DNA from: Mycobacterium sp. Marseille-P9652 | Lineage (GTDB): Bacteria > Actinomycetota > Actinomycetes > Mycobacteriales > Mycobacteriaceae | DNA: 64,000 nucleotides | NCBI RefSeq assembly: GCF_902652685.1 | Contig: NZ_CACRUY010000010.1 | Location: 62,001-126,000 of the forward strand | Direction of reading: 5' to 3' | Made by a program: the position numbers and the translations under genes | Shown: piece by piece, positions 1 through 64,000 of the stretch | How the letters are laid out: every line of letters begins with the position of its first letter | Position numbering within the stretch: position 1 is the stretch's first letter | The notes under the pieces: model-generated | What the model saw: only the letters and a program-made list of their open reading frames with translations | What the model was told of the DNA's origin: nothing | Database searches by the model: none

Positions 1-1
1 C

Positions 2-535
2 CTGGTCGCGCGGAACGGTTGGCGCAACACGACGCTGGCGCAGATCGCGGGCGAAGCCGGCGTCACACCCGCCGGACTGCTGCACCATTTCGAATCCAAG
101 GAGCAGTTGCTCAACGCGGTGCTCGACGCGCGCGACCTCGACGACGACCTGCACGCCGACCGGGCCGGCGACCTCATCGGCGAGATCGCGCAGGTGGCCG
201 ACCGGTTCACCCGCGCGCCGGAACTGATCGGCACCTTCACCGTGCTGCTGGCGGAGAACATCTCACCCGACGCGCCGTTGCACGACCGCATGCTCGAACG
301 GCACCGCGCCGCGACGCAGATCGTCGCCGACCTCATTCGCCGCGGCCAGGCGGACGGCCGATTCCGCACCGACATAGACCCCGCCGTCAAGGCGATCGAA
401 ATCCTCGCCTTCGTCCACGGAATGGAAACCACATGGTTGCTCGACCCTTCGATACCGCTCACCGATGTGTTCAAGCAGTACGCGGAGACACTGGCGCGGG
501 ACTTCGCGCCGCCCACGACGGGGCAGACGACATGA
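2..535 (+). CDS. TetR-family transcriptional regulator, 5' truncated by the window edge
   Basis: The reading frame is open from base 2, so the start codon lies outside the window. The first residues carry the second half of a TetR helix-turn-helix, with IAGEAGVTPAGLLHHF followed by the typical F-x-S-K-E-x-L. The rest is an alpha-helical ligand-binding domain of normal TetR size. The stop overlaps the ATG of the next gene (ATGA at 532-535), so the two are probably translationally coupled. Family members are dimeric repressors released by a small ligand. The target is not shown by the sequence, but the P450-ferredoxin unit immediately downstream is an obvious candidate. Confidence 0.85.
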   Translation: MVARNGWRNTTLAQIAGEAGVTPAGLLHHFESKEQLLNAVLDARDLDDDLHADRAGDLIGEIAQVADRFTRAPELIGTFTVLLAENISPDAPLHDRMLERHRAATQIVADLIRRGQADGRFRTDIDPAVKAIEILAFVHGMETTWLLDPSIPLTDVFKQYAETLARDFAPPTTGQTT

Positions 536-1047
536 GGTACCGGCTCGACGTGGTCGCGGCCGATGTCGTGGACGTGGTCTTGTTCGCGGGCGGTTGGCTC
601 TTCGACCGGGCGATGGCCGGGTGGGACGTCACCGTGCTCCTCACGGACCTGTCCGGGCGCCCCGACTGCCGGCCGCTGCAGATCCTGGGCGCGCGGGTGG
701 CGGACCTCGACGATGCGCTGGCGTCGGTCGGGGTGCGCCCCAAGCCTCAGGCACTGGCCGCCGCCGCCGATCTCTTCGGCTGCGATTCGCGTGTCCGGCA
801 AGGAGTTTCGCAGGCTCTCGACCACGGCGTCACCGAGGTGACGCTCTGGGGCAACGACTGGCCCGCCGAACTGGACGGCAGTGTCGGCCAGGTGCGACAC
901 CGGCTGAGCGCCGCCGCGCGGATCTTCAAGGGGCGGGCGCTGTCCGCCGTCGCCCTGGACGGCTCGGTCGTCGACGCCTACGAGACCTTCCGGGGCGGCC
1001 TGCTGGCCAGCCCCTCGGTGGCCGCGGACCTGATCCCCGCCGGCTGA
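532..1047 (+). CDS. Conserved hypothetical protein, 171 aa
   Basis: I do not recognise a family. The start is the ATG that overlaps the TetR stop by four bases, which supports a two-gene transcript. The product begins MRYRLDVVAADVVDVV and reads as a soluble alpha/beta protein of 171 residues without a signal peptide or membrane segment. The first half (LFAGGWLFDRAMAGWDVTVL) resembles a Rossmann-like strand-helix-strand, but no cofactor motif is present. An accessory role next to a TetR regulator is inference from position only. Confidence 0.7.
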   Translation: MRYRLDVVAADVVDVVLFAGGWLFDRAMAGWDVTVLLTDLSGRPDCRPLQILGARVADLDDALASVGVRPKPQALAAAADLFGCDSRVRQGVSQALDHGVTEVTLWGNDWPAELDGSVGQVRHRLSAAARIFKGRALSAVALDGSVVDAYETFRGGLLASPSVAADLIPAG

Positions 1048-1088
1048 CGCCCCCGCCTGCGTTGACGACCAACGCGGCCGTGTGGAAA

Positions 1089-1119
1089 TGTAATACTCAT
1101 CTCCGAGAGGGACATTCTC
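1089..1119. promoter_or_regulatory. Degenerate GAGAAT-N3-ATTCTC operator-like sites upstream of the first P450
   Basis: Bases 1105-1119 read GAGAGG-GAC-ATTCTC, matching 10 of 12 positions of the palindrome that is perfect at 16297-16311 and 43223-43237. A weaker copy lies at 1089-1103. They sit 28-60 bases upstream of the P450 start. Operator function is inferred from recurrence. Confidence 0.4.
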
Positions 1120-1147
1120 ACTAGCCGAGATCGAACGGAGCGATTCA

Positions 1148-2428
1148 GTGAACGAGTTCGCCGACATGGACTTCTTCAAGGACGCCCGGCTCGTCGAGGA
1201 TCCCTACCCGTACTACGAGTCCCTGCGGCAGCGGTGCCCTGTCACCCGGGAAAGCCACCACGGGGTGACGATGGTGACCGGCTGGGACGAGGCCTGCGCC
1301 GTGCTGAACGACGCCGAAACCTTTTCGTCATGCGTCTCGGTGACCGGCCCGTTCCCCGGCTTCCCGGTGTCGCTGGAGGGTCTGGAGAACAGCGACATCA
1401 CCGAGCTGATCGAGCAGCATCGCGACGAGCTGCCCTTCAGCGACCAGCTGCCCACCCTCGACCCGCCGACGCACACCAATCACCGCGCGCTGCTCATGCG
1501 GCTGATCACCCCCAAGCGCCTCAAGGAGAACGAGGACGCCATGTGGCTGCTCGCCGACCGGGTGCTCGACGACTTCCTGGCCCCCGGTGAGGGCGACTTC
1601 ATCAAGGCCTTCGCCGGCCCCTTCACTTTGCTGGTCATCGCCGACCTGCTCGGCGTGCCCGACGAGGACCGCGACCAGTTCGTCAAGGGCATCGGTCGCC
1701 ACGCGGGCGGCGGCGTGGGCGGCACCGGGGACAAGGCGCTGGCGCACAGCCCGCTCGAGTTCCTCTACGGCACCTTCGCCGACTACGTGCGCGACCGTCG
1801 CCGCGAGCCCCGGGACGACGTGCTGACCGGCCTGGCCACCGCCACATTCCCCGACGGATCCGTCCCCGACGTCGAGGACGTCGCGCGCGTTGCGACCAAC
1901 GTCTTCTCCGCGGGCCAGGAGACGACGGTGCGACTGCTGGGCGCCGCGCTGCAGATCATCGGCGAACGCCCCGACATCCAGCAACAACTGCGCAAGGACC
2001 GCAGCCTGATCCCGAACTTCATCGAGGAGGCACTGCGCATCGAGAGTCCGGTCAAGGGGGATTTCCGGCTGAGCCGGACGCCCGTCACCGTGGGTGGGGT
2101 GGACCTCGCCGCCGGCACCACCGTGATGATCCTGCAGGCGGCGGCGAACCGCGACCCGCGACGGTTCGACGACCCCGCCACCTTCGATCCCGCACGCAAG
2201 AACGCGCGCCAGCACCTCTCGTTCGGCCGGGGCATCCACAGTTGCCCCGGCGCGCCGCTGGCCCGTGCCGAAACCCGGGTGGCGATCGAGCGGCTGCTCG
2301 ACCGCACGTTGGACATCGTGGTCGACGAGCGCTTCCACGGCCCGGCGAATGACCGCCGCTATCAATACGTTCCGACCTATATCCTGCGCGGCCTGACCGA
2401 GCTGCACCTGCGGTACACGCCGGCATGA
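1148..2428 (+). CDS. Cytochrome P450, 426 aa
   Basis: Soluble bacterial class I P450. All signature elements are present: I-helix AGQETT with Glu258-Thr259 as the acid-alcohol pair, K-helix E-A-L-R, and heme loop FGRGIHSCPG with Cys366 as the iron ligand. It starts with GTG at 1148. The stop overlaps the ATG of a ferredoxin gene by four bases, giving an immediate electron donor. The N-terminus (DFFKDARLVEDPYPYY) and overall pattern make it a close relative of the P450 at 38407-39681, so the two are probable paralogues. The substrate is unknown; neighbours point to a lipid or acyl substrate. Confidence 0.95.
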   Translation: MNEFADMDFFKDARLVEDPYPYYESLRQRCPVTRESHHGVTMVTGWDEACAVLNDAETFSSCVSVTGPFPGFPVSLEGLENSDITELIEQHRDELPFSDQLPTLDPPTHTNHRALLMRLITPKRLKENEDAMWLLADRVLDDFLAPGEGDFIKAFAGPFTLLVIADLLGVPDEDRDQFVKGIGRHAGGGVGGTGDKALAHSPLEFLYGTFADYVRDRRREPRDDVLTGLATATFPDGSVPDVEDVARVATNVFSAGQETTVRLLGAALQIIGERPDIQQQLRKDRSLIPNFIEEALRIESPVKGDFRLSRTPVTVGGVDLAAGTTVMILQAAANRDPRRFDDPATFDPARKNARQHLSFGRGIHSCPGAPLARAETRVAIERLLDRTLDIVVDERFHGPANDRRYQYVPTYILRGLTELHLRYTPA

Positions 2429-2613
2429 AAGTCTCGGTCGACGACCAGCGCTGCCGCGGACACGGCGTCTGCGTCACCCTGTGCCCGGACGTGTTCAGCC
2501 TGACCGACGACGGTTACGCGGTGGCGATAACGTCCGACGTGCCAACCGAATTCGAGGCGGACACCCGCGAGGCGATCGACTGCTGCCCCGAGCAGGCGAT
2601 CACGGAGGCCTGA
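2425..2613 (+). CDS. Ferredoxin, [3Fe-4S]/atypical, 62 aa
   Basis: Small acidic single-cluster ferredoxin made as the partner of the overlapping P450. The cluster motif is CRGHGVC (Cys10, His13, Cys16) with a distal Cys54-Pro, so His occupies the place of the second cysteine of a [4Fe-4S] motif. An additional Cys20 precedes a proline. Mycobacterial P450 ferredoxins are known to vary at exactly this residue, which tunes redox potential. The ATG at 2425 lies in the ATGA overlap with the P450 stop. Confidence 0.93.
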   Translation: MKVSVDDQRCRGHGVCVTLCPDVFSLTDDGYAVAITSDVPTEFEADTREAIDCCPEQAITEA

Positions 2614-2640
2614 CGGGCAAGGGAGTTTCAGGCGTTGACT

Positions 2641-2656
2641 GCCCGGCCGGCCGGGC
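2641..2656. terminator. GC palindrome between convergent genes, possible terminator
   Basis: The sequence GCCCGGCCGGCCGGGC is a perfect 16-base palindrome in the 61-base gap between two convergent ferredoxin genes. It has no U-tract. Mycobacterial terminators often lack one, so a bidirectional terminator is plausible but not proven. Confidence 0.35.
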
Positions 2657-2674
2657 GCTCGGCGGCGGGACCGG

Positions 2675-2866
2675 CTACTCGACGATCGAGATCGCCTGGC
2701 GCGGGCACTGGCGCACCGCCTCGCGCACCAGCGCCTCGTTCTCGGGCGTCACCTCCGGTTTCAGCACGGTCAGCATGTCGTCATCCCCCACTTGAAAGAT
2801 GTCGGGGGCGATGCCCATACACACCGCATTGCTTTCGCAGAGGTCCCAGTCGACTTCAATCTTCAT
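2675..2866 (-). CDS. Ferredoxin, atypical, 63 aa
   Basis: Partner ferredoxin of the P450 at 2863-4065. The motif is CESNAVC (Cys10, Asn13, Cys16) plus a distal CPRQAI, so Asn sits at the variable ligand position. The ATG at 2866 overlaps the P450 stop by four bases and gives the usual length, whereas a longer frame beginning at 2896 would add ten residues not typical of the family. It ends 61 bases from the convergent ferredoxin of the first P450. Confidence 0.92.
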   Translation of the reverse strand: MKIEVDWDLCESNAVCMGIAPDIFQVGDDDMLTVLKPEVTPENEALVREAVRQCPRQAISIVE

Positions 2867-4065
2867 CGCAACACCTTCACCGGTACGTGTTTCCATCCTG
2901 CGACGTTCTGCATGTGCACGCGCTCGCAGCCGGCCCAGTCGACCTCGAATCGAGGCATGAAGTCAAGCAGCTTCTCGAGCGCGATCGCGCTCTCCATGCG
3001 CGCCAGCGCCGCCCCCAGGCAGCTGTGAATCCCGTAGCCGAAGCCCAGGTTCAGCGCCTCGGTGCGGTCGCGGTCGATGTCGAACTTGTCGGGGTCCGTC
3101 CACGCCGCCGGGTCGCGGTTGGCCGCGCCGTTGATGAGGAAGACCGGGTACCCCGCCGGAATCGTGACGCCGTGCAACTCGACGTCCCGCATCGAGCGAC
3201 GGACCTGGTATTGGGACGGCGCCTCGTAGCGCAGCAACTCTTCGACCGCCGCCGGGATCTTGCTGCGGTCGTCGAGCAGCTTCTGCCACTGCTCGGGATT
3301 GCGTCCGAACACCACCGGCGCGTTGCCGACCAGCTTGGTCACCCCGGCGGCGCCGGCGCCGCCCAACAGCGTTGCGAATCCGGCTATTTCGAGGTCGTCC
3401 AGCCTTCTCTTCGAGCCGTCGTCGCAGATCAGCTCGGCCTCGAGCAGCTTGGTGAACAGGTCGTTGCCGGGCTCGGCGCGGCGTTGCATCACCAGGTCGT
3501 AGTAGAGCATCGCCGTTTCGATGTTGGCCTTCATGCCCTCCTCGCCCACCTCGACCTGGCCGGGTTCGCGGGTGAGCGATTCGTCGATCAAGTGCCGGAT
3601 CTTCTGCGCGTGCTCCTCGGGCACGCCGAGCATCGTCGTGATCACCTCGACCGGGAAGGGGCCCGAGAAGTCCTGCACGGCGTCGAACCCGTCGGGGTCG
3701 ACCGCGCCGAGGTACTTGTCGACCTTCTCGCCGACCATCTGCCGCTGCGACTGGATGGCGCGCGGCGTGAAGACCTTGTTGAGCAGGCTGCGCATGTGGC
3801 GGTGGTCCGGCGGGTCCATGAAGATGATCGACTGCGGCGGCTTCTCGCCGGAACGCACCATCGCCAAGTCGATCCCGTACGCCGACGAGTACGTTTCGAA
3901 GTCCTTGAGCCCGGCGGCGACGTCCGCGTGGCGGGTCAACGCGTAGAAGTCGTACTTCTCGTCGTAGTAAACCGGCGCCTCATCCTGCATCCGGCGGTAC
4001 GTCTCCCAGGGGCCGTTGAAGAATTCCTCGGAGAAGGGATCGAAGACGAGCTTCGACGTGGTCAT
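2863..4065 (-). CDS. Cytochrome P450 lacking the I-helix acid-alcohol pair, 400 aa
   Basis: Clear P450: K-helix E-E-L-L-R and heme loop FGYGIHSCLG with Cys349. The I-helix reads LLGGAGAAGVTKL, so the positions that normally hold the acid and alcohol (AETVTK in relatives) are Ala240-Gly241, with the next Thr at 243. In most P450s this pair delivers protons for O2 activation, so the enzyme may use a substrate hydroxyl, a displaced threonine or altered chemistry. It is co-transcribed with its ferredoxin through a four-base overlap. A long inverted repeat lies just upstream (4103-4130). Confidence 0.94.
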   Translation of the reverse strand: MTTSKLVFDPFSEEFFNGPWETYRRMQDEAPVYYDEKYDFYALTRHADVAAGLKDFETYSSAYGIDLAMVRSGEKPPQSIIFMDPPDHRHMRSLLNKVFTPRAIQSQRQMVGEKVDKYLGAVDPDGFDAVQDFSGPFPVEVITTMLGVPEEHAQKIRHLIDESLTREPGQVEVGEEGMKANIETAMLYYDLVMQRRAEPGNDLFTKLLEAELICDDGSKRRLDDLEIAGFATLLGGAGAAGVTKLVGNAPVVFGRNPEQWQKLLDDRSKIPAAVEELLRYEAPSQYQVRRSMRDVELHGVTIPAGYPVFLINGAANRDPAAWTDPDKFDIDRDRTEALNLGFGYGIHSCLGAALARMESAIALEKLLDFMPRFEVDWAGCERVHMQNVAGWKHVPVKVLR

Positions 4066-4102
4066 CGGGCACTCCTCAACGGGGTCGCGGGCTGGCTCGT
4101 AC

Positions 4103-4130
4103 CGTTACAGCGGATCGGCTCACTGTAACG
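4103..4130. promoter_or_regulatory. Inverted repeat CGTTACAG-N12-CTGTAACG upstream of a P450 operon
   Basis: Two perfect 8-base arms separated by 12 bases lie 38-65 bases upstream of the minus-strand P450 start. A second interleaved pair, ACCGTTA (4101-4107) and TAACGGT (4132-4138), extends the symmetry. This is the size expected for a dimeric repressor or activator site. Function is inferred. Confidence 0.5.
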
Positions 4131-4180
4131 CTAACGGTAGCGGTTTCGTGACGAAGCCAAAAGAACCAAAACGCCGCAAC

Positions 4181-4981
4181 TCACAGCCTCCGGGCGGCGT
4201 CGACGGCCTCGATGGCGGCGTCCAGCGCACCCAAATCGGCGCCGGCGTCACCGGCCATGTGCCGAACCACCGCGACGTCCTTGTCGACGAATTCCCCTAC
4301 GGCGTCGACGAAGGCGGCGATGGATCCTCTGGACGCGACGAGGCTCAGCACGCGGCTCGCGGCGCTGCCGTGGGCGAGCGCCCCCAACAGAACCGGCTCC
4401 GCCACACCCAGGCGCTCACCCAGGCGAACCGACTCGGCGAGCAGCCCGATCTGCGCCGCGAACAGCGCATTGTTGACGAGCTTCACCTTCTGCCCGGCGC
4501 CCAACGGCCCCACGTGCAGGACGGGATCCCCGTAGCAGTCCAGCACCGGTCGCACGCGCGCGACGGCATCGCAGGCCCCGCCCACGAAGAGGGAGAGCCG
4601 GCCGGCGGCGATGTCGTGGGGGCCGCCGCTCACCGCGGCGTCGACCACATCGACGCCGTGGGCGCGGGTGGCGATCGCGGCGACGGTGCCGACGGCGGCG
4701 GTGGTGTGCACCACCAGAGCTGAACCGGGTGGCATGGCCGACATGAGCGCCGCATCCAGGCAGACCTCGCGCAACTGATCGTCATCGAAGACGCACACCA
4801 CGACGGCATCCGCGCCGGCGGCCGCCTCGGTCACGCCGCGGACCGCGGTGGCGCCCAGCTCGTGTAGCTGGCGGCGCTTGTCGGCAGTCCGGCCCAGAGC
4901 CCGGACGTCGTGGCCGGCGTAGACGAGGCGGGCCACCATGGGCCGCCCCATTCGCCCGGCACCGACGAACCCGACCTTCAC
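4181..4981 (-). CDS. 3-hydroxyisobutyrate dehydrogenase-like NAD(P)-dependent oxidoreductase, 266 aa
   Basis: Beta-hydroxyacid dehydrogenase family. The N-terminal Rossmann fold begins MKVGFVGAGRMGRPMVARLV (the G-x-G-x-x-G type). The substrate loop SGGPHDIAAGRL follows, and GAGQKVKLVNNAL carries the catalytic Lys region of the helical domain. The family oxidises short beta-hydroxy acids or reduces semialdehydes. At 266 residues it is slightly short. It is the last gene of the minus-strand operon beginning near 9907 and follows a second, divergent family member by seven bases. Confidence 0.9.
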   Translation of the reverse strand: MKVGFVGAGRMGRPMVARLVYAGHDVRALGRTADKRRQLHELGATAVRGVTEAAAGADAVVVCVFDDDQLREVCLDAALMSAMPPGSALVVHTTAAVGTVAAIATRAHGVDVVDAAVSGGPHDIAAGRLSLFVGGACDAVARVRPVLDCYGDPVLHVGPLGAGQKVKLVNNALFAAQIGLLAESVRLGERLGVAEPVLLGALAHGSAASRVLSLVASRGSIAAFVDAVGEFVDKDVAVVRHMAGDAGADLGALDAAIEAVDAARRL

Positions 4982-4988
4982 GACGCCC

Positions 4989-5804
4989 TCATCGGGGGTG
5001 GTCCATCAGGGCCAGCGCGGCATCGGCCGCGTCGAGCACGGCGCCGGTGTTCGCGCCGGCCCGTTCAGCGACGTCGACGATCAGCCCGACGTCCTTGCGC
5101 AGGAGCCCGCCCGCGATCCCGGCGAGCCGCTGCAACCCACCGACGCCGCCGAGGGCGCCCAGCGCGAAGCTGTTCCCGCTGCTGCGTGAAACGACGTCGG
5201 TGAGCCGGTCCACGTCGACACCGAGCGCGTCCGCGAGCGACATGGTGGTCGCCGCGGTGGCGAGGTTGGCGGTGAAGAGCAGGTTGTTGAGCAGCTTGGC
5301 CGTCTGTCCGGATCCCACCCCGCCGAGGTGCACCACCGGATCGGCATAGGTCTCGAACACCTGCCGGCACCGCTCGACGACGTCGTCGTCGCCACCCACC
5401 ATCACCAGCAGACGCCCCCGCTCGGCCGCGGGGGCCCCGCCGCTCACCGGCGCATCGAGCACCGAAACCTGATGCGCGGCAGCCCTGTCCGCCAGCTTGC
5501 GGCACGTGTCGGGGTGCACTGTGCTGTGCACGGCGATGACGCCTCCGGGGCTCATCGACGCCAGCAGGCCGCTCTTATCACCGGTGAGCTCGTCGACGTC
5601 GGCGTCGCCGACGACGCAGAGGCAGACCAGGTCGCTGGCCGCCGCCAATTCGGTCGGTGAGCCAACGATTGTGGCGGCGGTGTCCGCGAAGGGTTCGAGG
5701 CTTTCGGGCCGGCGCGCCCACAGTGTCGTCGGATGGCCGCCGTCGATGATGCGTCGCGCCATCGGGGCGCCCTGGCTGCCCAGGCCGATAAACCCGACCC
5801 TCAT
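4989..5804 (-). CDS. 3-hydroxyisobutyrate dehydrogenase-like oxidoreductase, 271 aa
   Basis: Second beta-hydroxyacid dehydrogenase of the operon. It has the Rossmann motif MRVGFIGLGSQGAPMARRI, the substrate loop DAPVSGGAPAAERG and GSGQTAKLLNNLL with the catalytic Lys. I choose the ATG at 5804, which overlaps the stop of the upstream hydrolase by four bases, because the nucleotide-binding strand starts there; an in-frame start at 5828 would add eight residues. It is clearly diverged from its neighbour at 4181-4981, so they probably differ in substrate or act on both arms of one pathway. Confidence 0.92.
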   Translation of the reverse strand: MRVGFIGLGSQGAPMARRIIDGGHPTTLWARRPESLEPFADTAATIVGSPTELAAASDLVCLCVVGDADVDELTGDKSGLLASMSPGGVIAVHSTVHPDTCRKLADRAAAHQVSVLDAPVSGGAPAAERGRLLVMVGGDDDVVERCRQVFETYADPVVHLGGVGSGQTAKLLNNLLFTANLATAATTMSLADALGVDVDRLTDVVSRSSGNSFALGALGGVGGLQRLAGIAGGLLRKDVGLIVDVAERAGANTGAVLDAADAALALMDHPR

Positions 5805-6664
5805 CGCGCCTCGCCCGCGGCGACACACTCGTCGGCGAACGAAAAGACCTTCGTGTGGTAGTCCGCGGCCGTGTGACCGAGGCTGATGTTGTGGCCGGCC
5901 TCGGGCTGTCGGTGCACCTCGAACCGTGGCACCCGGGAAAACAGCGCTTGAACCTCCGCCACCGCCGAAGCGTCGCTCTGCCAGACCTTCTCGTGCTCGG
6001 CGATGCTGAAGTGCACCGGGACGCGCACCGCGGGCGCGAGCGTGGGAAACGTCTTGCGCGCCCAGTCAGACACCATCTGGTCCTCGTAAGCGGGAGCCGT
6101 CGGCGAGACGGTGGCGCCATTGAGAACCTCGGGCGGGTAGAGCCTTTCGGGATGCCACAGCAGTTCGCGGAGGCCCGCCGGACGGCGTTCGCGAGTCGCG
6201 GTTTTCAAGATTTCGCGGGCGTCAGGGTGGTAGTGCCGGCCGGTGCCGGCGAATTCGATGCCCAGCAGATGTGCACCCCGATCGTCGGCGCCCATCCGAA
6301 TCGCCAGCTCACATCCGCCCGAATGACTCATGATGAAAAGCCCTGCACCGCGGGGTCGGTCGCCCAGGATGCGGTCCACCGCCCCGTAGGCGAGGTCCAC
6401 CCGTTGCTCGGGCAGCGCCATGGCCTCGGGGTACGGGCCCGAGCTGCCATAGCCCGGCCGGTCGAGCGCCACCACGGTGAAGCCGGCCGCCGCGCCGCTG
6501 CGCAGCAAGGACAGCGACGGGTGGCCGGGGCAGTCGAAATACGTTGCGGTGGTGCCTCCGCCGTGGATGGCCACGATGACGGCCTTCGGCTGTTCGGCCT
6601 CCGCCACCAACGCCGACATGGGCACGCCGTTGACGATGACCAGCCGTGGGCGCGGTGCGGTCAC
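5801..6664 (-). CDS. Alpha/beta hydrolase, 287 aa
   Basis: Alpha/beta hydrolase fold: oxyanion segment AIHGGGTTATYF near residue 33, DRPGYGSSG near 69, nucleophile elbow M-S-H-S-G-G with Ser115 (Ser instead of the first Gly of G-x-S-x-G), and a C-terminal EAGHNISLG with the catalytic His. It probably cleaves an ester, thioester or C-C bond of the operon's substrate. Both ends overlap neighbours by four bases (stop 5801-5803 and start 6662-6664), so translation is coupled. Confidence 0.9.
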   Translation of the reverse strand: MTAPRPRLVIVNGVPMSALVAEAEQPKAVIVAIHGGGTTATYFDCPGHPSLSLLRSGAAAGFTVVALDRPGYGSSGPYPEAMALPEQRVDLAYGAVDRILGDRPRGAGLFIMSHSGGCELAIRMGADDRGAHLLGIEFAGTGRHYHPDAREILKTATRERRPAGLRELLWHPERLYPPEVLNGATVSPTAPAYEDQMVSDWARKTFPTLAPAVRVPVHFSIAEHEKVWQSDASAVAEVQALFSRVPRFEVHRQPEAGHNISLGHTAADYHTKVFSFADECVAAGEAR

Positions 6665-8322
6665 GCGTCGGCCCGCAACAGGATCACGCCGCTGGGCGTG
6701 AGGCCGCCACTGCTGACCACGCCCACGCGGGCGCCGGCGACCTGACGATCACCGGCCTCGCCCCGCAGTTGACTGACCGCCTCGTGCAACAGGCCCATGC
6801 CGTGGGTGCGGCCATGGGATAGCTGACCGCCGTGCGTGTTGAGCGGCAGCAGCCCGTCGCGGGCGATGTTCTTGCCGCCGTCCAGGAAGTCCTTCGCCCC
6901 GCCGATCTCGCAGAAGCCCAGCGCCTCGATCCACGACAGGCAGTTCATGGTGAAACCGTCGTACAGCTCGGCGACGTCGACGTCGCTCGGCCGCAGCTCG
7001 GTGCGGGTCCACACGTGCGCCGCCTGCCCCAGCACCTGCGGCTCGTGCGTGAGAGTGCTTTGATCCCAGTCGATTCGCTCGATGATCTGCGTGCCCACCG
7101 CCTCGACAAGCACGGGCGGCTTCGCCAGGTCGCGGGCGGCGTCCACGGCCGAGACGATGACCGCGATCGCGGCGTCGCACGGCACGTCACAGTCGTAGAG
7201 GCCGAACGGTGTGGTGATGGGCCGCGCGTTCAGGTAGTCGTCCATGGTCATCGGCGACCGGTACACCGCTGTCGGGTTGAGCCCGGCGTTGGCGCGCTGG
7301 TTCAGCGCGATCCAGCCGAGCGTCTCCTTGGTGGTGCCGTAACGGTGAAAGTGCCGCTGCGCGTTCATGGCCAGCGTGTGCGCGGCCGACGTCGCGCCGA
7401 ACGGGAACATCCAGCCGGCGGCCCGGCCCATCGACCCGGTGATCTTGCCCTGCTTCATCAGCTCGCTGTGGGTGGCCTCCCACAGGGTGCGGAAGCACAG
7501 CACGTGGCGCGCGAGGCCGGTGGCGACGGCGAGCATCGCCGCGATGAGTGAGCCGCCGGGACCGAAGGTTTCGATGCCGCCGTTGTGCCACGTCGGGCGG
7601 ATGCCCAGCGCCGCCTCCAGGGCGGTGACGCCGCCCTCCCCGAACCCGCCGAGGTTGCCGCCGCCGGGGTACGTCGAGAGGCCGTCGATGTCGGCGAAGG
7701 TCAGGCCGGCGTCAGCGACAGCGGCCTCGCAGGCCTGCATGGTCAACGACAACGGCGGAACCATCAGCCGGCGGCCGACCTGCGACATGCCGATGCCGGT
7801 CAGCGCGACCCTGTCCTCGAACTTCTCGGCCGTGAGCATGGGCCGGACGTGCTCGCCGAAACGCTCGGGCGCGATCTCGTCGTCCGGCAGGGGAGCGGGC
7901 TCGGCGTCGGGGACGGGGCGGAACAGCGGCAGCCACACGTCCTCGGCCGGCTCGAAGACCACCTCCACCCGCTGGCCGAGTTCGAGACTGTCCGGGTCGC
8001 AGTCGATGATGTTGGTGGTCAACCGAACTCGCGGGTCCTCGGCGACCGCCACCTGGGCGATCACGTAGGGCGGCGGCAGGCCCGGCAGGCCGAACCGGTA
8101 GTTGACGGTGAACCCGGCGAGCGTCGCCTTGCCCGAGACGGCGCGCACCCCCATGTCGCGGGAGCGGCAGTACCGGCACACCGGTGCCGGCGGGTGGATC
8201 AGCGACGCACAGGCCCGGCATTCCTGCAGGCGCAGCGTGCCGTCGGCGCCGGACGTCCAGAAGAACTCGTTGTCGAGCGTGACCAGGGGAGCGGGACGCC
8301 CGGTCAACGGGTGAAACCCCAC
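6661..8322 (-). CDS. DUF35/OB-fold-thiolase fusion, lipid-transfer-protein-like, possible acyl-CoA aldolase, 553 aa
   Basis: Two modules are joined. Residues 1-150 are a DUF35 acyl-CoA-associated domain with a zinc ribbon (Cys35, Cys38, Cys49, Cys52) and an OB-fold. From about residue 170 there is a thiolase-superfamily domain of the Ltp/SCP-x type. The loop that carries the thiolase nucleophile cysteine reads GGIETFGPGGSLI, with no cysteine, unlike the split pair at 61725-63297. In steroid degradation, Ltp2 plus a DUF35 domain forms a retro-aldolase without the thiolase cysteine, so aldol cleavage of a beta-hydroxyacyl-CoA is the best inference. GTG start; overlaps both neighbours. Confidence 0.88.
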   Translation of the reverse strand: MGFHPLTGRPAPLVTLDNEFFWTSGADGTLRLQECRACASLIHPPAPVCRYCRSRDMGVRAVSGKATLAGFTVNYRFGLPGLPPPYVIAQVAVAEDPRVRLTTNIIDCDPDSLELGQRVEVVFEPAEDVWLPLFRPVPDAEPAPLPDDEIAPERFGEHVRPMLTAEKFEDRVALTGIGMSQVGRRLMVPPLSLTMQACEAAVADAGLTFADIDGLSTYPGGGNLGGFGEGGVTALEAALGIRPTWHNGGIETFGPGGSLIAAMLAVATGLARHVLCFRTLWEATHSELMKQGKITGSMGRAAGWMFPFGATSAAHTLAMNAQRHFHRYGTTKETLGWIALNQRANAGLNPTAVYRSPMTMDDYLNARPITTPFGLYDCDVPCDAAIAVIVSAVDAARDLAKPPVLVEAVGTQIIERIDWDQSTLTHEPQVLGQAAHVWTRTELRPSDVDVAELYDGFTMNCLSWIEALGFCEIGGAKDFLDGGKNIARDGLLPLNTHGGQLSHGRTHGMGLLHEAVSQLRGEAGDRQVAGARVGVVSSGGLTPSGVILLRADA

Positions 8323-8612
8323 TCGGCCTCGTTCTCTTCGACCTTGAGGTGCGCGACGGGATCGTCGTCGGTGTCCGTCTTTGGCGGCACGTCGTCCGGC
8401 CGGCGCTCGTCCATTTCCATGATGGCGTGCACGGGGCAGTCCATCAGCGCGCGCATCACCGCGTCGCGGTCGGCCTCGGCGACCGTGCCGTCACCGACCA
8501 CGCACGCATATCCCCAGTCGTCCAGCGAGAAATACGCGGGCGCGTGCTTGGCGCAGATGCCGAAACCGTCGCACAGCGTCCGGTCGAGATGAATTTTCAT
8601 GTCCCGGTTCAC
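8304..8612 (-). CDS. Ferredoxin with C-terminal extension, 102 aa
   Basis: The single-cluster ferredoxin domain occupies residues 5-70, with CDGFGIC (Phe in the variable ligand position) and a distal CPVHAI. About 30 acidic residues follow (ERRPDDVPPKTDTDDDPV), which P450-paired ferredoxins in this window lack. The GTG at 8612 overlaps the stop of the NuoF-like gene; the ATG at 8600 is an alternative. No P450 is in this operon, so the likely partner is the adjacent NuoF-like flavoprotein. Confidence 0.9.
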   Translation of the reverse strand: MNRDMKIHLDRTLCDGFGICAKHAPAYFSLDDWGYACVVGDGTVAEADRDAVMRALMDCPVHAIMEMDERRPDDVPPKTDTDDDPVAHLKVEENEAEWGFTR

Positions 8613-9907
8613 GCGTATGCCACCGCCTCCACCTCGTAGGGCCGCTCGGCGCGAAACGCGTTGGTACGGCAGGATTCACAGGCGTTGTCGAGATGCCGCG
8701 CCACCGCGTCCGGAAACTGGCTTAGCAGTGTGCCCGCCACGTTGGTCGCGGCGTCGAGGGTCGCGCACGCCCCGCGGCCCCGCAGCATCACCGACCATCG
8801 CCGCAACCGGCTGACGTCCTCGGCGGTGGCAACCCCGTCGCGCAGCGCACCGGCGGCGGCGGCCATCGCGGCGGTGCCGTTGAAGCAGGAGCCGCACTGG
8901 CCGGCGTTCTCCCGGTCGAAATAGGCGAGCACCGAGGCGGCAACCGCGACCGGGCAGTCGTCGGTGAGCACCGTGATCGCGCCGCAGCCCAGTCCGGCGC
9001 CCAGGCCGCGCAGCGTCTCGTGGTCCAGCGTGGCACCGAGCACGGCACGGTTGAGCATCCCGGCGAAGTATCCGCCCAGCAGCGCTCCCGTCACCTTGTC
9101 GGATGGAACTCCGTGCAACGCAAGCAGTTCCGTGAACGGAAGGCCGTGCGGGATCTCGTAGAGGCCAGGCGGCAGGCCGGCTCCGGTGAGAGTCGCCAGG
9201 AACGTGCCGGGCGACGATGTTGTGCCCTGCGACCGGAAGGCGGCCGCGCCGTGGCGCTGCAGGAAGGGCAGATTCGCAAGGGTTTCGACATTGCTGACCA
9301 GGGTGGGCAGGCCGCCGACCCCGCGCTGGAACGGCCGTGGCGGCTTGTCGGTCGGCTTGACCGGTCCGCCATTGATGGCGCGGGTGACCGCGGTCTCCTC
9401 GCCGGCGATGTATCCGGGCCCGACGCGGCACAGCTCGACGACGCCGTCACCGAACGGGCGCTCCGCCAGCGCGGCTTCGACGCTGCGCGCCGAGTCCTCG
9501 TCGGACAGGTAGACGTAGGCCCGGTCGGCGGCCACCATCGCCGCGGCCAGGCGCAGGCCGTCAAGGACCAGATGCGGCCGGTTGCGCAGCAGCCAGCGGT
9601 CCTTGATCGAGGCCGGCTCGCCCTCCTCGCCGTTCGCGACGACGGCGCACCCGCCGGCGCCGCCGGCGCTGTCGCGAACCGTGCGCAGCTTGACGGCGAG
9701 CGGGAAGGCCGCGCCGCCGCGGCCCTGCAGCCCGCTGGCCTCCACTTCGGCGAGCAGTTCGGCGGGTTCGGCGAGCGCCTGGTAACCGCCGGCGCCTTGG
9801 TAGGCGCGGTGGTCCTCCCGCGCTCCGCCGACTTGCTCACCCAGCAGCCGCGAGCCGCAGCCGGGCCAGGCGGTGACGGTGATCGCCGGCTTGGCGCTGG
9901 TTTCCAT
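8609..9907 (-). CDS. NuoF-like NADH:ferredoxin flavoprotein (SLBB and Fe-S domain), 432 aa
   Basis: Homologue of the NADH/FMN-binding 51-kDa subunit of complex I and related dehydrogenases: GLQGRGGAAFPLAVKLR (nucleotide loop), VVANGEEGEPASIKDR (FMN site), then an SLBB segment and a C-terminal Fe-S helix bundle. The Fe-S motif reads A-G-Q-C-G-S-C (Cys338, Cys341) with a distal Cys381. Thus the first cysteine of the usual C-G-x-C-x-x-C set is Ala335, and extra cysteines (ACESC) follow near the end. The ATG at 9907 has a good ribosome site (GGGAGAG). It leads an overlapping operon with a ferredoxin, so NADH-to-ferredoxin electron transfer is inferred. Confidence 0.88.
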   Translation of the reverse strand: METSAKPAITVTAWPGCGSRLLGEQVGGAREDHRAYQGAGGYQALAEPAELLAEVEASGLQGRGGAAFPLAVKLRTVRDSAGGAGGCAVVANGEEGEPASIKDRWLLRNRPHLVLDGLRLAAAMVAADRAYVYLSDEDSARSVEAALAERPFGDGVVELCRVGPGYIAGEETAVTRAINGGPVKPTDKPPRPFQRGVGGLPTLVSNVETLANLPFLQRHGAAAFRSQGTTSSPGTFLATLTGAGLPPGLYEIPHGLPFTELLALHGVPSDKVTGALLGGYFAGMLNRAVLGATLDHETLRGLGAGLGCGAITVLTDDCPVAVAASVLAYFDRENAGQCGSCFNGTAAMAAAAGALRDGVATAEDVSRLRRWSVMLRGRGACATLDAATNVAGTLLSQFPDAVARHLDNACESCRTNAFRAERPYEVEAVAYA

Positions 9908-9930
9908 CACGAGCTCTCCCATGCCTTCGC

Positions 9931-9943
9931 TAGCCTTGCGCAC
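9931..9943 (+). promoter_or_regulatory. Leaderless-type -10 element (TAGCCT) for 9944 gene
   Basis: TAGCCT (TANNNT) at 9931-9936 is followed by seven bases and then the ATG at 9944, with no Shine-Dalgarno sequence. This is the spacing of mycobacterial leaderless promoters. It lies within the 36-base gap to the divergent NuoF-like gene. Confidence 0.55.
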
Positions 9944-10417
9944 ATGCGAACCGCGGTAGTGCGCGTCAACGTCGACCCCCCCGGTCTGCTGACGGCCGCG
10001 CGGCTACGCGAGGGCATGGCCGCGCTCCTCGTGCTGGCCCGCGAAAGCGGCGCGGACGTCGTCGAGAACGACCTGGCGGTCATGCCGGTGGGCCGTCGCG
10101 AGGTGGAACTGCTGATCGCCGGCGACGACATCGACGCGCTGAGGCGCCTCGGAACCAAGCTCTGCGCAACGGCTTTCGGGACCAGCCCGGTGGCCGGCGT
10201 CGTCACGTTCATCAGCAGGGGCACCGACGATGACGCGCACGGTGTACTCGCCGGGTTCGGGCTCAGCGGCGAGATCACCCGCACGCCCGGCGACGACGGA
10301 TTCGACATCGTCCACGTGACATTGCGCGAGAGCGACCTCGACCGCGTTCCCGAGAGCCGCATCCACACCGCCCTCGAGGCCTCGCTCAATTGCGAGGTCC
10401 ACATCCGCACGGTGTAA
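9944..10417 (+). CDS. Conserved hypothetical protein, 157 aa
   Basis: I do not recognise a family. The ATG at 9944 follows a leaderless-type -10 box and is divergent from the NuoF-like operon by 36 bases. The product starts MRTAVVRVNVDPPGLLTAARL. It has alternating beta strands and helices, is acidic and soluble, and has no signal peptide. The C-terminal part (SRIHTALEASLNCEVHIRTV) suggests a small ferredoxin-like or ACT-like fold, but this is impression only. Its 3' end is 14 bases from a convergent hydrolase gene. Confidence 0.72.
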   Translation: MRTAVVRVNVDPPGLLTAARLREGMAALLVLARESGADVVENDLAVMPVGRREVELLIAGDDIDALRRLGTKLCATAFGTSPVAGVVTFISRGTDDDAHGVLAGFGLSGEITRTPGDDGFDIVHVTLRESDLDRVPESRIHTALEASLNCEVHIRTV

Positions 10418-10431
10418 AGCCAACGCCGGCA

Positions 10432-11298
10432 TCACGATCCCAAGAATTCGAGGATCGGGGGTGCGGCCTGCACCCAGGTGTCGAACATGTTGAAGTGCTG
10501 CACTTTGCCCTTGGCCCGGTCCTCGGACGCCCGCTCCCACGCGTCCTCCGGCCACGGCGGGTCGATCAGCTTGGAGCCCTTGATCAGGCAGCTGACCTCC
10601 AGCGAGGTCCGCTTGGGGTGGTCCCAGTCGTTCTCGCCGCCGCGGATGATCAGCGTCGGAACCGTTATGCGATCGAACATCTCGTCGTCGACGCCGGGTA
10701 TGGTCTGCCCGGGCTTGGAGACGAAAGCGTTGAGCCAGCGCAGCATCACCTTGAGGAATTCGTCCTTGTCGAACGAGAGGAACCGCTGCTCGTTGTCCGG
10801 GTTCTCCTCGATGCGCTCGCGCCACTCGGGGACCTTCACCACCCCCTCCATCCCGGTACCGCGGGCGGCGAGGATGCTCGGCACGATGTAGTAGGAGCCG
10901 AGCACGAACGTGCCGTAGATGCCGCCGACGATGTTCCACACCACCAGCTTCTCGACGAGTTCGGGATAGAGCATGGTGGTGAGCATGGAATCCCTTGCGC
11001 CGCCGGATCCCCCGGCCAGGATGCACCGCTCGACGCCGAGGGCGCCCAGCAGGGCGTGCAGGGTCTCGGCCCGCATGTGGGACTCGCTCTGCCCGTAGAA
11101 CTGCACATCGGAGGCGCCGCAATTGGGCCGGTCCCACAGCAGCACGCGATACCCGCCGGCGACCAGCGCCTCGGCGAGCGGCCGCAGCCCCGGGATCTCC
11201 TTGCTGAACCGCCCGCCGGGGGTGAGGGCGATGAGATCGCCTGCTTCTCCGAGGATTTCGTAGACGACGTTTCCACCGTTCACCTCGATAGCGGACAA
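10432..11298 (-). CDS. Alpha/beta hydrolase, 288 aa
   Basis: Alpha/beta hydrolase with TPGGRFSKEIPG (oxyanion region), LLWDRPNCGASD and the nucleophile elbow A-G-G-S-G-G-A (Ser98). The TTG at 11298 is preferred. GGGAGA lies a few bases upstream, the coding pattern begins MSAIEVNGG, and the gene then starts 17 bases after the Rieske stop; a frame beginning at 11430 would overlap the Rieske gene extensively. It is the last gene of the amidohydrolase-Rieske operon. The natural substrate is unknown; C-C bond hydrolases of ring-cleavage pathways are a reasonable comparison. Confidence 0.88.
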   Translation of the reverse strand: MSAIEVNGGNVVYEILGEAGDLIALTPGGRFSKEIPGLRPLAEALVAGGYRVLLWDRPNCGASDVQFYGQSESHMRAETLHALLGALGVERCILAGGSGGARDSMLTTMLYPELVEKLVVWNIVGGIYGTFVLGSYYIVPSILAARGTGMEGVVKVPEWRERIEENPDNEQRFLSFDKDEFLKVMLRWLNAFVSKPGQTIPGVDDEMFDRITVPTLIIRGGENDWDHPKRTSLEVSCLIKGSKLIDPPWPEDAWERASEDRAKGKVQHFNMFDTWVQAAPPILEFLGS

Positions 11299-11315
11299 CC
11301 GATTCTCCCGTCGCG

Positions 11316-11729
11316 TCAGGCCATTACCAACACGTCGTTGCCGACGACACGCACCGGATAGGTGCGGATGCTCCACTCGGGCTTCACCGCGGTCGTGCCG
11401 GTCGCCAGCTCGAAACCCCATTGATGCCATGGGCAGTAGATGAACTCCAGGTCGCGCACCATCACCGCGTCACCGGCGGCGGACTCGTCGACTATGGTGC
11501 GGCCGCGGGGCCGGCCGGAGCACAGCGGTCCGCCCTGATGCGGGCAGTAGTTGGCGATGGCGTAGAAGGTGCCGTTGACGTTGTAGACGCCGACGCCGTG
11601 ACGGCCGATGGGCACCAATTTGTGCTTCCCGGGCGGTATTTCGTCTATCGTCGCCACGACGTGCTCGCGGCCCTGAGCGAGGCGGGGCTGGGGCCGCCCG
11701 GTGGTCGCCCCGTCGGTTTCCGACGTCAA
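11316..11729 (-). CDS. Rieske [2Fe-2S] ferredoxin-type protein, 137 aa
   Basis: A single Rieske domain with both cluster motifs: C-P-H-Q-G-G-P-L-C (Cys62, His64) and C-P-W-H-Q-W-G-F (Cys99, His102). There is no membrane anchor and no oxygenase catalytic domain, so it is a stand-alone electron carrier. The TTG start at 11729 lies one base after the preceding stop, within a tight operon. No Rieske oxygenase alpha subunit is present nearby, so its partner enzyme is not evident in the window. Confidence 0.92.
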   Translation of the reverse strand: MTSETDGATTGRPQPRLAQGREHVVATIDEIPPGKHKLVPIGRHGVGVYNVNGTFYAIANYCPHQGGPLCSGRPRGRTIVDESAAGDAVMVRDLEFIYCPWHQWGFELATGTTAVKPEWSIRTYPVRVVGNDVLVMA

Positions 11730-11730
11730 C

Positions 11731-12876
11731 TCAGTACACCCGGGTCTGGCCCTCGAGGACCGGCACGGTCTCGGGAAGGTGGTAGGTCGCGATCCCGTTC
11801 TTGAACATCACCGCGTCCCGCGCCGCCTTGGGCAGGTGCTTGACCAGCCAGCGCGGGTCGTCGAACGTCCAGTGCGGGTAGTCGGAGGAGAACAGCAGGA
11901 TCTTGTCGCACTCCATCCACTCCAGGGCGCGGGTCAGTTCCGTCTTGTCCTCGGGATAGTCCAGCGGTTGCGTCGTGAACTTGATGTGGTCCTTGACGTA
12001 TTCCGAGGGCTTGCGCTTGATGTCCAGCCACGACTTGCGAGCCTCGTAGATCGCGTCCATGCGCCACATCAGCGGCAGGATCCAGGAGAAGGCGTGCTCG
12101 ACGAACACGATGCGCAGCGTCGGGAACCGGTCGAAGACGCCGTCGAAGATCAGGCTCATCACCTGGTTCGCGGCCAGCAACGAATAGGTCACCATGAAGT
12201 CGTGGTTGTAGCTGGGCAGGCCCACGGGAGGTGTCGGCAACATCTCGTAGTTGCTCCGCGACAGGTGACAGCTCACCGTGATGTCGTGCTTGGTAGCGGC
12301 GGCCCAGATCGGGTCGTACTGCGGGTGTCCCCAGGACGGCCGCGGCTCCGCCTTGATCAGGATCTGCGCCATGTAGGGGTGGCCCGCCCACTTCTCGATC
12401 TGCTCGACGGCCCCCTTAGGGTCCTCGATCGCGGCGCAGATCGAGCCGCGCCAGCGCTGGTGCCAGTTGTTGTGGCTGTCCAGCCAGTGATTGTGCTGCC
12501 AGTCGTTGAGCGCGCTCGAGAAAGCCTGGTGCGCTCCGGCCAGCCGCGGCGTCCGGCCGCCGGGCTCGAGGATCGCGATGTCGGAGCCGGCTTCCATGAT
12601 CAGCTGGCGGAAGGCCATATCCGGGTCGCTGCAGGCGAATTCGCCGTCCGGCGGGAACGTGTCGACGCGCATCGCGAAGGTGTGGGCATAGTCGGGGGCG
12701 TCGTAGTAGATCAGCTCGCCGACCTTGTGGTGCTGGAAGAACTTGCTGCGCCACGGCTCGGGGATGTACTGGACGAGTTCGCCGCGCCGGGGCACGGGGT
12801 GGACGTCGGAGTCGACGCACCGGACGGCTATGCGCTCGGAGGCGGGAACCCGCTCCCGCATATGGGTCAGCGTCAT
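11731..12876 (-). CDS. Amidohydrolase-2 family metal-dependent hydrolase, 381 aa
   Basis: TIM-barrel amidohydrolase (Amidohydro_2, ACMSD-like group). Key sites are VRCVDSDVHPVPRRGELV at the N-terminus (Asp and His metal ligand region), TVSCHLSRSN mid-barrel, and LFSSDYPHWTFDDP near the C-terminus with the metal-binding Asp. The family hydrolyses or decarboxylates cyclic and aromatic-derived acids. The ATG at 12876 is preceded by GAGGAG; an upstream extension in frame would be antisense to the adjacent gene's coding pattern. It is paired with a second family member 26 bases upstream, and the two may form a hetero-complex or act sequentially. Confidence 0.92.
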   Translation of the reverse strand: MTLTHMRERVPASERIAVRCVDSDVHPVPRRGELVQYIPEPWRSKFFQHHKVGELIYYDAPDYAHTFAMRVDTFPPDGEFACSDPDMAFRQLIMEAGSDIAILEPGGRTPRLAGAHQAFSSALNDWQHNHWLDSHNNWHQRWRGSICAAIEDPKGAVEQIEKWAGHPYMAQILIKAEPRPSWGHPQYDPIWAAATKHDITVSCHLSRSNYEMLPTPPVGLPSYNHDFMVTYSLLAANQVMSLIFDGVFDRFPTLRIVFVEHAFSWILPLMWRMDAIYEARKSWLDIKRKPSEYVKDHIKFTTQPLDYPEDKTELTRALEWMECDKILLFSSDYPHWTFDDPRWLVKHLPKAARDAVMFKNGIATYHLPETVPVLEGQTRVY

Positions 12877-12902
12877 CTTTCGAACTCCTCTGCTTCTTTC
12901 CT

Positions 12903-13994
12903 CTACTGTGCGCCCGACCCGACGGCGATGTCTATGCCGTACAGCTCGGCCGCATTGCGCCAGCACAGCTTGTCGCGCTGTTCGGCGGAAAGCGCCGCGG
13001 GCAATTTGCGGACGTCGCCGCACTGCCAGTGCGGGTAGCTGGAACCGAACATCACCATGTTCTCCTTGCCGGTGAAGCCGAACCACTCGCCGGCGAAATC
13101 GACATCCGGGGGACCGTCGAGGCTGCCCTGCACGAAATACACGTGACCGGGCAGGTAGTCGCTGGGGATCCGCGGCGCCCACGGCGTCTGCTCGAGGTGC
13201 GGCCGGCCGAAGGTGTCCATGCGCCAGATGAAGGGCGTGAGAAAGTCGGCTGCGCCGTCGGCCCATACGAACTTCAGGGACGCGAAGCGCTCGAATACGC
13301 CCTCGGCGATCATGTTCATCAGGTGGTACAGGTAGTTGAGCGCCATGAAGCTGACGTACTGCTCGTAGGTGAGCGTGTGCCCGGAGGGCGTGGGGGGAAA
13401 GCCGATGCCCTCACCCGTCTCGATGTGCACCGCGACTGGCAGGTTCGCGTCGGCGGCGGCCTCCCACAGCGGCCAGAACTGCGGTTTGCCGTAGAGCTCG
13501 CGTGACTGCAGCGGGACGCCGATCTGAACCACGCGCGGGTGCCCCCGCCACTTCTCGATCTCGCGGAGCGCCCCGGCGATGTCGTCGGGGTTCACCCGGA
13601 TGGTGCCGCGGAACCGCTCCCCGAATTCCGCGGAGTCCAGCCAGCGCGTCACCATCATCTCGTTGTGGGCGGCGTGCAGCGCACTGCCGAGGTGGCGGTC
13701 GGGCATGATGCCCCGCCCCATCGGATGCAGGACCGCCACGTCGACCCCGCGCTTCGAAAACAGCTCGTGCGCAACGAAGTCCGGATCCGAACCGGGGTAC
13801 TGGCCGTCCAGCCCCTCGGTATTCGGCGCATACTCGCCGCCCGGCGCCCCGTACCAGTCCATCTCGTAATCCGGGAAGCCGCGGCTCTTGAACGGCTCCC
13901 GCAGGACCGAACGCAGGTCTTGGTTGGAGGGAAAGAAGATGTGCACGCTGGCGTCGATCACCGGCGTGCGCGTGCCGTCAGCGTGCTCGATCAC
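12903..13994 (-). CDS. Amidohydrolase-2 family metal-dependent hydrolase, 363 aa
   Basis: First gene of the minus-strand operon 13994-10432. Motifs: VIDASVHIFFPSNQDLR at the N-terminus, AVHIETGEG in the middle and VMFGSSYPHWQCGD near the C-terminus. The metal-binding segment at the start reads D-A-S-V-H where the sister protein has D-S-D-V-H. The predicted start is GTG at 13994 with only a weak purine-rich stretch upstream. The protein differs from its downstream neighbour throughout, so this is an old duplication, not a recent one. Confidence 0.88.
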   Translation of the reverse strand: MIEHADGTRTPVIDASVHIFFPSNQDLRSVLREPFKSRGFPDYEMDWYGAPGGEYAPNTEGLDGQYPGSDPDFVAHELFSKRGVDVAVLHPMGRGIMPDRHLGSALHAAHNEMMVTRWLDSAEFGERFRGTIRVNPDDIAGALREIEKWRGHPRVVQIGVPLQSRELYGKPQFWPLWEAAADANLPVAVHIETGEGIGFPPTPSGHTLTYEQYVSFMALNYLYHLMNMIAEGVFERFASLKFVWADGAADFLTPFIWRMDTFGRPHLEQTPWAPRIPSDYLPGHVYFVQGSLDGPPDVDFAGEWFGFTGKENMVMFGSSYPHWQCGDVRKLPAALSAEQRDKLCWRNAAELYGIDIAVGSGAQ

Positions 13995-14033
13995 GAGAGC
14001 CGCCCCTTGGTTCGGGGATGGTCATATGATAGA

Positions 14034-14167
14034 TAAGCTAACATTCTCGCCCATCGCCTATCAACGGCTTTCCGGTAAGCGTCTCGATTAAACATCGGCC
14101 CTGGTTATCCAGGGTATTACGGCCTGTCAGGTAAGTGTCGTTCTTGAATACGGATAATATCATTCTC
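14034..14167. promoter_or_regulatory. Divergent promoter region with GATAAT-N3-ATTCTC site
   Basis: Bases 14153-14167 read GATAAT-ATC-ATTCTC, 11 of 12 positions of the recurring palindrome. A lone half-site (minus-strand GAGAATGTT) lies at 14040-14048. The 208-base gap separates the amidohydrolase operon from the membrane-protein gene and is conspicuously AT-rich. Confidence 0.45.
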
Positions 14168-14202
14168 CCTTAGAACCGACGAGCGCGACCGGCTCACGTC
14201 AA

Positions 14203-14910
14203 GTGCCGAAGCCGGCCCCCCGCGGGCGGTACGATCCGTCGCGTGATCGCCGGGTGAGGGTCGTGCACGCGTCCATGGTGCGCTGCACCGGCCTGCTGTT
14301 CGTGATCGGCGCGGCACTGTTCGCCCTCGGTGTCCTGCTCTCGCTGCTGCCGGGATCGCCACCGCTGCTCTCGGCGGTGACCTACGCGATCGGGGCGGTG
14401 TTCTTCACCGCCGCGGCGACGCTTCAGCTGGGCCTCGCCCGCCGAGAGCTGCCCGAGGCCGAGCGGCACTCCCTCCCGTTGCGGGCGCGCACCACCGATT
14501 GGCTGGCCGCGGCCATCCAACTGGTCGGCACGGTGCTCTTCAACATCAATACGGTGGACGCCGCGGTGACGATCGGCGCGCGCCCGGAGTTGATTGACGT
14601 CGACGTGTGGGTTCCCGACATGGTTGGCTCCCTTGCCTTCCTGGTGTCCTCGGCCATCGCGATCGTTCCCGAAGTCCGGGCCCGCCGGCATTCCCACGCT
14701 GCCAGCGCCTCGCGGCGCATCGCCTTCCTCAACTTCGCGGGGTCCGTGCTGTTTCTCGCCTCGGCCGTGGGCGCGCTGGTGTTGCGCACGGGGGCCGACG
14801 TCAGCCTCGTGTGGGCCAACGTCGGCACCTTCTTCGGCGCCCTGTGCTTCCTCGTGGCGGCCTGGCTTTTCGGCTGGCCGCCCAATCGGATTCATGACCG
14901 GACCGGTTAG
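14203..14910 (+). CDS. Multi-pass membrane protein, YrhK-like repeats, 235 aa
   Basis: Integral membrane protein with about six hydrophobic helices. The segments TDWLAAAIQLVGTVLFNINT and RRIAFLNFAGSVLFLASAV resemble YrhK-type membrane modules, whose function is unknown. The start is uncertain between the GTG at 14203, a GTG at 14254 and an ATG at 14275; the charged first 25 residues are of doubtful coding value. It ends 98 bases from the convergent carboxymuconolactone-decarboxylase-like gene. Confidence 0.72.
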   Translation: MPKPAPRGRYDPSRDRRVRVVHASMVRCTGLLFVIGAALFALGVLLSLLPGSPPLLSAVTYAIGAVFFTAAATLQLGLARRELPEAERHSLPLRARTTDWLAAAIQLVGTVLFNINTVDAAVTIGARPELIDVDVWVPDMVGSLAFLVSSAIAIVPEVRARRHSHAASASRRIAFLNFAGSVLFLASAVGALVLRTGADVSLVWANVGTFFGALCFLVAAWLFGWPPNRIHDRTG

Positions 14911-14971
14911 CGTGACGGCGGCCCCACCGGCCCACGGTGGCGCCGGCGGCCCGCTCGAACGGGTTCGACCA

Positions 14972-15009
14972 CCGCCCCATGTTGCCCAACCCGATGATCC
15001 GACGTCCAT
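14972..15009 (-). pseudogene. Relic of a 3-hydroxyisobutyrate dehydrogenase-like gene (N-terminal fragment)
   Basis: An ATG at 15009 overlaps the stop of the upstream gene (TGATG) exactly as a next operon gene would. It encodes M-D-V-G, and then, after an apparent one-base deletion, the same strand reads I-I-G-L-G-N-M-G-R. This is the classic dinucleotide-binding start of beta-hydroxyacid dehydrogenases. Similarity is lost after about 12 codons. I read it as the stump of a deleted gene; chance resemblance cannot be excluded for so short a match. Confidence 0.4.
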
Positions 15010-15395
15010 CACGACGACGAACCGTCGACTTCGGAGAACACTTCCCGGGCGAGGCGAAAGCTGTCGACCGCCGCCGGCATGCCGGCGTAGATGGCGACCT
15101 GGAGGAAAATCTCGCGAATCTCCTCCCGGCTGACGCCGTTGGTCAGCGCCCCTCTCAGGTGCGTGCGCAACTCGTTGGGGCGGTTGAGGACCGCGATCAT
15201 GGCCAGGTTGAGCATGCTTCGCGTCTTCCTCGGCAATTCCTCCCGTCCCCACACAGCGCCCCAGCAATACTCGGTGACGAAGTCCTGCAGGGGTTTGGTG
15301 AAGTCGTCGGCTTCGGCCAGCGCCCGGCGGACGTATTCCTCACCGAGCACCGCGGACCGGACCTCGAGTCCGCGTTGGTAGGTTTCACGATCCAA
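15009..15395 (-). CDS. Carboxymuconolactone decarboxylase family protein (PcaC-like), 128 aa
   Basis: Small helical CMD/AhpD-superfamily protein. The long stretch EELPRKTRSMLNLAMIAVLN and GVSREEIREIFLQVAIYAG are typical of 4-carboxymuconolactone decarboxylases, which remove CO2 from a lactone in the beta-ketoadipate pathway. The thiol pair of the peroxidase-type AhpD is absent. I prefer the TTG at 15395 because AGGAGAGG lies just upstream and the protein then starts LDRETYQRGLEVR; a frame from 15431 adds an unlikely leader. Substrate is uncertain, as no other ring-cleavage gene is near. Confidence 0.9.
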   Translation of the reverse strand: MDRETYQRGLEVRSAVLGEEYVRRALAEADDFTKPLQDFVTEYCWGAVWGREELPRKTRSMLNLAMIAVLNRPNELRTHLRGALTNGVSREEIREIFLQVAIYAGMPAAVDSFRLAREVFSEVDGSSS

Positions 15396-15594
15396 TGGTC
15401 CCTCTCCTTGACCTCGGGTGCCGCAACTCATGCGGGCGGTCTACAGTCAACACCCATCTGCGCCCCCCTGTGTCGCCGACGTTCGCGGAGCCGCAACGTG
15501 TTTGGCGCAGGCGCGGTCGCCGGCGCGCGATCTCCTTGCGACGGCGAGGTTTTGAGCCTGCGGAGGGGCGGTGGCCCGAGAAGGAGGAGCGGTG

Positions 15595-16266
15595 ATGACG
15601 GGTCCGAGCAGCGACGTCTGGCAGGTCATGTCGACGGCCCGCACGATCCGGCGATTCACCGATGAACCGGTCGACGATGCGACGCTCGCTCGCTGCCTCG
15701 AAGCGGCCCGGTGGGCGCCGTCGGGCGCAAATGCCCAGGGCTGGCGCTTCGTGGTGCTGCGATCGCCCGAGCAGCGGGCGATCGTGGCCAGGGCCGCGGC
15801 GCATGCGCTGGAGGTGATCGAGCCGGTCTACGGGATGAGCCGGCCCGCCGGCGACGACCACAGCCGGCGCGCCCGCACCTACCGCGCGACGTACGAATTG
15901 CACGACCGGGCAGGGGAATTCACGTCGGTGCTGTTCGCGCAGCAGCACTATCCCACGGCGTCCGAACTGCTGCTGGGCGGCTCGGTGTTTCCCGCCATGC
16001 AGAACTTCCTGCTCGCCGCGCGCGCCCAAGGCCTGGGCGCCTGCATGACCAGCTGGGCCTCGTACGGCGGGGAGCGCCTGCTGCGCGAAGCCGTCGGTGT
16101 CCCGGACGACTGGTTGATCGCCGGCCACATCGTGGTGGGGTGGCCCAAGGGCAGGCACGGGCCGCTTCGCCGCCGGCCGCTGGCCGAATTCGTCAACCTC
16201 GACCGGTGGGGCGCGGCCGCCGACGACCTCGTGGGCGCTCTCGACCCACCAGTGACTAACCCGTAG
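15595..16266 (+). CDS. Nitroreductase family protein, 223 aa
   Basis: FMN-dependent nitroreductase fold: ARTIRRFTDEPVDDATL (Arg residues for FMN phosphate), EAARWAPSGANAQGWRF (flavin-binding loop) and LGACMTSWASYGGERLL. The ATG at 15595 has a strong AAGGAGGAG ribosome site; an in-frame start at 15571 is less likely. The insertion around residues 80-115 (rich in Arg, His and Tyr) is longer than in short nitroreductases. It may reduce a quinone, enone or nitro compound; it stands alone between divergent and downstream operons. Confidence 0.9.
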   Translation: MTGPSSDVWQVMSTARTIRRFTDEPVDDATLARCLEAARWAPSGANAQGWRFVVLRSPEQRAIVARAAAHALEVIEPVYGMSRPAGDDHSRRARTYRATYELHDRAGEFTSVLFAQQHYPTASELLLGGSVFPAMQNFLLAARAQGLGACMTSWASYGGERLLREAVGVPDDWLIAGHIVVGWPKGRHGPLRRRPLAEFVNLDRWGAAADDLVGALDPPVTNP

Positions 16267-16275
16267 GCCGTTCCG

Positions 16276-16311
16276 GAGATTATTACTTCCGCATTGGAGA
16301 ATGTTATTCTC
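16276..16311. promoter_or_regulatory. Perfect GAGAAT-N3-ATTCTC palindrome upstream of acyl-CoA dehydrogenases
   Basis: GAGAATGTTATTCTC at 16297-16311 is a perfect 6-3-6 palindrome ending 31 bases before the start codon. A weaker copy (8 of 12) lies at 16276-16290, two helical turns upstream. A potential -10 hexamer TATTCT overlaps the right arm, which suits a repressor site. Confidence 0.6.
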
Positions 16312-16342
16312 GCGGGGGTGGTGACGACAGGAGGCGGCCGGG

Positions 16343-17341
16343 ATGCTGTTGGAGTTCGATGCCGATCAGCGGCTGTGGCAGAGCACCGTCCGCGACGTCG
16401 TCACCAAGCAGTGCCCGCCGTCCCTGGTGCGCGGCGTCGCCGAGGACGGCGTGGACGCCAGTCCGCTCTGGAAGTCCTACGTCGACCTCGGCTGGACCGA
16501 ACTGCACGATCCGTCGAGCGCCGTGGAATTGGCCATCGTGCTCGAAGAGCTCGGGCATGCAACGGATCCCACGCCGTTCCTGGCGACGATGAGCCAATTC
16601 GCTCCGCTGGCCGGTGACCGCTTCGACCCGCACGAGTCGGGCACGGCCGTCTACGGCGGCGTGACCGCTTACCGGGACGCTGACGGCTGGGTGCTGGCGG
16701 GGACGGCCCGTCACGTCCTCGACGGCGATCGGGCCGACCGGTTGGCCGTGGTGACCGACGCCGGCGTCTTCCTGGCCCCGGCCAGCCAGGTGTCGGCCCG
16801 GCGGGCCGGGGTGTTCGATCCCGTCCTGCACGTCGCCGACCTGACGTTCGCCGATGTCCACGTGGGCGACGACGCCCGGCTCACGGTCGACCGCGAGCGC
16901 GCCCACCACGTGGCGCTGACGGGCATGGCGATCACGATGGTCGGCGCCTGCCAGCGCATCCTCGACCTGGTGCTCGATCATGCCCGCAGCCGGCACCAGT
17001 TCGGGGTGCCGATCGGCTCCTTCCAGGCGGTTCAGCATAAGGCCGCCGACATGCACGTCGCCATCCAGCGGGCGCGGGCGCTGGCGTACTTCGCCGCGCT
17101 CACCATCGCGGCGGACGACGCCCGTCGCCGCCTGGCGGCCGCGATGGCCAAAGCCTCTGCGGGCGAGTGCCAGTCGCTCGTCTTCCGGCACGGTCTCCAG
17201 CTTTTCGGCGCGATGGGATTCACGTGGGAGAACGACCTGCAGTTCGCGCTCAAGCGGGCCAAGGCGGGTGAGCACCTGCTGGGTGGGGCCGCGGAACACC
17301 GGGCGCGGATCGCCGAGGAGTACCGTGCAGCTGACTTTTGA
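16343..17341 (+). CDS. Acyl-CoA dehydrogenase, short subunit, 332 aa
   Basis: Acyl-CoA dehydrogenase fold with HARSRHQFGVPIGSFQAVQH and FRHGLQLFGAMGFTWENDLQ. At 332 residues it is shorter than a homotetrameric enzyme (about 380) and lacks the C-terminal GGTSEIQRNIIA motif, which its downstream neighbour has. In mycobacteria such adjacent unequal genes form alpha2-beta2 enzymes with half the FAD sites, best known from cholesterol side-chain degradation. The ATG has GGAGG upstream. The stop overlaps the next start by 17 bases. Confidence 0.92.
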   Translation: MLLEFDADQRLWQSTVRDVVTKQCPPSLVRGVAEDGVDASPLWKSYVDLGWTELHDPSSAVELAIVLEELGHATDPTPFLATMSQFAPLAGDRFDPHESGTAVYGGVTAYRDADGWVLAGTARHVLDGDRADRLAVVTDAGVFLAPASQVSARRAGVFDPVLHVADLTFADVHVGDDARLTVDRERAHHVALTGMAITMVGACQRILDLVLDHARSRHQFGVPIGSFQAVQHKAADMHVAIQRARALAYFAALTIAADDARRRLAAAMAKASAGECQSLVFRHGLQLFGAMGFTWENDLQFALKRAKAGEHLLGGAAEHRARIAEEYRAADF

Positions 17342-18497
17342 CGCCGAAGACGAGGCGTTCCGGGCCGAGTTCGCGGCCTTCCTCGACGAGAACCTGCCTG
17401 CCGCAAGCGAAACGCTGGAGCGCCCGCGCTCCGTCTCGCACATGCCGCAGTGGGCGCGCCGCTGGCAGCGGCTCCTGTTCGACAACGGCTGGCTGCTGCC
17501 CGGGCAACCCCCCGAGTTCGGCGGGCGCAACGCCACCGTGGTTCAGCAGTTCGTGCACCTCGAGGAGTTGTGCCGCCGGCGGATCTACCACAGCTTCAAT
17601 CCGCAAGGCGTGAATATCGTTGCCGCCTCGCTGTTGTCGTTCGGCAGCGAGGAGCAGAAGCGGCGGTGGGCGGTGCCCATCCTGCGCGCCGAGATCACCG
17701 CCTCGCTCGGCATGAGCGAACCGAGCGCCGGTTCGGATCTGGCGTCGCTGCGCACCCGCGCGGTCCTCGACGGCCACCACTTCGTGGTGAACGGCCAGAA
17801 GGTCTGGACGTCGGGGGCGCACGATGCCGACGTGCTGCTCGCCTTCGTGCGGACCGACCCGGACGCGCCGAAACACAAGGGCATCAGCGCGTTGGTGATC
17901 CCCACCGACACCCCCGGCGTCGTGCGCCGGCCGTTCGCGTCCATCTGCGCCGCCGACGACCTGGACTTCAACGAGGTCTTCTTCACCGACGCGCGGGTGC
18001 CGGCCGAGAACCTGGTCGGTGCGCTCAACGAGGGCTGGCGGGTGGCCAACGGGTCGCTCGGGCATGAGCGCACGATGATGTGGCTCGGGTTCGCCGATCG
18101 CATGGACAACGTGATCGCCGATTGGCGTCCGACAACGGATCTCGAGCGCGACCAGTACGCCAGCCTGGTCATGGACAAACAGGCCCTGCGCCTGCTGGGT
18201 TCGGTGGCGCTGGCCCGCGCCGCCCGGGGCGAGGACGACGTCGCCGCGATCTCCGTGCTCAAGCTCCTGGGTTCGGAGGCGGAGCTGCGGGGAACCGAAT
18301 ACGCGTTGACGGCGGCCGGGGCGGACGGGCTGACCCAGCCCGGCCAGTCCGGCCCGTACGCACCGATGAATCTCGACCACTACTTCGGGAGCTGGTTCGA
18401 CCGCTACGCCCGCAGCTTCTCCGGGACGATCGCCGGCGGCACCTCGGAGATCCAGCGCAACATCATCGCCCAGCGGGTGCTGGGCCTGCCGCGCTGA
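17325..18497 (+). CDS. Acyl-CoA dehydrogenase, long subunit, 390 aa
   Basis: Full-length acyl-CoA dehydrogenase: ASLGMSEPSAGSDLASLRTR (FAD/substrate motif), VNGQKVWTSGAHDADV, and C-terminal SGTIAGGTSEIQRNIIAQRV. The GTG start at 17325 (protein VQLTFDAEDEAFRAEF) is chosen because the family pattern begins there; the open frame runs further upstream inside the preceding gene. It probably pairs with the 332-residue subunit to oxidise an acyl-CoA to the enoyl-CoA. Confidence 0.93.
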   Translation: MQLTFDAEDEAFRAEFAAFLDENLPAASETLERPRSVSHMPQWARRWQRLLFDNGWLLPGQPPEFGGRNATVVQQFVHLEELCRRRIYHSFNPQGVNIVAASLLSFGSEEQKRRWAVPILRAEITASLGMSEPSAGSDLASLRTRAVLDGHHFVVNGQKVWTSGAHDADVLLAFVRTDPDAPKHKGISALVIPTDTPGVVRRPFASICAADDLDFNEVFFTDARVPAENLVGALNEGWRVANGSLGHERTMMWLGFADRMDNVIADWRPTTDLERDQYASLVMDKQALRLLGSVALARAARGEDDVAAISVLKLLGSEAELRGTEYALTAAGADGLTQPGQSGPYAPMNLDHYFGSWFDRYARSFSGTIAGGTSEIQRNIIAQRVLGLPR

Positions 18498-18509
18498 CGG
18501 GGGGCCCTC

Positions 18510-18563
18510 GAGCGTCACGCTGGCGTGATGCTCGGCCGCGAGTGCCACCCCAGCGTGACACTC
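18510..18563. repeat. Paired palindromic repeats between convergent genes
   Basis: Two 24-base dyads lie 30 bases apart. The first (18510-18533) has arms GAGCGTCACGC and GCGTGATGCTC, and the second (18540-18563) has GAGTGCCACCC and AGCGTGACACTC. The same unit and the same 30-base period occur at 54161-54214. Here they separate convergent genes and could stop transcription from both sides. They look like a dispersed mycobacterial intergenic repeat. Confidence 0.65.
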
Positions 18564-18572
18564 GCCGAAGCT

Positions 18573-19937
18573 CTAGTCGATGACGGCGGATTCCTTGCGC
18601 TCGGTGATGGGCCTGGCGAGTTCCTGTTCGTCGCAGATGCGTTGCAGCTTGTCGAGCGTCTCGTCGAGGCCGGCTCCGACCCGGGGGCGGGGGGTGAACG
18701 TGGCGGGGAGGTTGCGCATGCCCTGGATCACGCCGATGGTCTCGTAGTGCACCGTGCCCTCGGGATCGCAGCGGTAGTCCGGCATCCGGTCGAGCACCGC
18801 GGTCAGCATCGACTTGAACACCGTGCGTGCCACGTTGGAGCCGATGCAGCGGTGCACCCCGAGCCCGAAGCTGAAGTGGCGGTTCCCTTTTCGGTCCAGC
18901 ACGACCGTGTCGGGGTCGTGGAACACCGACGGGTCGCGGTTGGCCATGGCCCACGAGATCCACAGCCGCTCGCCCTCTCTGAAGCGGATGCCGTCGAGCT
19001 CCACGTCGTCGGAGAATGTCCTGCCGTCGCCGGGCGCCGGCGTGAAGTACCGCAGGAATTCCTCGGTCGCGGGATCGAGCAGGGTGTCGCGTTGGGTGCT
19101 GAGCACCTGGCGCTGGTCGGGGTGCTGTGAAAGCCATTCCAGCGCATGGGCGGTCAGCGCCGTCGTGGTGTCGAAGCCGCCGCCGATCACCAGGCCGAGA
19201 TTGCCGAGGATCTCCAGATCCGGCGCCGGCTGCCCGTCGATGCGCAGCTGAAGCAGGGCATTAACGATCCCCGGTCGCGGGTTCTCGCGGATCTCGATCA
19301 TGTTGTTGACGAGGTCGAGCCCCATCTGCCGGTGCATCTCGGTGACCCGCTGGATATCGGGGGAGTGTTCCGGTGTGTAGATCGCGGCGTGGGTGGGCTC
19401 GCTGTACATCTTCCAGTTCTTCAGCGGAATCCCCATGAGCGCCAGCGTCAGAACCGCGGGCACCACGTTGGCGAGGTCGTCGACGAAGTCGATGCGGCCC
19501 TGCTCGATCCTCTCGTCGAGGCAGGCCCGCGTCACGTCGTCGATGAACGGCTCCCAGCGCTTCACGGCCGCCGGGGACAGGTACGGGTTGAGCACATTGC
19601 GGTAGATGCGGTGCTCGGGGTCGTCCATCTCGAGGATGCCGCCCCGCACGCCGTTGATGCGGCTCGCCGTCGGGATCGAGATGCCCTTGTACCCGCGGCG
19701 TTCATTGTTGACGTCGTGATCGTTGGAAACCGCGGGGCAGCGCGCCAGTTCGAACACCTCGTGGCTGCCCGCGGCCACCCAATGGCCGCCGTAGGTGTCG
19801 CTCCACGCCATCGGGCACTTGGCGTGCATCTCCTGGGTGACGGCGCTGAACTGCGCACGGTACTCCGCGCTGTGCCGGTCGAAGTGGTACAGGTACCTCG
19901 TGCGGTCGCTGTCATCGATGACGTCGTCGACGCTCAC
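18573..19937 (-). CDS. Cytochrome P450, 454 aa
   Basis: P450 with I-helix IGGGFDTTTAL (Asp-Thr acid-alcohol pair), K-helix E-F-L-R and heme loop FGLGVHRCIG (Cys364). At 454 residues it is longer than the other P450s of the window. About 45 residues follow the usual C-terminus (LDETLDKLQRICDEQELARPI), possibly a helical extension. GTG start with AGGGAG upstream. It follows its ferredoxin by 13 bases and an SDR, so the operon could oxidise a hydroxylated product in sequence. It is only distantly related to the P450 at 1148. Confidence 0.94.
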   Translation of the reverse strand: MSVDDVIDDSDRTRYLYHFDRHSAEYRAQFSAVTQEMHAKCPMAWSDTYGGHWVAAGSHEVFELARCPAVSNDHDVNNERRGYKGISIPTASRINGVRGGILEMDDPEHRIYRNVLNPYLSPAAVKRWEPFIDDVTRACLDERIEQGRIDFVDDLANVVPAVLTLALMGIPLKNWKMYSEPTHAAIYTPEHSPDIQRVTEMHRQMGLDLVNNMIEIRENPRPGIVNALLQLRIDGQPAPDLEILGNLGLVIGGGFDTTTALTAHALEWLSQHPDQRQVLSTQRDTLLDPATEEFLRYFTPAPGDGRTFSDDVELDGIRFREGERLWISWAMANRDPSVFHDPDTVVLDRKGNRHFSFGLGVHRCIGSNVARTVFKSMLTAVLDRMPDYRCDPEGTVHYETIGVIQGMRNLPATFTPRPRVGAGLDETLDKLQRICDEQELARPITERKESAVID

Positions 19938-19950
19938 CAGCCGGCTCCCT

Positions 19951-20151
19951 TCACGCGTCGTCCGTGAGGACGATGGCCTGCTCGGGGCAGGACTGCGCGG
20001 CTTCGCGGACCTGTTCCTCGCGATCGGCGGGCACCACCTCGTCGACGGCCGACGAACTGCCGTCGATGTCGCTGAGCCGGAAGGAATCCGGGGCGATCAT
20101 CGAACACAGGGTGTGTCCCTGGCAGCGTTCCGGGTCAACCCAGACCTTCAC
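19951..20151 (-). CDS. Ferredoxin, atypical, 66 aa
   Basis: Single-cluster ferredoxin with CQGHTLC (His at the variable position) and distal CPEQAI. The GTG at 20151 with GGAGACACC upstream starts the protein VKVWVDPERC; an in-frame upstream extension to 20265 is arginine/histidine-rich and not ferredoxin-like. It sits between an SDR and a P450 on the same strand and is the likely electron donor to that P450. Confidence 0.92.
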   Translation of the reverse strand: MKVWVDPERCQGHTLCSMIAPDSFRLSDIDGSSSAVDEVVPADREEQVREAAQSCPEQAIVLTDDA

Positions 20152-20186
20152 GGTGTCTCCTTGCCGAGTGTGTTGCCGGTGCGACT

Positions 20187-20888
20187 TCAGGTGTTGCGCC
20201 CGCCGTTGACGCCGAGGATCTGGCCGGTGATGTAGCCGGCCTCCTCCGACACCAGGAAGGCGCACGCCGCCGCGATGTCTTCGGGCCGCCCCATCCTGCG
20301 CACCGGCGTGCGCGCGATGGTTTCGTCGATGTCACCGAGGAACCCCTTCTCGGCGGCGGCGCGCAGCATCGGCGTGTCGATGAAGCCGGGGGGCACGGCG
20401 TTCACCGTGATTCCGCTCGGGCCGTATTCGAGCGCCAACGACTTGGTGAGCCCGTTGACCGCCGACTTGGCCGCCACGTAGTGACTCATATACGGCGCGC
20501 CGGAATGGGTGCTGGACGACGAGATGTTGACGATCCGCCCCCACCCCGCCTCGACCATGTCGGGCAGCACCGCCTGGGTGACGTGGAAGACGCCGTGCAG
20601 GTTGACGTCGATCACCCGCCGCCAGTCCTCGAACGTGATGTTGGCGAACCGCTTGAACCCGTCCAGCCCCGCCGCGTTCACCAGCACGGTAACCGGACCC
20701 AGCTGGGCGCGGACCGCGGCGAGGGCGGCGTCCACCTGCGCGCGGTCGGTGACGTCGGCGGTGAAGGCGAGCTCGACGTCGGAGGGTTTGAGGTCGAGTG
20801 TGGCGACGTCGAGACCGTCAGCGCGGAGTCGCTGCGCTACGGCGAGGCCGATGCCCGAGCCGCCACCGGTGACCAGTGCTGTCTTCAC
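20187..20888 (-). CDS. Short-chain dehydrogenase/reductase, 233 aa
   Basis: Classical SDR: NAD(P)-binding T-G-G-G-S-G-I-G at residues 7-14, catalytic Ser in VNISSSSTHSG and Tyr137-x3-Lys141 (YVAAK), then the C-terminal signature GYITGQILGVNGGRNT. Asp at the end of the second strand (DVATLDLKPSD) suggests NAD preference. GTG start. It is first in the SDR-ferredoxin-P450 operon and most likely oxidises an alcohol, or reduces a ketone, of the P450 or beta-oxidation pathway. Confidence 0.92.
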   Translation of the reverse strand: MKTALVTGGGSGIGLAVAQRLRADGLDVATLDLKPSDVELAFTADVTDRAQVDAALAAVRAQLGPVTVLVNAAGLDGFKRFANITFEDWRRVIDVNLHGVFHVTQAVLPDMVEAGWGRIVNISSSSTHSGAPYMSHYVAAKSAVNGLTKSLALEYGPSGITVNAVPPGFIDTPMLRAAAEKGFLGDIDETIARTPVRRMGRPEDIAAACAFLVSEEAGYITGQILGVNGGRNT

Positions 20889-20960
20889 GCCCTCACCACC
20901 GAGCGATCCCCTTCTCCAAACGTGGCAGTCTCAGTCACAAAGAATCTCCCTTGCAATTAT

Positions 20961-20975
20961 GAGAACCTTACTCTC
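20961..20975. promoter_or_regulatory. GAGAAC-N3-ACTCTC operator-like site
   Basis: GAGAAC-CTT-ACTCTC matches 10 of 12 positions of the recurring palindrome. It is 73 bases upstream of the SDR start on the minus strand, in the divergent region shared with the CoA-transferase unit. Confidence 0.4.
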
Positions 20976-21127
20976 CGGCTGAACCGGGCTGCAACAGACG
21001 CGAGAAACACCGCGCGGCCTGCAGGGGGAGGCCCAATCGGGCGTGAAATCCGTGGCGCGAGTACACCCGTCTCGTTTCTCGGGCTTTCTTGAATTATCGA
21101 GACCCGAATGTAAGATTCGCCCGGTAG

Positions 21128-21142
21128 GAGAATGAAGTTTTC
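21128..21142. promoter_or_regulatory. GAGAAT-N3-GTTTTC operator-like site
   Basis: GAGAAT-GAA-GTTTTC has a perfect left arm and four of six right-arm positions. It ends 29 bases before the small coding sequence at 21172. A separate short dyad, CGAAT-N5-ATTCG, precedes it at 21104-21118. Confidence 0.35.
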
Positions 21143-21171
21143 GTGACCGGCGCCACTCGAAGGGGACGAGA

Positions 21172-21318
21172 ATGCCAGCTCAGGACACCGCGGACACCAT
21201 CACGGATGCCGCGCCTGAGCCGTCGGTCGACCGTCGACTGCTCGTCGGCTGCCGCCTCGTCGGCGTGACCTTCGCCGTTACCTCCCCTGTTCCAATGGCC
21301 GCCGGGGCGACGGCATGA
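21172..21318 (+). CDS. Putative small protein or leader peptide, 48 aa, upstream of a CoA-transferase
   Basis: An open frame of 48 codons with ATG at 21172 is preceded by AGGGGACGAG. It ends in TGA that overlaps the ATG of the CoA-transferase (ATGA at 21315-21318), the same coupling used by true operon genes here. The product begins MPAQDTADTITDAAPEPSVD and ends in a mildly hydrophobic stretch; no family is recognised. It may be a real small protein, a coupling leader or the remnant of a larger gene. Confidence 0.4.
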   Translation: MPAQDTADTITDAAPEPSVDRRLLVGCRLVGVTFAVTSPVPMAAGATA

Positions 21319-22520
21319 GGCCGCTGGACGGCATCCGCGTCCTCGAGGTGGCGATGTACGGGTTCGTCCCGTCGGCCGGGGCGGTGCTGCGCGAATGGGG
21401 CGCCGACGTGGTGAAGGTCGAGCACGCCGTGACGGGGGACCCGCAGCGCGGGCTGCGGCAGACCGGCATGCTTCGCGTCGACGGCGACCCGAACCCCAAC
21501 ATCGAGCACGCCAACCGCGGCAAGCGCAGCATCGGGCTCGACATGTCCGTGCCCGAAGGCAAAGAGGTGCTCTACGAGCTGGCCCGCCGGGCCGACGTCT
21601 TCCTCACCAGCTTCCTTCCCGCTCACCGCACGAAGTTCGGCATCGACGTCGACGACATCCGTGCGGTCAATCCGAACATCGTCTACGCCCGCGGCAGCGC
21701 ACTCGGCCCGCGCGGCGCCGAGTCGGAGAAGGGCGGCTACGACATGACCGCCTTCTGGTGCCGCGCCGGCACCGCGGCGACCATCACCCCCGCGGGCATG
21801 CCCGGCATGATCGCCCCGCCCGGACCCGCCTACGGCGACACCATCTCCGGCACCAATCTCGCCGGGGGCATCGCGGCCGCTCTGCTCAAGCGTGAGCGCA
21901 CCGGTGAACCTTCGGTGGTCGACGTCTCGCTGCTGGGGAGCGGCCTGTGGTCGATGGGTCACACCGTGGCGTTGACCAACCACCTGCACCAGCGCATGGA
22001 GGCCCCCCCGCCGGGTGTGCACGGCGCGCCGAACAACCCCCTGGTGGGGCTCTACACCACCTCCGACGGCCGCTACATCTCGTTCGTGATGATGCAGCCC
22101 ACCAAGTTCTGGGCCGACGTGTGCCGGCACGTCGACCTCCCGGAGCTGGCCGACGACCCACGGTTCGCCACGGTGGAGAGCATCGCGGCCAACACCGCCG
22201 ACGCGGTGGAGATGTTGACCAAGGTGATCGCGACCCGCACTCTTGCCGAGTGGAGCGAACGCTTTGCCACGCTCGCCGGGCCGTGGGCGCCCGTGCAAGA
22301 CACCTTGCAGGCGGCCGAGGACGCGCAGATCCGCGCCAACGAGTACATGATTCGCGCGGGCGAACTCGAGCTCGTTGCCAATCCGGTCCAATTCGACGTC
22401 ACCGCACCGCAGACCGGGCCGGCGCCCGGATTCGCCGAGCAGACCGACGAGATCCTGCTCGAGATCGGGCTCGACTGGGACCGCATCATCGAACTCAAGA
22501 CGGCCGGCGCCGTCACCTGA
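21315..22520 (+). CDS. CaiB/BaiF (class III) CoA-transferase, 401 aa
   Basis: Family III CoA-transferase/racemase: N-terminal PLDGIRVLEVAMYGFVPSAG, GADVVKVEHAVTGDPQRG, NRGKRSIGLDMSVPEGKEVL and the glycine-rich loop near residue 130. Members move CoA between carboxylic acids through an aspartyl thioester, or racemise alpha-methyl acyl-CoAs. Length is typical. It is transcribed away from the SDR-ferredoxin-P450 operon and may activate the acid that those enzymes process. A second, distant member is far at 50865. Confidence 0.9.
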   Translation: MRPLDGIRVLEVAMYGFVPSAGAVLREWGADVVKVEHAVTGDPQRGLRQTGMLRVDGDPNPNIEHANRGKRSIGLDMSVPEGKEVLYELARRADVFLTSFLPAHRTKFGIDVDDIRAVNPNIVYARGSALGPRGAESEKGGYDMTAFWCRAGTAATITPAGMPGMIAPPGPAYGDTISGTNLAGGIAAALLKRERTGEPSVVDVSLLGSGLWSMGHTVALTNHLHQRMEAPPPGVHGAPNNPLVGLYTTSDGRYISFVMMQPTKFWADVCRHVDLPELADDPRFATVESIAANTADAVEMLTKVIATRTLAEWSERFATLAGPWAPVQDTLQAAEDAQIRANEYMIRAGELELVANPVQFDVTAPQTGPAPGFAEQTDEILLEIGLDWDRIIELKTAGAVT

Positions 22521-22808
22521 GGAACGAAATGTCCGAGCCGATCGCCGCTTCCGTGAATCCCGCTTCCGGGCCAGATAACGGTTATGCATTTTTTGCACCA
22601 CCCAGATGTGACATGAGTCATAATCGCCGGACGCTTGTCAGACACCGGGCCCCGTCGGGCGGAGCTCTGGTGAGGCGCGGACTCGGGCGAGGAGAACGGA
22701 GGGCCGGCGTGAGGCTGGTTGCCGTTGCTGGACTGGCGCACAGCGTGATTGGTGGCGGCGAATTATTTACCTCGGCGTCAGCCCCGTCTCTGGAAGGGGT
22801 CGGGCCGG
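22521..22808 (+). promoter_or_regulatory. Non-coding region ahead of the mce operon
   Basis: This 288-base gap separates the CoA-transferase gene from yrbEA. It contains an AT-rich segment near 22580-22600 and another near 22758-22770, where a promoter could lie. A frame from ATG 22529 is open through the region but has unconvincing composition. No palindrome like the others in the window was found. Confidence 0.35.
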
Positions 22809-23627
22809 ATGGCGGCTAAGAGCGCGGGGCCCGAGCGGTGGACCGGGGGCATCTCGTTGGGCCGGGGCTCCAAGCCCATGGAGGCCGTCGGGGGCTTGTT
22901 CGCGATGTCTTTCGACGCCATCAAGTTCGTGTTCCGCCGGCCCTTCCAGTGGCGGGAGTTCCTCGAGCAGTCCTGGTTCGTGGCGCGGGTGGCGCTGGCG
23001 CCCACCCTGATGGTCGCGATCCCCTTCACCGTTCTGGTCAGCTTCACGCTCAACATCCTGCTGCGGGAACTTGGTGCCGCCGACCTGTCCGGCGCCGGCG
23101 CGGCGTTTGGCGCCGTGACCCAGGTCGGGCCTTTGGTGACCGTGCTGATCGTGGCCGGCGCCGGTTCCACGGCCATGTGCGCGGACCTCGGTTCGCGCAC
23201 GATCCGCGAAGAGATCGATGCGATGGAGGTGCTGGGCATCAACCCGGTGCAGCGCCTGGTGACACCGCGCATGTTAGCCGCCGGTCTGGTGGCACTGCTG
23301 CTGAACAGCCTGGTCGTCATCATCGGCATCGTGGGCGGCTATGTGTTCTCGGTGTTCGTCCAGGATGTCAACCCGGGGGCGTTCGCCGCGGGGATAACGC
23401 TGCTGACCGGGGTGCCCGAGGTGATCATCTCCTGCGTCAAGGCAGCCCTTTTCGGCTTGATCGCGGGGCTGGTCGCCTGCTATCGCGGGCTGACGGTATC
23501 GGGCGGTGGCGCGAAAGCCGTGGGCAACGCCGTCAACGAAACGGTCGTGTACGCCTTCATGTCGTTGTTCGTCGTGAATGTCGTTGTCACGGCGATCGGT
23601 ATCCGCATGTCCACCAAAGGCCACTGA
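22809..23627 (+). CDS. yrbEA: YrbE-family Mce permease subunit A, 272 aa
   Basis: MlaE/YrbE-type inner-membrane permease of a mycobacterial Mce lipid importer. Several hydrophobic helices follow an amphipathic N-terminus (FKF/FVFRRPFQWREFLEQSW). The cytoplasmic coupling loop TIREEIDAMEVLGINPVQRL is the site expected to contact the MceG ATPase, which is encoded elsewhere. The ATG at 22809 is preferred over an in-frame upstream start because the protein then aligns with family length. First gene of a complete eight-gene cassette. Confidence 0.95.
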   Translation: MAAKSAGPERWTGGISLGRGSKPMEAVGGLFAMSFDAIKFVFRRPFQWREFLEQSWFVARVALAPTLMVAIPFTVLVSFTLNILLRELGAADLSGAGAAFGAVTQVGPLVTVLIVAGAGSTAMCADLGSRTIREEIDAMEVLGINPVQRLVTPRMLAAGLVALLLNSLVVIIGIVGGYVFSVFVQDVNPGAFAAGITLLTGVPEVIISCVKAALFGLIAGLVACYRGLTVSGGGAKAVGNAVNETVVYAFMSLFVVNVVVTAIGIRMSTKGH

Positions 23628-23646
23628 GGAGGTATAGGGACACGCC

Positions 23647-24492
23647 GTGACACTGCGCGCCGTCTATCCGCGACTATCGCGGCAGATCGACAAGCCGATC
23701 GCCACCCTGGGGCGGATCGGCGATCACACGCTGTTCTACGGCAAGGCGCTGGCCGGCGTGCCGTACGCGGTGCGCCACTACCGGCGGGAAGTCATCCGTC
23801 TGGTTGCCGAGATCAGCATGGGCGCGGGAACTCTCGCGATGATCGGCGGCACGCTCGTGATCGTCGGATTCCTGACGCTGGCCGCCGGCGGCACGCTGGC
23901 CGTGCAGGGGTACAGCTCGCTGGGCAACATCGGCATCGAGGCGCTGACCGGGTTCCTCGCGGCGTTCATCAACGTGCGCATCGCGGCGCCGATCGTCGCG
24001 GGGATCGGCCTTGCCGCCACCTTCGGAGCGGGGGTGACCGCGCAGCTCGGCGCGATGCGGATCAACGAGGAGATCGACGCGCTGGAATCCATGGCGATCC
24101 GGCCGGTTTCGTATCTGGTCAGCACCCGGATCGCGGCCGGCATGATGGCGATCACGCCGTTGTATTCGATCGCCGTCATCCTGTCCTTCCTGGCGAGCCA
24201 GTTCACCACCGTGGTCCTGTTCGGCCAGTCGGGCGGGTTGTATCAGCATTACTTCTCGACGTTCCTGAACCCGATCGACCTGCTGTGGTCGTTCCTGCAG
24301 GCCGTGCTGATGGCCATCACGATCTTGTTGATACACACCTATTTCGGTTACTTCGCGTCGGGCGGGCCGGCCGGCGTCGGCGTCGCGACGGGCAACGCCG
24401 TGCGGACCTCGCTGATCGTGGTGGTGTCGGTGACGCTGCTCGTCTCCCTGTCCATCTACGGCACCAACGGCAACTTCAACCTGTCGGGCTAG
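23647..24492 (+). CDS. yrbEB: YrbE-family Mce permease subunit B, 281 aa
   Basis: Second permease subunit, homologous to YrbEA, with the loop RINEEIDALESMAIRPVSYL and about five or six membrane helices. GTG start at 23647 follows the ribosome site GGAGG 19 bases after yrbEA. The two permeases form the membrane channel through which substrate delivered by the MceA-F assembly enters the cell. Confidence 0.95.
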   Translation: MTLRAVYPRLSRQIDKPIATLGRIGDHTLFYGKALAGVPYAVRHYRREVIRLVAEISMGAGTLAMIGGTLVIVGFLTLAAGGTLAVQGYSSLGNIGIEALTGFLAAFINVRIAAPIVAGIGLAATFGAGVTAQLGAMRINEEIDALESMAIRPVSYLVSTRIAAGMMAITPLYSIAVILSFLASQFTTVVLFGQSGGLYQHYFSTFLNPIDLLWSFLQAVLMAITILLIHTYFGYFASGGPAGVGVATGNAVRTSLIVVVSVTLLVSLSIYGTNGNFNLSG

Positions 24493-24510
24493 GAAGGCGG
24501 TGAAAGGACG

Positions 24511-25788
24511 ATGACGCGCAACCTCGGGCCCGGGCCCATCCACCGGTCGGAGACAACCAGCTCCGCTCGACCCGTCGCCGCGTCACCCGGCCGCCACTTC
24601 GGCGCCCAGTCCTACGCCCGGCCCCTTGCCGGGTTGGCCACCATCGTCCTGATCGCCGTCATCTTCGCGATCTCGATCGGTCTCTTCCAGGGAGACTTCA
24701 CCGAAAGCGTGCCCGTGACGGTCGTTTCGCCGCGCGCGGGCCTGGTGATGAACCCCGACGCCAAGGTCAAGATGCGCGGCGTCGAGGTCGGCCGGGTGGA
24801 ATCGATCGATGTCCGGCCCAACGGTCAAGCCGTCCTGAAGCTGGCGATGCAGCCGTCGCAGATGCACCTCATTCCCGCGAACGTCCTCGTCGACATCGCT
24901 TCCACGACGGTGTTCGGCGCCAAGTTCGTCGAGCTGGTCCCGCCCGCGGATCCGTCGGCGCAGCCGCTGCGTGCGGGACAGGTGCTCGAGGGCAAGCACG
25001 TCACCGTCGAAATCAACACCGTGTTCCAGCAATTGACCTCGCTGCTGTCGACGATCGATCCCGCCAAGCTGAACGAAACCCTGGGCGCGTTGGCGTCGGC
25101 GGTCAACGGCCGCGGCCACAAGATCGGCCAGATGCTCAAGGACCTGGATTCCTTCCTGGCCACCCAGGAGCCGAGCCTTCCGGCGCTGAGCCACGACCTC
25201 GAGGCCTTGCCGGTGGTGAGTAACGCCTATGCCGACGCAGCGCCGAATCTGCTCGCGACCGCCGACAACGCGGTCCGTATCAGCAAAACGATCGTCGACG
25301 AGCAGCAGAACCTGGACGCCTTCCTCATCAGTTCAATTGGCCTGGCGGACATGGGCAATGACGTGATCGGCGGCAACAGGGAGGCGTTGACCGATGCGCT
25401 TCATCTTCTGGTGCCCACCTCGGACCTGCTCAACGAGTACCACGAAGCGCTGTGGTGCGGCCTCTCCGGATCACTGGTCAACCTGCACGCGCCGAACCTC
25501 CCGGAGCCGATGATCAAGGTGTTGGTCGAGATCGGCTTCGGCGCCGAGCGTTACCGGTACCCATCCAACCTGCCCAAGGTCGCCGCGACGGGCGGCCCGC
25601 AGTGCCAGGACCTTCCGGTCGTGCCGTTCGACAAGTCCCCGCCGTTCGTCATCACCGACGTGGGCGCCAACCCGATGGAGTACGGGAACCCGCAGTTGAT
25701 GTGGAACTCCGACGCCCTCAAGCAACTCCTGTACGGGCCGATCGACGGGCCGCCGCGCAACACCATGCAGATCGGGCAACCCGGATGA
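24511..25788 (+). CDS. mceA: MceA-type substrate-binding protein, 425 aa
   Basis: One N-terminal membrane segment (LAGLATIVLIAVIFAISIGL, about residues 40-60). An MCE domain follows (GLVMNPDAKVKMRGVEVGRV through FGAKFVELVPP), then a long helical domain and a C-terminal tail. Cell-envelope component of the lipid importer. The cassette class (mce1-8) cannot be settled by eye; it does not closely resemble mce3A as I recall it. The stop overlaps the next start by four bases. Confidence 0.95.
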   Translation: MTRNLGPGPIHRSETTSSARPVAASPGRHFGAQSYARPLAGLATIVLIAVIFAISIGLFQGDFTESVPVTVVSPRAGLVMNPDAKVKMRGVEVGRVESIDVRPNGQAVLKLAMQPSQMHLIPANVLVDIASTTVFGAKFVELVPPADPSAQPLRAGQVLEGKHVTVEINTVFQQLTSLLSTIDPAKLNETLGALASAVNGRGHKIGQMLKDLDSFLATQEPSLPALSHDLEALPVVSNAYADAAPNLLATADNAVRISKTIVDEQQNLDAFLISSIGLADMGNDVIGGNREALTDALHLLVPTSDLLNEYHEALWCGLSGSLVNLHAPNLPEPMIKVLVEIGFGAERYRYPSNLPKVAATGGPQCQDLPVVPFDKSPPFVITDVGANPMEYGNPQLMWNSDALKQLLYGPIDGPPRNTMQIGQPG

Positions 25789-26828
25789 CCGGCTCCCGCA
25801 ACATGATCATCAAGTTCGGTGTCTTCGCCACCGTGATGATTGTGCTCACCGTGTTCCTGTTCTTCATCTTCGGGCAATACACGACCGGTTCGACCAACGG
25901 GTATTCGGCGGTGTTCACGGACGTGTCCCGGCTGAAGCCCGGAGAAACGGTGCGGGTGGCCGGCATTCGGGTGGGCACCGTCAACAGCGTCAGCCTGCGT
26001 CCCGACAAGAAGGTCGTCGTCAAGTTCGACGCCGATCGCAACAGCGTCGTGCTCACCAACGGAACCCGTGCCGTCGTCCGCTACCTGAACCTGGTCGGCG
26101 ACCGGTACCTCGAACTCGTCGAGGGTCCGGGATCGACGAAGACGTTGCCGCCCGGCTCGGAGATACCGCTCGACCGCACGGCGCCGGCCCTCGACCTCGA
26201 CCTGCTGCTCGGCGGATTGAAGCCGGTTACCCAGGGGTTGAATCCGCGCGACGTGAACGAGTTGAGCGCCGCGCTGATCCAGGTGTTCCAGGGCGAGGGC
26301 GGGACGCTGCAGTCGCTGCTGTCGAAGACGTCGTCGTTCTCGAATGCGTTGGCCGACAACAGCCAGACCGTCCAGGAGCTGATCGACAACCTCAACACCG
26401 TGGTGGGCACGGTGGACAAGGACAACGCCAAATTCTCCGGCACCATCGACCGACTCGAGAAGCTCATCAGCGGGTTGGACCAGGACCGCGACACCATCGG
26501 CACCGCAATCACCGCCCTGGACAACGGAACCGCCTCGATTGCGGATCTGCTGACCCGGGCGCGCCCGCCGCTGGCGAGCACCGTTGACCAACTCAGTCGA
26601 CTGGCTCCCTTGCTCGACAAAGACAAGGACGTCATCGACATCTCACTGAAGAAGTTGCCGAACAACTACCGCAAGCTGACGCGGCTCGGCGCCTACGGCG
26701 CCTGGTTCCCGTACTACCTATGCGGGCTGGCACTGCGGGTTTCCGATCTGCAGTACCGGACGGTGGAAGTCGGAATCAACCACGAGGTCACCGGGCGTTG
26801 CGCGGAGCCGAAGGATCCCGATGAATAA
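25785..26828 (+). CDS. mceB: MceB-type protein, 347 aa
   Basis: The ATG at 25785 overlaps the mceA stop (ATGA). A signal-anchor helix (FATVMIVLTVFLFFIFGQY) is followed by the MCE domain (YSAVFTDVSRLKPGETVRVA to VGDRYLELVEGP), and a helical region with periodic leucines forms the predicted tunnel. The C-terminus carries two cysteines (YLCGLALR and GRCAEP). It overlaps mceC by eight bases. Confidence 0.94.
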   Translation: MTGSRNMIIKFGVFATVMIVLTVFLFFIFGQYTTGSTNGYSAVFTDVSRLKPGETVRVAGIRVGTVNSVSLRPDKKVVVKFDADRNSVVLTNGTRAVVRYLNLVGDRYLELVEGPGSTKTLPPGSEIPLDRTAPALDLDLLLGGLKPVTQGLNPRDVNELSAALIQVFQGEGGTLQSLLSKTSSFSNALADNSQTVQELIDNLNTVVGTVDKDNAKFSGTIDRLEKLISGLDQDRDTIGTAITALDNGTASIADLLTRARPPLASTVDQLSRLAPLLDKDKDVIDISLKKLPNNYRKLTRLGAYGAWFPYYLCGLALRVSDLQYRTVEVGINHEVTGRCAEPKDPDE

Positions 26829-27903
26829 GTACCGCGGGGCAGGGCTCATCAAGGCCGGATTCATCGGCGCCGTGTTGATCGCGCTGGTGATCGCCGTCGG
26901 ACTGAATCCCGACCAACTGCTACAGCGGGCGACCACGGTCCGCTACCAGGCGCTGTTCTCGGACGCGGGCGGCCTCGCCACCGGCAACGACGTGTTGGTG
27001 TCCGGAATAAAGGTCGGCAGCGTGTCGAACATGTCGCTGGACCATGGCGACGTGCTGGTGACGTTCACCGTGAAGGGCAACGTCTTGCTGGGGTCGGCGA
27101 GCACCGCCCACATCAAGACCGGTTCGCTGTTGGGGCAGCGGGTGCTCACGCTCGACTCCGCTGGCAGCGGCACGATGCGTCCGCTGGCCGTCATCCCCGC
27201 GTCCCGCACGTCGTCGCCGTATTCGCTGTCCGAGGCGGTGAGCGACCTGACCACCGACATCGGCGGGACCAACACCGACGCGCTCAACCAGTCGCTGGAC
27301 ACGCTGTCGTCGACGCTGAATCAGATTGCGCCCGAACTGGGCCCGGCGTTCGACGGGGTCACCCGGCTGTCTGCGACCCTCAACGCGCGCAATCAGACGC
27401 TCGGGCAGTTGCTCAAGGGTGCCGCCGACGTCACCGGCATCCTGGGGCAGCGCAGCCAGCAACTCAACACGCTGATCCTCAACGCCAACGACCTGGTGTC
27501 GATGCTGGTGTCGCGGCGGCAGGCGATCGTGCGACTGCTATCCAGCACGTCCGCTGTGGCCAGACAGCTCTCCGGCATCGTGCATGACAACGAGGCGAAG
27601 CTGGCGCCGGCGCTGGAGAAGCTGAACTCCGTGACCGACATGCTGGAGAAGAACCGCGACAACCTGTCCAAGGCCCTGCCGGGCCTGGCGAAATACGAGC
27701 TCACACAGGGCGAAACGGTGTCGAGCGGGTTCTACTACAACCCGTTCATCCCGAACGTGTTCACGCTGCAGTTCTTCCAGTGGTTGTTCGACTACACCTG
27801 GGGATTCCGGGCCTATGGCGCTCCCGGTCAGCCGCCGGACACCGCCGGACCGCGGGCGCTGTTCCCGTTCCCGTTCAACCAGAACCCCGGGGGGTCGCGA
27901 TGA
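26821..27903 (+). CDS. mceC: MceC-type protein, 360 aa
   Basis: N-terminal hydrophobic anchor (AGFIGAVLIALVIAVGL), MCE domain (ALFSDAGGLATGNDVLVSG to LLGQRVLTLDSA), and an extended coiled helical domain (NQSLDTLSSTLNQIAPEL onward). The end has the aromatic stretch FTLQFFQWLFDYTWGFR and a proline-rich tail. The start overlaps mceB by eight bases and the stop overlaps mceD by four, so the six mce genes are translationally linked. Confidence 0.94.
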   Translation: MNKYRGAGLIKAGFIGAVLIALVIAVGLNPDQLLQRATTVRYQALFSDAGGLATGNDVLVSGIKVGSVSNMSLDHGDVLVTFTVKGNVLLGSASTAHIKTGSLLGQRVLTLDSAGSGTMRPLAVIPASRTSSPYSLSEAVSDLTTDIGGTNTDALNQSLDTLSSTLNQIAPELGPAFDGVTRLSATLNARNQTLGQLLKGAADVTGILGQRSQQLNTLILNANDLVSMLVSRRQAIVRLLSSTSAVARQLSGIVHDNEAKLAPALEKLNSVTDMLEKNRDNLSKALPGLAKYELTQGETVSSGFYYNPFIPNVFTLQFFQWLFDYTWGFRAYGAPGQPPDTAGPRALFPFPFNQNPGGSR

Positions 27904-29336
27904 CGCGACTCGAGGCGATCGTGCGCCACCGGAGGTTCAAGGTCGGACTGGCGGTCCTGTTGGTCGTACTGGTCGTTGTGGGCGCCGGAATCGCCGTCCG
28001 CAACACCTTCTTCCGTCCCACCACGATCACGGCCTACTTCCCCACCGCGACCGCGATCTACCCGGGTGACGACGTGCGGGTGTCCGGCATGAAGGTCGGC
28101 ACGATTGCGTCGATCCAGCCGGTCGGCACACAGGCGAAGCTCGTGATGCACGTCGACCGCGGCGTGCCCATCCCGGCCGACGCGAAGGCGGTGATCGTCG
28201 CCCAGAACCTGGTGGCGGCACGCTACGTCCAACTCACCCCGGCCTACCGGACGAGCGGCCCGACCATGCACGACGGTGCGGTGATACCGGTCGAGCGGAC
28301 CGCGGTGCCCGTCGAATGGGACGAGGTCAAGGACCAGTTGATGCGCCTGGCAACGGAGTTGGGCCCCAACAGCAAGGTCTCGACCCCGTCGGTCGCGCGG
28401 TTCATCGACAGCGCGGCCGACGCGCTGGGTGGCGGCAACGGTGAGAAGCTGCGGCAGACGCTGGCGCAACTGTCCGGGGTGGGCCGCGTCCTGGCAAGCG
28501 GGAGCGGCAATCTCGTCGACATCATCAAGAACTTGCAGGCCTTCGTCGGGGCGTTGCGGGACAGCAACGTTCAGATCGTGCAGTTCGACAACCGGCTGGC
28601 CACGCTCACCAGCGTGCTGGACGACAACAAGTCGGAATTGAACGCGGCCCTGACCGACCTGTCGAGTGCGGTCGGGGAGGTGCAACGCTTCATCGCGGGC
28701 AGCCGGGACGCGACCTCCGAGCAGATCGCGCGGCTGGCCGACCTCACCCAGATCCTGGTGGACAACAAGATGGCGCTGAAAAACGTTCTGCACGTTGCGC
28801 CCAACGCGTTGGCCAACGGCTACGCCGACTACGACCCCGATGTCGGGAATGTCCGTGGGGGGGTCGGCTTCCCGAACCTCGCCAACCCGGTGTTCGCCCT
28901 GTGCTCGCAGATCGGGGCGCTGGAGAACGCCACGGCCAACGAGTCGGGAAAGCTGTGTGGGCTGTACCTGAGCCCGGCGCTGCGGGTGTTCAACCCATTG
29001 CTGTACTTCAACTTCAACTACCTTCCGATCCCCATCAACCCGTTCCTGTCGCCGGCGTTCGACCCGAAGAACGTCGTGTACACCGAGCAGCGGCTCGCCC
29101 CCGGTGGCGAGGGACCCAAGCCGTCGGCGCCGGACTTGCCTCCCGCCGTGTCCGCCTACACCGGGTTGCCGGGTGACACTCCTCCGGCGGCGCCACCGCC
29201 ACCGCCGCCCGGGCGTATCCCCGGAGCGGCGATGCCGGAGCCGCCCCCGCCGAGCACACCGGTCCAACCGCCGCCAGCGGGTGCCCCGGCCAACGTGCAG
29301 GACATGTTGCTCCCGAACGAAGGGCCGCAACCATGA
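27900..29336 (+). CDS. mceD: MceD-type protein with proline-rich tail, 478 aa
   Basis: Membrane anchor (VGLAVLLVVLVVVGAGIAV), MCE domain (AYFPTATAIYPGDDVRVSG to LVAARYVQLTPAY), helical domain to about residue 330, two cysteines (ALCSQIG, GKLCGLYL) and a low-complexity proline/alanine tail from about 400 to the end. The tail may span peptidoglycan. ATG at 27900 overlaps the mceC stop. Confidence 0.94.
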   Translation: MTRLEAIVRHRRFKVGLAVLLVVLVVVGAGIAVRNTFFRPTTITAYFPTATAIYPGDDVRVSGMKVGTIASIQPVGTQAKLVMHVDRGVPIPADAKAVIVAQNLVAARYVQLTPAYRTSGPTMHDGAVIPVERTAVPVEWDEVKDQLMRLATELGPNSKVSTPSVARFIDSAADALGGGNGEKLRQTLAQLSGVGRVLASGSGNLVDIIKNLQAFVGALRDSNVQIVQFDNRLATLTSVLDDNKSELNAALTDLSSAVGEVQRFIAGSRDATSEQIARLADLTQILVDNKMALKNVLHVAPNALANGYADYDPDVGNVRGGVGFPNLANPVFALCSQIGALENATANESGKLCGLYLSPALRVFNPLLYFNFNYLPIPINPFLSPAFDPKNVVYTEQRLAPGGEGPKPSAPDLPPAVSAYTGLPGDTPPAAPPPPPPGRIPGAAMPEPPPPSTPVQPPPAGAPANVQDMLLPNEGPQP

Positions 29337-30772
29337 CCGCCTGGAGGGCCGCGCGGCGGCGCGTGCTTGGCGTCGCCTGCGCCGTGATGCTCGCGACGAG
29401 CGGGTGCGCGTTCAACGGCCTGAATTCGCTGCCGCTGCCGGGCGCGGTCGGACGCGGCCCGGGCGCCGCCACCTATCACGTCGAGATCGCCAATGTCGGC
29501 ACCCTCGAGGCGAATTCGCCCGTCATGGTCGACGATGTCATCGTCGGCAGCATCAGCAAGATGAGGGTGCGCGGCTGGCATGCCGACGTCGACATCTCGG
29601 TGCGGCCGGGCGTGACCATCCCGGCGAACGTGGAGGCCAGCGTCGGCCAGACCAGCCTGCTGGGCTCCATGCACCTGGCACTGAATCCGCCGCTCGGCCA
29701 GGAGGGCACCGGAAAATTGAAGCCCGGTGACACGATCCCGATGAACAGATCGAAGACGTACCCGTCGACCGAGCAGACCCTGTCGTCGCTCTCGGTGGTC
29801 CTCAACGCGGGTGGGCTGGGCCAGATCGGGGACATCATCCACAACTTCAACGCATCCGTGTCCGGTAACGAAGGCGCCCTGCGCGATCTGATCAATCGCC
29901 TCGACAGGTTCGTCGGCACATTCGACCAGCAGCGCGACAACCTGGTGGAGTCGATCAAGGCGCTGAACCGGCTGTCCGGCACGTTCGCCGCGCAGCGCGA
30001 CGTGATCACGCAGGCGCTCAACAAGATTCCGCCGGCCCTGGATGTCCTGATCAAGGAGCGACCCCGGTTGGTGACGGCGCTGGACAAGCTCGGGACGTTC
30101 AGCAACACGGCCACCAGGCTCGTCAACGACGCGGGCGACGACCTGGTCAAGAACCTGCAAAACCTTGCGCCGACCATCAAGGCGCTCGCCGACGTAGGGC
30201 CGGACCTCGACGCCGCGATCGCCTACGCGCCGACGTTCCCGTTCACCCAGGGCTTCATCGACCGCTACGTCCGGGGCGACTACGTCAACGGGTACTTCAT
30301 CATCGACCTCACCAACGCCGGACTGCGTAAGAGCATCCTGTTGGGCACGCACTGGGGACGGCTGGGCGCCGAGGCCGTGCCGACGGTCGGCGACCCGGAG
30401 TACCTGCAATTCAAGTACGGTGCACCACCGGGAGCGCCCGGGGCCGTGCCGGCGCCCGGGCCGGTGGGCGAGCCGCTGCGACTGGGCTTCTGGCCCCCGC
30501 CGTGGCAGCCCGGCGTGCCGCCGCCCGACGCGCCCCCGGTCAACGCGCCCCCGGCATCGGTCAACCCGCAGTCGGGCGACGCCCCGTCGCCGCAGCCGCC
30601 GGTCTCGCCGCTCATCGCGGGACTGACCATGCTCGGGCCCAAAGCGCAGAACGATCCATCGTCCATACCCGCACTGCCTGCCCCCCCGCCGGGCCCGTCG
30701 GCCGGTGATGCGTCGTCACCGGCGAATCCGCCCGTCCCGGGTGCGACACCGACTTCGGGCGGGGGGCAGTAG
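29333..30772 (+). CDS. mceE: MceE-type lipoprotein, 479 aa
   Basis: The signal peptide ends in the lipobox L-A-T-S-G-C with Cys25 as the lipidated residue, the hallmark of MceE proteins. The MCE domain (YHVEIANVGTLEANSPVMV to LGSMHLALNPP) and a helical region follow. The C-terminus is a long proline-rich tail from about residue 370. Its lipid anchor is expected to fix the assembly in the membrane. ATG overlaps the mceD stop by four bases; the mceF start follows immediately. Confidence 0.95.
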   Translation: MTAWRAARRRVLGVACAVMLATSGCAFNGLNSLPLPGAVGRGPGAATYHVEIANVGTLEANSPVMVDDVIVGSISKMRVRGWHADVDISVRPGVTIPANVEASVGQTSLLGSMHLALNPPLGQEGTGKLKPGDTIPMNRSKTYPSTEQTLSSLSVVLNAGGLGQIGDIIHNFNASVSGNEGALRDLINRLDRFVGTFDQQRDNLVESIKALNRLSGTFAAQRDVITQALNKIPPALDVLIKERPRLVTALDKLGTFSNTATRLVNDAGDDLVKNLQNLAPTIKALADVGPDLDAAIAYAPTFPFTQGFIDRYVRGDYVNGYFIIDLTNAGLRKSILLGTHWGRLGAEAVPTVGDPEYLQFKYGAPPGAPGAVPAPGPVGEPLRLGFWPPPWQPGVPPPDAPPVNAPPASVNPQSGDAPSPQPPVSPLIAGLTMLGPKAQNDPSSIPALPAPPPGPSAGDASSPANPPVPGATPTSGGGQ

Positions 30773-32452
30773 ATGCTGACGCGCTTCGTTCGAATCCAGT
30801 TGGCGATCTTCGCGATCGTCGGCATCGTGGGCGTGGTCCTGATGGTGCTCTGGTACGTGCAGGCGCCGACGTTGCTCGGCATCGGCAAGATGACCGTCAC
30901 GCTGAAGCTGCCCGCGACCGGCGGGCTGTACCGCTTCAGCAACGTGACCTACCGGGGCGTGCAGATCGGCAAGGTGACCGCCGTCGGGTTGACCCCGGAT
31001 GGAGCGCAGGCCACGCTCTCGCTGGACACGTCGCCGAAGATTCCGGCCGACTTGCGAGCGGAGGTGCGCAGCATCTCCGCGGTGGGCGAGTATTACGTCG
31101 ATCTGCGACCGAAGACCGACAAGTCCCCCTATCTGCACGACGGCTCGGTCATTTCGGTGAACGACGCCACGATCCCGCAACCGATCGGCCCGGTGCTGGA
31201 CCAGAGCAGTGCGCTGATCAACAGCATCCCCAAAGGCAAGCTGAGCCAGTTGCTCGACGAGTCGTTCCAGGCGTTCAACGGCGCCGGCTACGACTTCGGG
31301 TCTCTATTCGACTCTTCGTCACGAATCTCCGGCGATCTGAACGGTGTTGGCGATCGCGCGCGCTCCCTGACCGAGGACACCGGGCCGTTCCTCGACGCGC
31401 AGGCGCAAACCGCCGACTCGATCCGGACGTATGCGCGCAGCCTCGCCGGCTTCACCGGCCAGTTGTCCAAGAACGACCCGGAATTCCGCACGCTTCTGGA
31501 GAGGGGCCCCGGGGCGTTGGACGAGGCTTCTCGGCTGCTCGATCAGATCAAGCCGACGCTGCCGGTGCTGCTCGCCAACCTGACCACCATCGGCCAGATC
31601 GGCGTGACCTACCACCCGTCCCTGGAGCAGCTTTTGGTTCTGCTCCCGCCGTTCACCGCGGCGATCCAGTCGTTCATCGGCACCAAGTCGCCGAGTGGGC
31701 TGGCCACGGGCGCCTTCAACCTCATCGTCAGCGACCCGCCCGCCTGCACGGTCGGCTTCCTCCCGCCGAGCCAATGGCGCGCCCCATCGGACACCCGCGT
31801 CATCGACACGCCGAACGGGTTGTACTGCAAGCTGCCACAGGACTCACCTATCGGGGTCCGCGGCGCCCGCAACTACCCCTGCATGGGGCAGCCGGGGAAG
31901 CGGGCGCCGACCGTCGAAATCTGCGAAAGCGACAAACCTTTCATGCCGCTCGCGTTGCGGCAGCATGTCTTCGGCACCTATCCGCTGGACCCGAATCTGA
32001 TCGCGCAGGGCATTCCGCCCGACGACCGGATGAACTTCAACCGCGAAAGAATCTTCGGGCCGGTGGAGGGAACGCCGTTGCCTCCCGGGGCCGTTCCGCG
32101 GGGAACACCCCCATCCGGCGGGCCGCCGTTGCCGGCGACGATCAACCCGGCGACGGACATGAGCGCGGTGACACCGCTGGCCCCGCTCGACGTCGCCGCC
32201 TCGCCGCCGGCACCTCCACCCACCGCGGCCGCGGCCGCGCCACCGGCCGCGCCGCCGCAGCCGACGTCCATGGCGCCAAGCGCGTTCACCGACAACCAAT
32301 CCCGGCCCGGCCCGTCGGTGGCCGTCGCCCAGTACGACCCCAAGACCGGTAGCTACGTGACGCCGGATGGTCAGGTGTACCGTCAGGCGGACCTCGCCGC
32401 GCCGTCGGCGGCCAAAGTGCCGAAATCCTGGAAGGACATGTTCGCCACCTGA
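30773..32452 (+). CDS. mceF: MceF-type protein with long C-terminal extension, 559 aa
   Basis: Hydrophobic anchor (LAIFAIVGIVGVVLMVLWYV), MCE domain (TGGLYRFSNVTYRGVQIGKV to GEYYVDLRPKTD), helical tunnel domain, and a region with cysteines (PPACTVGF, GLYCKLPQ, YPCMGQPG, VEICESD) that could form disulphides. A proline/alanine-rich tail runs from about residue 445 and ends VPKSWKDMFA. Last gene of the cassette; the next gene is on the opposite strand. Confidence 0.94.
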   Translation: MLTRFVRIQLAIFAIVGIVGVVLMVLWYVQAPTLLGIGKMTVTLKLPATGGLYRFSNVTYRGVQIGKVTAVGLTPDGAQATLSLDTSPKIPADLRAEVRSISAVGEYYVDLRPKTDKSPYLHDGSVISVNDATIPQPIGPVLDQSSALINSIPKGKLSQLLDESFQAFNGAGYDFGSLFDSSSRISGDLNGVGDRARSLTEDTGPFLDAQAQTADSIRTYARSLAGFTGQLSKNDPEFRTLLERGPGALDEASRLLDQIKPTLPVLLANLTTIGQIGVTYHPSLEQLLVLLPPFTAAIQSFIGTKSPSGLATGAFNLIVSDPPACTVGFLPPSQWRAPSDTRVIDTPNGLYCKLPQDSPIGVRGARNYPCMGQPGKRAPTVEICESDKPFMPLALRQHVFGTYPLDPNLIAQGIPPDDRMNFNRERIFGPVEGTPLPPGAVPRGTPPSGGPPLPATINPATDMSAVTPLAPLDVAASPPAPPPTAAAAAPPAAPPQPTSMAPSAFTDNQSRPGPSVAVAQYDPKTGSYVTPDGQVYRQADLAAPSAAKVPKSWKDMFAT

Positions 32453-32493
32453 CGGCCGTGGCTAAGGCCGGCAGTGCTTTTCGCGCGCGCCCG

Positions 32494-33009
32494 CTAGCCG
32501 ATCCTGTCCAGCCGGAATGGCTGCTCAATCCAGAGTGGTGCATTGCTACCGCAGACACCGACCGGGCCGACCGTCTTCTCCTTGCCGGCCATTACCGTTG
32601 AGCCCAGCGAAATTTCGCCGGTATCCGGGTTGGCCGGGTAGAAGTAGATGTAGTCCGTGCCGGTGAAGGACGAGCCGTCAGGACACCTCTCCCAGTTCGG
32701 GATGTCGCGCTTGACGTACCAGTTTTGCCCGTCATGCATGTGCAGCGGCGCGGACCAGCCCTGGTCGCTGACCACCTGGCCCTTGCAGTCCTGAGCGGTG
32801 TAGCACGACGAGGTGATGGTCCAGGTGCTGCGCACCACGGCCTCCTGGTGATACACCCCTTTGGTCTGGGCCCAGTCACCGACAACGGTGGCCGTGTAGG
32901 TGCCGTTGACGGCCGGATCGAAGGCCCAAGCCGACGGTGTCGAGCCGAGGCCGCTAACCATGCCCGCGGCGACCAGCGTTGCCGCTATTGCCGTATTCGA
33001 TGAACGCAT
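32494..33009 (-). CDS. Exported protein, 171 aa
   Basis: N-terminal signal peptide (AATLVAAGMVSGLGSTPSAWA, with an A-x-A cleavage near residue 29) and a beta-rich mature domain with four cysteines in two local pairs (SSCYTAQDCKG, ERCPDG, VGVCGS). Proteins of this type occur repeatedly in mycobacteria and are of unknown function. It is convergent with mceF, 41 bases away. No catalytic motif is visible. Confidence 0.85.
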   Translation of the reverse strand: MRSSNTAIAATLVAAGMVSGLGSTPSAWAFDPAVNGTYTATVVGDWAQTKGVYHQEAVVRSTWTITSSCYTAQDCKGQVVSDQGWSAPLHMHDGQNWYVKRDIPNWERCPDGSSFTGTDYIYFYPANPDTGEISLGSTVMAGKEKTVGPVGVCGSNAPLWIEQPFRLDRIG

Positions 33010-33112
33010 CGCGTGCTCCTTGACGCGCTAAAGACCGCAATTCTCAAGCGAATCGAATTTACAGACTAACACCGCTGCCGCTCACCGGGGAATGGTTCGG
33101 GCCAGGCCGGTC

Positions 33113-33682
33113 TCACGCGGATTCGAATTTGTCAATGAGCCACGATCCGTTGACTTTTGTCATCGCCACCCGAACGCTGCTCGACGTCACAACCGGTTGC
33201 GGCCGGTCCTTGCTCGTCGTCTTCTGCTTGACGAACACCAAAACCACTGCCGAATTCGGCCGCAGCTCGGTGACGGCGGCCCTGACCACCGTCGCGGCCG
33301 TCGAGACCTGGCCGCGCTGCGCCGACGGGCTCACGATCTGGTCGGCGAACCGCTGGTAATACGCGAGGTAGCTGTCGCTGAGCTTGGATCTGGCGTTGGC
33401 GAGATCGCGCTCGAGCGTGGCGGGCGAGTAGGACAGCAGCGCCACGGCCCCGTCGCTGGCCGCCGTGATGACCTGACGCGCCACGGAATTGTCGGTCTGC
33501 AGATCCGGGCGATACACGACGTAGAAATAGCCGCCGCAGAACGTGGTCGCACCAACGAGCAGGACGGCCAACAGGATTGGCCGCCACCGCGCCAGGCCGC
33601 GGCGCGCCCAGCGTCGGAGCACACGTGCGTTGCGGCCCCGGGTGGGCGCCCCGGCGTCGGCGGGTGGGCTGCCTACGGTCAC
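33113..33682 (-). CDS. Mce-associated membrane protein, 189 aa
   Basis: Single membrane helix (WRPILLAVLLVGATTFCGGYF) followed by an extracytoplasmic helical/beta domain (SDGAVALLSYSPATLERDL through MTKVNGSWLIDKFE), the pattern of Mam/Mas proteins. GTG start at 33682 overlaps the stop of the neighbouring family member. It is a clear homologue of the protein at 47173-47823. Family members stabilise Mce complexes. Unusually, these genes run opposite to the adjacent mce operon. Confidence 0.9.
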   Translation of the reverse strand: MTVGSPPADAGAPTRGRNARVLRRWARRGLARWRPILLAVLLVGATTFCGGYFYVVYRPDLQTDNSVARQVITAASDGAVALLSYSPATLERDLANARSKLSDSYLAYYQRFADQIVSPSAQRGQVSTAATVVRAAVTELRPNSAVVLVFVKQKTTSKDRPQPVVTSSSVRVAMTKVNGSWLIDKFESA

Positions 33683-34350
33683 TGGACGAACTCGACTCGG
33701 GAGATCTTCAGCTGCCCGCCGTCCCGCTGCAGGCTGATGACCAGACGCAACGATCGCGAGTCGGGTTTTGCCTGACCGGGTTTGGTCGATTCGGACTTCG
33801 CCGCCACCAGAACAATGGCCGAATCGTCGGTCATCGAATCCACCGCGGTGGCCTGCACGGAACCCTTGGAGGAGATCTTCGATTGCTCCATGGCCTTCAC
33901 CGCATCCTCGGCGCCCATCAGGACGCCGGCTTTGAACAGCCCCGTGGTGTCGTCGGCAAAACGCTGCAGGTCGTCTCGCGCCTTGTTCGAATCCATCGAC
34001 AACATCATCACCACGCCATTGCGGGCCGCCGTGGTGAACTCCGCGGCTCGCTGCTTCTGCCGGTCGACGGCGTGGTGATGCCAGACGATGAATCCGCTCG
34101 CCGTCAGCGACCCGGCGACCACGAGAACGGCCGCCATCGCGGCCACGAACTTTCGGCCGGGGGGCCGCAGCCGACGCCGACGCGGGGGCGGAATCGGATC
34201 GGCCGCGTCGGGGGCGGTTGGCGCGCTGGTGTCCCCCGACGCGGCCTCGGCTTGCCGGCGCAGGCGCGTGGCGTGGGCGCGCGCAGCCTGTGCGCGTGCT
34301 TCGACTTTCGCGAGTTCGTCGGCTTCGGCGGGGGACCCAGATGGGGGCAT
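33679..34350 (-). CDS. Mce-associated membrane protein, 223 aa
   Basis: Charged cytoplasmic N-terminus with a helical Ala/Arg-rich stretch (about residues 10-40), a basic stop region (PPPRRRRLRPPGR), one membrane helix (FVAAMAAVLVVAGSLTASGF) and an outer domain ending GGQLKISRVEFVQ. The ATG at 34350 has AGGAGG at proper distance; a GTG two codons upstream overlaps that site. Homologous to the protein at 46292-47176. Together with 33113-33682 it forms a two-gene Mce accessory unit. Confidence 0.9.
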   Translation of the reverse strand: MPPSGSPAEADELAKVEARAQAARAHATRLRRQAEAASGDTSAPTAPDAADPIPPPRRRRLRPPGRKFVAAMAAVLVVAGSLTASGFIVWHHHAVDRQKQRAAEFTTAARNGVVMMLSMDSNKARDDLQRFADDTTGLFKAGVLMGAEDAVKAMEQSKISSKGSVQATAVDSMTDDSAIVLVAAKSESTKPGQAKPDSRSLRLVISLQRDGGQLKISRVEFVQ

Positions 34351-34499
34351 CGTCACCTCCTTGTCCGCGCCTGCTGGAGAGTCACGTTATCACCGAGAGG
34401 TGGGGGTGCCTGCGCCGACAACGGCGGCATTCGCTCGGTACCTTCTCTTCGCGCGAGAATTCTATTTCAGTCGCAGGCGAGATAATTTACAGTTATCTC

Positions 34500-34904
34500 G
34501 TGCGATTCTTTGTGACCGCGTTCGCCCTGATTCTGGGCCTGAGCGTGCTCGGGGCGCCGCGCGCTGCCGCCGGACCGGTCAATTGCGACTATCCGGATTG
34601 CACCCCCGGCATCATGCCGCATCAGGTACTCGGTGCGCCGTGCGACAACTTCACGTACTACGTATTCGGTACCGCGGATTATTACGTGTCGTTCGCGACG
34701 CAGCCCGGACGGCTGATGTTCTGTGGGTCGCCCAGGCGGTACCAGGCCCGCTGGTTCCGGTCACCTCCGATGGCCGGCGTCAAGGAAGAGAACTCGTCCT
34801 GCACCGACTACCCGGAGTACTACGTCGCCCAAGCGCCGGATGGCCTCTTCCTGGTCTGCAATGCCCATGACGGAGTCCAGAACTGGGAGCGCGGCGACAC
34901 CTGA
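34500..34904 (+). CDS. Exported protein, 134 aa
   Basis: Signal peptide FFVTAFALILGLSVLGAPRA with A-A-A-G cleavage, then a cysteine-containing domain (VNCDYPDCTPG, GAPCDNFTYYVFG, MFCGSP, NSSCTDYPEYYVA, LVCNAHDG). Six cysteines suggest three disulphides. The GTG at 34500 has no ribosome site, but TACAGT ends six bases upstream, so the transcript may be leaderless. Function unknown; it stands between two minus-strand units of exported or membrane proteins. Confidence 0.8.
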   Translation: MRFFVTAFALILGLSVLGAPRAAAGPVNCDYPDCTPGIMPHQVLGAPCDNFTYYVFGTADYYVSFATQPGRLMFCGSPRRYQARWFRSPPMAGVKEENSSCTDYPEYYVAQAPDGLFLVCNAHDGVQNWERGDT

Positions 34905-34928
34905 GCCGCTCCGGTCGTCTTCTGCGCC

Positions 34929-35219
34929 TTACGGATACGGGTTCGGCTGTTCGGGCCACGTCTGAAAGGGACTGGGCCCCCAATAGTCCCCGTTGTGGAT
35001 GGTGCCGTCCCTGTCGCGGTGATGCGCGTCATGGCAGGTGCTCGGATCCCACTGCGGTCCCCAGGCGGGATCGAAGGGCTGGCCGGGGCACCAGTGATAT
35101 CCCACGAACGGCCAGGGCGGGTTGTCGGCGCCCGCACGGGCCGCCGGGCCGACAGCCGACAATGCGAAGCCGCCGGTGACCGTGAGCGCCGCGGCGGCGA
35201 GACGCGCCACTTTCTTCAT
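34929..35219 (-). CDS. Small exported protein, 96 aa
   Basis: The ATG at 35219 begins MKKVARLAAAALTVTGGFAL, a textbook signal peptide with A-R-A-G cleavage. The mature part is about 65 residues, rich in Trp, Pro and His, with two cysteines (YHWCPGQPF, STCHDAHH). Small mycobacterial exported proteins of this composition are common and uncharacterised. A frame opening further upstream would overlap the TetR gene and is less likely. Confidence 0.82.
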   Translation of the reverse strand: MKKVARLAAAALTVTGGFALSAVGPAARAGADNPPWPFVGYHWCPGQPFDPAWGPQWDPSTCHDAHHRDRDGTIHNGDYWGPSPFQTWPEQPNPYP

Positions 35220-35271
35220 GGAAGAACGGTACCTGAGCGCTGGGCGAATTGGGCAAAGAAATTGCAGCGGT

Positions 35272-35847
35272 TCATTCGCCCACATCGATCAGCCGTCGAG
35301 TGATTCGCCCGAGCGCGGAACGCAGTGTGCCGTCGTCGATGTCGGCCACCAGTGGGTGTACGACCCCAACCGCGATGGCGCCCGACAACACCGCCGCGGC
35401 CACCCGTGCGTCCTCGGCGGAGTCGTTGAGCAGCACGCCATAGAGGCGCCGGATGAATTGCTGGAATGGTTCGTGTTCGGCCAGCAGCCGCACGATCACC
35501 GGATCGAACTGCAAGGTGCTTGCCGCGCCCCGACGCTCGACCGCGACGTCGATGACGCGGTCCAGCAAGACATCTCGTGCCCGGATCCGATGATCGTGCG
35601 CCTCGGCCGCCTCCAGCGCCTCCTCGAGGCCGCCCAGCTCGCGCTCCGTGAGCGCGATGACGATCTGCTCCTTCGTCTTGTACTGGTGGTAGACGGCGGC
35701 CTTCGTCACTCCGATGGCGTCGGCGATCATCTGAAGCGACGTGCCGCCCACACCGTGCTCCGCGATCAATTGCAGCGCGGCGTCCAAGATGCGGGTCTGC
35801 GCTGCGCTGCGCGTGATGGAACGAAACCTTGGCTGAGTGGAAACCAC
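35272..35847 (-). CDS. TetR-family repressor, 191 aa
   Basis: N-terminal helix-turn-helix (IADAIGVTKAAVYHQY, about residues 41-56) and a C-terminal helical ligand domain. GTG start at 35847. Two identical 14-base palindromes lie directly upstream (35858-35896) and in front of the divergent membrane operon, so autoregulation plus control of that operon is the simplest reading. The ligand is unknown. Confidence 0.93.
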   Translation of the reverse strand: MVSTQPRFRSITRSAAQTRILDAALQLIAEHGVGGTSLQMIADAIGVTKAAVYHQYKTKEQIVIALTERELGGLEEALEAAEAHDHRIRARDVLLDRVIDVAVERRGAASTLQFDPVIVRLLAEHEPFQQFIRRLYGVLLNDSAEDARVAAAVLSGAIAVGVVHPLVADIDDGTLRSALGRITRRLIDVGE

Positions 35848-35857
35848 ACCGGAAGCG

Positions 35858-35896
35858 TAGCCGATCGGCTATTGACCACGGGTAGCCGATCGGCTA
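35858..35896. promoter_or_regulatory. Tandem TetR operator: two copies of TAGCCGATCGGCTA
   Basis: The perfect palindrome TAGCCGATCGGCTA occurs at 35858-35871 and again at 35883-35896, centres 25 bases apart. The first copy begins 11 bases from the TetR start codon, and the second is 56 bases before the start of the divergent operon. Exact duplication strongly suggests two repressor dimers. Confidence 0.8.
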
Positions 35897-35951
35897 GTTT
35901 CGCTGGCGGGGGAGCGCGTCCGACTGCGGACGAGCTGGAAGGAGTTTACGA

Positions 35952-36725
35952 ATGACCGGCGTCGGTGCTGACCGATCCCCGGGCTCCGATCGAAAGATGT
36001 TGCGGCGCATCGATGGTGAGTTGATCCTGCTGTGGACCCTGCCGGCGACGGTCCTGATCTGGGTCGGCGCGTTCCTTCTGTTTCCGGGTTTCAATCCACC
36101 GATGTCTCCCTCCATGACGGCGGAGCAGGTCGCCGCGTTCTACCGCGATCCGGCCCACCTACCCGAGATCCGGTACAGCATGATCGTGTTCAACTGGTTC
36201 GGGGTGTGCCTCGTCCCAATCCTGACGCTGATCGTGCTGCAGGTCCGCAGGATGGCGCACCGGACGCCGATCTTCTCCTACGCGTTGCTGAGTTGCGTCG
36301 CCAGCGGCCCGACTCTCTTCCTGGTGGCCAACGTGTGCTGGTTGTTGGCCGCCTTCCGGCCGGAACGCAGCCCGGAACTCACCCAGCTGCTCAACGATTT
36401 CGCCTGGATCACCTTCACCATTCTGGTGCCCTATCTGATCGGGCAGAGCGTGATCCTGGCTCTGGCAATCTATTTCGACGACCGGTCGCGTCCGGTCTTC
36501 GACCGATGGGTGGCCCACTTCAACCTGGCCGTCGCGGCCGCGCTGGTGCCCGCGGCCTTCGTCGGCCTGGGGTTGACCGGTCCGCTGGCATGGGACGGCT
36601 TCCTGTCGTTTTGGGTGAAGAACGGGGCCATCGCGGTGTGGATCGTCGTGATGGGCCTGGTGGTGGGTCGAGCGGTCTATCGGGAACGGGCCGAGCACCG
36701 CGGGCAGGAGCTGGCCCGCGCATGA
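35952..36725 (+). CDS. Multi-pass membrane protein, 257 aa
   Basis: About seven hydrophobic helices starting ELILLWTLPATVLIWVGAFL; no recognised domain. The segment FNPPMSPSMTAEQVAAFYRD between the first two helices would lie outside. GGAGT ribosome site before ATG 35952. It is the first gene of the TetR-controlled operon and overlaps the next gene by four bases. It resembles its downstream neighbour in topology, so the two may pair in the membrane. Function unknown. Confidence 0.85.
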   Translation: MTGVGADRSPGSDRKMLRRIDGELILLWTLPATVLIWVGAFLLFPGFNPPMSPSMTAEQVAAFYRDPAHLPEIRYSMIVFNWFGVCLVPILTLIVLQVRRMAHRTPIFSYALLSCVASGPTLFLVANVCWLLAAFRPERSPELTQLLNDFAWITFTILVPYLIGQSVILALAIYFDDRSRPVFDRWVAHFNLAVAAALVPAAFVGLGLTGPLAWDGFLSFWVKNGAIAVWIVVMGLVVGRAVYRERAEHRGQELARA

Positions 36726-37534
36726 GCGCGGTGATCGCACCGCACCCGGCCTCGGCGACCCCGCCGGAGGGGCCGCTGTTCCGCCGGTTCGCGTGGCACT
36801 GCCGGCACAACCCGAAACGCGAGCTGTGGTTGGCGTGGGGGACGCTCCTGGTCTTCTACAACCTGTTCTTCCCGGTGTTCTTCATCGTGGCGCAAGTCCA
36901 GCCCCCGCCGCAGCCGACCTGGGACCTCGCCACCCAGGTGCACTGGTTCGGCGAACGCCACCTCGGGATACCGGTCGGGTTCGGCATCATCTTCGCCATC
37001 GGCGGCATGACCGCGATAAACAACGCCCTCATCGCCTACTCGATGCGGCGGATGTCGGTCAGCCGCGCGTTCGCGTATTCGTACCTGATCATCTACTCCC
37101 TCAGCGCAATTCCGGGCCTCTACCTGCTCTGCATCGCGCTGATCGTGGCGACGCTGCGACCCGCCCGCGACCCCCAGCTGGTCGGCTGGCTCTACGATTT
37201 CGCGTTCCTGTCCTTCGACGGAACCATGGGCGTGTTCCTCATCGGCTCGCTGATCTGGATGCTCGCGATACTGCTCGACAAGAATCGGGTCTTCCCCAAG
37301 TGGTTCGGCTATCTCAACCTGTGCAACGCGCTCACCGAGGTTGTCGTGGCGCCCTGCTGGATCTTCCGGCGCGGCGTTCTGGCCTGGAATGGCCAGATCG
37401 CGTGGTGGCTGGACATGGTGGTGTTCGGCGTCTATCAGGTCACGTTCATCGTCATGCTGTTCCAGATGATCCGGCGCGAAGACTTCGGCACCGGACCGCT
37501 GCCCGAGCGGTCGCGGAAGGCGGTAGCGCGATGA
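36722..37534 (+). CDS. Multi-pass membrane protein, 270 aa
   Basis: About seven membrane helices (for example LVFYNLFFPVFFIVAQV, GIPVGFGIIFAIGGMTAIN, FDGTMGVFLIGSLIWMLAIL). The ATG at 36722 overlaps the previous stop and the TGA overlaps the next ATG, so all four genes are coupled. The N-terminal loop PPPQPTWDLATQVHWFGERH has two His and two Trp but no classic heme motif. I do not recognise a characterised family; placement before a COX3-like gene suggests an electron-transfer or membrane-protective role. Confidence 0.85.
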   Translation: MSAVIAPHPASATPPEGPLFRRFAWHCRHNPKRELWLAWGTLLVFYNLFFPVFFIVAQVQPPPQPTWDLATQVHWFGERHLGIPVGFGIIFAIGGMTAINNALIAYSMRRMSVSRAFAYSYLIIYSLSAIPGLYLLCIALIVATLRPARDPQLVGWLYDFAFLSFDGTMGVFLIGSLIWMLAILLDKNRVFPKWFGYLNLCNALTEVVVAPCWIFRRGVLAWNGQIAWWLDMVVFGVYQVTFIVMLFQMIRREDFGTGPLPERSRKAVAR

Positions 37535-38109
37535 CGGACCTGGACGAAAGGGGCACACGCGTCCGGTCAGTGCCGGGCCAGCCGGACATGTGGGCCTTCG
37601 TGCTGTTCGAAACCCTGGTCTTCACCGCGTATTTCGGCTTCTACCTGTTCTACCGCGCCCGCAGCCCCGAACTCTTCTTGCACTCACAGGCGCAGCTCGA
37701 CCTTCGGGTCGGTGTGTTCAACACCCTCGTCTTGCTGCTGAGCTCCTGGTCGGTGGCGCGCTGCGTTCAGTCATCCCGCGCGGGCGCGTACCGCGCGGCG
37801 CTGCGGGACGTGTACGTCACGATCGGATTGGCCACGGTGTTCTTGATCTCCAAGGTGTTCGAGTGGGCGCGCCTGGTCCGCACGGGAAACGGCTTCGACA
37901 GCAACGACTTCTTCACCTATTACTTCTTTTTGACCGGAATCCACTTCGTCCATCTGCTGATCGGGTTCGTCGCGCTCGGTGTCGTTGTTCATCAGCTGAG
38001 GAGCGATGCGCGCCGGTCGCAGAATCTGGTCGAGACGTGCGCCACCTACTGGCACACCGTGGACTTCCTCTGGGTGCTCATCTTCGCTCTGCTGTACGTG
38101 GTGAGGTGA
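37531..38109 (+). CDS. Cytochrome c oxidase subunit III-like (NorE-like) protein, 192 aa
   Basis: Short COX3 family protein with five membrane helices instead of seven. It has the conserved pieces MWAFVLFETLVFTAYFGFYL, LTGIHFVHLLIGFVALG and TYWHTVDFLWVLIFALLY. This size matches NorE, the accessory COX3 homologue of nitric-oxide reductase clusters. No catalytic COX1, COX2 or NorB gene is in the window. It overlaps its neighbours on both sides by four bases. Confidence 0.9.
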   Translation: MTDLDERGTRVRSVPGQPDMWAFVLFETLVFTAYFGFYLFYRARSPELFLHSQAQLDLRVGVFNTLVLLLSSWSVARCVQSSRAGAYRAALRDVYVTIGLATVFLISKVFEWARLVRTGNGFDSNDFFTYYFFLTGIHFVHLLIGFVALGVVVHQLRSDARRSQNLVETCATYWHTVDFLWVLIFALLYVVR

Positions 38110-38393
38110 AGTCGATGATCAGAACCAACACCAGGTTGCTGGTCGCGTGGGTGATCCTGGCGTCCCTGACCCTGGCTTACCTCGGGATCGATCACTCGGC
38201 CGCGTCACACGGCGCCAACGCGGTAGTCACGTCCTGCGTCATCGGAATCGCGGTTGTCAAGGTGCGCATCATCTTTCGCGAGTTCATGGAGGTCAGGCGG
38301 GCGCCCGCGTTGCTGTGCCGCCTGACGGACGCCTGGGTGGTACTCATCGCCGCCAGCCTGTTGGCTTGCTACTTCGCCGGAAGGCTGTGGTAG
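38106..38393 (+). CDS. Cytochrome c oxidase subunit IV-like (NorF-like) protein, 95 aa
   Basis: Three short membrane helices (LLVAWVILASLTLAYLG, AVVTSCVIGIAVVKVRIIF, AWVVLIAASLLACYFAG). The central VRIIFREFMEVRRAP is typical of the bacterial COX4 family. GTG at 38106 overlaps the COX3-like stop; an ATG at 38115 is possible. COX3-like/COX4-like pairs accompany nitric-oxide reductase in other bacteria, so the operon may serve an oxidase encoded elsewhere. Confidence 0.87.
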   Translation: MKSMIRTNTRLLVAWVILASLTLAYLGIDHSAASHGANAVVTSCVIGIAVVKVRIIFREFMEVRRAPALLCRLTDAWVVLIAASLLACYFAGRLW

Positions 38394-38406
38394 CGGCTCG
38401 GAGGTC

Positions 38407-39681
38407 TCAGTTGCGGGGCGTGAACGTGAGGTGGAGCTCGCTGAGCCCGCGCAGGATGTACGTCGGCTCATAGGTGTAGCGGCGATCGTCGGCCGGCCCG
38501 TGTACCTTCTCGTCGATCTTGATGTCGAGCATCCGGTCGAGGATGCGCTCGATGGAGACCCGGCCCTCGACGCGGGCCAGCGGTCCGCCCGGGCACGAAT
38601 GCACGCCGCGCGCGAACGCCATGTGCTCGCGAACGTTTCTGCGGCGGGGGTTGAACTCGTGCGGGTTCTCGAACCGGCGGGGATCGCGGTTGGCCGCGCC
38701 CGGCAGCACCATCACGACGGTGCCCGGGGCGATATCGACGCCGCCGACCGTCGTCGCCCGGCGAGCCAGCCGCGAGTCGCATTTGACCGGGCTGTCCATT
38801 CGCAACGATTCCTCGATGAACCCGGGAATCAGTGTGCGGTCGTCGCGCAGTTCTTGCTGGATGTCGGGGCGGTCGCCCATCACCTGCAGCGCGGCGCTGA
38901 GCAGCTTGGCCGTCGTTTCCTGCCCGGCGGCGAACAGGAACGTCGCCGACCGGACCACCTCGATGACCTCGGGTGTGGTGCCGTCGGGGTACTTGGCCGT
39001 CGCGAGCGAGGTCAGCACGTCGTTGCGCGGTTCGCGGCGCCGGTCCTCGATGTAAGCGCAGAACTTGTCATCGAGCCACTCGAGCGGGTTGACCCCCACG
39101 GATTCGTGGTCCAGGGCTCCCACCCGGCCGGGTTTGTCGGCGCCCAGCACGACCCGAAATTCCTTGTGGTCCTCCTCGGGCACGCCGAGCAGGTCGGCGA
39201 TCACCAAGGTGGCGAACGGTTTCGAGTACTCGCTGATGAACTCGCAGGCGCCGTTGACCAGGAACTCGTCGAGCTGGCGGTCGGCGAGGCGCCACATGAA
39301 CTCCTCGTTCTGCTTGAGCCTGCTCGGCGTCAGCAGCTTGCTCAGCACCGACCGGGCCCGGGTGTGGTCCGGCGGGTCCATGGTCACCATGTGCTCGTAC
39401 ATCGGGAAATAGCTGCGGTGCTCGTCGATCAGGTGGCTGATGTCCTCGCCCTCGGGTTGGAACGGAAGCGGCGGGAACGGCCCACCGAGCGCGACGATGT
39501 TCGAGAACGTGTCGGGGTCCTTGTAGACCTCACACGCCTCGTCATAGCCCGTCACGGCGACGACGCCGTAGTGGGGGAGCCGCAGCACCGGGTTCTGGCT
39601 GCGCAGGTAGTCGAAGTACGGGTGCGGATCGGGCACCAGAGATTGGTCGGTGAAGAAGTCGATCGTGTCGAAGGTGGTCAT
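38407..39681 (-). CDS. Cytochrome P450, 424 aa
   Basis: P450 with I-helix AAGQETTAKL (Glu-Thr pair), K-helix E-S-L-R, and heme loop FARGVHSCPG (Cys363). AAGGAG precedes the ATG at 39681. The N-terminal pattern (DFFTDQSLVPDPHPYF) and many internal blocks match the P450 at 1148, so they are paralogues. Unlike the other three P450s here, it has no ferredoxin next to it and must borrow one. Divergent from a TetR gene with a repeated palindrome between them. Confidence 0.95.
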   Translation of the reverse strand: MTTFDTIDFFTDQSLVPDPHPYFDYLRSQNPVLRLPHYGVVAVTGYDEACEVYKDPDTFSNIVALGGPFPPLPFQPEGEDISHLIDEHRSYFPMYEHMVTMDPPDHTRARSVLSKLLTPSRLKQNEEFMWRLADRQLDEFLVNGACEFISEYSKPFATLVIADLLGVPEEDHKEFRVVLGADKPGRVGALDHESVGVNPLEWLDDKFCAYIEDRRREPRNDVLTSLATAKYPDGTTPEVIEVVRSATFLFAAGQETTAKLLSAALQVMGDRPDIQQELRDDRTLIPGFIEESLRMDSPVKCDSRLARRATTVGGVDIAPGTVVMVLPGAANRDPRRFENPHEFNPRRRNVREHMAFARGVHSCPGGPLARVEGRVSIERILDRMLDIKIDEKVHGPADDRRYTYEPTYILRGLSELHLTFTPRN

Positions 39682-39760
39682 GTCGCGCGTGTCTCCTTCA
39701 AGCCGACGCTGGCCGAATGGTGGTCCGGCGGCCCGCCCCCCGCGCCGCCCGAGTGTGAAG

Positions 39761-39780
39761 TGCTGAGCAACTGCTTAGCA
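39761..39780. promoter_or_regulatory. Tandem TGCTNAGCA palindromes in a P450/TetR divergent promoter
   Basis: TGCTGAGCA (39761-39769) and TGCTTAGCA (39772-39780) are two near-identical 9-base dyads that together form a larger imperfect palindrome. They lie 80 bases from the P450 start and 110 bases from the TetR start. A TetR operator is the likely role. Confidence 0.55.
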
Positions 39781-39889
39781 TGGTGCGATTACCAGGGTCA
39801 AGGCGACACCGCCGGAGCGAGACCCGCTGGCTAACATCTGGCATGGTCGACACTGGGCGGCCGAGACGCCGAGATAGGGGAGGGACCGC

Positions 39890-40603
39890 ATGACATCTGC
39901 TCCCACCGCCCGCAGGCTCGGAGCGCCGGACGCGAAGAATCGCGGGCTGTTGCTGGACGCGGCCGAACAACTGATGCTCGAAGAGGGTTACGCCGCCGTC
40001 ACCTCGCGTCGCCTCGCCAACAAGGCCGGGCTGAAACCGCAGCTGGTGCACTACTACTTCCGCACCATGGAAGAGCTGTTCCTCGAAGTCTTCCGCCGCC
40101 GCGCCGAGGAAGGCCTGCAGGTGCAGGAGCTGGCGCTCCGATCGCCACAGCCGCTGTGGGCGCTGTGGCGGTTGGGCACCGATCCCGCTTTCACGCGTAT
40201 CTCCATGGAATTCATGGCGCTGGCCAACCATCGCAAGGAGATGCGAGCCGAGATCGCCTACTACGCGGAGCGGTTCCGGGACGGACAGCGCCGCGCGGTA
40301 GAGGATGCGCTGCGGCGCTACGGCCCCGCGTCCGGGCCCGACGTGCCGCCGGTCGTGTGGACGGTGCTCATGACGAGCGTGTCGCGGGTCCTGGTGCTCG
40401 AGCAGGCGATCGGCATGTCGGGTGGTCACGCCGAGACCAGGGAGCTGGTGGAAAGCTATCTGCGCCACCTGGAAGGCGAGCCGCAGCCGGTCGAAGGAAT
40501 CCCGCCGGCCTGGACGGTTCACCAGGACCGCAGTGAACAGAGCGCGCCCTTGGGACCGATGTTGGACACCACGACCTTGCCGTCGACCGACAAGTTGCAC
40601 TGA
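39890..40603 (+). CDS. TetR-family transcriptional regulator, 237 aa
   Basis: Helix-turn-helix RLANKAGLKPQLVHYYF (about residues 41-57) and a helical ligand domain. GGGGAGGGA precedes the ATG. The last about 28 residues (after PAWTVHQDRSEQ) overlap antisense coding sequence of an exported protein for 85 bases. They look unstructured, so the original stop may have been lost. The adjacent divergent P450 is its most likely target. Confidence 0.92.
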   Translation: MTSAPTARRLGAPDAKNRGLLLDAAEQLMLEEGYAAVTSRRLANKAGLKPQLVHYYFRTMEELFLEVFRRRAEEGLQVQELALRSPQPLWALWRLGTDPAFTRISMEFMALANHRKEMRAEIAYYAERFRDGQRRAVEDALRRYGPASGPDVPPVVWTVLMTSVSRVLVLEQAIGMSGGHAETRELVESYLRHLEGEPQPVEGIPPAWTVHQDRSEQSAPLGPMLDTTTLPSTDKLH

Positions 40604-40935
40604 ACGCCGCCGTCCGCCAGCGGCTCCCGGCCGGTAGTGGCCGTGACCATCGCCCACTGATCGGGGTTCAGCAGGTTCACCGGTTGCACCCACGGCTTAT
40701 CAGGGCTGATGTCCGCGTGCACCTGCGGGGTGAATTGGTAGTTGTTGTGGCTGTAGTCGGAAAAGAGCGCGGGGTCCTGGTCCTGATAGAAGATGTCGAC
40801 ATAGGCGGGGGTTTTGGTCGTGGCCACGTAGACGACCTGATGCCAGACCGGGTCGGCCTGCGCGGGTGCCGGCACCGCCACACCCGCCACCAGGGTCGCC
40901 GCGCCTGCTGCCAGAACCCTTTTCACCGTGTTCAT
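40519..40935 (-). CDS. Exported MmpS-like protein, 138 aa
   Basis: Signal peptide (VKRVLAAGAATLVAGVAVPA, cleavage A-Q-A-D) and a beta-sandwich mature domain ending VQCNLSVDGKVVVSNIGPKG. That ending matches the C-terminal region of MmpS-type membrane-associated proteins, with two cysteines probably disulphide-bonded. The ATG at 40935 overlaps the stop of an enoyl-CoA hydratase gene by four bases. No MmpL transporter is adjacent, so the function is open. Confidence 0.82.
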   Translation of the reverse strand: MNTVKRVLAAGAATLVAGVAVPAPAQADPVWHQVVYVATTKTPAYVDIFYQDQDPALFSDYSHNNYQFTPQVHADISPDKPWVQPVNLLNPDQWAMVTATTGREPLADGGVQCNLSVDGKVVVSNIGPKGALCSLRSW

Positions 40936-41678
40936 GACGCTCCTTCGGCTGCCGGGCGCGGACTGGCGGTGCGGTTCATCACCCGCTCTGCGGCCTGCCA
41001 GTGGGCGTCGGCAACCCACAGCCGTGCAAAGGATGCTATCGCCTCATCAGGCGAAACGCCGCTGATTACCCGCTTTATCTCGGCCGCCGGATGGCGGGCC
41101 AGCGAACCGGCGATCGACCGCCACCCCTCGTCGAACGTGGCGCGGGGAAAGACGATGTCCACCAAGCCGATTCGCTGGGCCTCGGCGGCTTCGAGGGTGC
41201 TTCCGGTGCCCGCCAGCAGCAAGGCCTTACCCTTCCCCACGATGGCGGCCAGCCGTTCGGCGCCGCCCCAGGCGGGCATGATCTCGAGCTGCACCTGATT
41301 GAACGCGATCTTCACGTCGTCGGCGGCCACCCGGATGTCGGCGGCGACGGCGACCTCGGCTCCGCCCCCGAAGGCGTGCCCGTTCAGCGCGGCGACCACG
41401 GGCGCGGGAAAGCCGGCCAACTGGTCGCAAATCGAGCGCATCCGCTTCGCCATCGCCGCCGCGTCCTCCTCGGTGCGCAGCGCGCTGAGCTCCTTGAGGT
41501 CGCCACCCGAGACGAAAGCCCGGTCGCCGGCGCCCCTGATGACCAATGCCCTGGCTCCCGCCGCCGCGTCGATCGCCTTTTCCAGCTGACCCATGGTGTC
41601 GAGCGCGATGGCATTGCGCGCGTGGGGGCGGTCGATGGTCAGCACCGCCAACCCGTCCTCGAACTCCAGATCGACCAC
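40932..41678 (-). CDS. Enoyl-CoA hydratase/isomerase, 248 aa
   Basis: Crotonase fold: LTIDRPHARNAIALDTM, oxyanion loop AFVSGGDLKELSAL, and ALNGHAFGGGAEVAVAADIR. In the second catalytic region the usual acid pair positions read QLEIMPAWGGAERL, giving Glu at the first position and Ala-Trp around the second. It is slightly short for a hydratase, and isomerase activity is possible. GTG start; it leads into an exported protein gene through a four-base overlap. Confidence 0.9.
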   Translation of the reverse strand: MVDLEFEDGLAVLTIDRPHARNAIALDTMGQLEKAIDAAAGARALVIRGAGDRAFVSGGDLKELSALRTEEDAAAMAKRMRSICDQLAGFPAPVVAALNGHAFGGGAEVAVAADIRVAADDVKIAFNQVQLEIMPAWGGAERLAAIVGKGKALLLAGTGSTLEAAEAQRIGLVDIVFPRATFDEGWRSIAGSLARHPAAEIKRVISGVSPDEAIASFARLWVADAHWQAAERVMNRTASPRPAAEGAS

Positions 41679-41715
41679 GCGTCAACGCTCCAGTGATAGG
41701 GACGCCCGGAACGCC

Positions 41716-41752
41716 GATATTGGCATTCTCCTGTCGGGAGAATAGCATCATC
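41716..41752. promoter_or_regulatory. Two abutting GAGAAT/ATTCTC sites in a divergent promoter
   Basis: GATATT-GGC-ATTCTC (41716-41730) and GAGAAT-AGC-ATCATC (41738-41752) each match 10 of 12 positions of the recurring palindrome, centres 22 bases apart. Their perfect arms face each other, forming ATTCTCC-N5-GGAGAAT. They lie between the enoyl-CoA hydratase and lipoprotein genes. Confidence 0.5.
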
Positions 41753-41797
41753 GCTACGGTCGGACGGGGTTGCTGTGTGAGGGATCGAGGTGGCCGG

Positions 41798-42220
41798 ATG
41801 GGCAGTCGCATTTCGGCGGCATTGGTCGCGTCGACGGTCGTCGTCGGCGTGGTCGCCTGCACGCCCAAGCCGCAGACCCAGCTGTCCAGTACGGCGTCGG
41901 TGACCGTCAACGGCGACGACGCGAAGCTCAACGTGGTGAAGTGCACCCAGCAGGAGTGGTACCGGACCATCGAGATCGGCGGCGATTTCGCGGGCGCGCG
42001 GGTAGTCATCGACGAGCGCGCCGTCCCGATGGTGACTCAGTCGGTCCGCATCCGGAACCTGGGCGGCTTCACCGGCATGTATTCCAAGGACGACGGCGGC
42101 GACGCCACCATGAGCTTCAGCGGCGAGAAGTTCACGATCACCGGTTCGGCGAACGGCTCGAAATCCGACAAGCCCGACGAGCCGGCTACCGCGACCTTCA
42201 AGATCGTCGCCAACTGCTGA
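41798..42220 (+). CDS. LpqH-like (19-kDa antigen family) lipoprotein, 140 aa
   Basis: Signal peptide with lipobox V-V-A-C (Cys21). The mature domain follows the LpqH pattern: SVTVNGDDAKLNVVKC, IEIGGDFAGARVVI, VRIRNLGGFTGMYS, GEKFTITGSANGSKSD and a C-terminal FKIVANC, with two cysteines as a disulphide. Such lipoproteins are surface exposed and often TLR2 ligands. ATG at 41798 has GAGG upstream. It ends 12 bases before a convergent hydrolase gene. Confidence 0.88.
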   Translation: MGSRISAALVASTVVVGVVACTPKPQTQLSSTASVTVNGDDAKLNVVKCTQQEWYRTIEIGGDFAGARVVIDERAVPMVTQSVRIRNLGGFTGMYSKDDGGDATMSFSGEKFTITGSANGSKSDKPDEPATATFKIVANC

Positions 42221-42232
42221 CCGGGATTCCCC

Positions 42233-43093
42233 TTACGTACCGTGCCGCTCGCCCGATGCGATCGCACGCAACGCGTCGCCGTACGCCTTCGCGACGGCAC
42301 GCGGTCTCGCCAGCGGCCCGCGGTGGTCGAGGCCGGGCATGACCGCGACGCGCCCGGCCGGCAACGCGGCGGTGATCTCGGTTGCCGCGTCCAGGAAGTA
42401 CGCGGGGCTGCGCTGGCCGACCAAGAAGCACACCGGTGTCGCGATCGACTTATAGGCCGACGCCGGTCCGTTGAGCCGCAACGCCTCCCGCCCTTCGCGG
42501 GGCACGGTCGGCAGCACCTCGCATTCGGCCTTCCACACGGTGACCACGCCGAGCCAGCTGGCGGCGAGGGTCACCCCGAAGGGCAGGTCGTCGAGGTGGC
42601 GTCCGATCCGTAGCCCCCTGGTGAGCTCGGCTATCGCCCGCGCGTGTCGTCCGCGTTCGACCGACTCCGTGAACGAGGGCAGGAAGTCGAACGGCATCGA
42701 ACCGTCGATGTCGACCGCCGCGTCGTACACCACGACCGAGTCGAGTCGTCCGTCATTCGCCCGAAGGGCCGCCCGCACGGCGATCAGCCCGCCGTAGCTG
42801 TGCCCGAACACGGCTCGCGAGCTGGTCTTGTCCAGGACGGCGAAGACGTCGTCGCACTCCCGGTCCATGCAGTAGGCCTCGCCTCCCGGACCGCTCGCGC
42901 CGCGGCCGCGTCGATGCACGATGTGGACAGTGTGCGACCGGGCCAGAGCTTTCGCGAAGGAGCGGTACCGGATCGGTGGGGCCAGCGAGCCAGACAAGAC
43001 GGCGATGCCGGGCCCGGAGCCGACGCTGTCGAAGGCGATTCGCGTGCCGTCGGGAGAAGTGACGAATTGGCGTTGGAAGTGGCCGACGTCCAT
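42233..43093 (-). CDS. Alpha/beta hydrolase, 286 aa
   Basis: Alpha/beta hydrolase with GIAVLSGSLAPPIRYRSF (oxyanion region), VHRRGRGASGP, the nucleophile elbow G-H-S-Y-G-G (Ser99) and C-terminal PGLDHRGPLA with the catalytic His. The ATG at 43093 has CGGAG upstream; a longer in-frame extension would run through the divergent promoter. Divergent from the amidohydrolase-ligase operon across 166 bases. Confidence 0.9.
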   Translation of the reverse strand: MDVGHFQRQFVTSPDGTRIAFDSVGSGPGIAVLSGSLAPPIRYRSFAKALARSHTVHIVHRRGRGASGPGGEAYCMDRECDDVFAVLDKTSSRAVFGHSYGGLIAVRAALRANDGRLDSVVVYDAAVDIDGSMPFDFLPSFTESVERGRHARAIAELTRGLRIGRHLDDLPFGVTLAASWLGVVTVWKAECEVLPTVPREGREALRLNGPASAYKSIATPVCFLVGQRSPAYFLDAATEITAALPAGRVAVMPGLDHRGPLARPRAVAKAYGDALRAIASGERHGT

Positions 43094-43222
43094 GCGACTC
43101 CGTTCGTCCACCCCGCGTGCACTGTACCGCGCGCGATCGGCGTCGCGGCGCGCTCGCGGTTCGCTGCCCGCGGCGACCAGAGCCGCCGGATCGCCAGGGG
43201 CAGTTGCGGCCCGGGCCCTGGA

Positions 43223-43237
43223 GAGAATACGATTCTC
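43223..43237. promoter_or_regulatory. Perfect GAGAAT-N3-ATTCTC palindrome
   Basis: GAGAATACGATTCTC is the second perfect copy of the palindrome found at 16297-16311. It ends 22 bases before the amidohydrolase start and just upstream of its ribosome site, a position that would block transcription. Confidence 0.6.
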
Positions 43238-43259
43238 GCAAATTGCGAAGGAGGATTTC

Positions 43260-44450
43260 ATGGGTCAACTGTCGCACCGGGAGGACGTCCCGTTCCCGAT
43301 CTTTGACGCGGACAACCATCTCTACGAGCCGCCGGAAGCGCTGACCAAGTTCCTGCCCAAGGAGTACAAGGACTTCGTCCAGTACGTGCAGATCAACGGG
43401 CGCACCAAGATCGCGATCCGCGGCCACATCAGCAACTACATCCCCAACCCGACCTTCGAGGTCGTCGCCCGCCCGGGCGCGTGGGAGGAGTACTTCAAGT
43501 ACGGCAACCCGGACGGCAAGAGCAAGCGCGAGCTATTCGGCGAGCCGATGCGCGCGATCCCGGCGTTCTTCGAGCCCGGCCCGCGCCTGGAGAAGATGAA
43601 CGAATTGGGCCTGGATCGCACCCTGATGTTTCCGACGCTGGCCAGCCTGCTCGAGGAGCGGCTGCGTGACGACCCGGTCGCCATCCACGTCCTGATTCAC
43701 GCTCTGAACGAATGGCTCGACGAGGTCTGGGGCTTCAACTACCAGAACCGGATCTTCACCACCCCGGTCATCACCCTGCCGATCGTCGAGAAGGCGATCG
43801 AGGAGCTGGAGTGGGCGGTCAAGCGCGGCGCACGCTGCATCCTGATCCGCCCGGCTCCGGTCCCCGGCTTCCGCGGCCCGCGGTCGTTCGCGGTGCCCGA
43901 GTTCGACCCGTTCTGGGAGCGGGTCGTCGAGCACGACGTGCTGGTCGGCATGCACTCGAGCGACAGCGGCTACTCCCGTTACACCTCCGAGTGGGACGGC
44001 GCCGAGCAGGAGATGCTGCCGTTCCAGACAAATGCGATGGGCATCCTCAACGAGTGGCGGCCGATCCAGGACGCGGTGGGCTCGTGGGTGATCCACGGCG
44101 CGCTCTACCGCCACCCGAAGCTGAAGGTGGCGATCGTCGAGGCCGGTTCCAAGTGGATGACCCCGTTGCTGGACGGGCTCGCCGAGGTGTACCGCAAGGC
44201 GCCCGAAGTGTTTCCCAGCGACCCCGTGGAGATGGTCAAGAGCCGCATCCACGTCAGCCCGTTCTTCGAGGACGGCATCGACGATCTGGTCAACCTCGTC
44301 GGCGTGGACCGGGTGCTGTACGGCTCGGACTGGCCGCACCCGGAGGGGCTGGCGGAGCCGACCTTCTACGTCAACGCGCTGTCGCACTTGTCCGTTGACG
44401 ACCAGGCAAAGATCATGGGCGGCAATCTCGGTCGGCTCGTCACGGTGTGA
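43260..44450 (+). CDS. Amidohydrolase-2 family metal-dependent hydrolase, 396 aa
   Basis: Third TIM-barrel amidohydrolase of the window. N-terminal FDADNHLYEPPEALTKFL, mid-barrel VGMHSSDSGYSRYTSEWD, VAIVEAGSKWMTPLLDG and C-terminal VLYGSDWPHPEGLAEP with the catalytic Asp. GAAGGAGG before the ATG at 43260. The stop overlaps the acyl-CoA ligase start by four bases, tying its product to CoA activation. This amidohydrolase class is greatly expanded in mycobacteria and its substrates are mostly unknown. Confidence 0.93.
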   Translation: MGQLSHREDVPFPIFDADNHLYEPPEALTKFLPKEYKDFVQYVQINGRTKIAIRGHISNYIPNPTFEVVARPGAWEEYFKYGNPDGKSKRELFGEPMRAIPAFFEPGPRLEKMNELGLDRTLMFPTLASLLEERLRDDPVAIHVLIHALNEWLDEVWGFNYQNRIFTTPVITLPIVEKAIEELEWAVKRGARCILIRPAPVPGFRGPRSFAVPEFDPFWERVVEHDVLVGMHSSDSGYSRYTSEWDGAEQEMLPFQTNAMGILNEWRPIQDAVGSWVIHGALYRHPKLKVAIVEAGSKWMTPLLDGLAEVYRKAPEVFPSDPVEMVKSRIHVSPFFEDGIDDLVNLVGVDRVLYGSDWPHPEGLAEPTFYVNALSHLSVDDQAKIMGGNLGRLVTV

Positions 44451-45895
44451 CGGACGCATCCCCGTGGGAGACCATCCCCGAGATGGTCTTGAGCGCGGCG
44501 GACCGCTTCGGCGACGCGGAAGCGGTGGTCGACGGTCCGCTGCGCCTCACCTTCACCGAGGTGGTCGATGGAATCCGCAGGGCCGCTGGGGCTTTCGCTG
44601 ACCTCGGCATCGGCAAGGGTGATCGGGTCGCCATTTGGGCGCCTAACTCCGCGGAGTGGATCATCGCGGCGTTCGGTCTGCTCACGGCGGGCTGTGTGCT
44701 GGTGCCCGTCAACACCCGGTTCAAGACCGAGGAAGCCGGCGACATCCTCGTGCGCAGCGGAGTGAAGGCAGTCCTGGTGCAGAAGGGCTTCCTGGATCAG
44801 GACTACACCGCGCCGGCGGGGATACCCGTCATCGACCTGAAATCGGGCTTCCTGTCCGCCGGTTCCCCGTTCGAGCGGGCGGTGAGCGGGACCGACATCG
44901 CGGACATCATCTTCACGTCGGGCACGACGGGGCGCCCGAAGGGCGCGATGATGAATCACCGCCAGACGCTGCGCATGTACGAGGAGTGGGCGACACTGGC
45001 GGATCTGCGCGAGGGTGACCGCTACCTGCAGATCAACCCGTACTTCCACACGTTCGGCCTCAAGGCCGGGCTGGTGGCGTCCTTTCTGCGCGGCGCGACG
45101 ATGCTGCCGGTCGCGACATTCGACCTCGAAACTGTGGTGAATCTCGTTGCCCAGGAACAGATTACGATGCTGCCCGGGCCGCCTACGGTGTACCACTCGT
45201 TGCTGACGGTGGGTGAGAAGGACAAGCTCTCGACCCTGCGCGCCGGCGTCACCGGCGCCGCCGATATCCCCGTGGAACTGGTCCGCCGCATCCACGGCGA
45301 ACTGCCGTTCGAGACCCTGATGACCGGTTACGGGCTGACCGAGGCCGGCAATGTGACGTTGTCCCGCCCGGGCGACACCTTCGAGCAGGTGGCCACCACC
45401 GCGGGCCTGCCCTGCGACGGGGTCGAGGTCCGGATTGCCGACGACGGCGAGGTGTTGGTCCGCGGTTACGGGGTCATGCAGGGCTACCTCGACGATCCGG
45501 TCGCCACCGCCGAGGCGATCGACACCGACGGGTGGCTGCACACCGGGGATCTCGGCGACCTCGACGCCACCGGCCGGCTGCGCATCGCGGGCCGAAAGAA
45601 GGACATGTTCATCGTCGGCGGGTTCAACGCCTATCCCGCCGAGATCGAGGGCTTCCTGCTGGGTCACCCCGCCGTCGCGCAGGCCGCGGTCATCGGCGTG
45701 CCCGACGAGCGGCTCGGCCAGGTGGGCAAGGCATTCGTCGTCACCGAGGGCGCCGACGGTGTCGTGGGCGAGGACGAACTGATCGGCTGGTGCCATGAGC
45801 GCATGGCCGGGTTCAAGGTGCCGCGGTCGATTGTTTTCGTCGAGGCGCTACCACTCAACGCGACCGGGAAGGTCGTCAAAGACCTGTTGCGGTAA
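44447..45895 (+). CDS. Acyl-CoA synthetase (FadD3-like), 482 aa
   Basis: AMP-forming ligase: P-loop IIFTSGTTGRPKGAMM, adenine motif MTGYGLTEAGNV, hinge GWLHTGDLGDLDATGRLRIA, and C-terminal PLNATGKVVKDLL with the catalytic Lys. The length (482) and segments such as QINPYFHTFGLKAGLVAS resemble FadD3, the HIP-CoA ligase of steroid ring degradation, as I recall its sequence, so a cyclic or branched acid is a plausible substrate. GTG start overlaps the amidohydrolase stop. Confidence 0.92.
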   Translation: MTDASPWETIPEMVLSAADRFGDAEAVVDGPLRLTFTEVVDGIRRAAGAFADLGIGKGDRVAIWAPNSAEWIIAAFGLLTAGCVLVPVNTRFKTEEAGDILVRSGVKAVLVQKGFLDQDYTAPAGIPVIDLKSGFLSAGSPFERAVSGTDIADIIFTSGTTGRPKGAMMNHRQTLRMYEEWATLADLREGDRYLQINPYFHTFGLKAGLVASFLRGATMLPVATFDLETVVNLVAQEQITMLPGPPTVYHSLLTVGEKDKLSTLRAGVTGAADIPVELVRRIHGELPFETLMTGYGLTEAGNVTLSRPGDTFEQVATTAGLPCDGVEVRIADDGEVLVRGYGVMQGYLDDPVATAEAIDTDGWLHTGDLGDLDATGRLRIAGRKKDMFIVGGFNAYPAEIEGFLLGHPAVAQAAVIGVPDERLGQVGKAFVVTEGADGVVGEDELIGWCHERMAGFKVPRSIVFVEALPLNATGKVVKDLLR

Positions 45896-46291
45896 AGGGG
45901 GTATCGAACGGCTGATATGCGCAAGATAAGAATCGGATTCCCCTGTTCACGGTCGCATTCGGAGCCCGCGGCGCTTCGCCTACGGTCTCGTCCAAGCAAG
46001 CGGTGATAACGTGGCTTTCCGCGGGCTGAGTGAAAACAAGGATCTATACGGCGCCGATATGCTCGCACGTCATTGCGTCTGCCGAGTAGATTGGCGCATC
46101 GGCGACGGCCCTCGCGGCCCCGAGCGCCAGAATCGGTCGACAGGCTCGATCGATTCGAGACGCCGTCGCCGGGCTCAGACCGGCAAGCGGTAGAGGAGTT
46201 TCACGGTGAGTCATGAGCAGCCGCTTCCTCGGGCTGGTGGGCGTTGAGCCCGCGCGTCCGCGCGAATACCGGTCGCACGAAATCGGATCAG
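45896..46291 (+). other. Long non-coding gap with one operator-like site
   Basis: This 396-base stretch holds no convincing gene. Bases 45928-45942 read AAGAAT-CGG-ATTCCC, 10 of 12 positions of the recurring palindrome. A 60-codon frame at 46011-46193 is arginine-rich and lacks a ribosome site. A GAGGAG motif at 46194-46199 precedes very short frames that end at the next gene. Confidence 0.5.
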
Positions 46292-46299
46292 ATGAGTAA
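46206..46299 (+). other. Possible leader frames upstream of the Mce-associated pair
   Basis: A GTG at 46206, seven bases after GAGGAG, opens a 13-codon frame. An ATG at 46213 opens a 28-codon frame (starting MSSRFLGLVGVEPARPRE) whose TAA at 46297-46299 overlaps the ATG at 46292 of the next gene. Such overlaps can couple translation. Either may be an expressed leader or chance. Confidence 0.3.
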
Positions 46300-47176
46300 G
46301 GACGACACGCCCAGCGCCGCCGACATCCGGTCGTTGGCCGAGCAGGCCGAGGCCGAGGCCGAGGAAGCCGAGGCCCTCGCCGCCGCCGCGCGCGCCCGCG
46401 CCCGCGCGATCCAGCTGCGACGCCAAGCCGAACAAGCCGAGGCCGAACCGGAACTCGAGGAGGCCGAGCCGGAGACGGCAGAGCCGACCGATGACGCGGA
46501 GGAAGGGCCGGCCGACAGCGTCGATGAACGCGCCGCCGATGTCGCGGAGACTGAGCCGGTCGAGCCGGAATCTCCCGAATCCGAGGAGGGTTCGGACGAG
46601 GCGGTCGCCGCAGCAGAGGCGGGCGCTCCCGCCGCCGACGCTCCGGCGGAGCCGCGGGCGCGGCGCCGGCGCGTGCGCCTGCGTCGTCCGCGATGGTCGA
46701 CCGTCGCCGCCGCCCTGGCCATCCTCGTCATCGTCGCCGCGCTCTCGGGCAGCGGCTACATGATCTACGCGCACCGCAAGGCGGAGCACGACCGCCAGCT
46801 GGCGGCCGAATTCTCTAAGGCGGCCAGTCAGGGCATCATCAATCTGACATCGCTGGACTTCAACGATGCCAAGCGGGGCGTCCAGCTCATCCTCGACAAC
46901 GCAACCGGCGAGTTCAAAGACGACTTCACGAAGACGGCCGATCAGTACGTCAAGACGGTCGAACAGATCAAGGTGCATTCACAGGGCACCGTCCAGGCCG
47001 CCGCGGTGGATCGCAACACGATGACGGACGACTCGGCGGTGGTCCTCGTCGCCTCCACGCAGGAGGTCACCAATGCTGCCGGCGCCAAACAGGAACCGCG
47101 TAGCTACCGATTCGTCGTGACGATGAAACGCGACGGCGACCAGCTCAAGATCGCGAAACTGGAGTTCGTGCCGTGA
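46292..47176 (+). CDS. Mce-associated membrane protein with acidic coiled N-terminus, 294 aa
   Basis: The first about 130 residues are Glu/Ala-rich and predicted helical or disordered, followed by a basic patch (EPRARRRRVRLRRPRW), one membrane helix (VAAALAILVIVAALSGSGY) and an outer domain ending GDQLKIAKLEFVP. That outer domain parallels the protein at 33679. The ATG at 46292 is chosen for the start; a TTG at 46244 is in frame. It overlaps its partner gene by four bases. The pair lies far from the mce operon. Confidence 0.88.
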   Translation: MSKDDTPSAADIRSLAEQAEAEAEEAEALAAAARARARAIQLRRQAEQAEAEPELEEAEPETAEPTDDAEEGPADSVDERAADVAETEPVEPESPESEEGSDEAVAAAEAGAPAADAPAEPRARRRRVRLRRPRWSTVAAALAILVIVAALSGSGYMIYAHRKAEHDRQLAAEFSKAASQGIINLTSLDFNDAKRGVQLILDNATGEFKDDFTKTADQYVKTVEQIKVHSQGTVQAAAVDRNTMTDDSAVVLVASTQEVTNAAGAKQEPRSYRFVVTMKRDGDQLKIAKLEFVP

Positions 47177-47823
47177 CGGCAGACGAGAAGCCGGTGGACG
47201 CCGAGCGGACGGTCGCGGAAGACGCCGACGAGACGGTCGATACCGAGGAGCCGACGGAACGCGACGAGACCGCCGTCGACGGCGACGAGCCGAGCAACAG
47301 CCTCCTGAGTGGCGAAACCAAACCGCGGAATCGTCGGGTCCGGCGGCTCGTTGCCCTGGCGACGGCGTCGCTCGTGATCGTGCTCTCGCTGGGACTGCTC
47401 GGTTGGCTGGCGTACTTCTGGTACTTCCCGGATCGGGAGGTCGACGCTGGGGCCGCGCGGGCGGCGATCGCGGCGGCAAGCGAGGGTGCCGTGGCGACCC
47501 TGTCGTACGGGCCGGAGAACCTGGACAACGACCTCTCCTCCGCGAAGTCCCACCTCACCGGCGAATTCCTCAAGTACTACACGCAATTCACCGACAGCGT
47601 CCTGAAACCGGCCGTCCGGGAGAAGTCGGTGAAGAGCACCGCCATCGTGCTTCGCGCCGCGTTGCAGACGCTGAATCCGGACAAAGCCGTCGCGCTGCTG
47701 TTCATCAACCAGACCACCCAGAGCAAGGACAAGCCGGAGCCGTCGTACATGAACAGCAGCGTTACCATCACGCTGACGAAAGTCGATGGCAAGTGGCTCA
47801 TTTCGGAGCTCGCACCGCTTTAG
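47173..47823 (+). CDS. Mce-associated membrane protein, 216 aa
   Basis: Homologue of the 189-residue protein at 33113. An acidic N-terminus (about 50 residues) precedes a membrane helix (TASLVIVLSLGLLGWLAYFW), and the outer domain keeps the shared signatures ASEGAVATLSYGPENLDND, QTLNPDKAVALLFINQTTQ and TLTKVDGKWLISEL. GTG start overlaps the previous stop. It probably acts with the preceding protein on an Mce transporter encoded elsewhere or on the cassette in this window. Confidence 0.9.
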   Translation: MTADEKPVDAERTVAEDADETVDTEEPTERDETAVDGDEPSNSLLSGETKPRNRRVRRLVALATASLVIVLSLGLLGWLAYFWYFPDREVDAGAARAAIAAASEGAVATLSYGPENLDNDLSSAKSHLTGEFLKYYTQFTDSVLKPAVREKSVKSTAIVLRAALQTLNPDKAVALLFINQTTQSKDKPEPSYMNSSVTITLTKVDGKWLISELAPL

Positions 47824-47859
47824 GCCGGGTGGTGCCCTAGGCGGAAGGGGATGCCGGCG

Positions 47860-48483
47860 ATGCCCCACGACATCCACTCGATGGTGATCGCGTCGGACTA
47901 TCGGGTCCCGGATCCGAGCAAGGTGTGGCCGCTGCTCGAGCGCAACAAGACCAGGCTCGCCGACATCGGCGCGCACCACGTGCTGGTCTACACGTCCACC
48001 CACGACTACGGGCGGGTGCTGGTGATGATCGGGGTGCACAGCCGCGAACCGATCGTCGAATTATTGCGCTCGCGCGTGTTTTTCGACTGGTTCGATGAGG
48101 CCGGGGTCGACGACATCCCCGCCGTGTTCGCCGGCGAGATCATCGACCGGTTCGTCGCCGAGCCGTCGGCCACGCCCGAGGCGCCCGGGGTGGTGGTCGC
48201 CGCCATCGCCTGCGTCGACAACGTGTCCACGCTGGTGGCCGGCGTCCGTGCGGCGATGGGCAGGTTCACCGCGGCGGGCATCCGGAAGACCTGGGTGTTC
48301 CAGGCCTTCGACGACGAGGACGAAGTGTTGATCCTGCAGGACTTTCCCGACGAGGACAGCGCGCGCAGATGGATCGACCACCCCGACGCCGCCGCCGAGT
48401 GGATGTCCCGGGCAGGCGTGGGCGCCTACCCGCCGCTGTTCGTCGGCCGGTTCACCGACATGATGCGCATCGAGGCGGAATAG
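47860..48483 (+). CDS. Hypothetical protein with two repeated alpha/beta domains, 207 aa
   Basis: Function unknown. The two halves look homologous: FFDWFDEAGVDDIPAVFAGE in the first matches AAEWMSRAGVGAYPPLFVGR in the second, each following a beta-rich stretch. This suggests a duplicated ferredoxin-like (dimeric alpha/beta barrel) module. The ATG at 47860 sits nine bases after GGAAGGGG; an ATG at 47851 is too close. It lies between the Mce-associated pair and bfd. Confidence 0.8.
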   Translation: MPHDIHSMVIASDYRVPDPSKVWPLLERNKTRLADIGAHHVLVYTSTHDYGRVLVMIGVHSREPIVELLRSRVFFDWFDEAGVDDIPAVFAGEIIDRFVAEPSATPEAPGVVVAAIACVDNVSTLVAGVRAAMGRFTAAGIRKTWVFQAFDDEDEVLILQDFPDEDSARRWIDHPDAAAEWMSRAGVGAYPPLFVGRFTDMMRIEAE

Positions 48484-48495
48484 CGGGTCGCCGGG

Positions 48496-48681
48496 ATGTT
48501 CGTGTGCCTGTGCAACGGGGTCACCAGCCAGACCGTGAACGAGGCGGTCGCGGCCGGGGCGGCGACGACGAAGGACGTCGCTTCGGCGTGCGGCGCCGGA
48601 GCCGACTGCGGGCGTTGCCGGCGCACCATCCAGGCCCTGCTGCGCTCGCCGAGCGCGGGCCGGGCCGCGAACTCCCGCTAG
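48496..48681 (+). CDS. bfd: Bacterioferritin-associated ferredoxin, 61 aa
   Basis: Bfd-type [2Fe-2S] protein: CLC near the start (Cys4, Cys6) and [10 protein letters not shown] (Cys38, Cys41) as the four cluster ligands, in the usual C-x-C...C-x2-C order. Length is close to the family norm. In other bacteria it reduces and mobilises bacterioferritin iron; no bacterioferritin gene is adjacent. The stop TAG shares a CTAG with the convergent kdc stop. Confidence 0.92.
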
Positions 48682-50348
48682 CTGTTGTCGCCCTGGGGTG
48701 CCATGGGCCCGACGAGCTGGCCGAGCAGGGGCGGGATCTCGAGGCGGGGCAGGACCACCTCGACGAACACCATGCGGTCCTGGTGCCGCGCGGCGGCGGT
48801 GAACGCGTCGTCGAGTTCTCCGTAGGTCTGCGCCCGGAACACCAGGTGATCACGCACCCCCAAGGCGTGGGGGATGTCCGTCCAGTTCCAGCCGACGATG
48901 TCGTTATAGGGCGCCGTCTTCCCGTGGATCGCCCGTTCGACGGTGTAGCCGTCGTTGTTGACCACCACGATGACGGGCGACAGGCCTTCGCGCGAGAAGA
49001 CGCCGAGTTCCTGGATGGTCAGCTGGGCGGCGCCGTCACCGATGAGGAGGACCGTGCGCCGGTCGGGGTGGGCGACCGCGGCGCCGACGGCGGCCGGCAG
49101 CGTGTAACCGATTGAGCCCCAGAGCGGTTGGCCGATGAAGGTGACGCCGTGCGGCAGCCGGTGGTCGGCCATGCCGAAGTACGAGGTGCCCTGATCGGCG
49201 AGCACCACGTTGCCGGGCGTCAGCGCGACGCACAGCCGGTCCCACAGCATCTGTTGGGTGAGGGGCTGATCCCGCGGCGGGGGAGGCGGCAGCGGTTCGG
49301 CCGGCGGCGCCGCCATCTGGGGCGAACTGATGCCGCGCCGGGCGACGATGGTGGCCAGCGCCTCGAGCGCGGCGCCCATCTCCAGCGGCGCGAAGACCTC
49401 GCCGGCCACGCTGCTCTGGTACTGCGCCACGTCGATGGTGCGGGCCGGGTCGATGCGCTGGCTGAAGAAGCCGCTGACCATGTCGGTGAACACCACCCCG
49501 GCCGTCACCAGCACCGGGGCCTGCTCGATGGCCGTGCGCACCCGGTCGGCGCTCGCCGAACCGGCGTAGATGCCGAGGAAATTCGGCGAACTCTCGTCGA
49601 GCAGGCTCTTGCCCCACATGAGCGTCGCGTGCGGCACGACGTCGGCGGCCAGCAGCGCCTCGAGTTCCTTGACGGCGCGCAGGCGGTGCACCAGCAGGTC
49701 GGCCAGGACCGTGAGCTGATGATCGCCGATCAGCTCGGTGGCGGCCTCGACGAACATCGCCAGAGCCCGCGGGCTGGTGCCGCCGGTGTATCGGGGAAGC
49801 GGTTCGGCGGGGGGCTCGGTGGGGAATCGTGCGACGTCGGTGGACATCAGGATGTAGCCGGGCCGCTTCTGCTCGCGCACCTCGCTGAGCACCCGGTCGA
49901 TCTCGCGGCGGGCCGTGGCGGGCATGAGATTGGCTTGGGCGCAGGTGATTTCCCGGCTGACGCGCAGGAAATGCTCGAAGTCGCCGTCGCCGAGCGAGTG
50001 GTGCAGCGCCCGCCGGGAGCCCTGCGCGTCCTTGGACGGGCCGCCGACGATGTGCACCACGGGCACGTGCTCGGCGTAGCTGCCCGCGATCGCGTTGGCC
50101 GCCGAGAGCTCACCCACCCCGAATGTCGTTACGACGGCGGACAATCCGCGCAGCCGCCCATACCCGTCGGCGGCGTAGCCCGCGTTCAGTTCGTTGGCGC
50201 TGCCGACCCACCGGATCGCCGGATGGGCGACGATGTGGTCGAGGAACGCCAGGTTGTAGTCGCCCGGAACGCCGAAGATCTCTGTGACGCCGAGCTCGGC
50301 CAGCCGGTCCAACAGGTAGTCACCGACGGTGTAGACGGGATCAGTCAC
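48678..50348 (-). CDS. kdc: Thiamine-diphosphate alpha-keto acid decarboxylase, 556 aa
   Basis: Orthologue of M. tuberculosis Rv0853c by sequence and by neighbours. TPP enzyme: [20 protein letters not shown] with the catalytic Glu in [16 protein letters not shown], and the cofactor motif [13 protein letters not shown] through [10 protein letters not shown] near residues 434-467. It decarboxylates branched or aromatic 2-keto acids to aldehydes. I choose GTG 50348, seven bases after TACCGT, so the mRNA is probably leaderless. The proline-rich linker PPPPPRD lies around residue 370. Confidence 0.93.
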
Positions 50349-50414
50349 AGCCACGACGGTACGCCGGGGCCGAAACCTTTCCGGTCGACACGCGGCCGCG
50401 CTATCGTCCCAGCC
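50349..50414. promoter_or_regulatory. Divergent pair of leaderless promoters (kdc / SRPBCC)
   Basis: On the minus strand TACCGT (50361-50356) ends seven bases before the kdc GTG. On the plus strand TATCGT (50402-50407) ends seven bases before the ATG at 50415. Neither gene has a ribosome site. Both start codons would be the transcription start. Confidence 0.6.
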
Positions 50415-50855
50415 ATGGCAGTCAAGGAGTCCCGCGAAGTGGTCATCGAAGCGACGCCGAAGGAGATTCTCGACGTGGTCGCCGACGTCGAGTCGATGCC
50501 GGAGTGGTCGTCCATCCACCAGAGCGGCGAGGTGATCGAACGCGACGCGGACGGTCGCCCGCAGCGCGCGCGAATGAAGGTGAAGACGTCCGGTGTCACC
50601 GACGAGGTCGTGCTGGCCTACACGTGGCGCGAGGACGGCGTCTCCTGGACCCAGGAGAGCGGGAAGGCGTCCCGTAACCAGAAGGGTGCCTACACGCTCA
50701 GCCCGGAAGGCGACAAGACGCGGACGAAGTTCGACCTCGAGCTGGACCCGCTCGTGCCGCTCCCCGGCTTCGTGATGAAGCGGGCGATCAAAGGGATCAT
50801 GGAGATCAACACCGACGGCCTGCGCAAGCAGGTGCTCAAGGTGAAGAAGGGGTAG
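50415..50855 (+). CDS. SRPBCC (START-like) family protein, 146 aa
   Basis: Polyketide-cyclase/START-like lipid-binding fold: [34 protein letters not shown] and a C-terminal amphipathic helix ending KQVLKVKKG. Corresponds to Rv0854. First of three paralogues around far. Family members bind hydrophobic ligands in a cavity; no catalytic residue is defined. Leaderless-type promoter upstream. Confidence 0.9.
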
Positions 50856-50864
50856 TAACCCTCC

Positions 50865-51947
50865 GTGACGGGTGATGGCCCCCTGGCCGGGGTGCGGGTG
50901 ATCGAACTCGGCGGCATCGGCCCGGGCCCGCACGCGGGGATGGTGCTCGCGGATCTAGGCGCGGACGTGGTGCGGGTGCGACGGCCTGGTGGCTTGACGA
51001 TGCCGCCAGAGGACCGCGACCTGCTGCACCGGGGCAAGCGGATCGTCGACCTCGACGTCAAGACCCAGCCGCAGGCGCTGCTGGAGTTGGCCGCGAAGGC
51101 CGACGTGCTGCTGGACTGCTTCCGGCCGGGCACCTGCGAGCGGCTCGGCATCGGCCCCGAACAGTGCGCGGCCGTCAACCCGCGCCTGATCTTCGCGCGG
51201 ATCACCGGCTGGGGCCAAGAGGGTCCGCTGGCGCAGACGGCGGGGCACGACATCAACTACCTGTCGCGCACCGGGGCGCTGTCGGCGCTCGGCTACGCCG
51301 ACCGGCCGCCGATGCCGCCGCTGAACCTGGTCGCCGACTTCGGCGGCGGCTCGATGCTGGTGCTGCTCGGCATCGTGACCGCGCTGTACGAGCGGGAGCG
51401 TTCGGGCCGGGGTCAGGTGATCGACGCCGCCATGGTCGACGGCGTCAGCCTGCTCGCCCAGATGATGTGGACGATGAAGGCGACGGGCGCGCTGCGCGAC
51501 CGGCGCGAGTCGTTCCTCCTCGACGGCGGCGCCCCGTTCTACCGCTGTTATGAAACGTCCGACGGCGGCTACATGGCCGTCGGCGCCATCGAGCCGCAGT
51601 TCTTCGCCGCCCTGCTGCACGGGCTGGGCCTGGCGCCCGACGAGGTGCCCAACCAACTCGACATCGGTTCCTACCCGCGGATGTACGAGCTCTTCGCCGA
51701 GCGATTCGCCGCCCGCACCCGCGACGAGTGGACACGCGTCTTCGCCGGCACCGACGCGTGCGTCACCCCGGTGCTGACGTGGGGCGAGGCGGCCACCGAC
51801 GACCACCTTCGGGGCCGTTCCACGCTGATCATCGCGCACGGCGTCGACCAGGCCGCGCCCGCGCCCCGCTTCTCCCGCACTCCGGCAGGCAAGGTCGGCA
51901 CCCCTCCCGCGGGCACCACACCGATCGCCGAAATAGGTTGGGAGTAA
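50865..51947 (+). CDS. far: Alpha-methylacyl-CoA racemase-like CoA-transferase family III protein, 360 aa
   Basis: Corresponds to Far (Rv0855) in order and sequence. CaiB/BaiF fold: [34 protein letters not shown], and [16 protein letters not shown], which carries the catalytic His and Asp-type residues of alpha-methylacyl-CoA racemases (H-D at the start). It would interconvert R and S methyl branches before beta-oxidation. GTG start at 50865, nine bases after the SRPBCC stop. Confidence 0.92.
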
Positions 51948-51987
51948 ACCGGTTCCGCGGATCCGGCCCCTACCGCGCGCGGTGTTG

Positions 51988-52002
51988 CTAGGTTGACCCC
52001 TA
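51988..52002 (+). promoter_or_regulatory. Leaderless-type promoter for the SRPBCC gene at 52003
   Basis: TAGGTT (51989-51994) ends eight bases before GTG 52003, with no ribosome site. Arms CTAGG (51988-51992) and CCTAG (51999-52003) flank the spacer. Confidence 0.5.
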
Positions 52003-52458
52003 GTGGCCGTAAAAGCATCACGCGAATTCGTCGTCGACGCGCCGCCAGGAGTGGTCATGGAGGCGCTGACCGACGTTGCCGTCTTGTCGGAGTGGTCGCC
52101 GCTGCACAAGCACGTCGAGGTCATCGATCGCTATCCCGACGGCCGGCCGCACCACGTCAAGGCGACTATCAAAATCCTCGGGCTCGTCGACAAGGAGATC
52201 CTCGAGTACCACTGGGGCCCAGACTGGGTCGTCTACGACGCACAGGGGACCGCCCAGCAGCACGGTCAGCATGTCGAGTACAACCTCAAACCCGAGGGGG
52301 TCGACAAGACCCGGGTCCGGTTCGACATCACCGTCGAACCCGCCGGCCCCATCCCCGCGTTCATCGTCCGGCGGTCGAGCGAGAAGGTTCTCGATGCCGC
52401 GGCCAAGGGGCTGACCGATCTCGTCTCGGGCGGCGGGGACGCGAACGCCGCGAAGTAA
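52003..52458 (+). CDS. SRPBCC (START-like) family protein, 151 aa
   Basis: Corresponds to Rv0856. Same fold as its two neighbours: SREFVVDAPPGVVMEALTDV, VLSEWSPLHKHVEVIDRYPD, LEYHWGPDWVVYDAQGTAQQ. The motif YHWGPDW is shared only with the third copy, so those two are the closer paralogues. GTG start, leaderless-type promoter. Likely a hydrophobic-ligand carrier or cyclase-like enzyme; ligand unknown. Confidence 0.9.
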   Translation: MAVKASREFVVDAPPGVVMEALTDVAVLSEWSPLHKHVEVIDRYPDGRPHHVKATIKILGLVDKEILEYHWGPDWVVYDAQGTAQQHGQHVEYNLKPEGVDKTRVRFDITVEPAGPIPAFIVRRSSEKVLDAAAKGLTDLVSGGGDANAAK

Positions 52459-52492
52459 TCGCAAAATGCCGCGTCCGAACGCGGTTCGCTGT

Positions 52493-52508
52493 TGCTAACT
52501 TGTTAGCA
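52493..52508 (+). promoter_or_regulatory. Perfect palindrome overlapping a leaderless promoter
   Basis: TGCTAAC-TT-GTTAGCA ends at the base before the GTG start of the next gene. Its centre holds TAACTT, a TANNNT -10 box placed seven bases from the start codon. A protein bound here would cover the core promoter. Confidence 0.55.
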
Positions 52509-52961
52509 GTGGCCGTGCAAGCTTCATCCGAGATTGTCATCGACGCGCCCCCGGACGTGATCATGGAGGCGCTCGCCGACATGGACGCGGTGCCGTCATG
52601 GTCGTCGGTGCACAAGCGGGTCGAAGTGGTCGACAAGCATCCGGACGGGCGACCGCACCACGTGAAGGTCACGATCTCGGTGACCGGCATCCACGACACG
52701 GAGCTGCTCGAATACCACTGGGGCCCCGACTGGATGGTGTGGGACGCCGAAAAGACCGCCCAGCAGCGCGGCCAGCACGGGGAGTACAACCTGATCCGCG
52801 AGGGGGACGAGAAGACGCGGGTCCGGTTCGCGATCACGGTCGAACCCTTCGCGCCGCTGCCCGAATTCTGGGTCAACCGGGCCCGGAAGAAGATCCTGCA
52901 CGCCGCGCTGGAGGGGCTGCGCGAGCGGGTGATGGGCACCTGGAGCGGGCCGGTCGCCTAG
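52509..52961 (+). CDS. SRPBCC (START-like) family protein, 150 aa
   Basis: Corresponds to Rv0857. SSEIVIDAPPDVIMEALADM, VPSWSSVHKRVEVVDKHPDG, LLEYHWGPDWMVWDAEKTAQ. The GTG at 52509 is selected because the promoter palindrome abuts it and the other paralogues start identically (M-A-V). The TAG stop shares CTAG with the convergent dapC stop. Confidence 0.9.
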   Translation: MAVQASSEIVIDAPPDVIMEALADMDAVPSWSSVHKRVEVVDKHPDGRPHHVKVTISVTGIHDTELLEYHWGPDWMVWDAEKTAQQRGQHGEYNLIREGDEKTRVRFAITVEPFAPLPEFWVNRARKKILHAALEGLRERVMGTWSGPVA

Positions 52962-54127
52962 CCCTTCAGCGCCGCCAGCCGCCTGATCGCCTCGTCGAGG
53001 GTGTCGTCGCGCTTGCAGAAGGTGAAGCGCACCAAGTGATTCCACGCTTTGGCGTGCGGCCCGTCCGGGTAGCAGAACGCCGACAGCGGGATGGCGGCGA
53101 CGCCCACCTGCTCCGGCAGCGCCGCGCAGAACTGCGTGCTGTCGTCGTAGCCGAGCGGACGCGGGTCGGCGCACAGGAAGTAACTGCCGTGGCTGTGGTG
53201 CACCTCGAAGCCGACCTCGGTGAGCCCGGCCGCCAGTCGGTCGCGCCGGGCCTGCAACGAGCGGCGCAGCGCCGCCACCCAGTCGTCCTCGGTGTCGAGC
53301 GCGAGCGCCACCGCGGGCTGGAACGGCGCGCCGCCGACGTAGCTCAGATACTGTTTGGCCGCGCGCACACCGGCGACGAGTTCGGCCGGGCCACAGGCCC
53401 ATCCGATCTTCCAGCCGGTGCAGTTGAACATCTTGGCCGCGCTGGAGATCGTGATCGTGCGCTCGGCCATGCCGTCGAAGCCGGCCAACGGCACGTGTTC
53501 GTGGCCCTCGTAGATGAGGTGCTCGTACACCTCGTCGGTGATGACCAGCAGGTCGGCCGCCACCGCGACCTCGGCGATGGCCGCCAGCTCCGCCTTGCTC
53601 AGCACGGTGCCGGTCGGGTTGTGCGGCGAGTTGACGATCAGCGCGCGCGTGCGCGGGGTGACCGCCCGCCGCAGGGCATCGAGGTCCAGCGCGAAGCTGC
53701 GGCCGTCGGGGACCAGCGGCACGGTCACCCGTCGCGCGCCGGCCATCTCGACCACCGGCGAGTAGGAGTCGTAGAAGGGCTCGATCAGGATCACCTCGGA
53801 GCCCGGCTCGACCAGGCCGATGACCGCCGCCGCGATCGCCTCGGTGGCGCCGACCGTCACCATCACCTCCCGGTCGGGGTCGTACTCGATCCCGAAGTGC
53901 CGCCGGCGCTGCGCCGCGACGGCCTCCCGCAGCGCCGCCACCCCGATCCCCGGCGGGTACTGGTTGAAGCCCGCCGCGATGGCGTCCTGGGCGGCCCGCA
54001 GCATCGCCGGCGGCCCGTCCTCGTCGGGGAAGCCCTGACCCAGGTTCACGGCGCCGATCCGGGAGGCCAGCGCCGACATCTCGGCGAACACGGTGGTCGC
54101 GTACGGCCGCAGTCTCGACACCGTCAT
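52958..54127 (-). CDS. dapC: Class I/II aminotransferase, N-succinyldiaminopimelate aminotransferase DapC, 389 aa
   Basis: PLP fold-type I enzyme: GQGFPDEDGPPAMLRAAQDA, NQYPPGIGVAALREAVA, NSPHNPTGTVLSKAELAAIA and the PLP lysine in SSAAKMFNCTGWKIGW (Lys232). Position matches Rv0858c, assigned to lysine/diaminopimelate biosynthesis. The ATG at 54127 follows TACGCT by eight bases on the minus strand, a leaderless-type promoter. Specificity for succinyl-DAP rests on the orthologue, not on visible residues. Confidence 0.93.
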   Translation of the reverse strand: MTVSRLRPYATTVFAEMSALASRIGAVNLGQGFPDEDGPPAMLRAAQDAIAAGFNQYPPGIGVAALREAVAAQRRRHFGIEYDPDREVMVTVGATEAIAAAVIGLVEPGSEVILIEPFYDSYSPVVEMAGARRVTVPLVPDGRSFALDLDALRRAVTPRTRALIVNSPHNPTGTVLSKAELAAIAEVAVAADLLVITDEVYEHLIYEGHEHVPLAGFDGMAERTITISSAAKMFNCTGWKIGWACGPAELVAGVRAAKQYLSYVGGAPFQPAVALALDTEDDWVAALRRSLQARRDRLAAGLTEVGFEVHHSHGSYFLCADPRPLGYDDSTQFCAALPEQVGVAAIPLSAFCYPDGPHAKAWNHLVRFTFCKRDDTLDEAIRRLAALKG

Positions 54128-54160
54128 GGTGGTCGAGCGTAACTTCGCCGCGCCCTGTGC

Positions 54161-54221
54161 GAGCGTCACGCCAGCGTGACGCTCGGCGTCGATGGCCACG
54201 CCAGCGTGACGCTCGGCGTCG
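54161..54221. repeat. Paired palindromic repeats, 30-base period
   Basis: GAGCGTCACGC-CA-GCGTGACGCTC at 54161-54184 is a perfect dyad. A 25-base segment starting CACGCCAGCGTG is repeated exactly at 54167-54191 and 54197-54221. Same unit and same period as at 18510-18563, but here between divergent genes, so it is not simply a terminator. Confidence 0.7.
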
Positions 54222-54239
54222 TGACCCTGCGCTGGTTGC

Positions 54240-54255
54240 CCAACCAACAGGTTGG
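54240..54255. promoter_or_regulatory. Palindrome CCAACC-AACA-GGTTGG upstream of fadA
   Basis: Six-base perfect arms with a four-base centre lie 81 bases upstream of fadA. A fatty-acid responsive regulator site is possible; no regulator is encoded nearby. Confidence 0.4.
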
Positions 54256-54336
54256 CCGGGCCCCCTGTTAGGGTGCTCTTACTGGGCCTAATGTCTAGGA
54301 CGGATCAGATCCCCCATTTGCGAACAGGAAGTTGTC

Positions 54337-55548
<1,212 letters not shown>

Positions 55549-55552
55549 GACC

Positions 55553-57688
55553 ATGGCAGAGAACACGATTCAGTGGGAAAAGGACGCCGACGGCATCGTC
55601 ACCCTGACGCTGGACGACCCGACCGGGTCGGCCAACGTCATGAACGAGAACTACATCGAGTCGATGCACAATGCCGTGGAACGCCTTGTCGCCGAGAAGG
55701 ACTCGATCACCGGCGTAGTGATCACCAGCGCGAAGAAGACCTTCTTCGCCGGCGGTGACGTCAAGAGCATGATCAAGATCGGGCCGGAGAACGCCGGAGA
55801 GGCGTTCGACCTCGTCGAGGGCGTCAAGAAGGACCTGCGCGCGTTGGAGACCCTCGGCGTGCCGGTCGTGGCCGCCATCAATGGCGCCGCGCTCGGCGGC
55901 GGCCTGGAGATCGCGCTGGCGTGCCACCACCGCATCGCCGCCGACGTGAAAGGCCTCGTGGTCGGCTTTCCGGAGGTGACCCTGGGCCTGCTACCCGGAG
56001 CCGGCGGTGTCACCCGCACGGTGCGGATGATGGGCATTCAGAACGCGTTCATGAACGTGCTGAGTCAGGGGACCCGCTTCAAGCCGGCCGCGGCCAAGGA
56101 CAACGGCCTGGTCGACGAGATCGTTTCCAGCGTCGAGGAACTGGTGCCGGCCGCGAAGGCGTGGATCAAGACCAACCCCGAGGCGCACACCCAGCCCTGG
56201 GACGTCAAGGGCTACAAGATCCCCGGCGGCACCCCGAGCAGCCCGGCGTTGGCGGCGATCCTGCCGTCGTTCCCGTCGCTGCTGCGCAAGCAGCTCAAGG
56301 GTGCGCCGATGCCGGCGCCGCGGGCCATCATGGCCGCCGCCGTCGAGGGCGCGCAGGTGGACTTCGACACCGCCACCCGCATCGAGAGCCGCTATTTCAC
56401 CGAGCTCGTCACCGGCCCGATCGCCAAGAACATGATCCAGGCGTTCTTCTTCGACCTGCAGACCATCAACGGCGGTGGCTCGCGGCCCGACGGCATCGGC
56501 AAGACCCCGATCAACAAGATCGGCGTGCTCGGTGCCGGGATGATGGGCGCCGGCATCGCCTACGTCTCGGCCAAGGCCGGCTTCGATGTGGTGCTCAAGG
56601 ACGTCAGCATCGAGGCCGCGCAAAAGGGCAAGGGCTACTCCGAGAAGCTGGAAGCCAAGGCGCTGGAGCGGGGCAAGACGAGCAAGGAGAAATCCGACGC
56701 GCTGCTGGCCCGCATCACCCCGACCGCCGACCCCGCCGACTTCAAGGGTGTGGACTTCGTGATCGAGGCGGTGTTCGAGAACCAGGACCTCAAGCACAAG
56801 GTCTTCCAGGAGATCGAGGACATCGTGGAGCCCAACGCGCTGCTCGGGTCCAACACCTCCACGCTGCCGATCACCGGCCTGGCCACCGGCGTCAAGCGGC
56901 AAGAGGACTTCATCGGGATCCACTTCTTCTCGCCGGTCGACAAGATGCCGCTGGTCGAAATCATTAAGGGCGAGAAGACATCCGACGAGGCGCTGGCCCG
57001 CGTCTTCGACTACACGCTGGCTATCGGCAAGACCCCGATCGTGGTCAACGACAGCCGCGGCTTCTACACGTCCCGCGTGATCGGCACCTTCGTCAACGAG
57101 GCGCTCGCGATGCTGGGCGAAGGCGTCGAGCCGGCGAGCATCGAGCACGCCGGTTCGCAGGCCGGGTACCCGGCGCCCCCGCTGCAGCTGTCCGACGAGC
57201 TCAACCTCGAGCTGATGCACAAGATCGCACTCGCCACCCGCAAGGGTGTCGAGGACGCCGGCGGCACCTACGAGCCGCACCCGGCCGAGGCCGTCGTCGA
57301 GAAGATGATCGAGATCGGGCGCTCGGGCCGGCTGAAGGGAGCCGGCTTCTACGAGTACGTCGACGGCAAGCGCACCGGGTTGTGGCCGGGCCTGCGGGAG
57401 ACGTTCAAGTCCGGCACCTCGCAGCCGCCGCTGCAGGACATGATCGACCGGATGCTGTTTGCCGAGGCGCTCGAGACCCAGAAGTGCCTCGACGAGGGCG
57501 TCATCACCTCGACCGCGGACGCCAACATCGGCTCCATCATGGGCATCGGCTTCCCGCCGTGGACCGGTGGCGCCGCGCAGCTCATCGTCGGCTACCCGCA
57601 CGGCGGCAAGGCCGGGTTCGTGGCCCGGGCCCGCGAGCTGGCCGAGAAGTACGGCGAGCGTTTCCAACCGCCGAAGTCGCTGACATAG
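55553..57688 (+). CDS. fadB: Fatty acid oxidation complex alpha subunit FadB, 711 aa
   Basis: Multifunctional enzyme. The enoyl-CoA hydratase domain (about residues 1-190) has GGDVKSMIKIG and AALGGGLEIALACHHR. The 3-hydroxyacyl-CoA dehydrogenase domain starts at about residue 322 with IGVLGAGMMGAGIAYVSAK and continues GIHFFSPVDKMPLVEII with the catalytic His. The ATG at 55553 starts MAENTIQWEKDADG. With FadA it forms the soluble beta-oxidation complex. A strong terminator follows. Orthologous position to Rv0860. Confidence 0.96.
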   Translation: MAENTIQWEKDADGIVTLTLDDPTGSANVMNENYIESMHNAVERLVAEKDSITGVVITSAKKTFFAGGDVKSMIKIGPENAGEAFDLVEGVKKDLRALETLGVPVVAAINGAALGGGLEIALACHHRIAADVKGLVVGFPEVTLGLLPGAGGVTRTVRMMGIQNAFMNVLSQGTRFKPAAAKDNGLVDEIVSSVEELVPAAKAWIKTNPEAHTQPWDVKGYKIPGGTPSSPALAAILPSFPSLLRKQLKGAPMPAPRAIMAAAVEGAQVDFDTATRIESRYFTELVTGPIAKNMIQAFFFDLQTINGGGSRPDGIGKTPINKIGVLGAGMMGAGIAYVSAKAGFDVVLKDVSIEAAQKGKGYSEKLEAKALERGKTSKEKSDALLARITPTADPADFKGVDFVIEAVFENQDLKHKVFQEIEDIVEPNALLGSNTSTLPITGLATGVKRQEDFIGIHFFSPVDKMPLVEIIKGEKTSDEALARVFDYTLAIGKTPIVVNDSRGFYTSRVIGTFVNEALAMLGEGVEPASIEHAGSQAGYPAPPLQLSDELNLELMHKIALATRKGVEDAGGTYEPHPAEAVVEKMIEIGRSGRLKGAGFYEYVDGKRTGLWPGLRETFKSGTSQPPLQDMIDRMLFAEALETQKCLDEGVITSTADANIGSIMGIGFPPWTGGAAQLIVGYPHGGKAGFVARARELAEKYGERFQPPKSLT

Positions 57689-57702
57689 GTTCCGAGTAGG
57701 CG

Positions 57703-57735
57703 AAAGCCCCCGAACACGTTGTGTTCGGGGGCTTT
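57703..57735. terminator. Intrinsic terminator, bidirectional
   Basis: A perfect 15-base-pair stem (arms 57703-57717 and 57721-57735; left arm AAAGCCCCCGAACAC) with a three-base loop GTT, and T or A runs on both sides. It lies between convergent fadB and the LLM gene. This is the clearest intrinsic terminator in the window. Confidence 0.9.
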
Positions 57736-57764
57736 TGCTCGCATCGAGATATAACTGGCTCGCG

Positions 57765-58625
57765 TCAGCCGATGGCGGCCGCGATGCGGCGCCACTGCTC
57801 GCGCGGGAATTCCCTCGGGTCTTCCGTGAGCACCTGCACGCAGACATGGTCGGCGCCGGCCGCGTGGTGCTCGGCGACCCTGGCCAGGACGGTCTCCTCG
57901 TCGCCCCAGGCGATGATCGCGTCGACGAGCCGATCGCTCACCTGCGACAGGTCTTCTTCCGAAAACCCACTGCGCAGTAGGTTGTTCGCGTAGTTCGGCA
58001 GTCCCAGGTATCCCCTGAGGAAGGCGCGCCCGACGCGGCGCGCCTCGTCCGCGTCCTCGGTGAGGACGACGCCCTGTTCCGGCAGCAGCAGCGGTCCCTC
58101 GCCCAGCACCGAACGGGCGAAGGCGGTGTGGTCGGGGCTCACCAGGTAGGGGTGCGCGCCGCGTCCGCGCTCGGCGGACAGCTCGAGCATCTTCGGGCCG
58201 AGTGCGGCGAGAACCCGTTGATCGACCGGAACCGGACGCTGGGCCTCGTCCAGCCCGTCGAGGAACGATGCGGTGGCGGCGAGCGGCTTGCGGTAGCGCC
58301 CAGGCTCTTTGGCGTCGATCAGGGGCGCGTGGCTCACCCCGATTCCCAGGAGGAAGCGGTCACCGTGCTCTTCGGTGAGCGCGGCGAGAGAGTCGGCGAC
58401 GTCACCGGCCTCGTGCATCCACAGGTTGAGGATCCCGGTGGCGATCACCGTGCGCTTGGTCGCCGCGAGCAGCCGCTCCACCGCGCCCAGTACGGAGCCG
58501 CTGACGTCGGGTATCCACAGCGCCGTGAAACCCAGGTCGTCCAGTTCCGCTGCGGCTTCGGCGGATTCGGCTGGGTCGCCGTAGTGCAGTTGGCTGCTCC
58601 AAATGCCGACACCGGTCAGATCCAT
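57765..58625 (-). CDS. LLM-class F420-dependent oxidoreductase, TIGR03620-like, 286 aa
   Basis: Luciferase-like TIM-barrel: GVGIWSSQLHYGDPAESAEA, LDDLGFTALWIPDVSG, LLGIGVSHAPLIDAKE and a C-terminal VQVLTEDPREFPREQWR. The family uses F420 in mycobacteria. The ATG at 58625 is preceded by GAGAGGA at proper distance; a TTG at 58634 is possible. It overlaps or abuts the FAD-dependent oxidoreductase gene, suggesting one transcript. Substrate unknown. Confidence 0.9.
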   Translation of the reverse strand: MDLTGVGIWSSQLHYGDPAESAEAAAELDDLGFTALWIPDVSGSVLGAVERLLAATKRTVIATGILNLWMHEAGDVADSLAALTEEHGDRFLLGIGVSHAPLIDAKEPGRYRKPLAATASFLDGLDEAQRPVPVDQRVLAALGPKMLELSAERGRGAHPYLVSPDHTAFARSVLGEGPLLLPEQGVVLTEDADEARRVGRAFLRGYLGLPNYANNLLRSGFSEEDLSQVSDRLVDAIIAWGDEETVLARVAEHHAAGADHVCVQVLTEDPREFPREQWRRIAAAIG

Positions 58626-58630
58626 GCGGG

Positions 58631-59863
58631 TCAATCCTCTCGTGACTTGAGCGCTTGAGCGTCGATCGCGTCGTAGTCGGGCACGTGCATCGAGTCGTGC
58701 ATCCGCACCCCCTTGGCGTTCATCCGCGCCAAGCCGCGGGAAAGGGGAGCCGGCATGCGGGAGACCAACGCGGCCCCGCGGGTCAGCGCCCAGACGCCGG
58801 CGCGCGAGCCCGGAATGATCGTGCGGGCAGCGTTCCTGGCGAAGCCCCGGCTGAGGTGCACCGGTTCGCGCATCGCCAGCTCGTAGGCCGCGAACGCCGC
58901 CAGGTGGTCACCGCCGGCCCGAGCCAGTTCGCCCGCCAGCACGTAGGCGCCGAGGACCGCGAGGCTGGTGCTGCCGCCGACGGCGGGGCCGGGGCAGTAC
59001 GCGGCGTCGCCGACCAGCGTGACGCGCCGGCGCGACCACCGGTCCAGGCGCAGCTGCGTGATCGCGTCGAAGTAGAACGCCGGTGTCCGGTCGATCTCCT
59101 CCAGCCAGCGGTCCACCGTGGCGTCCATGCCGGCGAAGGCTTCGTGGAGTAACGCCTTCTGCCGCACCGTATCCCGATGGTCGTAGTCGAGTTCGTCTCC
59201 GCTGCGAAACAGGAAGACGGCGCGGGCGTCGTCCAGATGGGCCGCGGTGTAGATGGCTGCGACACGGCCGACGCCGACGTAGCCGACCATCGCGGGGCCG
59301 TCCGCCAGCGCCTTCGGCGTGGACACCACCGCCAGATATCCGCCGAGGAATCGGGTCATCCCGGATTCGTCGCCGAAGGTGAGGCGCCGGACGTTGGAGT
59401 GCAGTCCGTCGGCGCCCACGATGACGTCGAACCGCCGCGCGGGCGCATGCTCGAACGTCACCTCGCCGTCGATGTCGATGCCGGTGATCGAGTCGCCGAA
59501 GACGTATTCGGCGTCGTCCCGGGAAGCGGAGTAGTAGATCTCGCCGAGGTCGTCGCGCATGATCTCCACGTGCCGGTCCGACGCGGCGCCGATGATCTTG
59601 GTGAGGTCGATGTCGGTGGGTGCGGCGTGGCCTTCGCGGTACATCGTCAGCCGGGTGGTGCCGGTGGCGCGCGCCTCGATGCGCGGCAAGACGCCCATCT
59701 TCTCCGAGATTTCCATCGCTGGCCGGAAGAGGTCGACGGCGTGGCCGCCGGCCTTGCGCAGCGACGGCGCGCGTTCGACAACGGTGACGTCGAAGCCGTG
59801 CCGCGCCAGCCAGTACGCCAGCACTGGCCCGGCGATGCTGGCGCCCGACACGAGTACTCGCAT
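58631..59863 (-). CDS. FAD-dependent monooxygenase/oxidoreductase, 410 aa
   Basis: Class A flavoprotein monooxygenase type: N-terminal G-x-S-x-x-G motif in VLVSGASIAGPVLAYWLARH, ERAPSLRKAGGHAVDLF, VIVGADGLHSNVRRL (D-G motif) and the second FAD motif LVGDAAYCPGPAVGGSTSLA. It hydroxylates aromatic or polyketide-like compounds in related enzymes. CGGAG precedes the ATG at 59863. First gene of the two-gene minus-strand unit with the LLM protein. Confidence 0.92.
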   Translation of the reverse strand: MRVLVSGASIAGPVLAYWLARHGFDVTVVERAPSLRKAGGHAVDLFRPAMEISEKMGVLPRIEARATGTTRLTMYREGHAAPTDIDLTKIIGAASDRHVEIMRDDLGEIYYSASRDDAEYVFGDSITGIDIDGEVTFEHAPARRFDVIVGADGLHSNVRRLTFGDESGMTRFLGGYLAVVSTPKALADGPAMVGYVGVGRVAAIYTAAHLDDARAVFLFRSGDELDYDHRDTVRQKALLHEAFAGMDATVDRWLEEIDRTPAFYFDAITQLRLDRWSRRRVTLVGDAAYCPGPAVGGSTSLAVLGAYVLAGELARAGGDHLAAFAAYELAMREPVHLSRGFARNAARTIIPGSRAGVWALTRGAALVSRMPAPLSRGLARMNAKGVRMHDSMHVPDYDAIDAQALKSRED

Positions 59864-59927
59864 GGCGACTCCGTCCCGCGGCTGACTTGGGGCCCGTTCA
59901 GCCTATGTCGCCCATAGCGCTATGCGA

Positions 59928-60182
59928 TCACGCGGTGCTTTGGTCCTGGGCGTTCTGCGTGAAGACGTCGCCGGGGGTCTGTCCGTTGTCGTTGACGAAC
60001 GTGTCGTCGCCGTCGGCGGTGACGCTGACGCTGACGGCATTGTGCGGCGCGGGTTGCGCCGCGCTCATCAGCGCGACGGTTGCGGCGATGGTCGCAGCGG
60101 CGAAGATCAACGGCGGCACAACGGCGCTTCTGCGCGCCCGGTCGGCTCGACTGATTGGTTGCCCGATGTTTGCCATGCGCAT
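59928..60182 (-). CDS. Small single-pass membrane or exported protein, 84 aa
   Basis: One hydrophobic segment (AVVPPLIFAAATIAATVALMSA) after a basic N-terminus, then an acidic, Asp/Asn/Thr-rich outer part ending GDVFTQNAQDQSTA. Starts at ATG 60182 or ATG 60176; no ribosome site is convincing. No recognised domain. It is divergent from the LLM gene at 60254 and may be a small envelope protein. Confidence 0.6.
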   Translation of the reverse strand: MRMANIGQPISRADRARRSAVVPPLIFAAATIAATVALMSAAQPAPHNAVSVSVTADGDDTFVNDNGQTPGDVFTQNAQDQSTA

Positions 60183-60240
60183 TTTTTACAGCGGCGGTTT
60201 CGAGGGTGGCTGAGCCTGAGCTTTCAATTCGCTATGAGGC

Positions 60241-60253
60241 TAGAGTCACCGCT
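60241..60253 (+). promoter_or_regulatory. Leaderless-type -10 element for the LLM gene at 60254
   Basis: TAGAGT (60241-60246) ends seven bases before ATG 60254 and no ribosome site is present, the mycobacterial leaderless pattern. Confidence 0.55.
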
Positions 60254-61243
60254 ATGCGCTTCGGCCTCTTCATCCCGCAGGGCTGGCGGATGGACCTCGT
60301 CGGCATCGAACCGGAAAGCCACTGGGCGGTGATGCGCGATTTGGCCACCCACGCCGACAACGGCCCGTGGGACTCGCTGTGGGTCTACGACCACTTTCAC
60401 ACCGTCCCGATGCCGACGGACGAGGCCACGCACGAGGCGTGGTCGCTGATGGCGGCGTACGCGGCGACCACGTCGCGGATCAAGCTCGGGCAGATGTGCA
60501 CGGCGATGAGCTACCGCAATCCGGTCTACCTCGCCAAGGTGGCGGCGACCACCGACGTCATCTCCGGCGGCCGCATCCAGATGGGCATCGGCGGCGGCTG
60601 GTACGAACACGAATGGCGCGCATACGGATACGGGTTCCCATCCGCGGGCGTGCGGCTGGGCCGCCTGGACGAGGGCGTGCAGATCATGCGCGACGCCTGG
60701 CGCGACGGCAAAGTGAGCTTCGACGGTAAGCACTACCAGGTCAACGGCGCGATCGTGGCCCCGAAGCCGTTGCGGCACAACGGCATCCCGCTGTGGATCG
60801 CCGGCGGCGGAGAAAAGGTGACGCTGCGCATCGCGGCGCAATACGCGCAGTACACCAACTTCACGCCGGAGCCCGCGGCGTTCGCGCACAAGTCCGAGGT
60901 GCTGGCCGAGCACTGCCGAAAGCTGGGCACGGACTACGACGCCATCGTGCGCTCGGCCAACTTCAACGTGGTTCTGGGTACGTCCGAATCCGATGTCCAG
61001 GAACGGCAGAAGCGGGTCCGCGACCGCTTGGTGGGGTATCTGCCCGAGGCGGCCGCCGATGCGATGATCGCCGGGACAAGCGGGCCCGACTCGCCCACGG
61101 GCACGACCGAACAGGTCATCGAACGGATCGCGAAAGTCCGGGATCTCGGGTGCGATTATGCGATCTGCTACTTCCCGGAGGCGGCCTACGACCGTTCCGG
61201 GATCGAGTTGTTCGAGCGGGAAGTCATTCCCGCGCTCGGCTAG
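60254..61243 (+). CDS. LLM-class F420-dependent oxidoreductase, TIGR03560-like, 329 aa
   Basis: Luciferase-like barrel: MRFGLFIPQGWRMDLVGIEP, SLWVYDHFHTVPMPTDEATH, LGQMCTAMSYRNPVYLAKVA, GRIQMGIGGGWYEHEWRAYG. F420 dependence is inferred from mycobacterial relatives. The ATG at 60254 is leaderless-type, though the frame is open upstream. Its TAG stop shares CTAG with the convergent monooxygenase gene. It is a different subfamily from the LLM protein at 57765. Confidence 0.92.
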   Translation: MRFGLFIPQGWRMDLVGIEPESHWAVMRDLATHADNGPWDSLWVYDHFHTVPMPTDEATHEAWSLMAAYAATTSRIKLGQMCTAMSYRNPVYLAKVAATTDVISGGRIQMGIGGGWYEHEWRAYGYGFPSAGVRLGRLDEGVQIMRDAWRDGKVSFDGKHYQVNGAIVAPKPLRHNGIPLWIAGGGEKVTLRIAAQYAQYTNFTPEPAAFAHKSEVLAEHCRKLGTDYDAIVRSANFNVVLGTSESDVQERQKRVRDRLVGYLPEAAADAMIAGTSGPDSPTGTTEQVIERIAKVRDLGCDYAICYFPEAAYDRSGIELFEREVIPALG

Positions 61244-61533
61244 ATGTCGGTGGTGACGTAGCGCTTCTTCACCGGAGGCGCGGCGAGCAGCGGGGGAAGC
61301 TCGGTCAGCTTGCCCTCGCCGGCGCGAAAGGCGCGATACGCCTCGTCGTCCTGCACCGTTTCCCACAGTTCGTAGATCAACCAGTGCGCTTCGTCGTCCT
61401 CGTCGACCAGCACGTCGGTGCGCAGGTTGCCGGCGAAGGCGCGGGTGTCCCGCAGCGCCCGGGCCATCACGTCGCGGCCGGCGGCGACGGCCTCCGGCTT
61501 GAATTGCAGTTCGAGGGTGACCGTGACTGACAT
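61240..61533 (-). CDS. Antibiotic biosynthesis monooxygenase (ABM)-domain protein, 97 aa
   Basis: Dimeric alpha/beta-barrel ABM domain: VTVTLELQFKPEAVAAGRDV, DVLVDEDDEAHWLIYELWET, DDEAYRAFRAGEGKLTELPP. These small proteins act as cofactor-free oxygenases, heme-degrading enzymes or simple ligand binders, and no catalytic set is diagnostic here. ATG at 61533 has only a weak ribosome site. Its promoter side faces the divergent DUF35-thiolase pair. Confidence 0.88.
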   Translation of the reverse strand: MSVTVTLELQFKPEAVAAGRDVMARALRDTRAFAGNLRTDVLVDEDDEAHWLIYELWETVQDDEAYRAFRAGEGKLTELPPLLAAPPVKKRYVTTDI

Positions 61534-61653
61534 GGTGACAACATAGCGGCTCGCCTCAGGTCACCTCGCCAGCCTCATCGGCACCTGTCTGGAGGGGCCC
61601 GAGTGTCGCGCGAAGGCGCTATCACGGGTGGTATCGCCGCGGAGGGCGCCCAG

Positions 61654-61668
61654 GAGAATGAGATTTCC
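61654..61668. promoter_or_regulatory. GAGAAT-N3-ATTTCC operator-like site
   Basis: GAGAAT-GAG-ATTTCC matches 10 of 12 positions of the recurring palindrome, with a perfect left arm. It ends 56 bases upstream of the DUF35 gene start. Confidence 0.4.
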
Positions 61669-61724
61669 AGTAATGACGAATGCTGTTGTACCTTCGACAG
61701 AACGCACACGACGGAGGGACTTCG

Positions 61725-62150
61725 ATGCAGAAGGCGCTGGCCCCCGAGATATCGACCTGGCCCGACGAGAACCCGCAGCTCATCGGTAGTCGATGCGCCG
61801 ATTGCGGCGCCACCACCTTCCCTGTGCAGCAGTGGTGTCCGCGCTGCAGCGGCGGCGAGATGAGCGAGGTGTTGCTGCCGCGTCGCGGAACCGTGGTGAC
61901 CTGGACCACCCAGGGGTTTCCGCCAGGGGCGCCCTACGCCGGCCCGACGGGCAAGGAGTTCGTGCCGTTCGGCATGGGCCTGGTGCAACTCGGCGACGTG
62001 ATTCGCGTCGAGGGGCGGCTCACCGAGAACGACCCGGCGAAGCTGCGCTTCGGTCAGGAGGTCGAACTCACGATGGTGCCGCTGATTACCGATGCCGACG
62101 GCGACGAGGTCATGACGTTCGCGTTCCGGCCGGTCCAACAAGGAGCCTGA
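61725..62150 (+). CDS. DUF35/OB-fold zinc-ribbon protein, 141 aa
   Basis: Zinc ribbon with Cys24, Cys27, Cys38 and Cys41 (same C-x2-C-x10-C-x2-C spacing as in the fusion at 6661) followed by an OB-fold (GTVVTWTTQGFPPGAPYAGP, GQEVELTMVPLI). GGAGGGA precedes the ATG at 61725. It is the acyl-CoA-associated partner of the thiolase-like gene that starts one base after its stop. The two together equal the fused protein at 6661-8322. Confidence 0.92.
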   Translation: MQKALAPEISTWPDENPQLIGSRCADCGATTFPVQQWCPRCSGGEMSEVLLPRRGTVVTWTTQGFPPGAPYAGPTGKEFVPFGMGLVQLGDVIRVEGRLTENDPAKLRFGQEVELTMVPLITDADGDEVMTFAFRPVQQGA

Positions 62151-62151
62151 T

Positions 62152-63297
62152 ATGACAAACGATGTCGCCATCATCGGCGTCGGCCTGCACCCGTTCGGCA
62201 GGTTCGAGAAGACGGCAATGCAGATGGGCGCCGAGGCGATCCAATCCGCGCTGAAGGACGCCGGCGTGGCATGGAAGGACATCCAGTTCGGCTTCGGGGG
62301 CAGCCACGAGGTGTCCAACCCCGACGCGGTGACCCGGCTGGTCGGGCTGACCGGCATCACGTTCACCAACGTGTTCAACGCGTGCGCCACGGCGGCCAGC
62401 GCGATCCAGCAGACGGCGGAGACCATCCGGTTGGGCAAGTACGACCTCGGGATTGCCATCGGCCTGGACAAGCATCCGCGCGGCGCGTTCACCGACGACC
62501 CGGCCAAGCTGGCGCTGCCACAGTGGTATGCGCAGAACGGGCAATTCGTCACCACGAAGTTCTTCGGGATGAAGGCCAACAAGTACCTGCACGACCACAA
62601 CATCTCCCAGGCGACGCTGGCCAAGGTCGCCGCCAAGAATTACCGCAACGGTGCGCTGAACCCGAATGCGTTCCGCCGCAAGGCGTTATCCGAGGAGGAG
62701 ATCCTCAACTCGGCCGTGCTGAACTACCCGCTGACGCAGTACATGTTCTGCGCGCCCGACGAGGGTGCGGCCGCGGTGATCATGTGCCGCGCCGACATGG
62801 CGCACAAATACACCGACAAGCCGGTATACGTGCGGGCGTGCGAGATTCGCACCCGCCGGTACGGCGCCTACGAGGTGCACGCAACGTCAGCCCCGCTGGA
62901 CGAGGATTCCTCGCCGACGGTGTACGCGGCCCGGGCGGCCTACGAGGCGGCCGGGATCGGGCCGGAGGACGTCGACGTCGCGCAGCTGCAGGACACCGAC
63001 GCCGGCAACGAGGTGATCCACATGGCCGAGACCGGCCTGTGCGCTGACGGCGAGCAGGAAAAGCTGCTCGCCGACGGCGCCACGGAGATTCACGGGACGA
63101 TCCCCGTCAACACCGACGGCGGGCTGATCGCCAACGGCGAGCCGATCGGCGCGTCGGGGCTGCGCCAGATGCACGAACTGGTGCGCCAATTGCGCGGCGA
63201 GGCGGGCGAGCGACAGGTGCCCGGCGACCCGCGCGTCGGCCTCGCGCAGGTGTATGGCGCGCCCGGGACCGCCTCGGCGACGATCCTGTCGGTCTAG
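62152..63297 (+). CDS. Thiolase-like / lipid-transfer acetyl-CoA acetyltransferase, 381 aa
   Basis: Thiolase superfamily of the Ltp type: VAIIGVGLHPFGRFEKTAMQ, NVFNACATAASAIQQTAETI with the nucleophile Cys78, DTDAGNEVIHMAETGLC and VNTDGGLIANGEPIGASGL. The His of the G-H-P thiolase motif is replaced by Glu-Pro-Ile (GEPIGASG), so it is not a standard degradative thiolase. It may catalyse thiolysis or aldol cleavage with its DUF35 partner. Confidence 0.9.
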   Translation: MTNDVAIIGVGLHPFGRFEKTAMQMGAEAIQSALKDAGVAWKDIQFGFGGSHEVSNPDAVTRLVGLTGITFTNVFNACATAASAIQQTAETIRLGKYDLGIAIGLDKHPRGAFTDDPAKLALPQWYAQNGQFVTTKFFGMKANKYLHDHNISQATLAKVAAKNYRNGALNPNAFRRKALSEEEILNSAVLNYPLTQYMFCAPDEGAAAVIMCRADMAHKYTDKPVYVRACEIRTRRYGAYEVHATSAPLDEDSSPTVYAARAAYEAAGIGPEDVDVAQLQDTDAGNEVIHMAETGLCADGEQEKLLADGATEIHGTIPVNTDGGLIANGEPIGASGLRQMHELVRQLRGEAGERQVPGDPRVGLAQVYGAPGTASATILSV

Positions 63298-63317
63298 CGC
63301 TACGCGGCCGCTTTCTG

Positions 63318-63377
63318 CCGAGCGTGCACACACTGCGAGAAATCGGCGAAAATCTCGCAGAGCCAGCGCACGTTCGG
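63318..63377. repeat. Nested intergenic dyad between convergent genes
   Basis: Inner arms CTGCGAGA (63333-63340) and TCTCGCAG (63353-63360) are perfect. Outer arms CCGAGCGTG (63318-63326) and CACGTTCGG (63369-63377) differ by one base pair. It lies between convergent genes, so it may act as a terminator, and it looks like a dispersed repeat. Confidence 0.5.
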
Positions 63378-63390
63378 TGCACCGAGACGG

Positions 63391-64000
63391 CTAAATCGCC
63401 GGGCCCAGAAGGTCGTCCGCGTCCTGGATGATGTAGCCGTAGCCCTGCTCGGCCAGAAAACGCTGCCGGTGCGCGGCGTATTCGGCGTCCAGGCTGTCGC
63501 GCGCCACCACCGAGTAGAAGATCGCGCCGCCGCCGTCGGACTTGGGCCGCAGCAACCGGCCCAGCCGCTGGGCCTCCTCCTGCCGCGACCCGAAGGTGCC
63601 CGAAACCTGAACGGCCACCGACGCTTCCGGCAGGTCGATGGAGAAGTTGGCGACCTTGGACACCACCAGCGTCGTCACCTCGCCGCGGCGGAAACCGTCG
63701 AACAGCGCTTCGCGCTCCTTGGTTCGCGTGGACCCCTGGATCACCGGGGCGTCCAGTTCCGCGCCGAGCTCGTCGAGCTGGTCGAGGTAGGCGCCGATCA
63801 CCAGCGTCTGCTCGCCGGGGTGCTTCGCGAGGATCGACTTGACCACGGCGATCTTGGTGTGCGCGGTCGAACAAACCTTGTACCGCTCTTCGGGTTCGGC
63901 GGTGGCGTACATCATCCGCTCGTTGTCGGTCATGGTGACCCGCACCTCCACGCACTCGGCCGGTGCGATCCAGCCCTGCGCCTCGATGTCCTTCCACGGC
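63391..64000 (-). CDS. ercc3: XPB/Ercc3-type DNA helicase, C-terminal part (5' end outside window)
   Basis: The minus-strand frame is open to the window edge, so only about the last 203 residues are seen. They form the second RecA-like helicase domain: AKHPGEQTLVIGAYLDQLDE (motif IV region), STRTKEREALFDGFRRGEV, VVSKVANFSIDLPEASVAVQ (motif V) and GSRQEEAQRLGRLLRPKSDG (motif VI). XPB is a 3'-5' helicase of DNA repair. In M. tuberculosis Rv0861c follows fadB directly, whereas here a 5.7-kb insert intervenes. Confidence 0.95.
   Translation of the reverse strand, partial: PWKDIEAQGWIAPAECVEVRVTMTDNERMMYATAEPEERYKVCSTAHTKIAVVKSILAKHPGEQTLVIGAYLDQLDELGAELDAPVIQGSTRTKEREALFDGFRRGEVTTLVVSKVANFSIDLPEASVAVQVSGTFGSRQEEAQRLGRLLRPKSDGGGAIFYSVVARDSLDAEYAAHRQRFLAEQGYGYIIQDADDLLGPAI

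Follow-up and report, generated by a model that had tools for sequence, protein, structure and literature searches.

The palindrome GAGAAT-N3-ATTCTC is very probably the operator of a TetR-family dimer, g48, which would repress its own promoter, a supercluster of catabolic genes and at least one unlinked operon. The window analysed comprises 64,000 nucleotides (positions 62001-126000 of contig C10, which has 131,372 bp) of a 5.70 Mb genome. The initial annotation had proposed one repressor controlling a dispersed catabolic regulon. A single regulator was supported, both by co-occurrence and by the site in the promoter of g48, but the regulon is mostly one supercluster of approximately 90-110 kb plus at least one unlinked operon. 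Judging from sequence comparison, the likely regulator is encoded outside the window and the probable operator is often a tandem pair. Enrichment, intergenic placement, conservation, co-occurrence with g48, the own-promoter site and the tandem spacing all emerged from such comparisons; physical binding, repression, cooperativity, the inducer and the substrate are what we infer.

All ten previously reported sites were found again in the window: two perfect (16297 and 43223), one with one mismatch (14153) and seven with two mismatches. Dinucleotide shuffling gave a mean of 0.79 sites (maximum 3), which bears out the claim that the sites are not due to chance. Genome-wide (5.70 Mb) there were six perfect copies, five on C10 (C10:15724, 50364, 57715, 78297 and 105223, the last two being 16297 and 43223 in the window) and one at C104:4226, together with two one-mismatch copies, compared to none for the motif read backwards. 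One-mismatch site C63:12785 lies within open frames (the longest of 256 and 180 residues). At up to three mismatches the genome had 626 matches vs. 111 for the backward-read control, so that weak matches are common, mostly off C10. On C10, 16 sites were present at up to two mismatches, and 15 of them lay outside called genes, although the non-genic share is 8.2% of the contig (genes were called with a simple codon-usage script, and starts are approximate). The motif is thus not as frequent inside genes as upstream of them, the pattern that the initial annotation had named as evidence against a regulon. The remaining site, C10:8637, lies inside a gene and was rejected as an operator and taken as chance. 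Palindromes with permuted arms (n = 59) had a mean of 1.0 site on C10 (maximum 6), compared to 16 for the motif, and a mean of 0.41 upstream sites (maximum 3), compared to 14.

The perfect predicted operator at 16297..16311 precedes an acyl-CoA dehydrogenase pair, g78/g79 (16343..18497, plus strand), its likely target, and recurs before the g78 ortholog in 3/3 relatives; a weaker partner copy with four mismatches (16276..16290) lies 21 bp from it. The other perfect predicted operator of the window (43223..43237) is centred 30 bp before the start of amidohydrolase g107 and recurs in 2/2 scorable relatives; g107 and the FadD3-family ligase g108 (43260..45895, plus strand) are the likely targets. 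The predicted operator with one mismatch (14153..14167) is located between amidohydrolase g74 (minus strand) and the YrhK-like g75 (plus strand), and was found before g74 in 3/3 relatives. Amidohydrolases g74 and g73 (11731..13994, minus strand) are its likely targets. Predicted operators with two mismatches were found before P450 g63 (1105..1119, with a three-mismatch partner 21 bp away), before the SDR-ferredoxin-P450 genes g82-g80 (20961..20975) and between g82 (minus strand) and CoA-transferase g83 (plus strand) (21128..21142, with a four-mismatch partner 22 bp away), each recurring in 3/3 relatives. The likely targets here are g63 (1148..2428, plus strand; best solved relative CYP150A6, 532 bits), the SDR g82, the ferredoxin g81 (CxxHxxC) and the P450 g80 (18573..20888, minus strand), and the family III CoA-transferase g83 (21315..22520, plus strand). 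Behind g83 there is a complete mce operon (22809..32452, plus strand) with two YrbE-type permeases and six Mce proteins. At up to two mismatches, the window scan revealed no site belonging to this operon, which is a possible read-through target from g83, whose upstream gap has two operators.

Two predicted operators with two mismatches, 22 bp apart, form a tandem (41716..41752) between enoyl-CoA hydratase g104 (minus strand) and the 19 kDa-lipoprotein-like g105 (plus strand); the tandem recurs as a pair in G235 and not in G034 (1/2 relatives). A two-mismatch candidate follows g108 (45928..45942), and in G034 the g108 ortholog is directly followed by a one-mismatch site; the window candidate (C10:107928) was left out of the conservation scoring, as the next called start is 357 bp away. 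By contrast, the two-mismatch candidate before the ChsH2-like g124 (61654..61668), also proposed to belong to the regulon, recurred in 0/2 relatives, and conservation gave it no support.

The suggestion that the search for the binding protein should start with TetR proteins led to a specific gene, g48, singled out by its own-promoter site and by co-occurrence. It encodes a TetR-family regulator of 216 amino acids (C10:49591-50241, minus strand, approximately 12 kb before the window), with a TetR_N domain (PF00440, residues 34-79, 31.4 bits vs. a cut-off of 24). A perfect site was present approximately 137 bp before the g48 start in 79/80 named relatives, and 71/80 had another site (up to one mismatch) no more than 200 bp away on the 3' side. 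The exception of the 80 is M. tilburgii (L106), which has a three-mismatch remnant approximately 136 bp before a g48 frame that is still open, possibly regulon decay. Identity was 0.997 in the operator arm columns before g48 and 0.815 in the whole upstream stretch. The stretch 40-55 bp before g48, perhaps a promoter or an earlier start, was conserved as strongly as the operator (L042-L121), so conservation alone does not single out the operator. The site remains beside g48 in G034, although this genome lacks the divergent gene g49. Residues 46-80 of the helix-turn-helix region are identical in 142/151 sequences, and conservation is lowest in the block of the C-terminal 56 residues. Plasmid records contained no g48 relative at E ≤ 1e-20.

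Next to this, g48 and the motif co-occurred in the genus. Both were present in 241 of 297 genomes (g48 at E ≤ 1e-80) and neither in 47, while five had the motif only and four had g48 only (Fisher's test, 4e-44, with phylogeny ignored; as g48 sits inside the cluster, cluster loss removes both). Two of the five motif-only genomes (G070 and G275) contain pieces of g48 at contig level, two others (G044 and G279) have just one perfect motif each, which is near chance, and in G148, with its eight perfect sites, no g48 ortholog was found (the genome is 93% complete and 7% contaminated). Of the four genomes with g48 only, two (G056 and G178) show a one-mismatch site in front of the gene, one (G089) a decayed site and one (G206) none. 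An R59G change was rejected as the cause of the site loss in G206, since a paralog with G at this position has an adjoining perfect site. In G026, G063 and G287, g48 is kept, there is one perfect motif elsewhere in the genome, and no site is near g48. G148, G206, G026, G063 and G287 are real exceptions to the pairing. Species poor in perfect sites keep a site with zero or one mismatch before g48 (G056, G291, G184, G004, G093, G162 and G178).

A perfect copy was present in 246/297 genomes of the genus, 216 of which had 5-8 copies (counted by eye); the backward-read control had seven matches in all 297 (also by eye). A lack of conservation between related species had been named as another argument against the regulon, and the palindrome proved to be conserved both in the genus and at orthologous promoters. 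Compared with the relatives G235, G034 and G290, sites recurred at the promoters of g16/g17 (ferredoxin/CoA ligase), g47 (SDR), g48 (TetR), g57/g58 (CMD protein/amidohydrolase), g63, g74, g78, g82/g83 (two sites) and g107. C10:49532, which has two mismatches here, is perfect in G034 and G290 and has one mismatch in G235. Scoring took 14 of the 16 C10 sites (8637, coding, and 107928, more than 350 bp from a start, were left out) and gave conservation in 31/38 gene-relative pairs vs. 26/65 for the pooled permuted-arm controls, a high background that makes the excess in site number the better evidence. The perfect copy at C104:4226, unlinked to C10, stands in front of an operon (C104:1-6457) encoding a phosphotransferase, an SDR, an acyl-CoA dehydrogenase, the regulator TetR104 and a quinone oxidoreductase, divergent from a histidine phosphatase gene. 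It lies within an open frame extending upstream of the likely phosphotransferase start. Counterparts were found before the same phosphotransferase-SDR-acyl-CoA dehydrogenase operon in 5/7 stretches, the context being different in G020 and G291; the seven were chosen for a site with a GCT/AGC spacer, which partly accounts for the spacer they share.

In an order-wide sample, g48 was detected in 39/298 genomes (E ≤ 1e-40), five of them from two other genera. These five had 5-19 sites at up to one mismatch, compared to 0-9 in 15 genomes without g48. G442, which has no g48 at this threshold, was considered as a counter-example and discarded: its nine one-mismatch sites, none of them perfect, are spread over seven contigs and look like chance. 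At the loci of G503, G316 and G555, g48 and g78 have a site between them, and a second site directly follows g48. Outside the genus, G316 and G555 also share a site before g57, and in G316 one recurs between g16 and g17. The sites around g48/g78, g57 and g16/g17 look like an old core of the regulon. In another genus, a perfect copy was observed approximately 190 bp upstream of g61, also a TetR gene (G316:C21:18272, G522:C12:533542 and G559:C24:362799); g61 may be a downstream regulator there, forming a cascade.

Operator architecture was analysed in 368 site contexts thinned to 134 at less than 62% identity, with orthologous promoters still among them. The flanks of the arms carried at most 0.30 bits at any of 28 printed positions, with a mild AT preference beside the arms. 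A second copy (up to five mismatches) was present 20-22 bp away in 70/134 contexts, compared to a mean of 8.7 (maximum 22) for other offset triplets. The same spacing was observed at 10/14 sites of C10 (8637 left out, 103716/103738 counted once), where the mean over 66 triplets was 0.85 (maximum 3). Second copies were also mildly in excess at 28 and 37 bp, below the 20-22 bp peak. As 20-22 bp is two helical turns, this spacing suggests two dimers side by side, which would presumably bind tandem copies cooperatively. At most conserved promoters, site centres lie 30-180 bp before the called starts, which fits repression.

In the mechanism we propose, the g48 dimer would occupy its own promoter and those of the supercluster and block transcription. 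At many promoters, a second dimer could bind next to it on the weaker copy 20-22 bp away, and g48 would be released by an intermediate of the pathway, perhaps an acyl-CoA thioester. It is improbable that a different regulator (TetR g61, TetR104, IclR g27 or one not found) binds the palindrome, with g48 being only a member of the regulon. The region holds several regulators, and more may exist, since the Pfam scan covered 80/131 called genes of C10; moreover, g61 has the perfect upstream site in three genomes of another genus and g27 a weak variant site in its own promoter. However, of seven C10 regulators checked, g48 alone has a strong promoter site. Among 34 genomes, hand-picked from those carrying both g48 and the motif (up to one mismatch), g61 was missing from five and TetR104 from 18, on which ground TetR104 was rejected as the binder; the profiling covered these two candidates.

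Repression by g48 is also preferred over a g48 that binds and activates, or acts differently by promoter, which we consider very unlikely. Some sites are far from called starts (222 bp for g58, 180 and 347 bp for g83, the starts being approximate), but many others are 30-80 bp before starts, where a bound dimer would block the polymerase, and the TetR relatives with the same layout, KstR, KstR2 and BkaR, repress according to the passages considered (PMC1995591, PMC3068626, PMC3920632). Least plausible of all is a dispersed repeat or an RNA hairpin in place of a protein site. In its favour, the palindrome is a perfect inverted repeat between genes; nevertheless, orthologous promoters have retained their copies, in many cases between divergent genes, the spacing of second copies is phased, and the low information outside the arms in the 134 contexts argues against a mobile repeat.

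The genes around the sites encode P450s with unusual ferredoxins, a Rieske oxygenase, acyl-CoA dehydrogenase pairs, amidohydrolases, CoA ligases, ChsH2-like/thiolase genes, a CoA-transferase and the complete mce operon. The P450 at 38407-39681 of the window matches the solved M. marinum CYP150A6 very closely (813 bits over 423 residues). Two window ferredoxins (CxxHxxC, 66 aa; CxxFxxC, 102 aa) resemble Fdx5 and Fdx6 of the M. marinum cluster Mmar_4716-4736, in the portions of PMC6237146 considered. That cluster shares the ferredoxin types and CYP150-type P450s of the window, sequence comparison having been made with CYP150A6 only (PMC6237146). The same portions describe the oxidation of beta-ionone by M. 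marinum CYP150A5 in vitro, list the Mmar_4716-4736 genes without an M. tuberculosis counterpart, and deal with enzymes and electron transfer, with no regulator and without the word TetR (PMC6237146). On the same contig before the window (C10:26676-36630), an IclR gene is divergent from alpha/beta-hydrolase, FAD monooxygenase, LigB dioxygenase, FAD oxidoreductase and luciferase-like genes, a group resembling an mhp-type aromatic ring-cleavage operon; the IclR gap has a variant site ending in ATTTCC, also present in G034 and at window 61654.

Our guess is that the substrate of the regulon is a hydrophobic cyclic lipid or a terpenoid. More broadly, and with somewhat less than even confidence, we suggest that a degradation programme for such a compound, not described so far, might have g48 as its master repressor and an mce importer of its own, in parallel to KstR and Mce4. 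It would use cooperative two-dimer tandem operators, occur in at least two sister genera as well, and have disappeared along with its sites from a minority of the genus. To our knowledge, few mycobacterial TetR proteins have a known operator, and here a candidate regulator, an operator and a target list are named together. If true, this would open up a large conserved mycobacterial catabolic programme (P450s, a Rieske oxygenase, acyl-CoA dehydrogenases and perhaps an mce importer), and the identity of the inducer would point to its substrate. The palindrome, in several spellings, had no match in the literature text searched, and no description of a g48-type regulator was found in the titles, abstracts and passages searched, most subscription papers being outside the coverage of both searches. 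PMC8228715 was discarded as a prior report of the six-letter arm, since in the passage considered the arm lies in primer tails.

Among known systems, KstR (Rv3574/MSMEG_6042), which controls cholesterol catabolism, is an autoregulated TetR repressor whose own promoter, next to an acyl-CoA dehydrogenase gene, carries a site and which has many lipid-degradation targets with short palindromic operators, as described in parts of PMC1995591. The motif had been described as unlike KstR and KstR2 sites, and this agrees with the operators given in the passages considered, TAGAAC-N2-GTTCTA for KstR (PMC1995591) and AnCAAGnnCTTGnT for KstR2 (PMC3068626), the latter compared by eye. The KstR operator TnnAACnnGTTnnA is not matched, as the GAGAAT palindrome has a three-base spacer and its arm ends in T, not C. 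KstR-type matches form a separate set of 16 in the genome (control 3), with one on C10, and g48 reached 21 bits against the NCBIfam KstR equivalog, the cut-off of which is 280. KstR2 is likewise a TetR repressor, and its few palindromic sites lie between divergent catabolic genes; its operator differs and, as far as the same parts of PMC3068626 go, it controls about 15 genes. The similarity of g48 to PDB KstR2 chains is weak (E 0.014) and limited to the helix-turn-helix end. BkaR (Rv2506/MSMEG_4718), also an autoregulated mycobacterial TetR protein, has two palindromes in its own promoter, but its operator core is GTTA(N)T(N4)A(N)TAAC and its target a small operon of keto-acid metabolism, according to sections of PMC3920632. 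The g48 regulon thus appears to be a new TetR regulon that would work like that of KstR, with a separate regulator and motif, and not a new kind of system.
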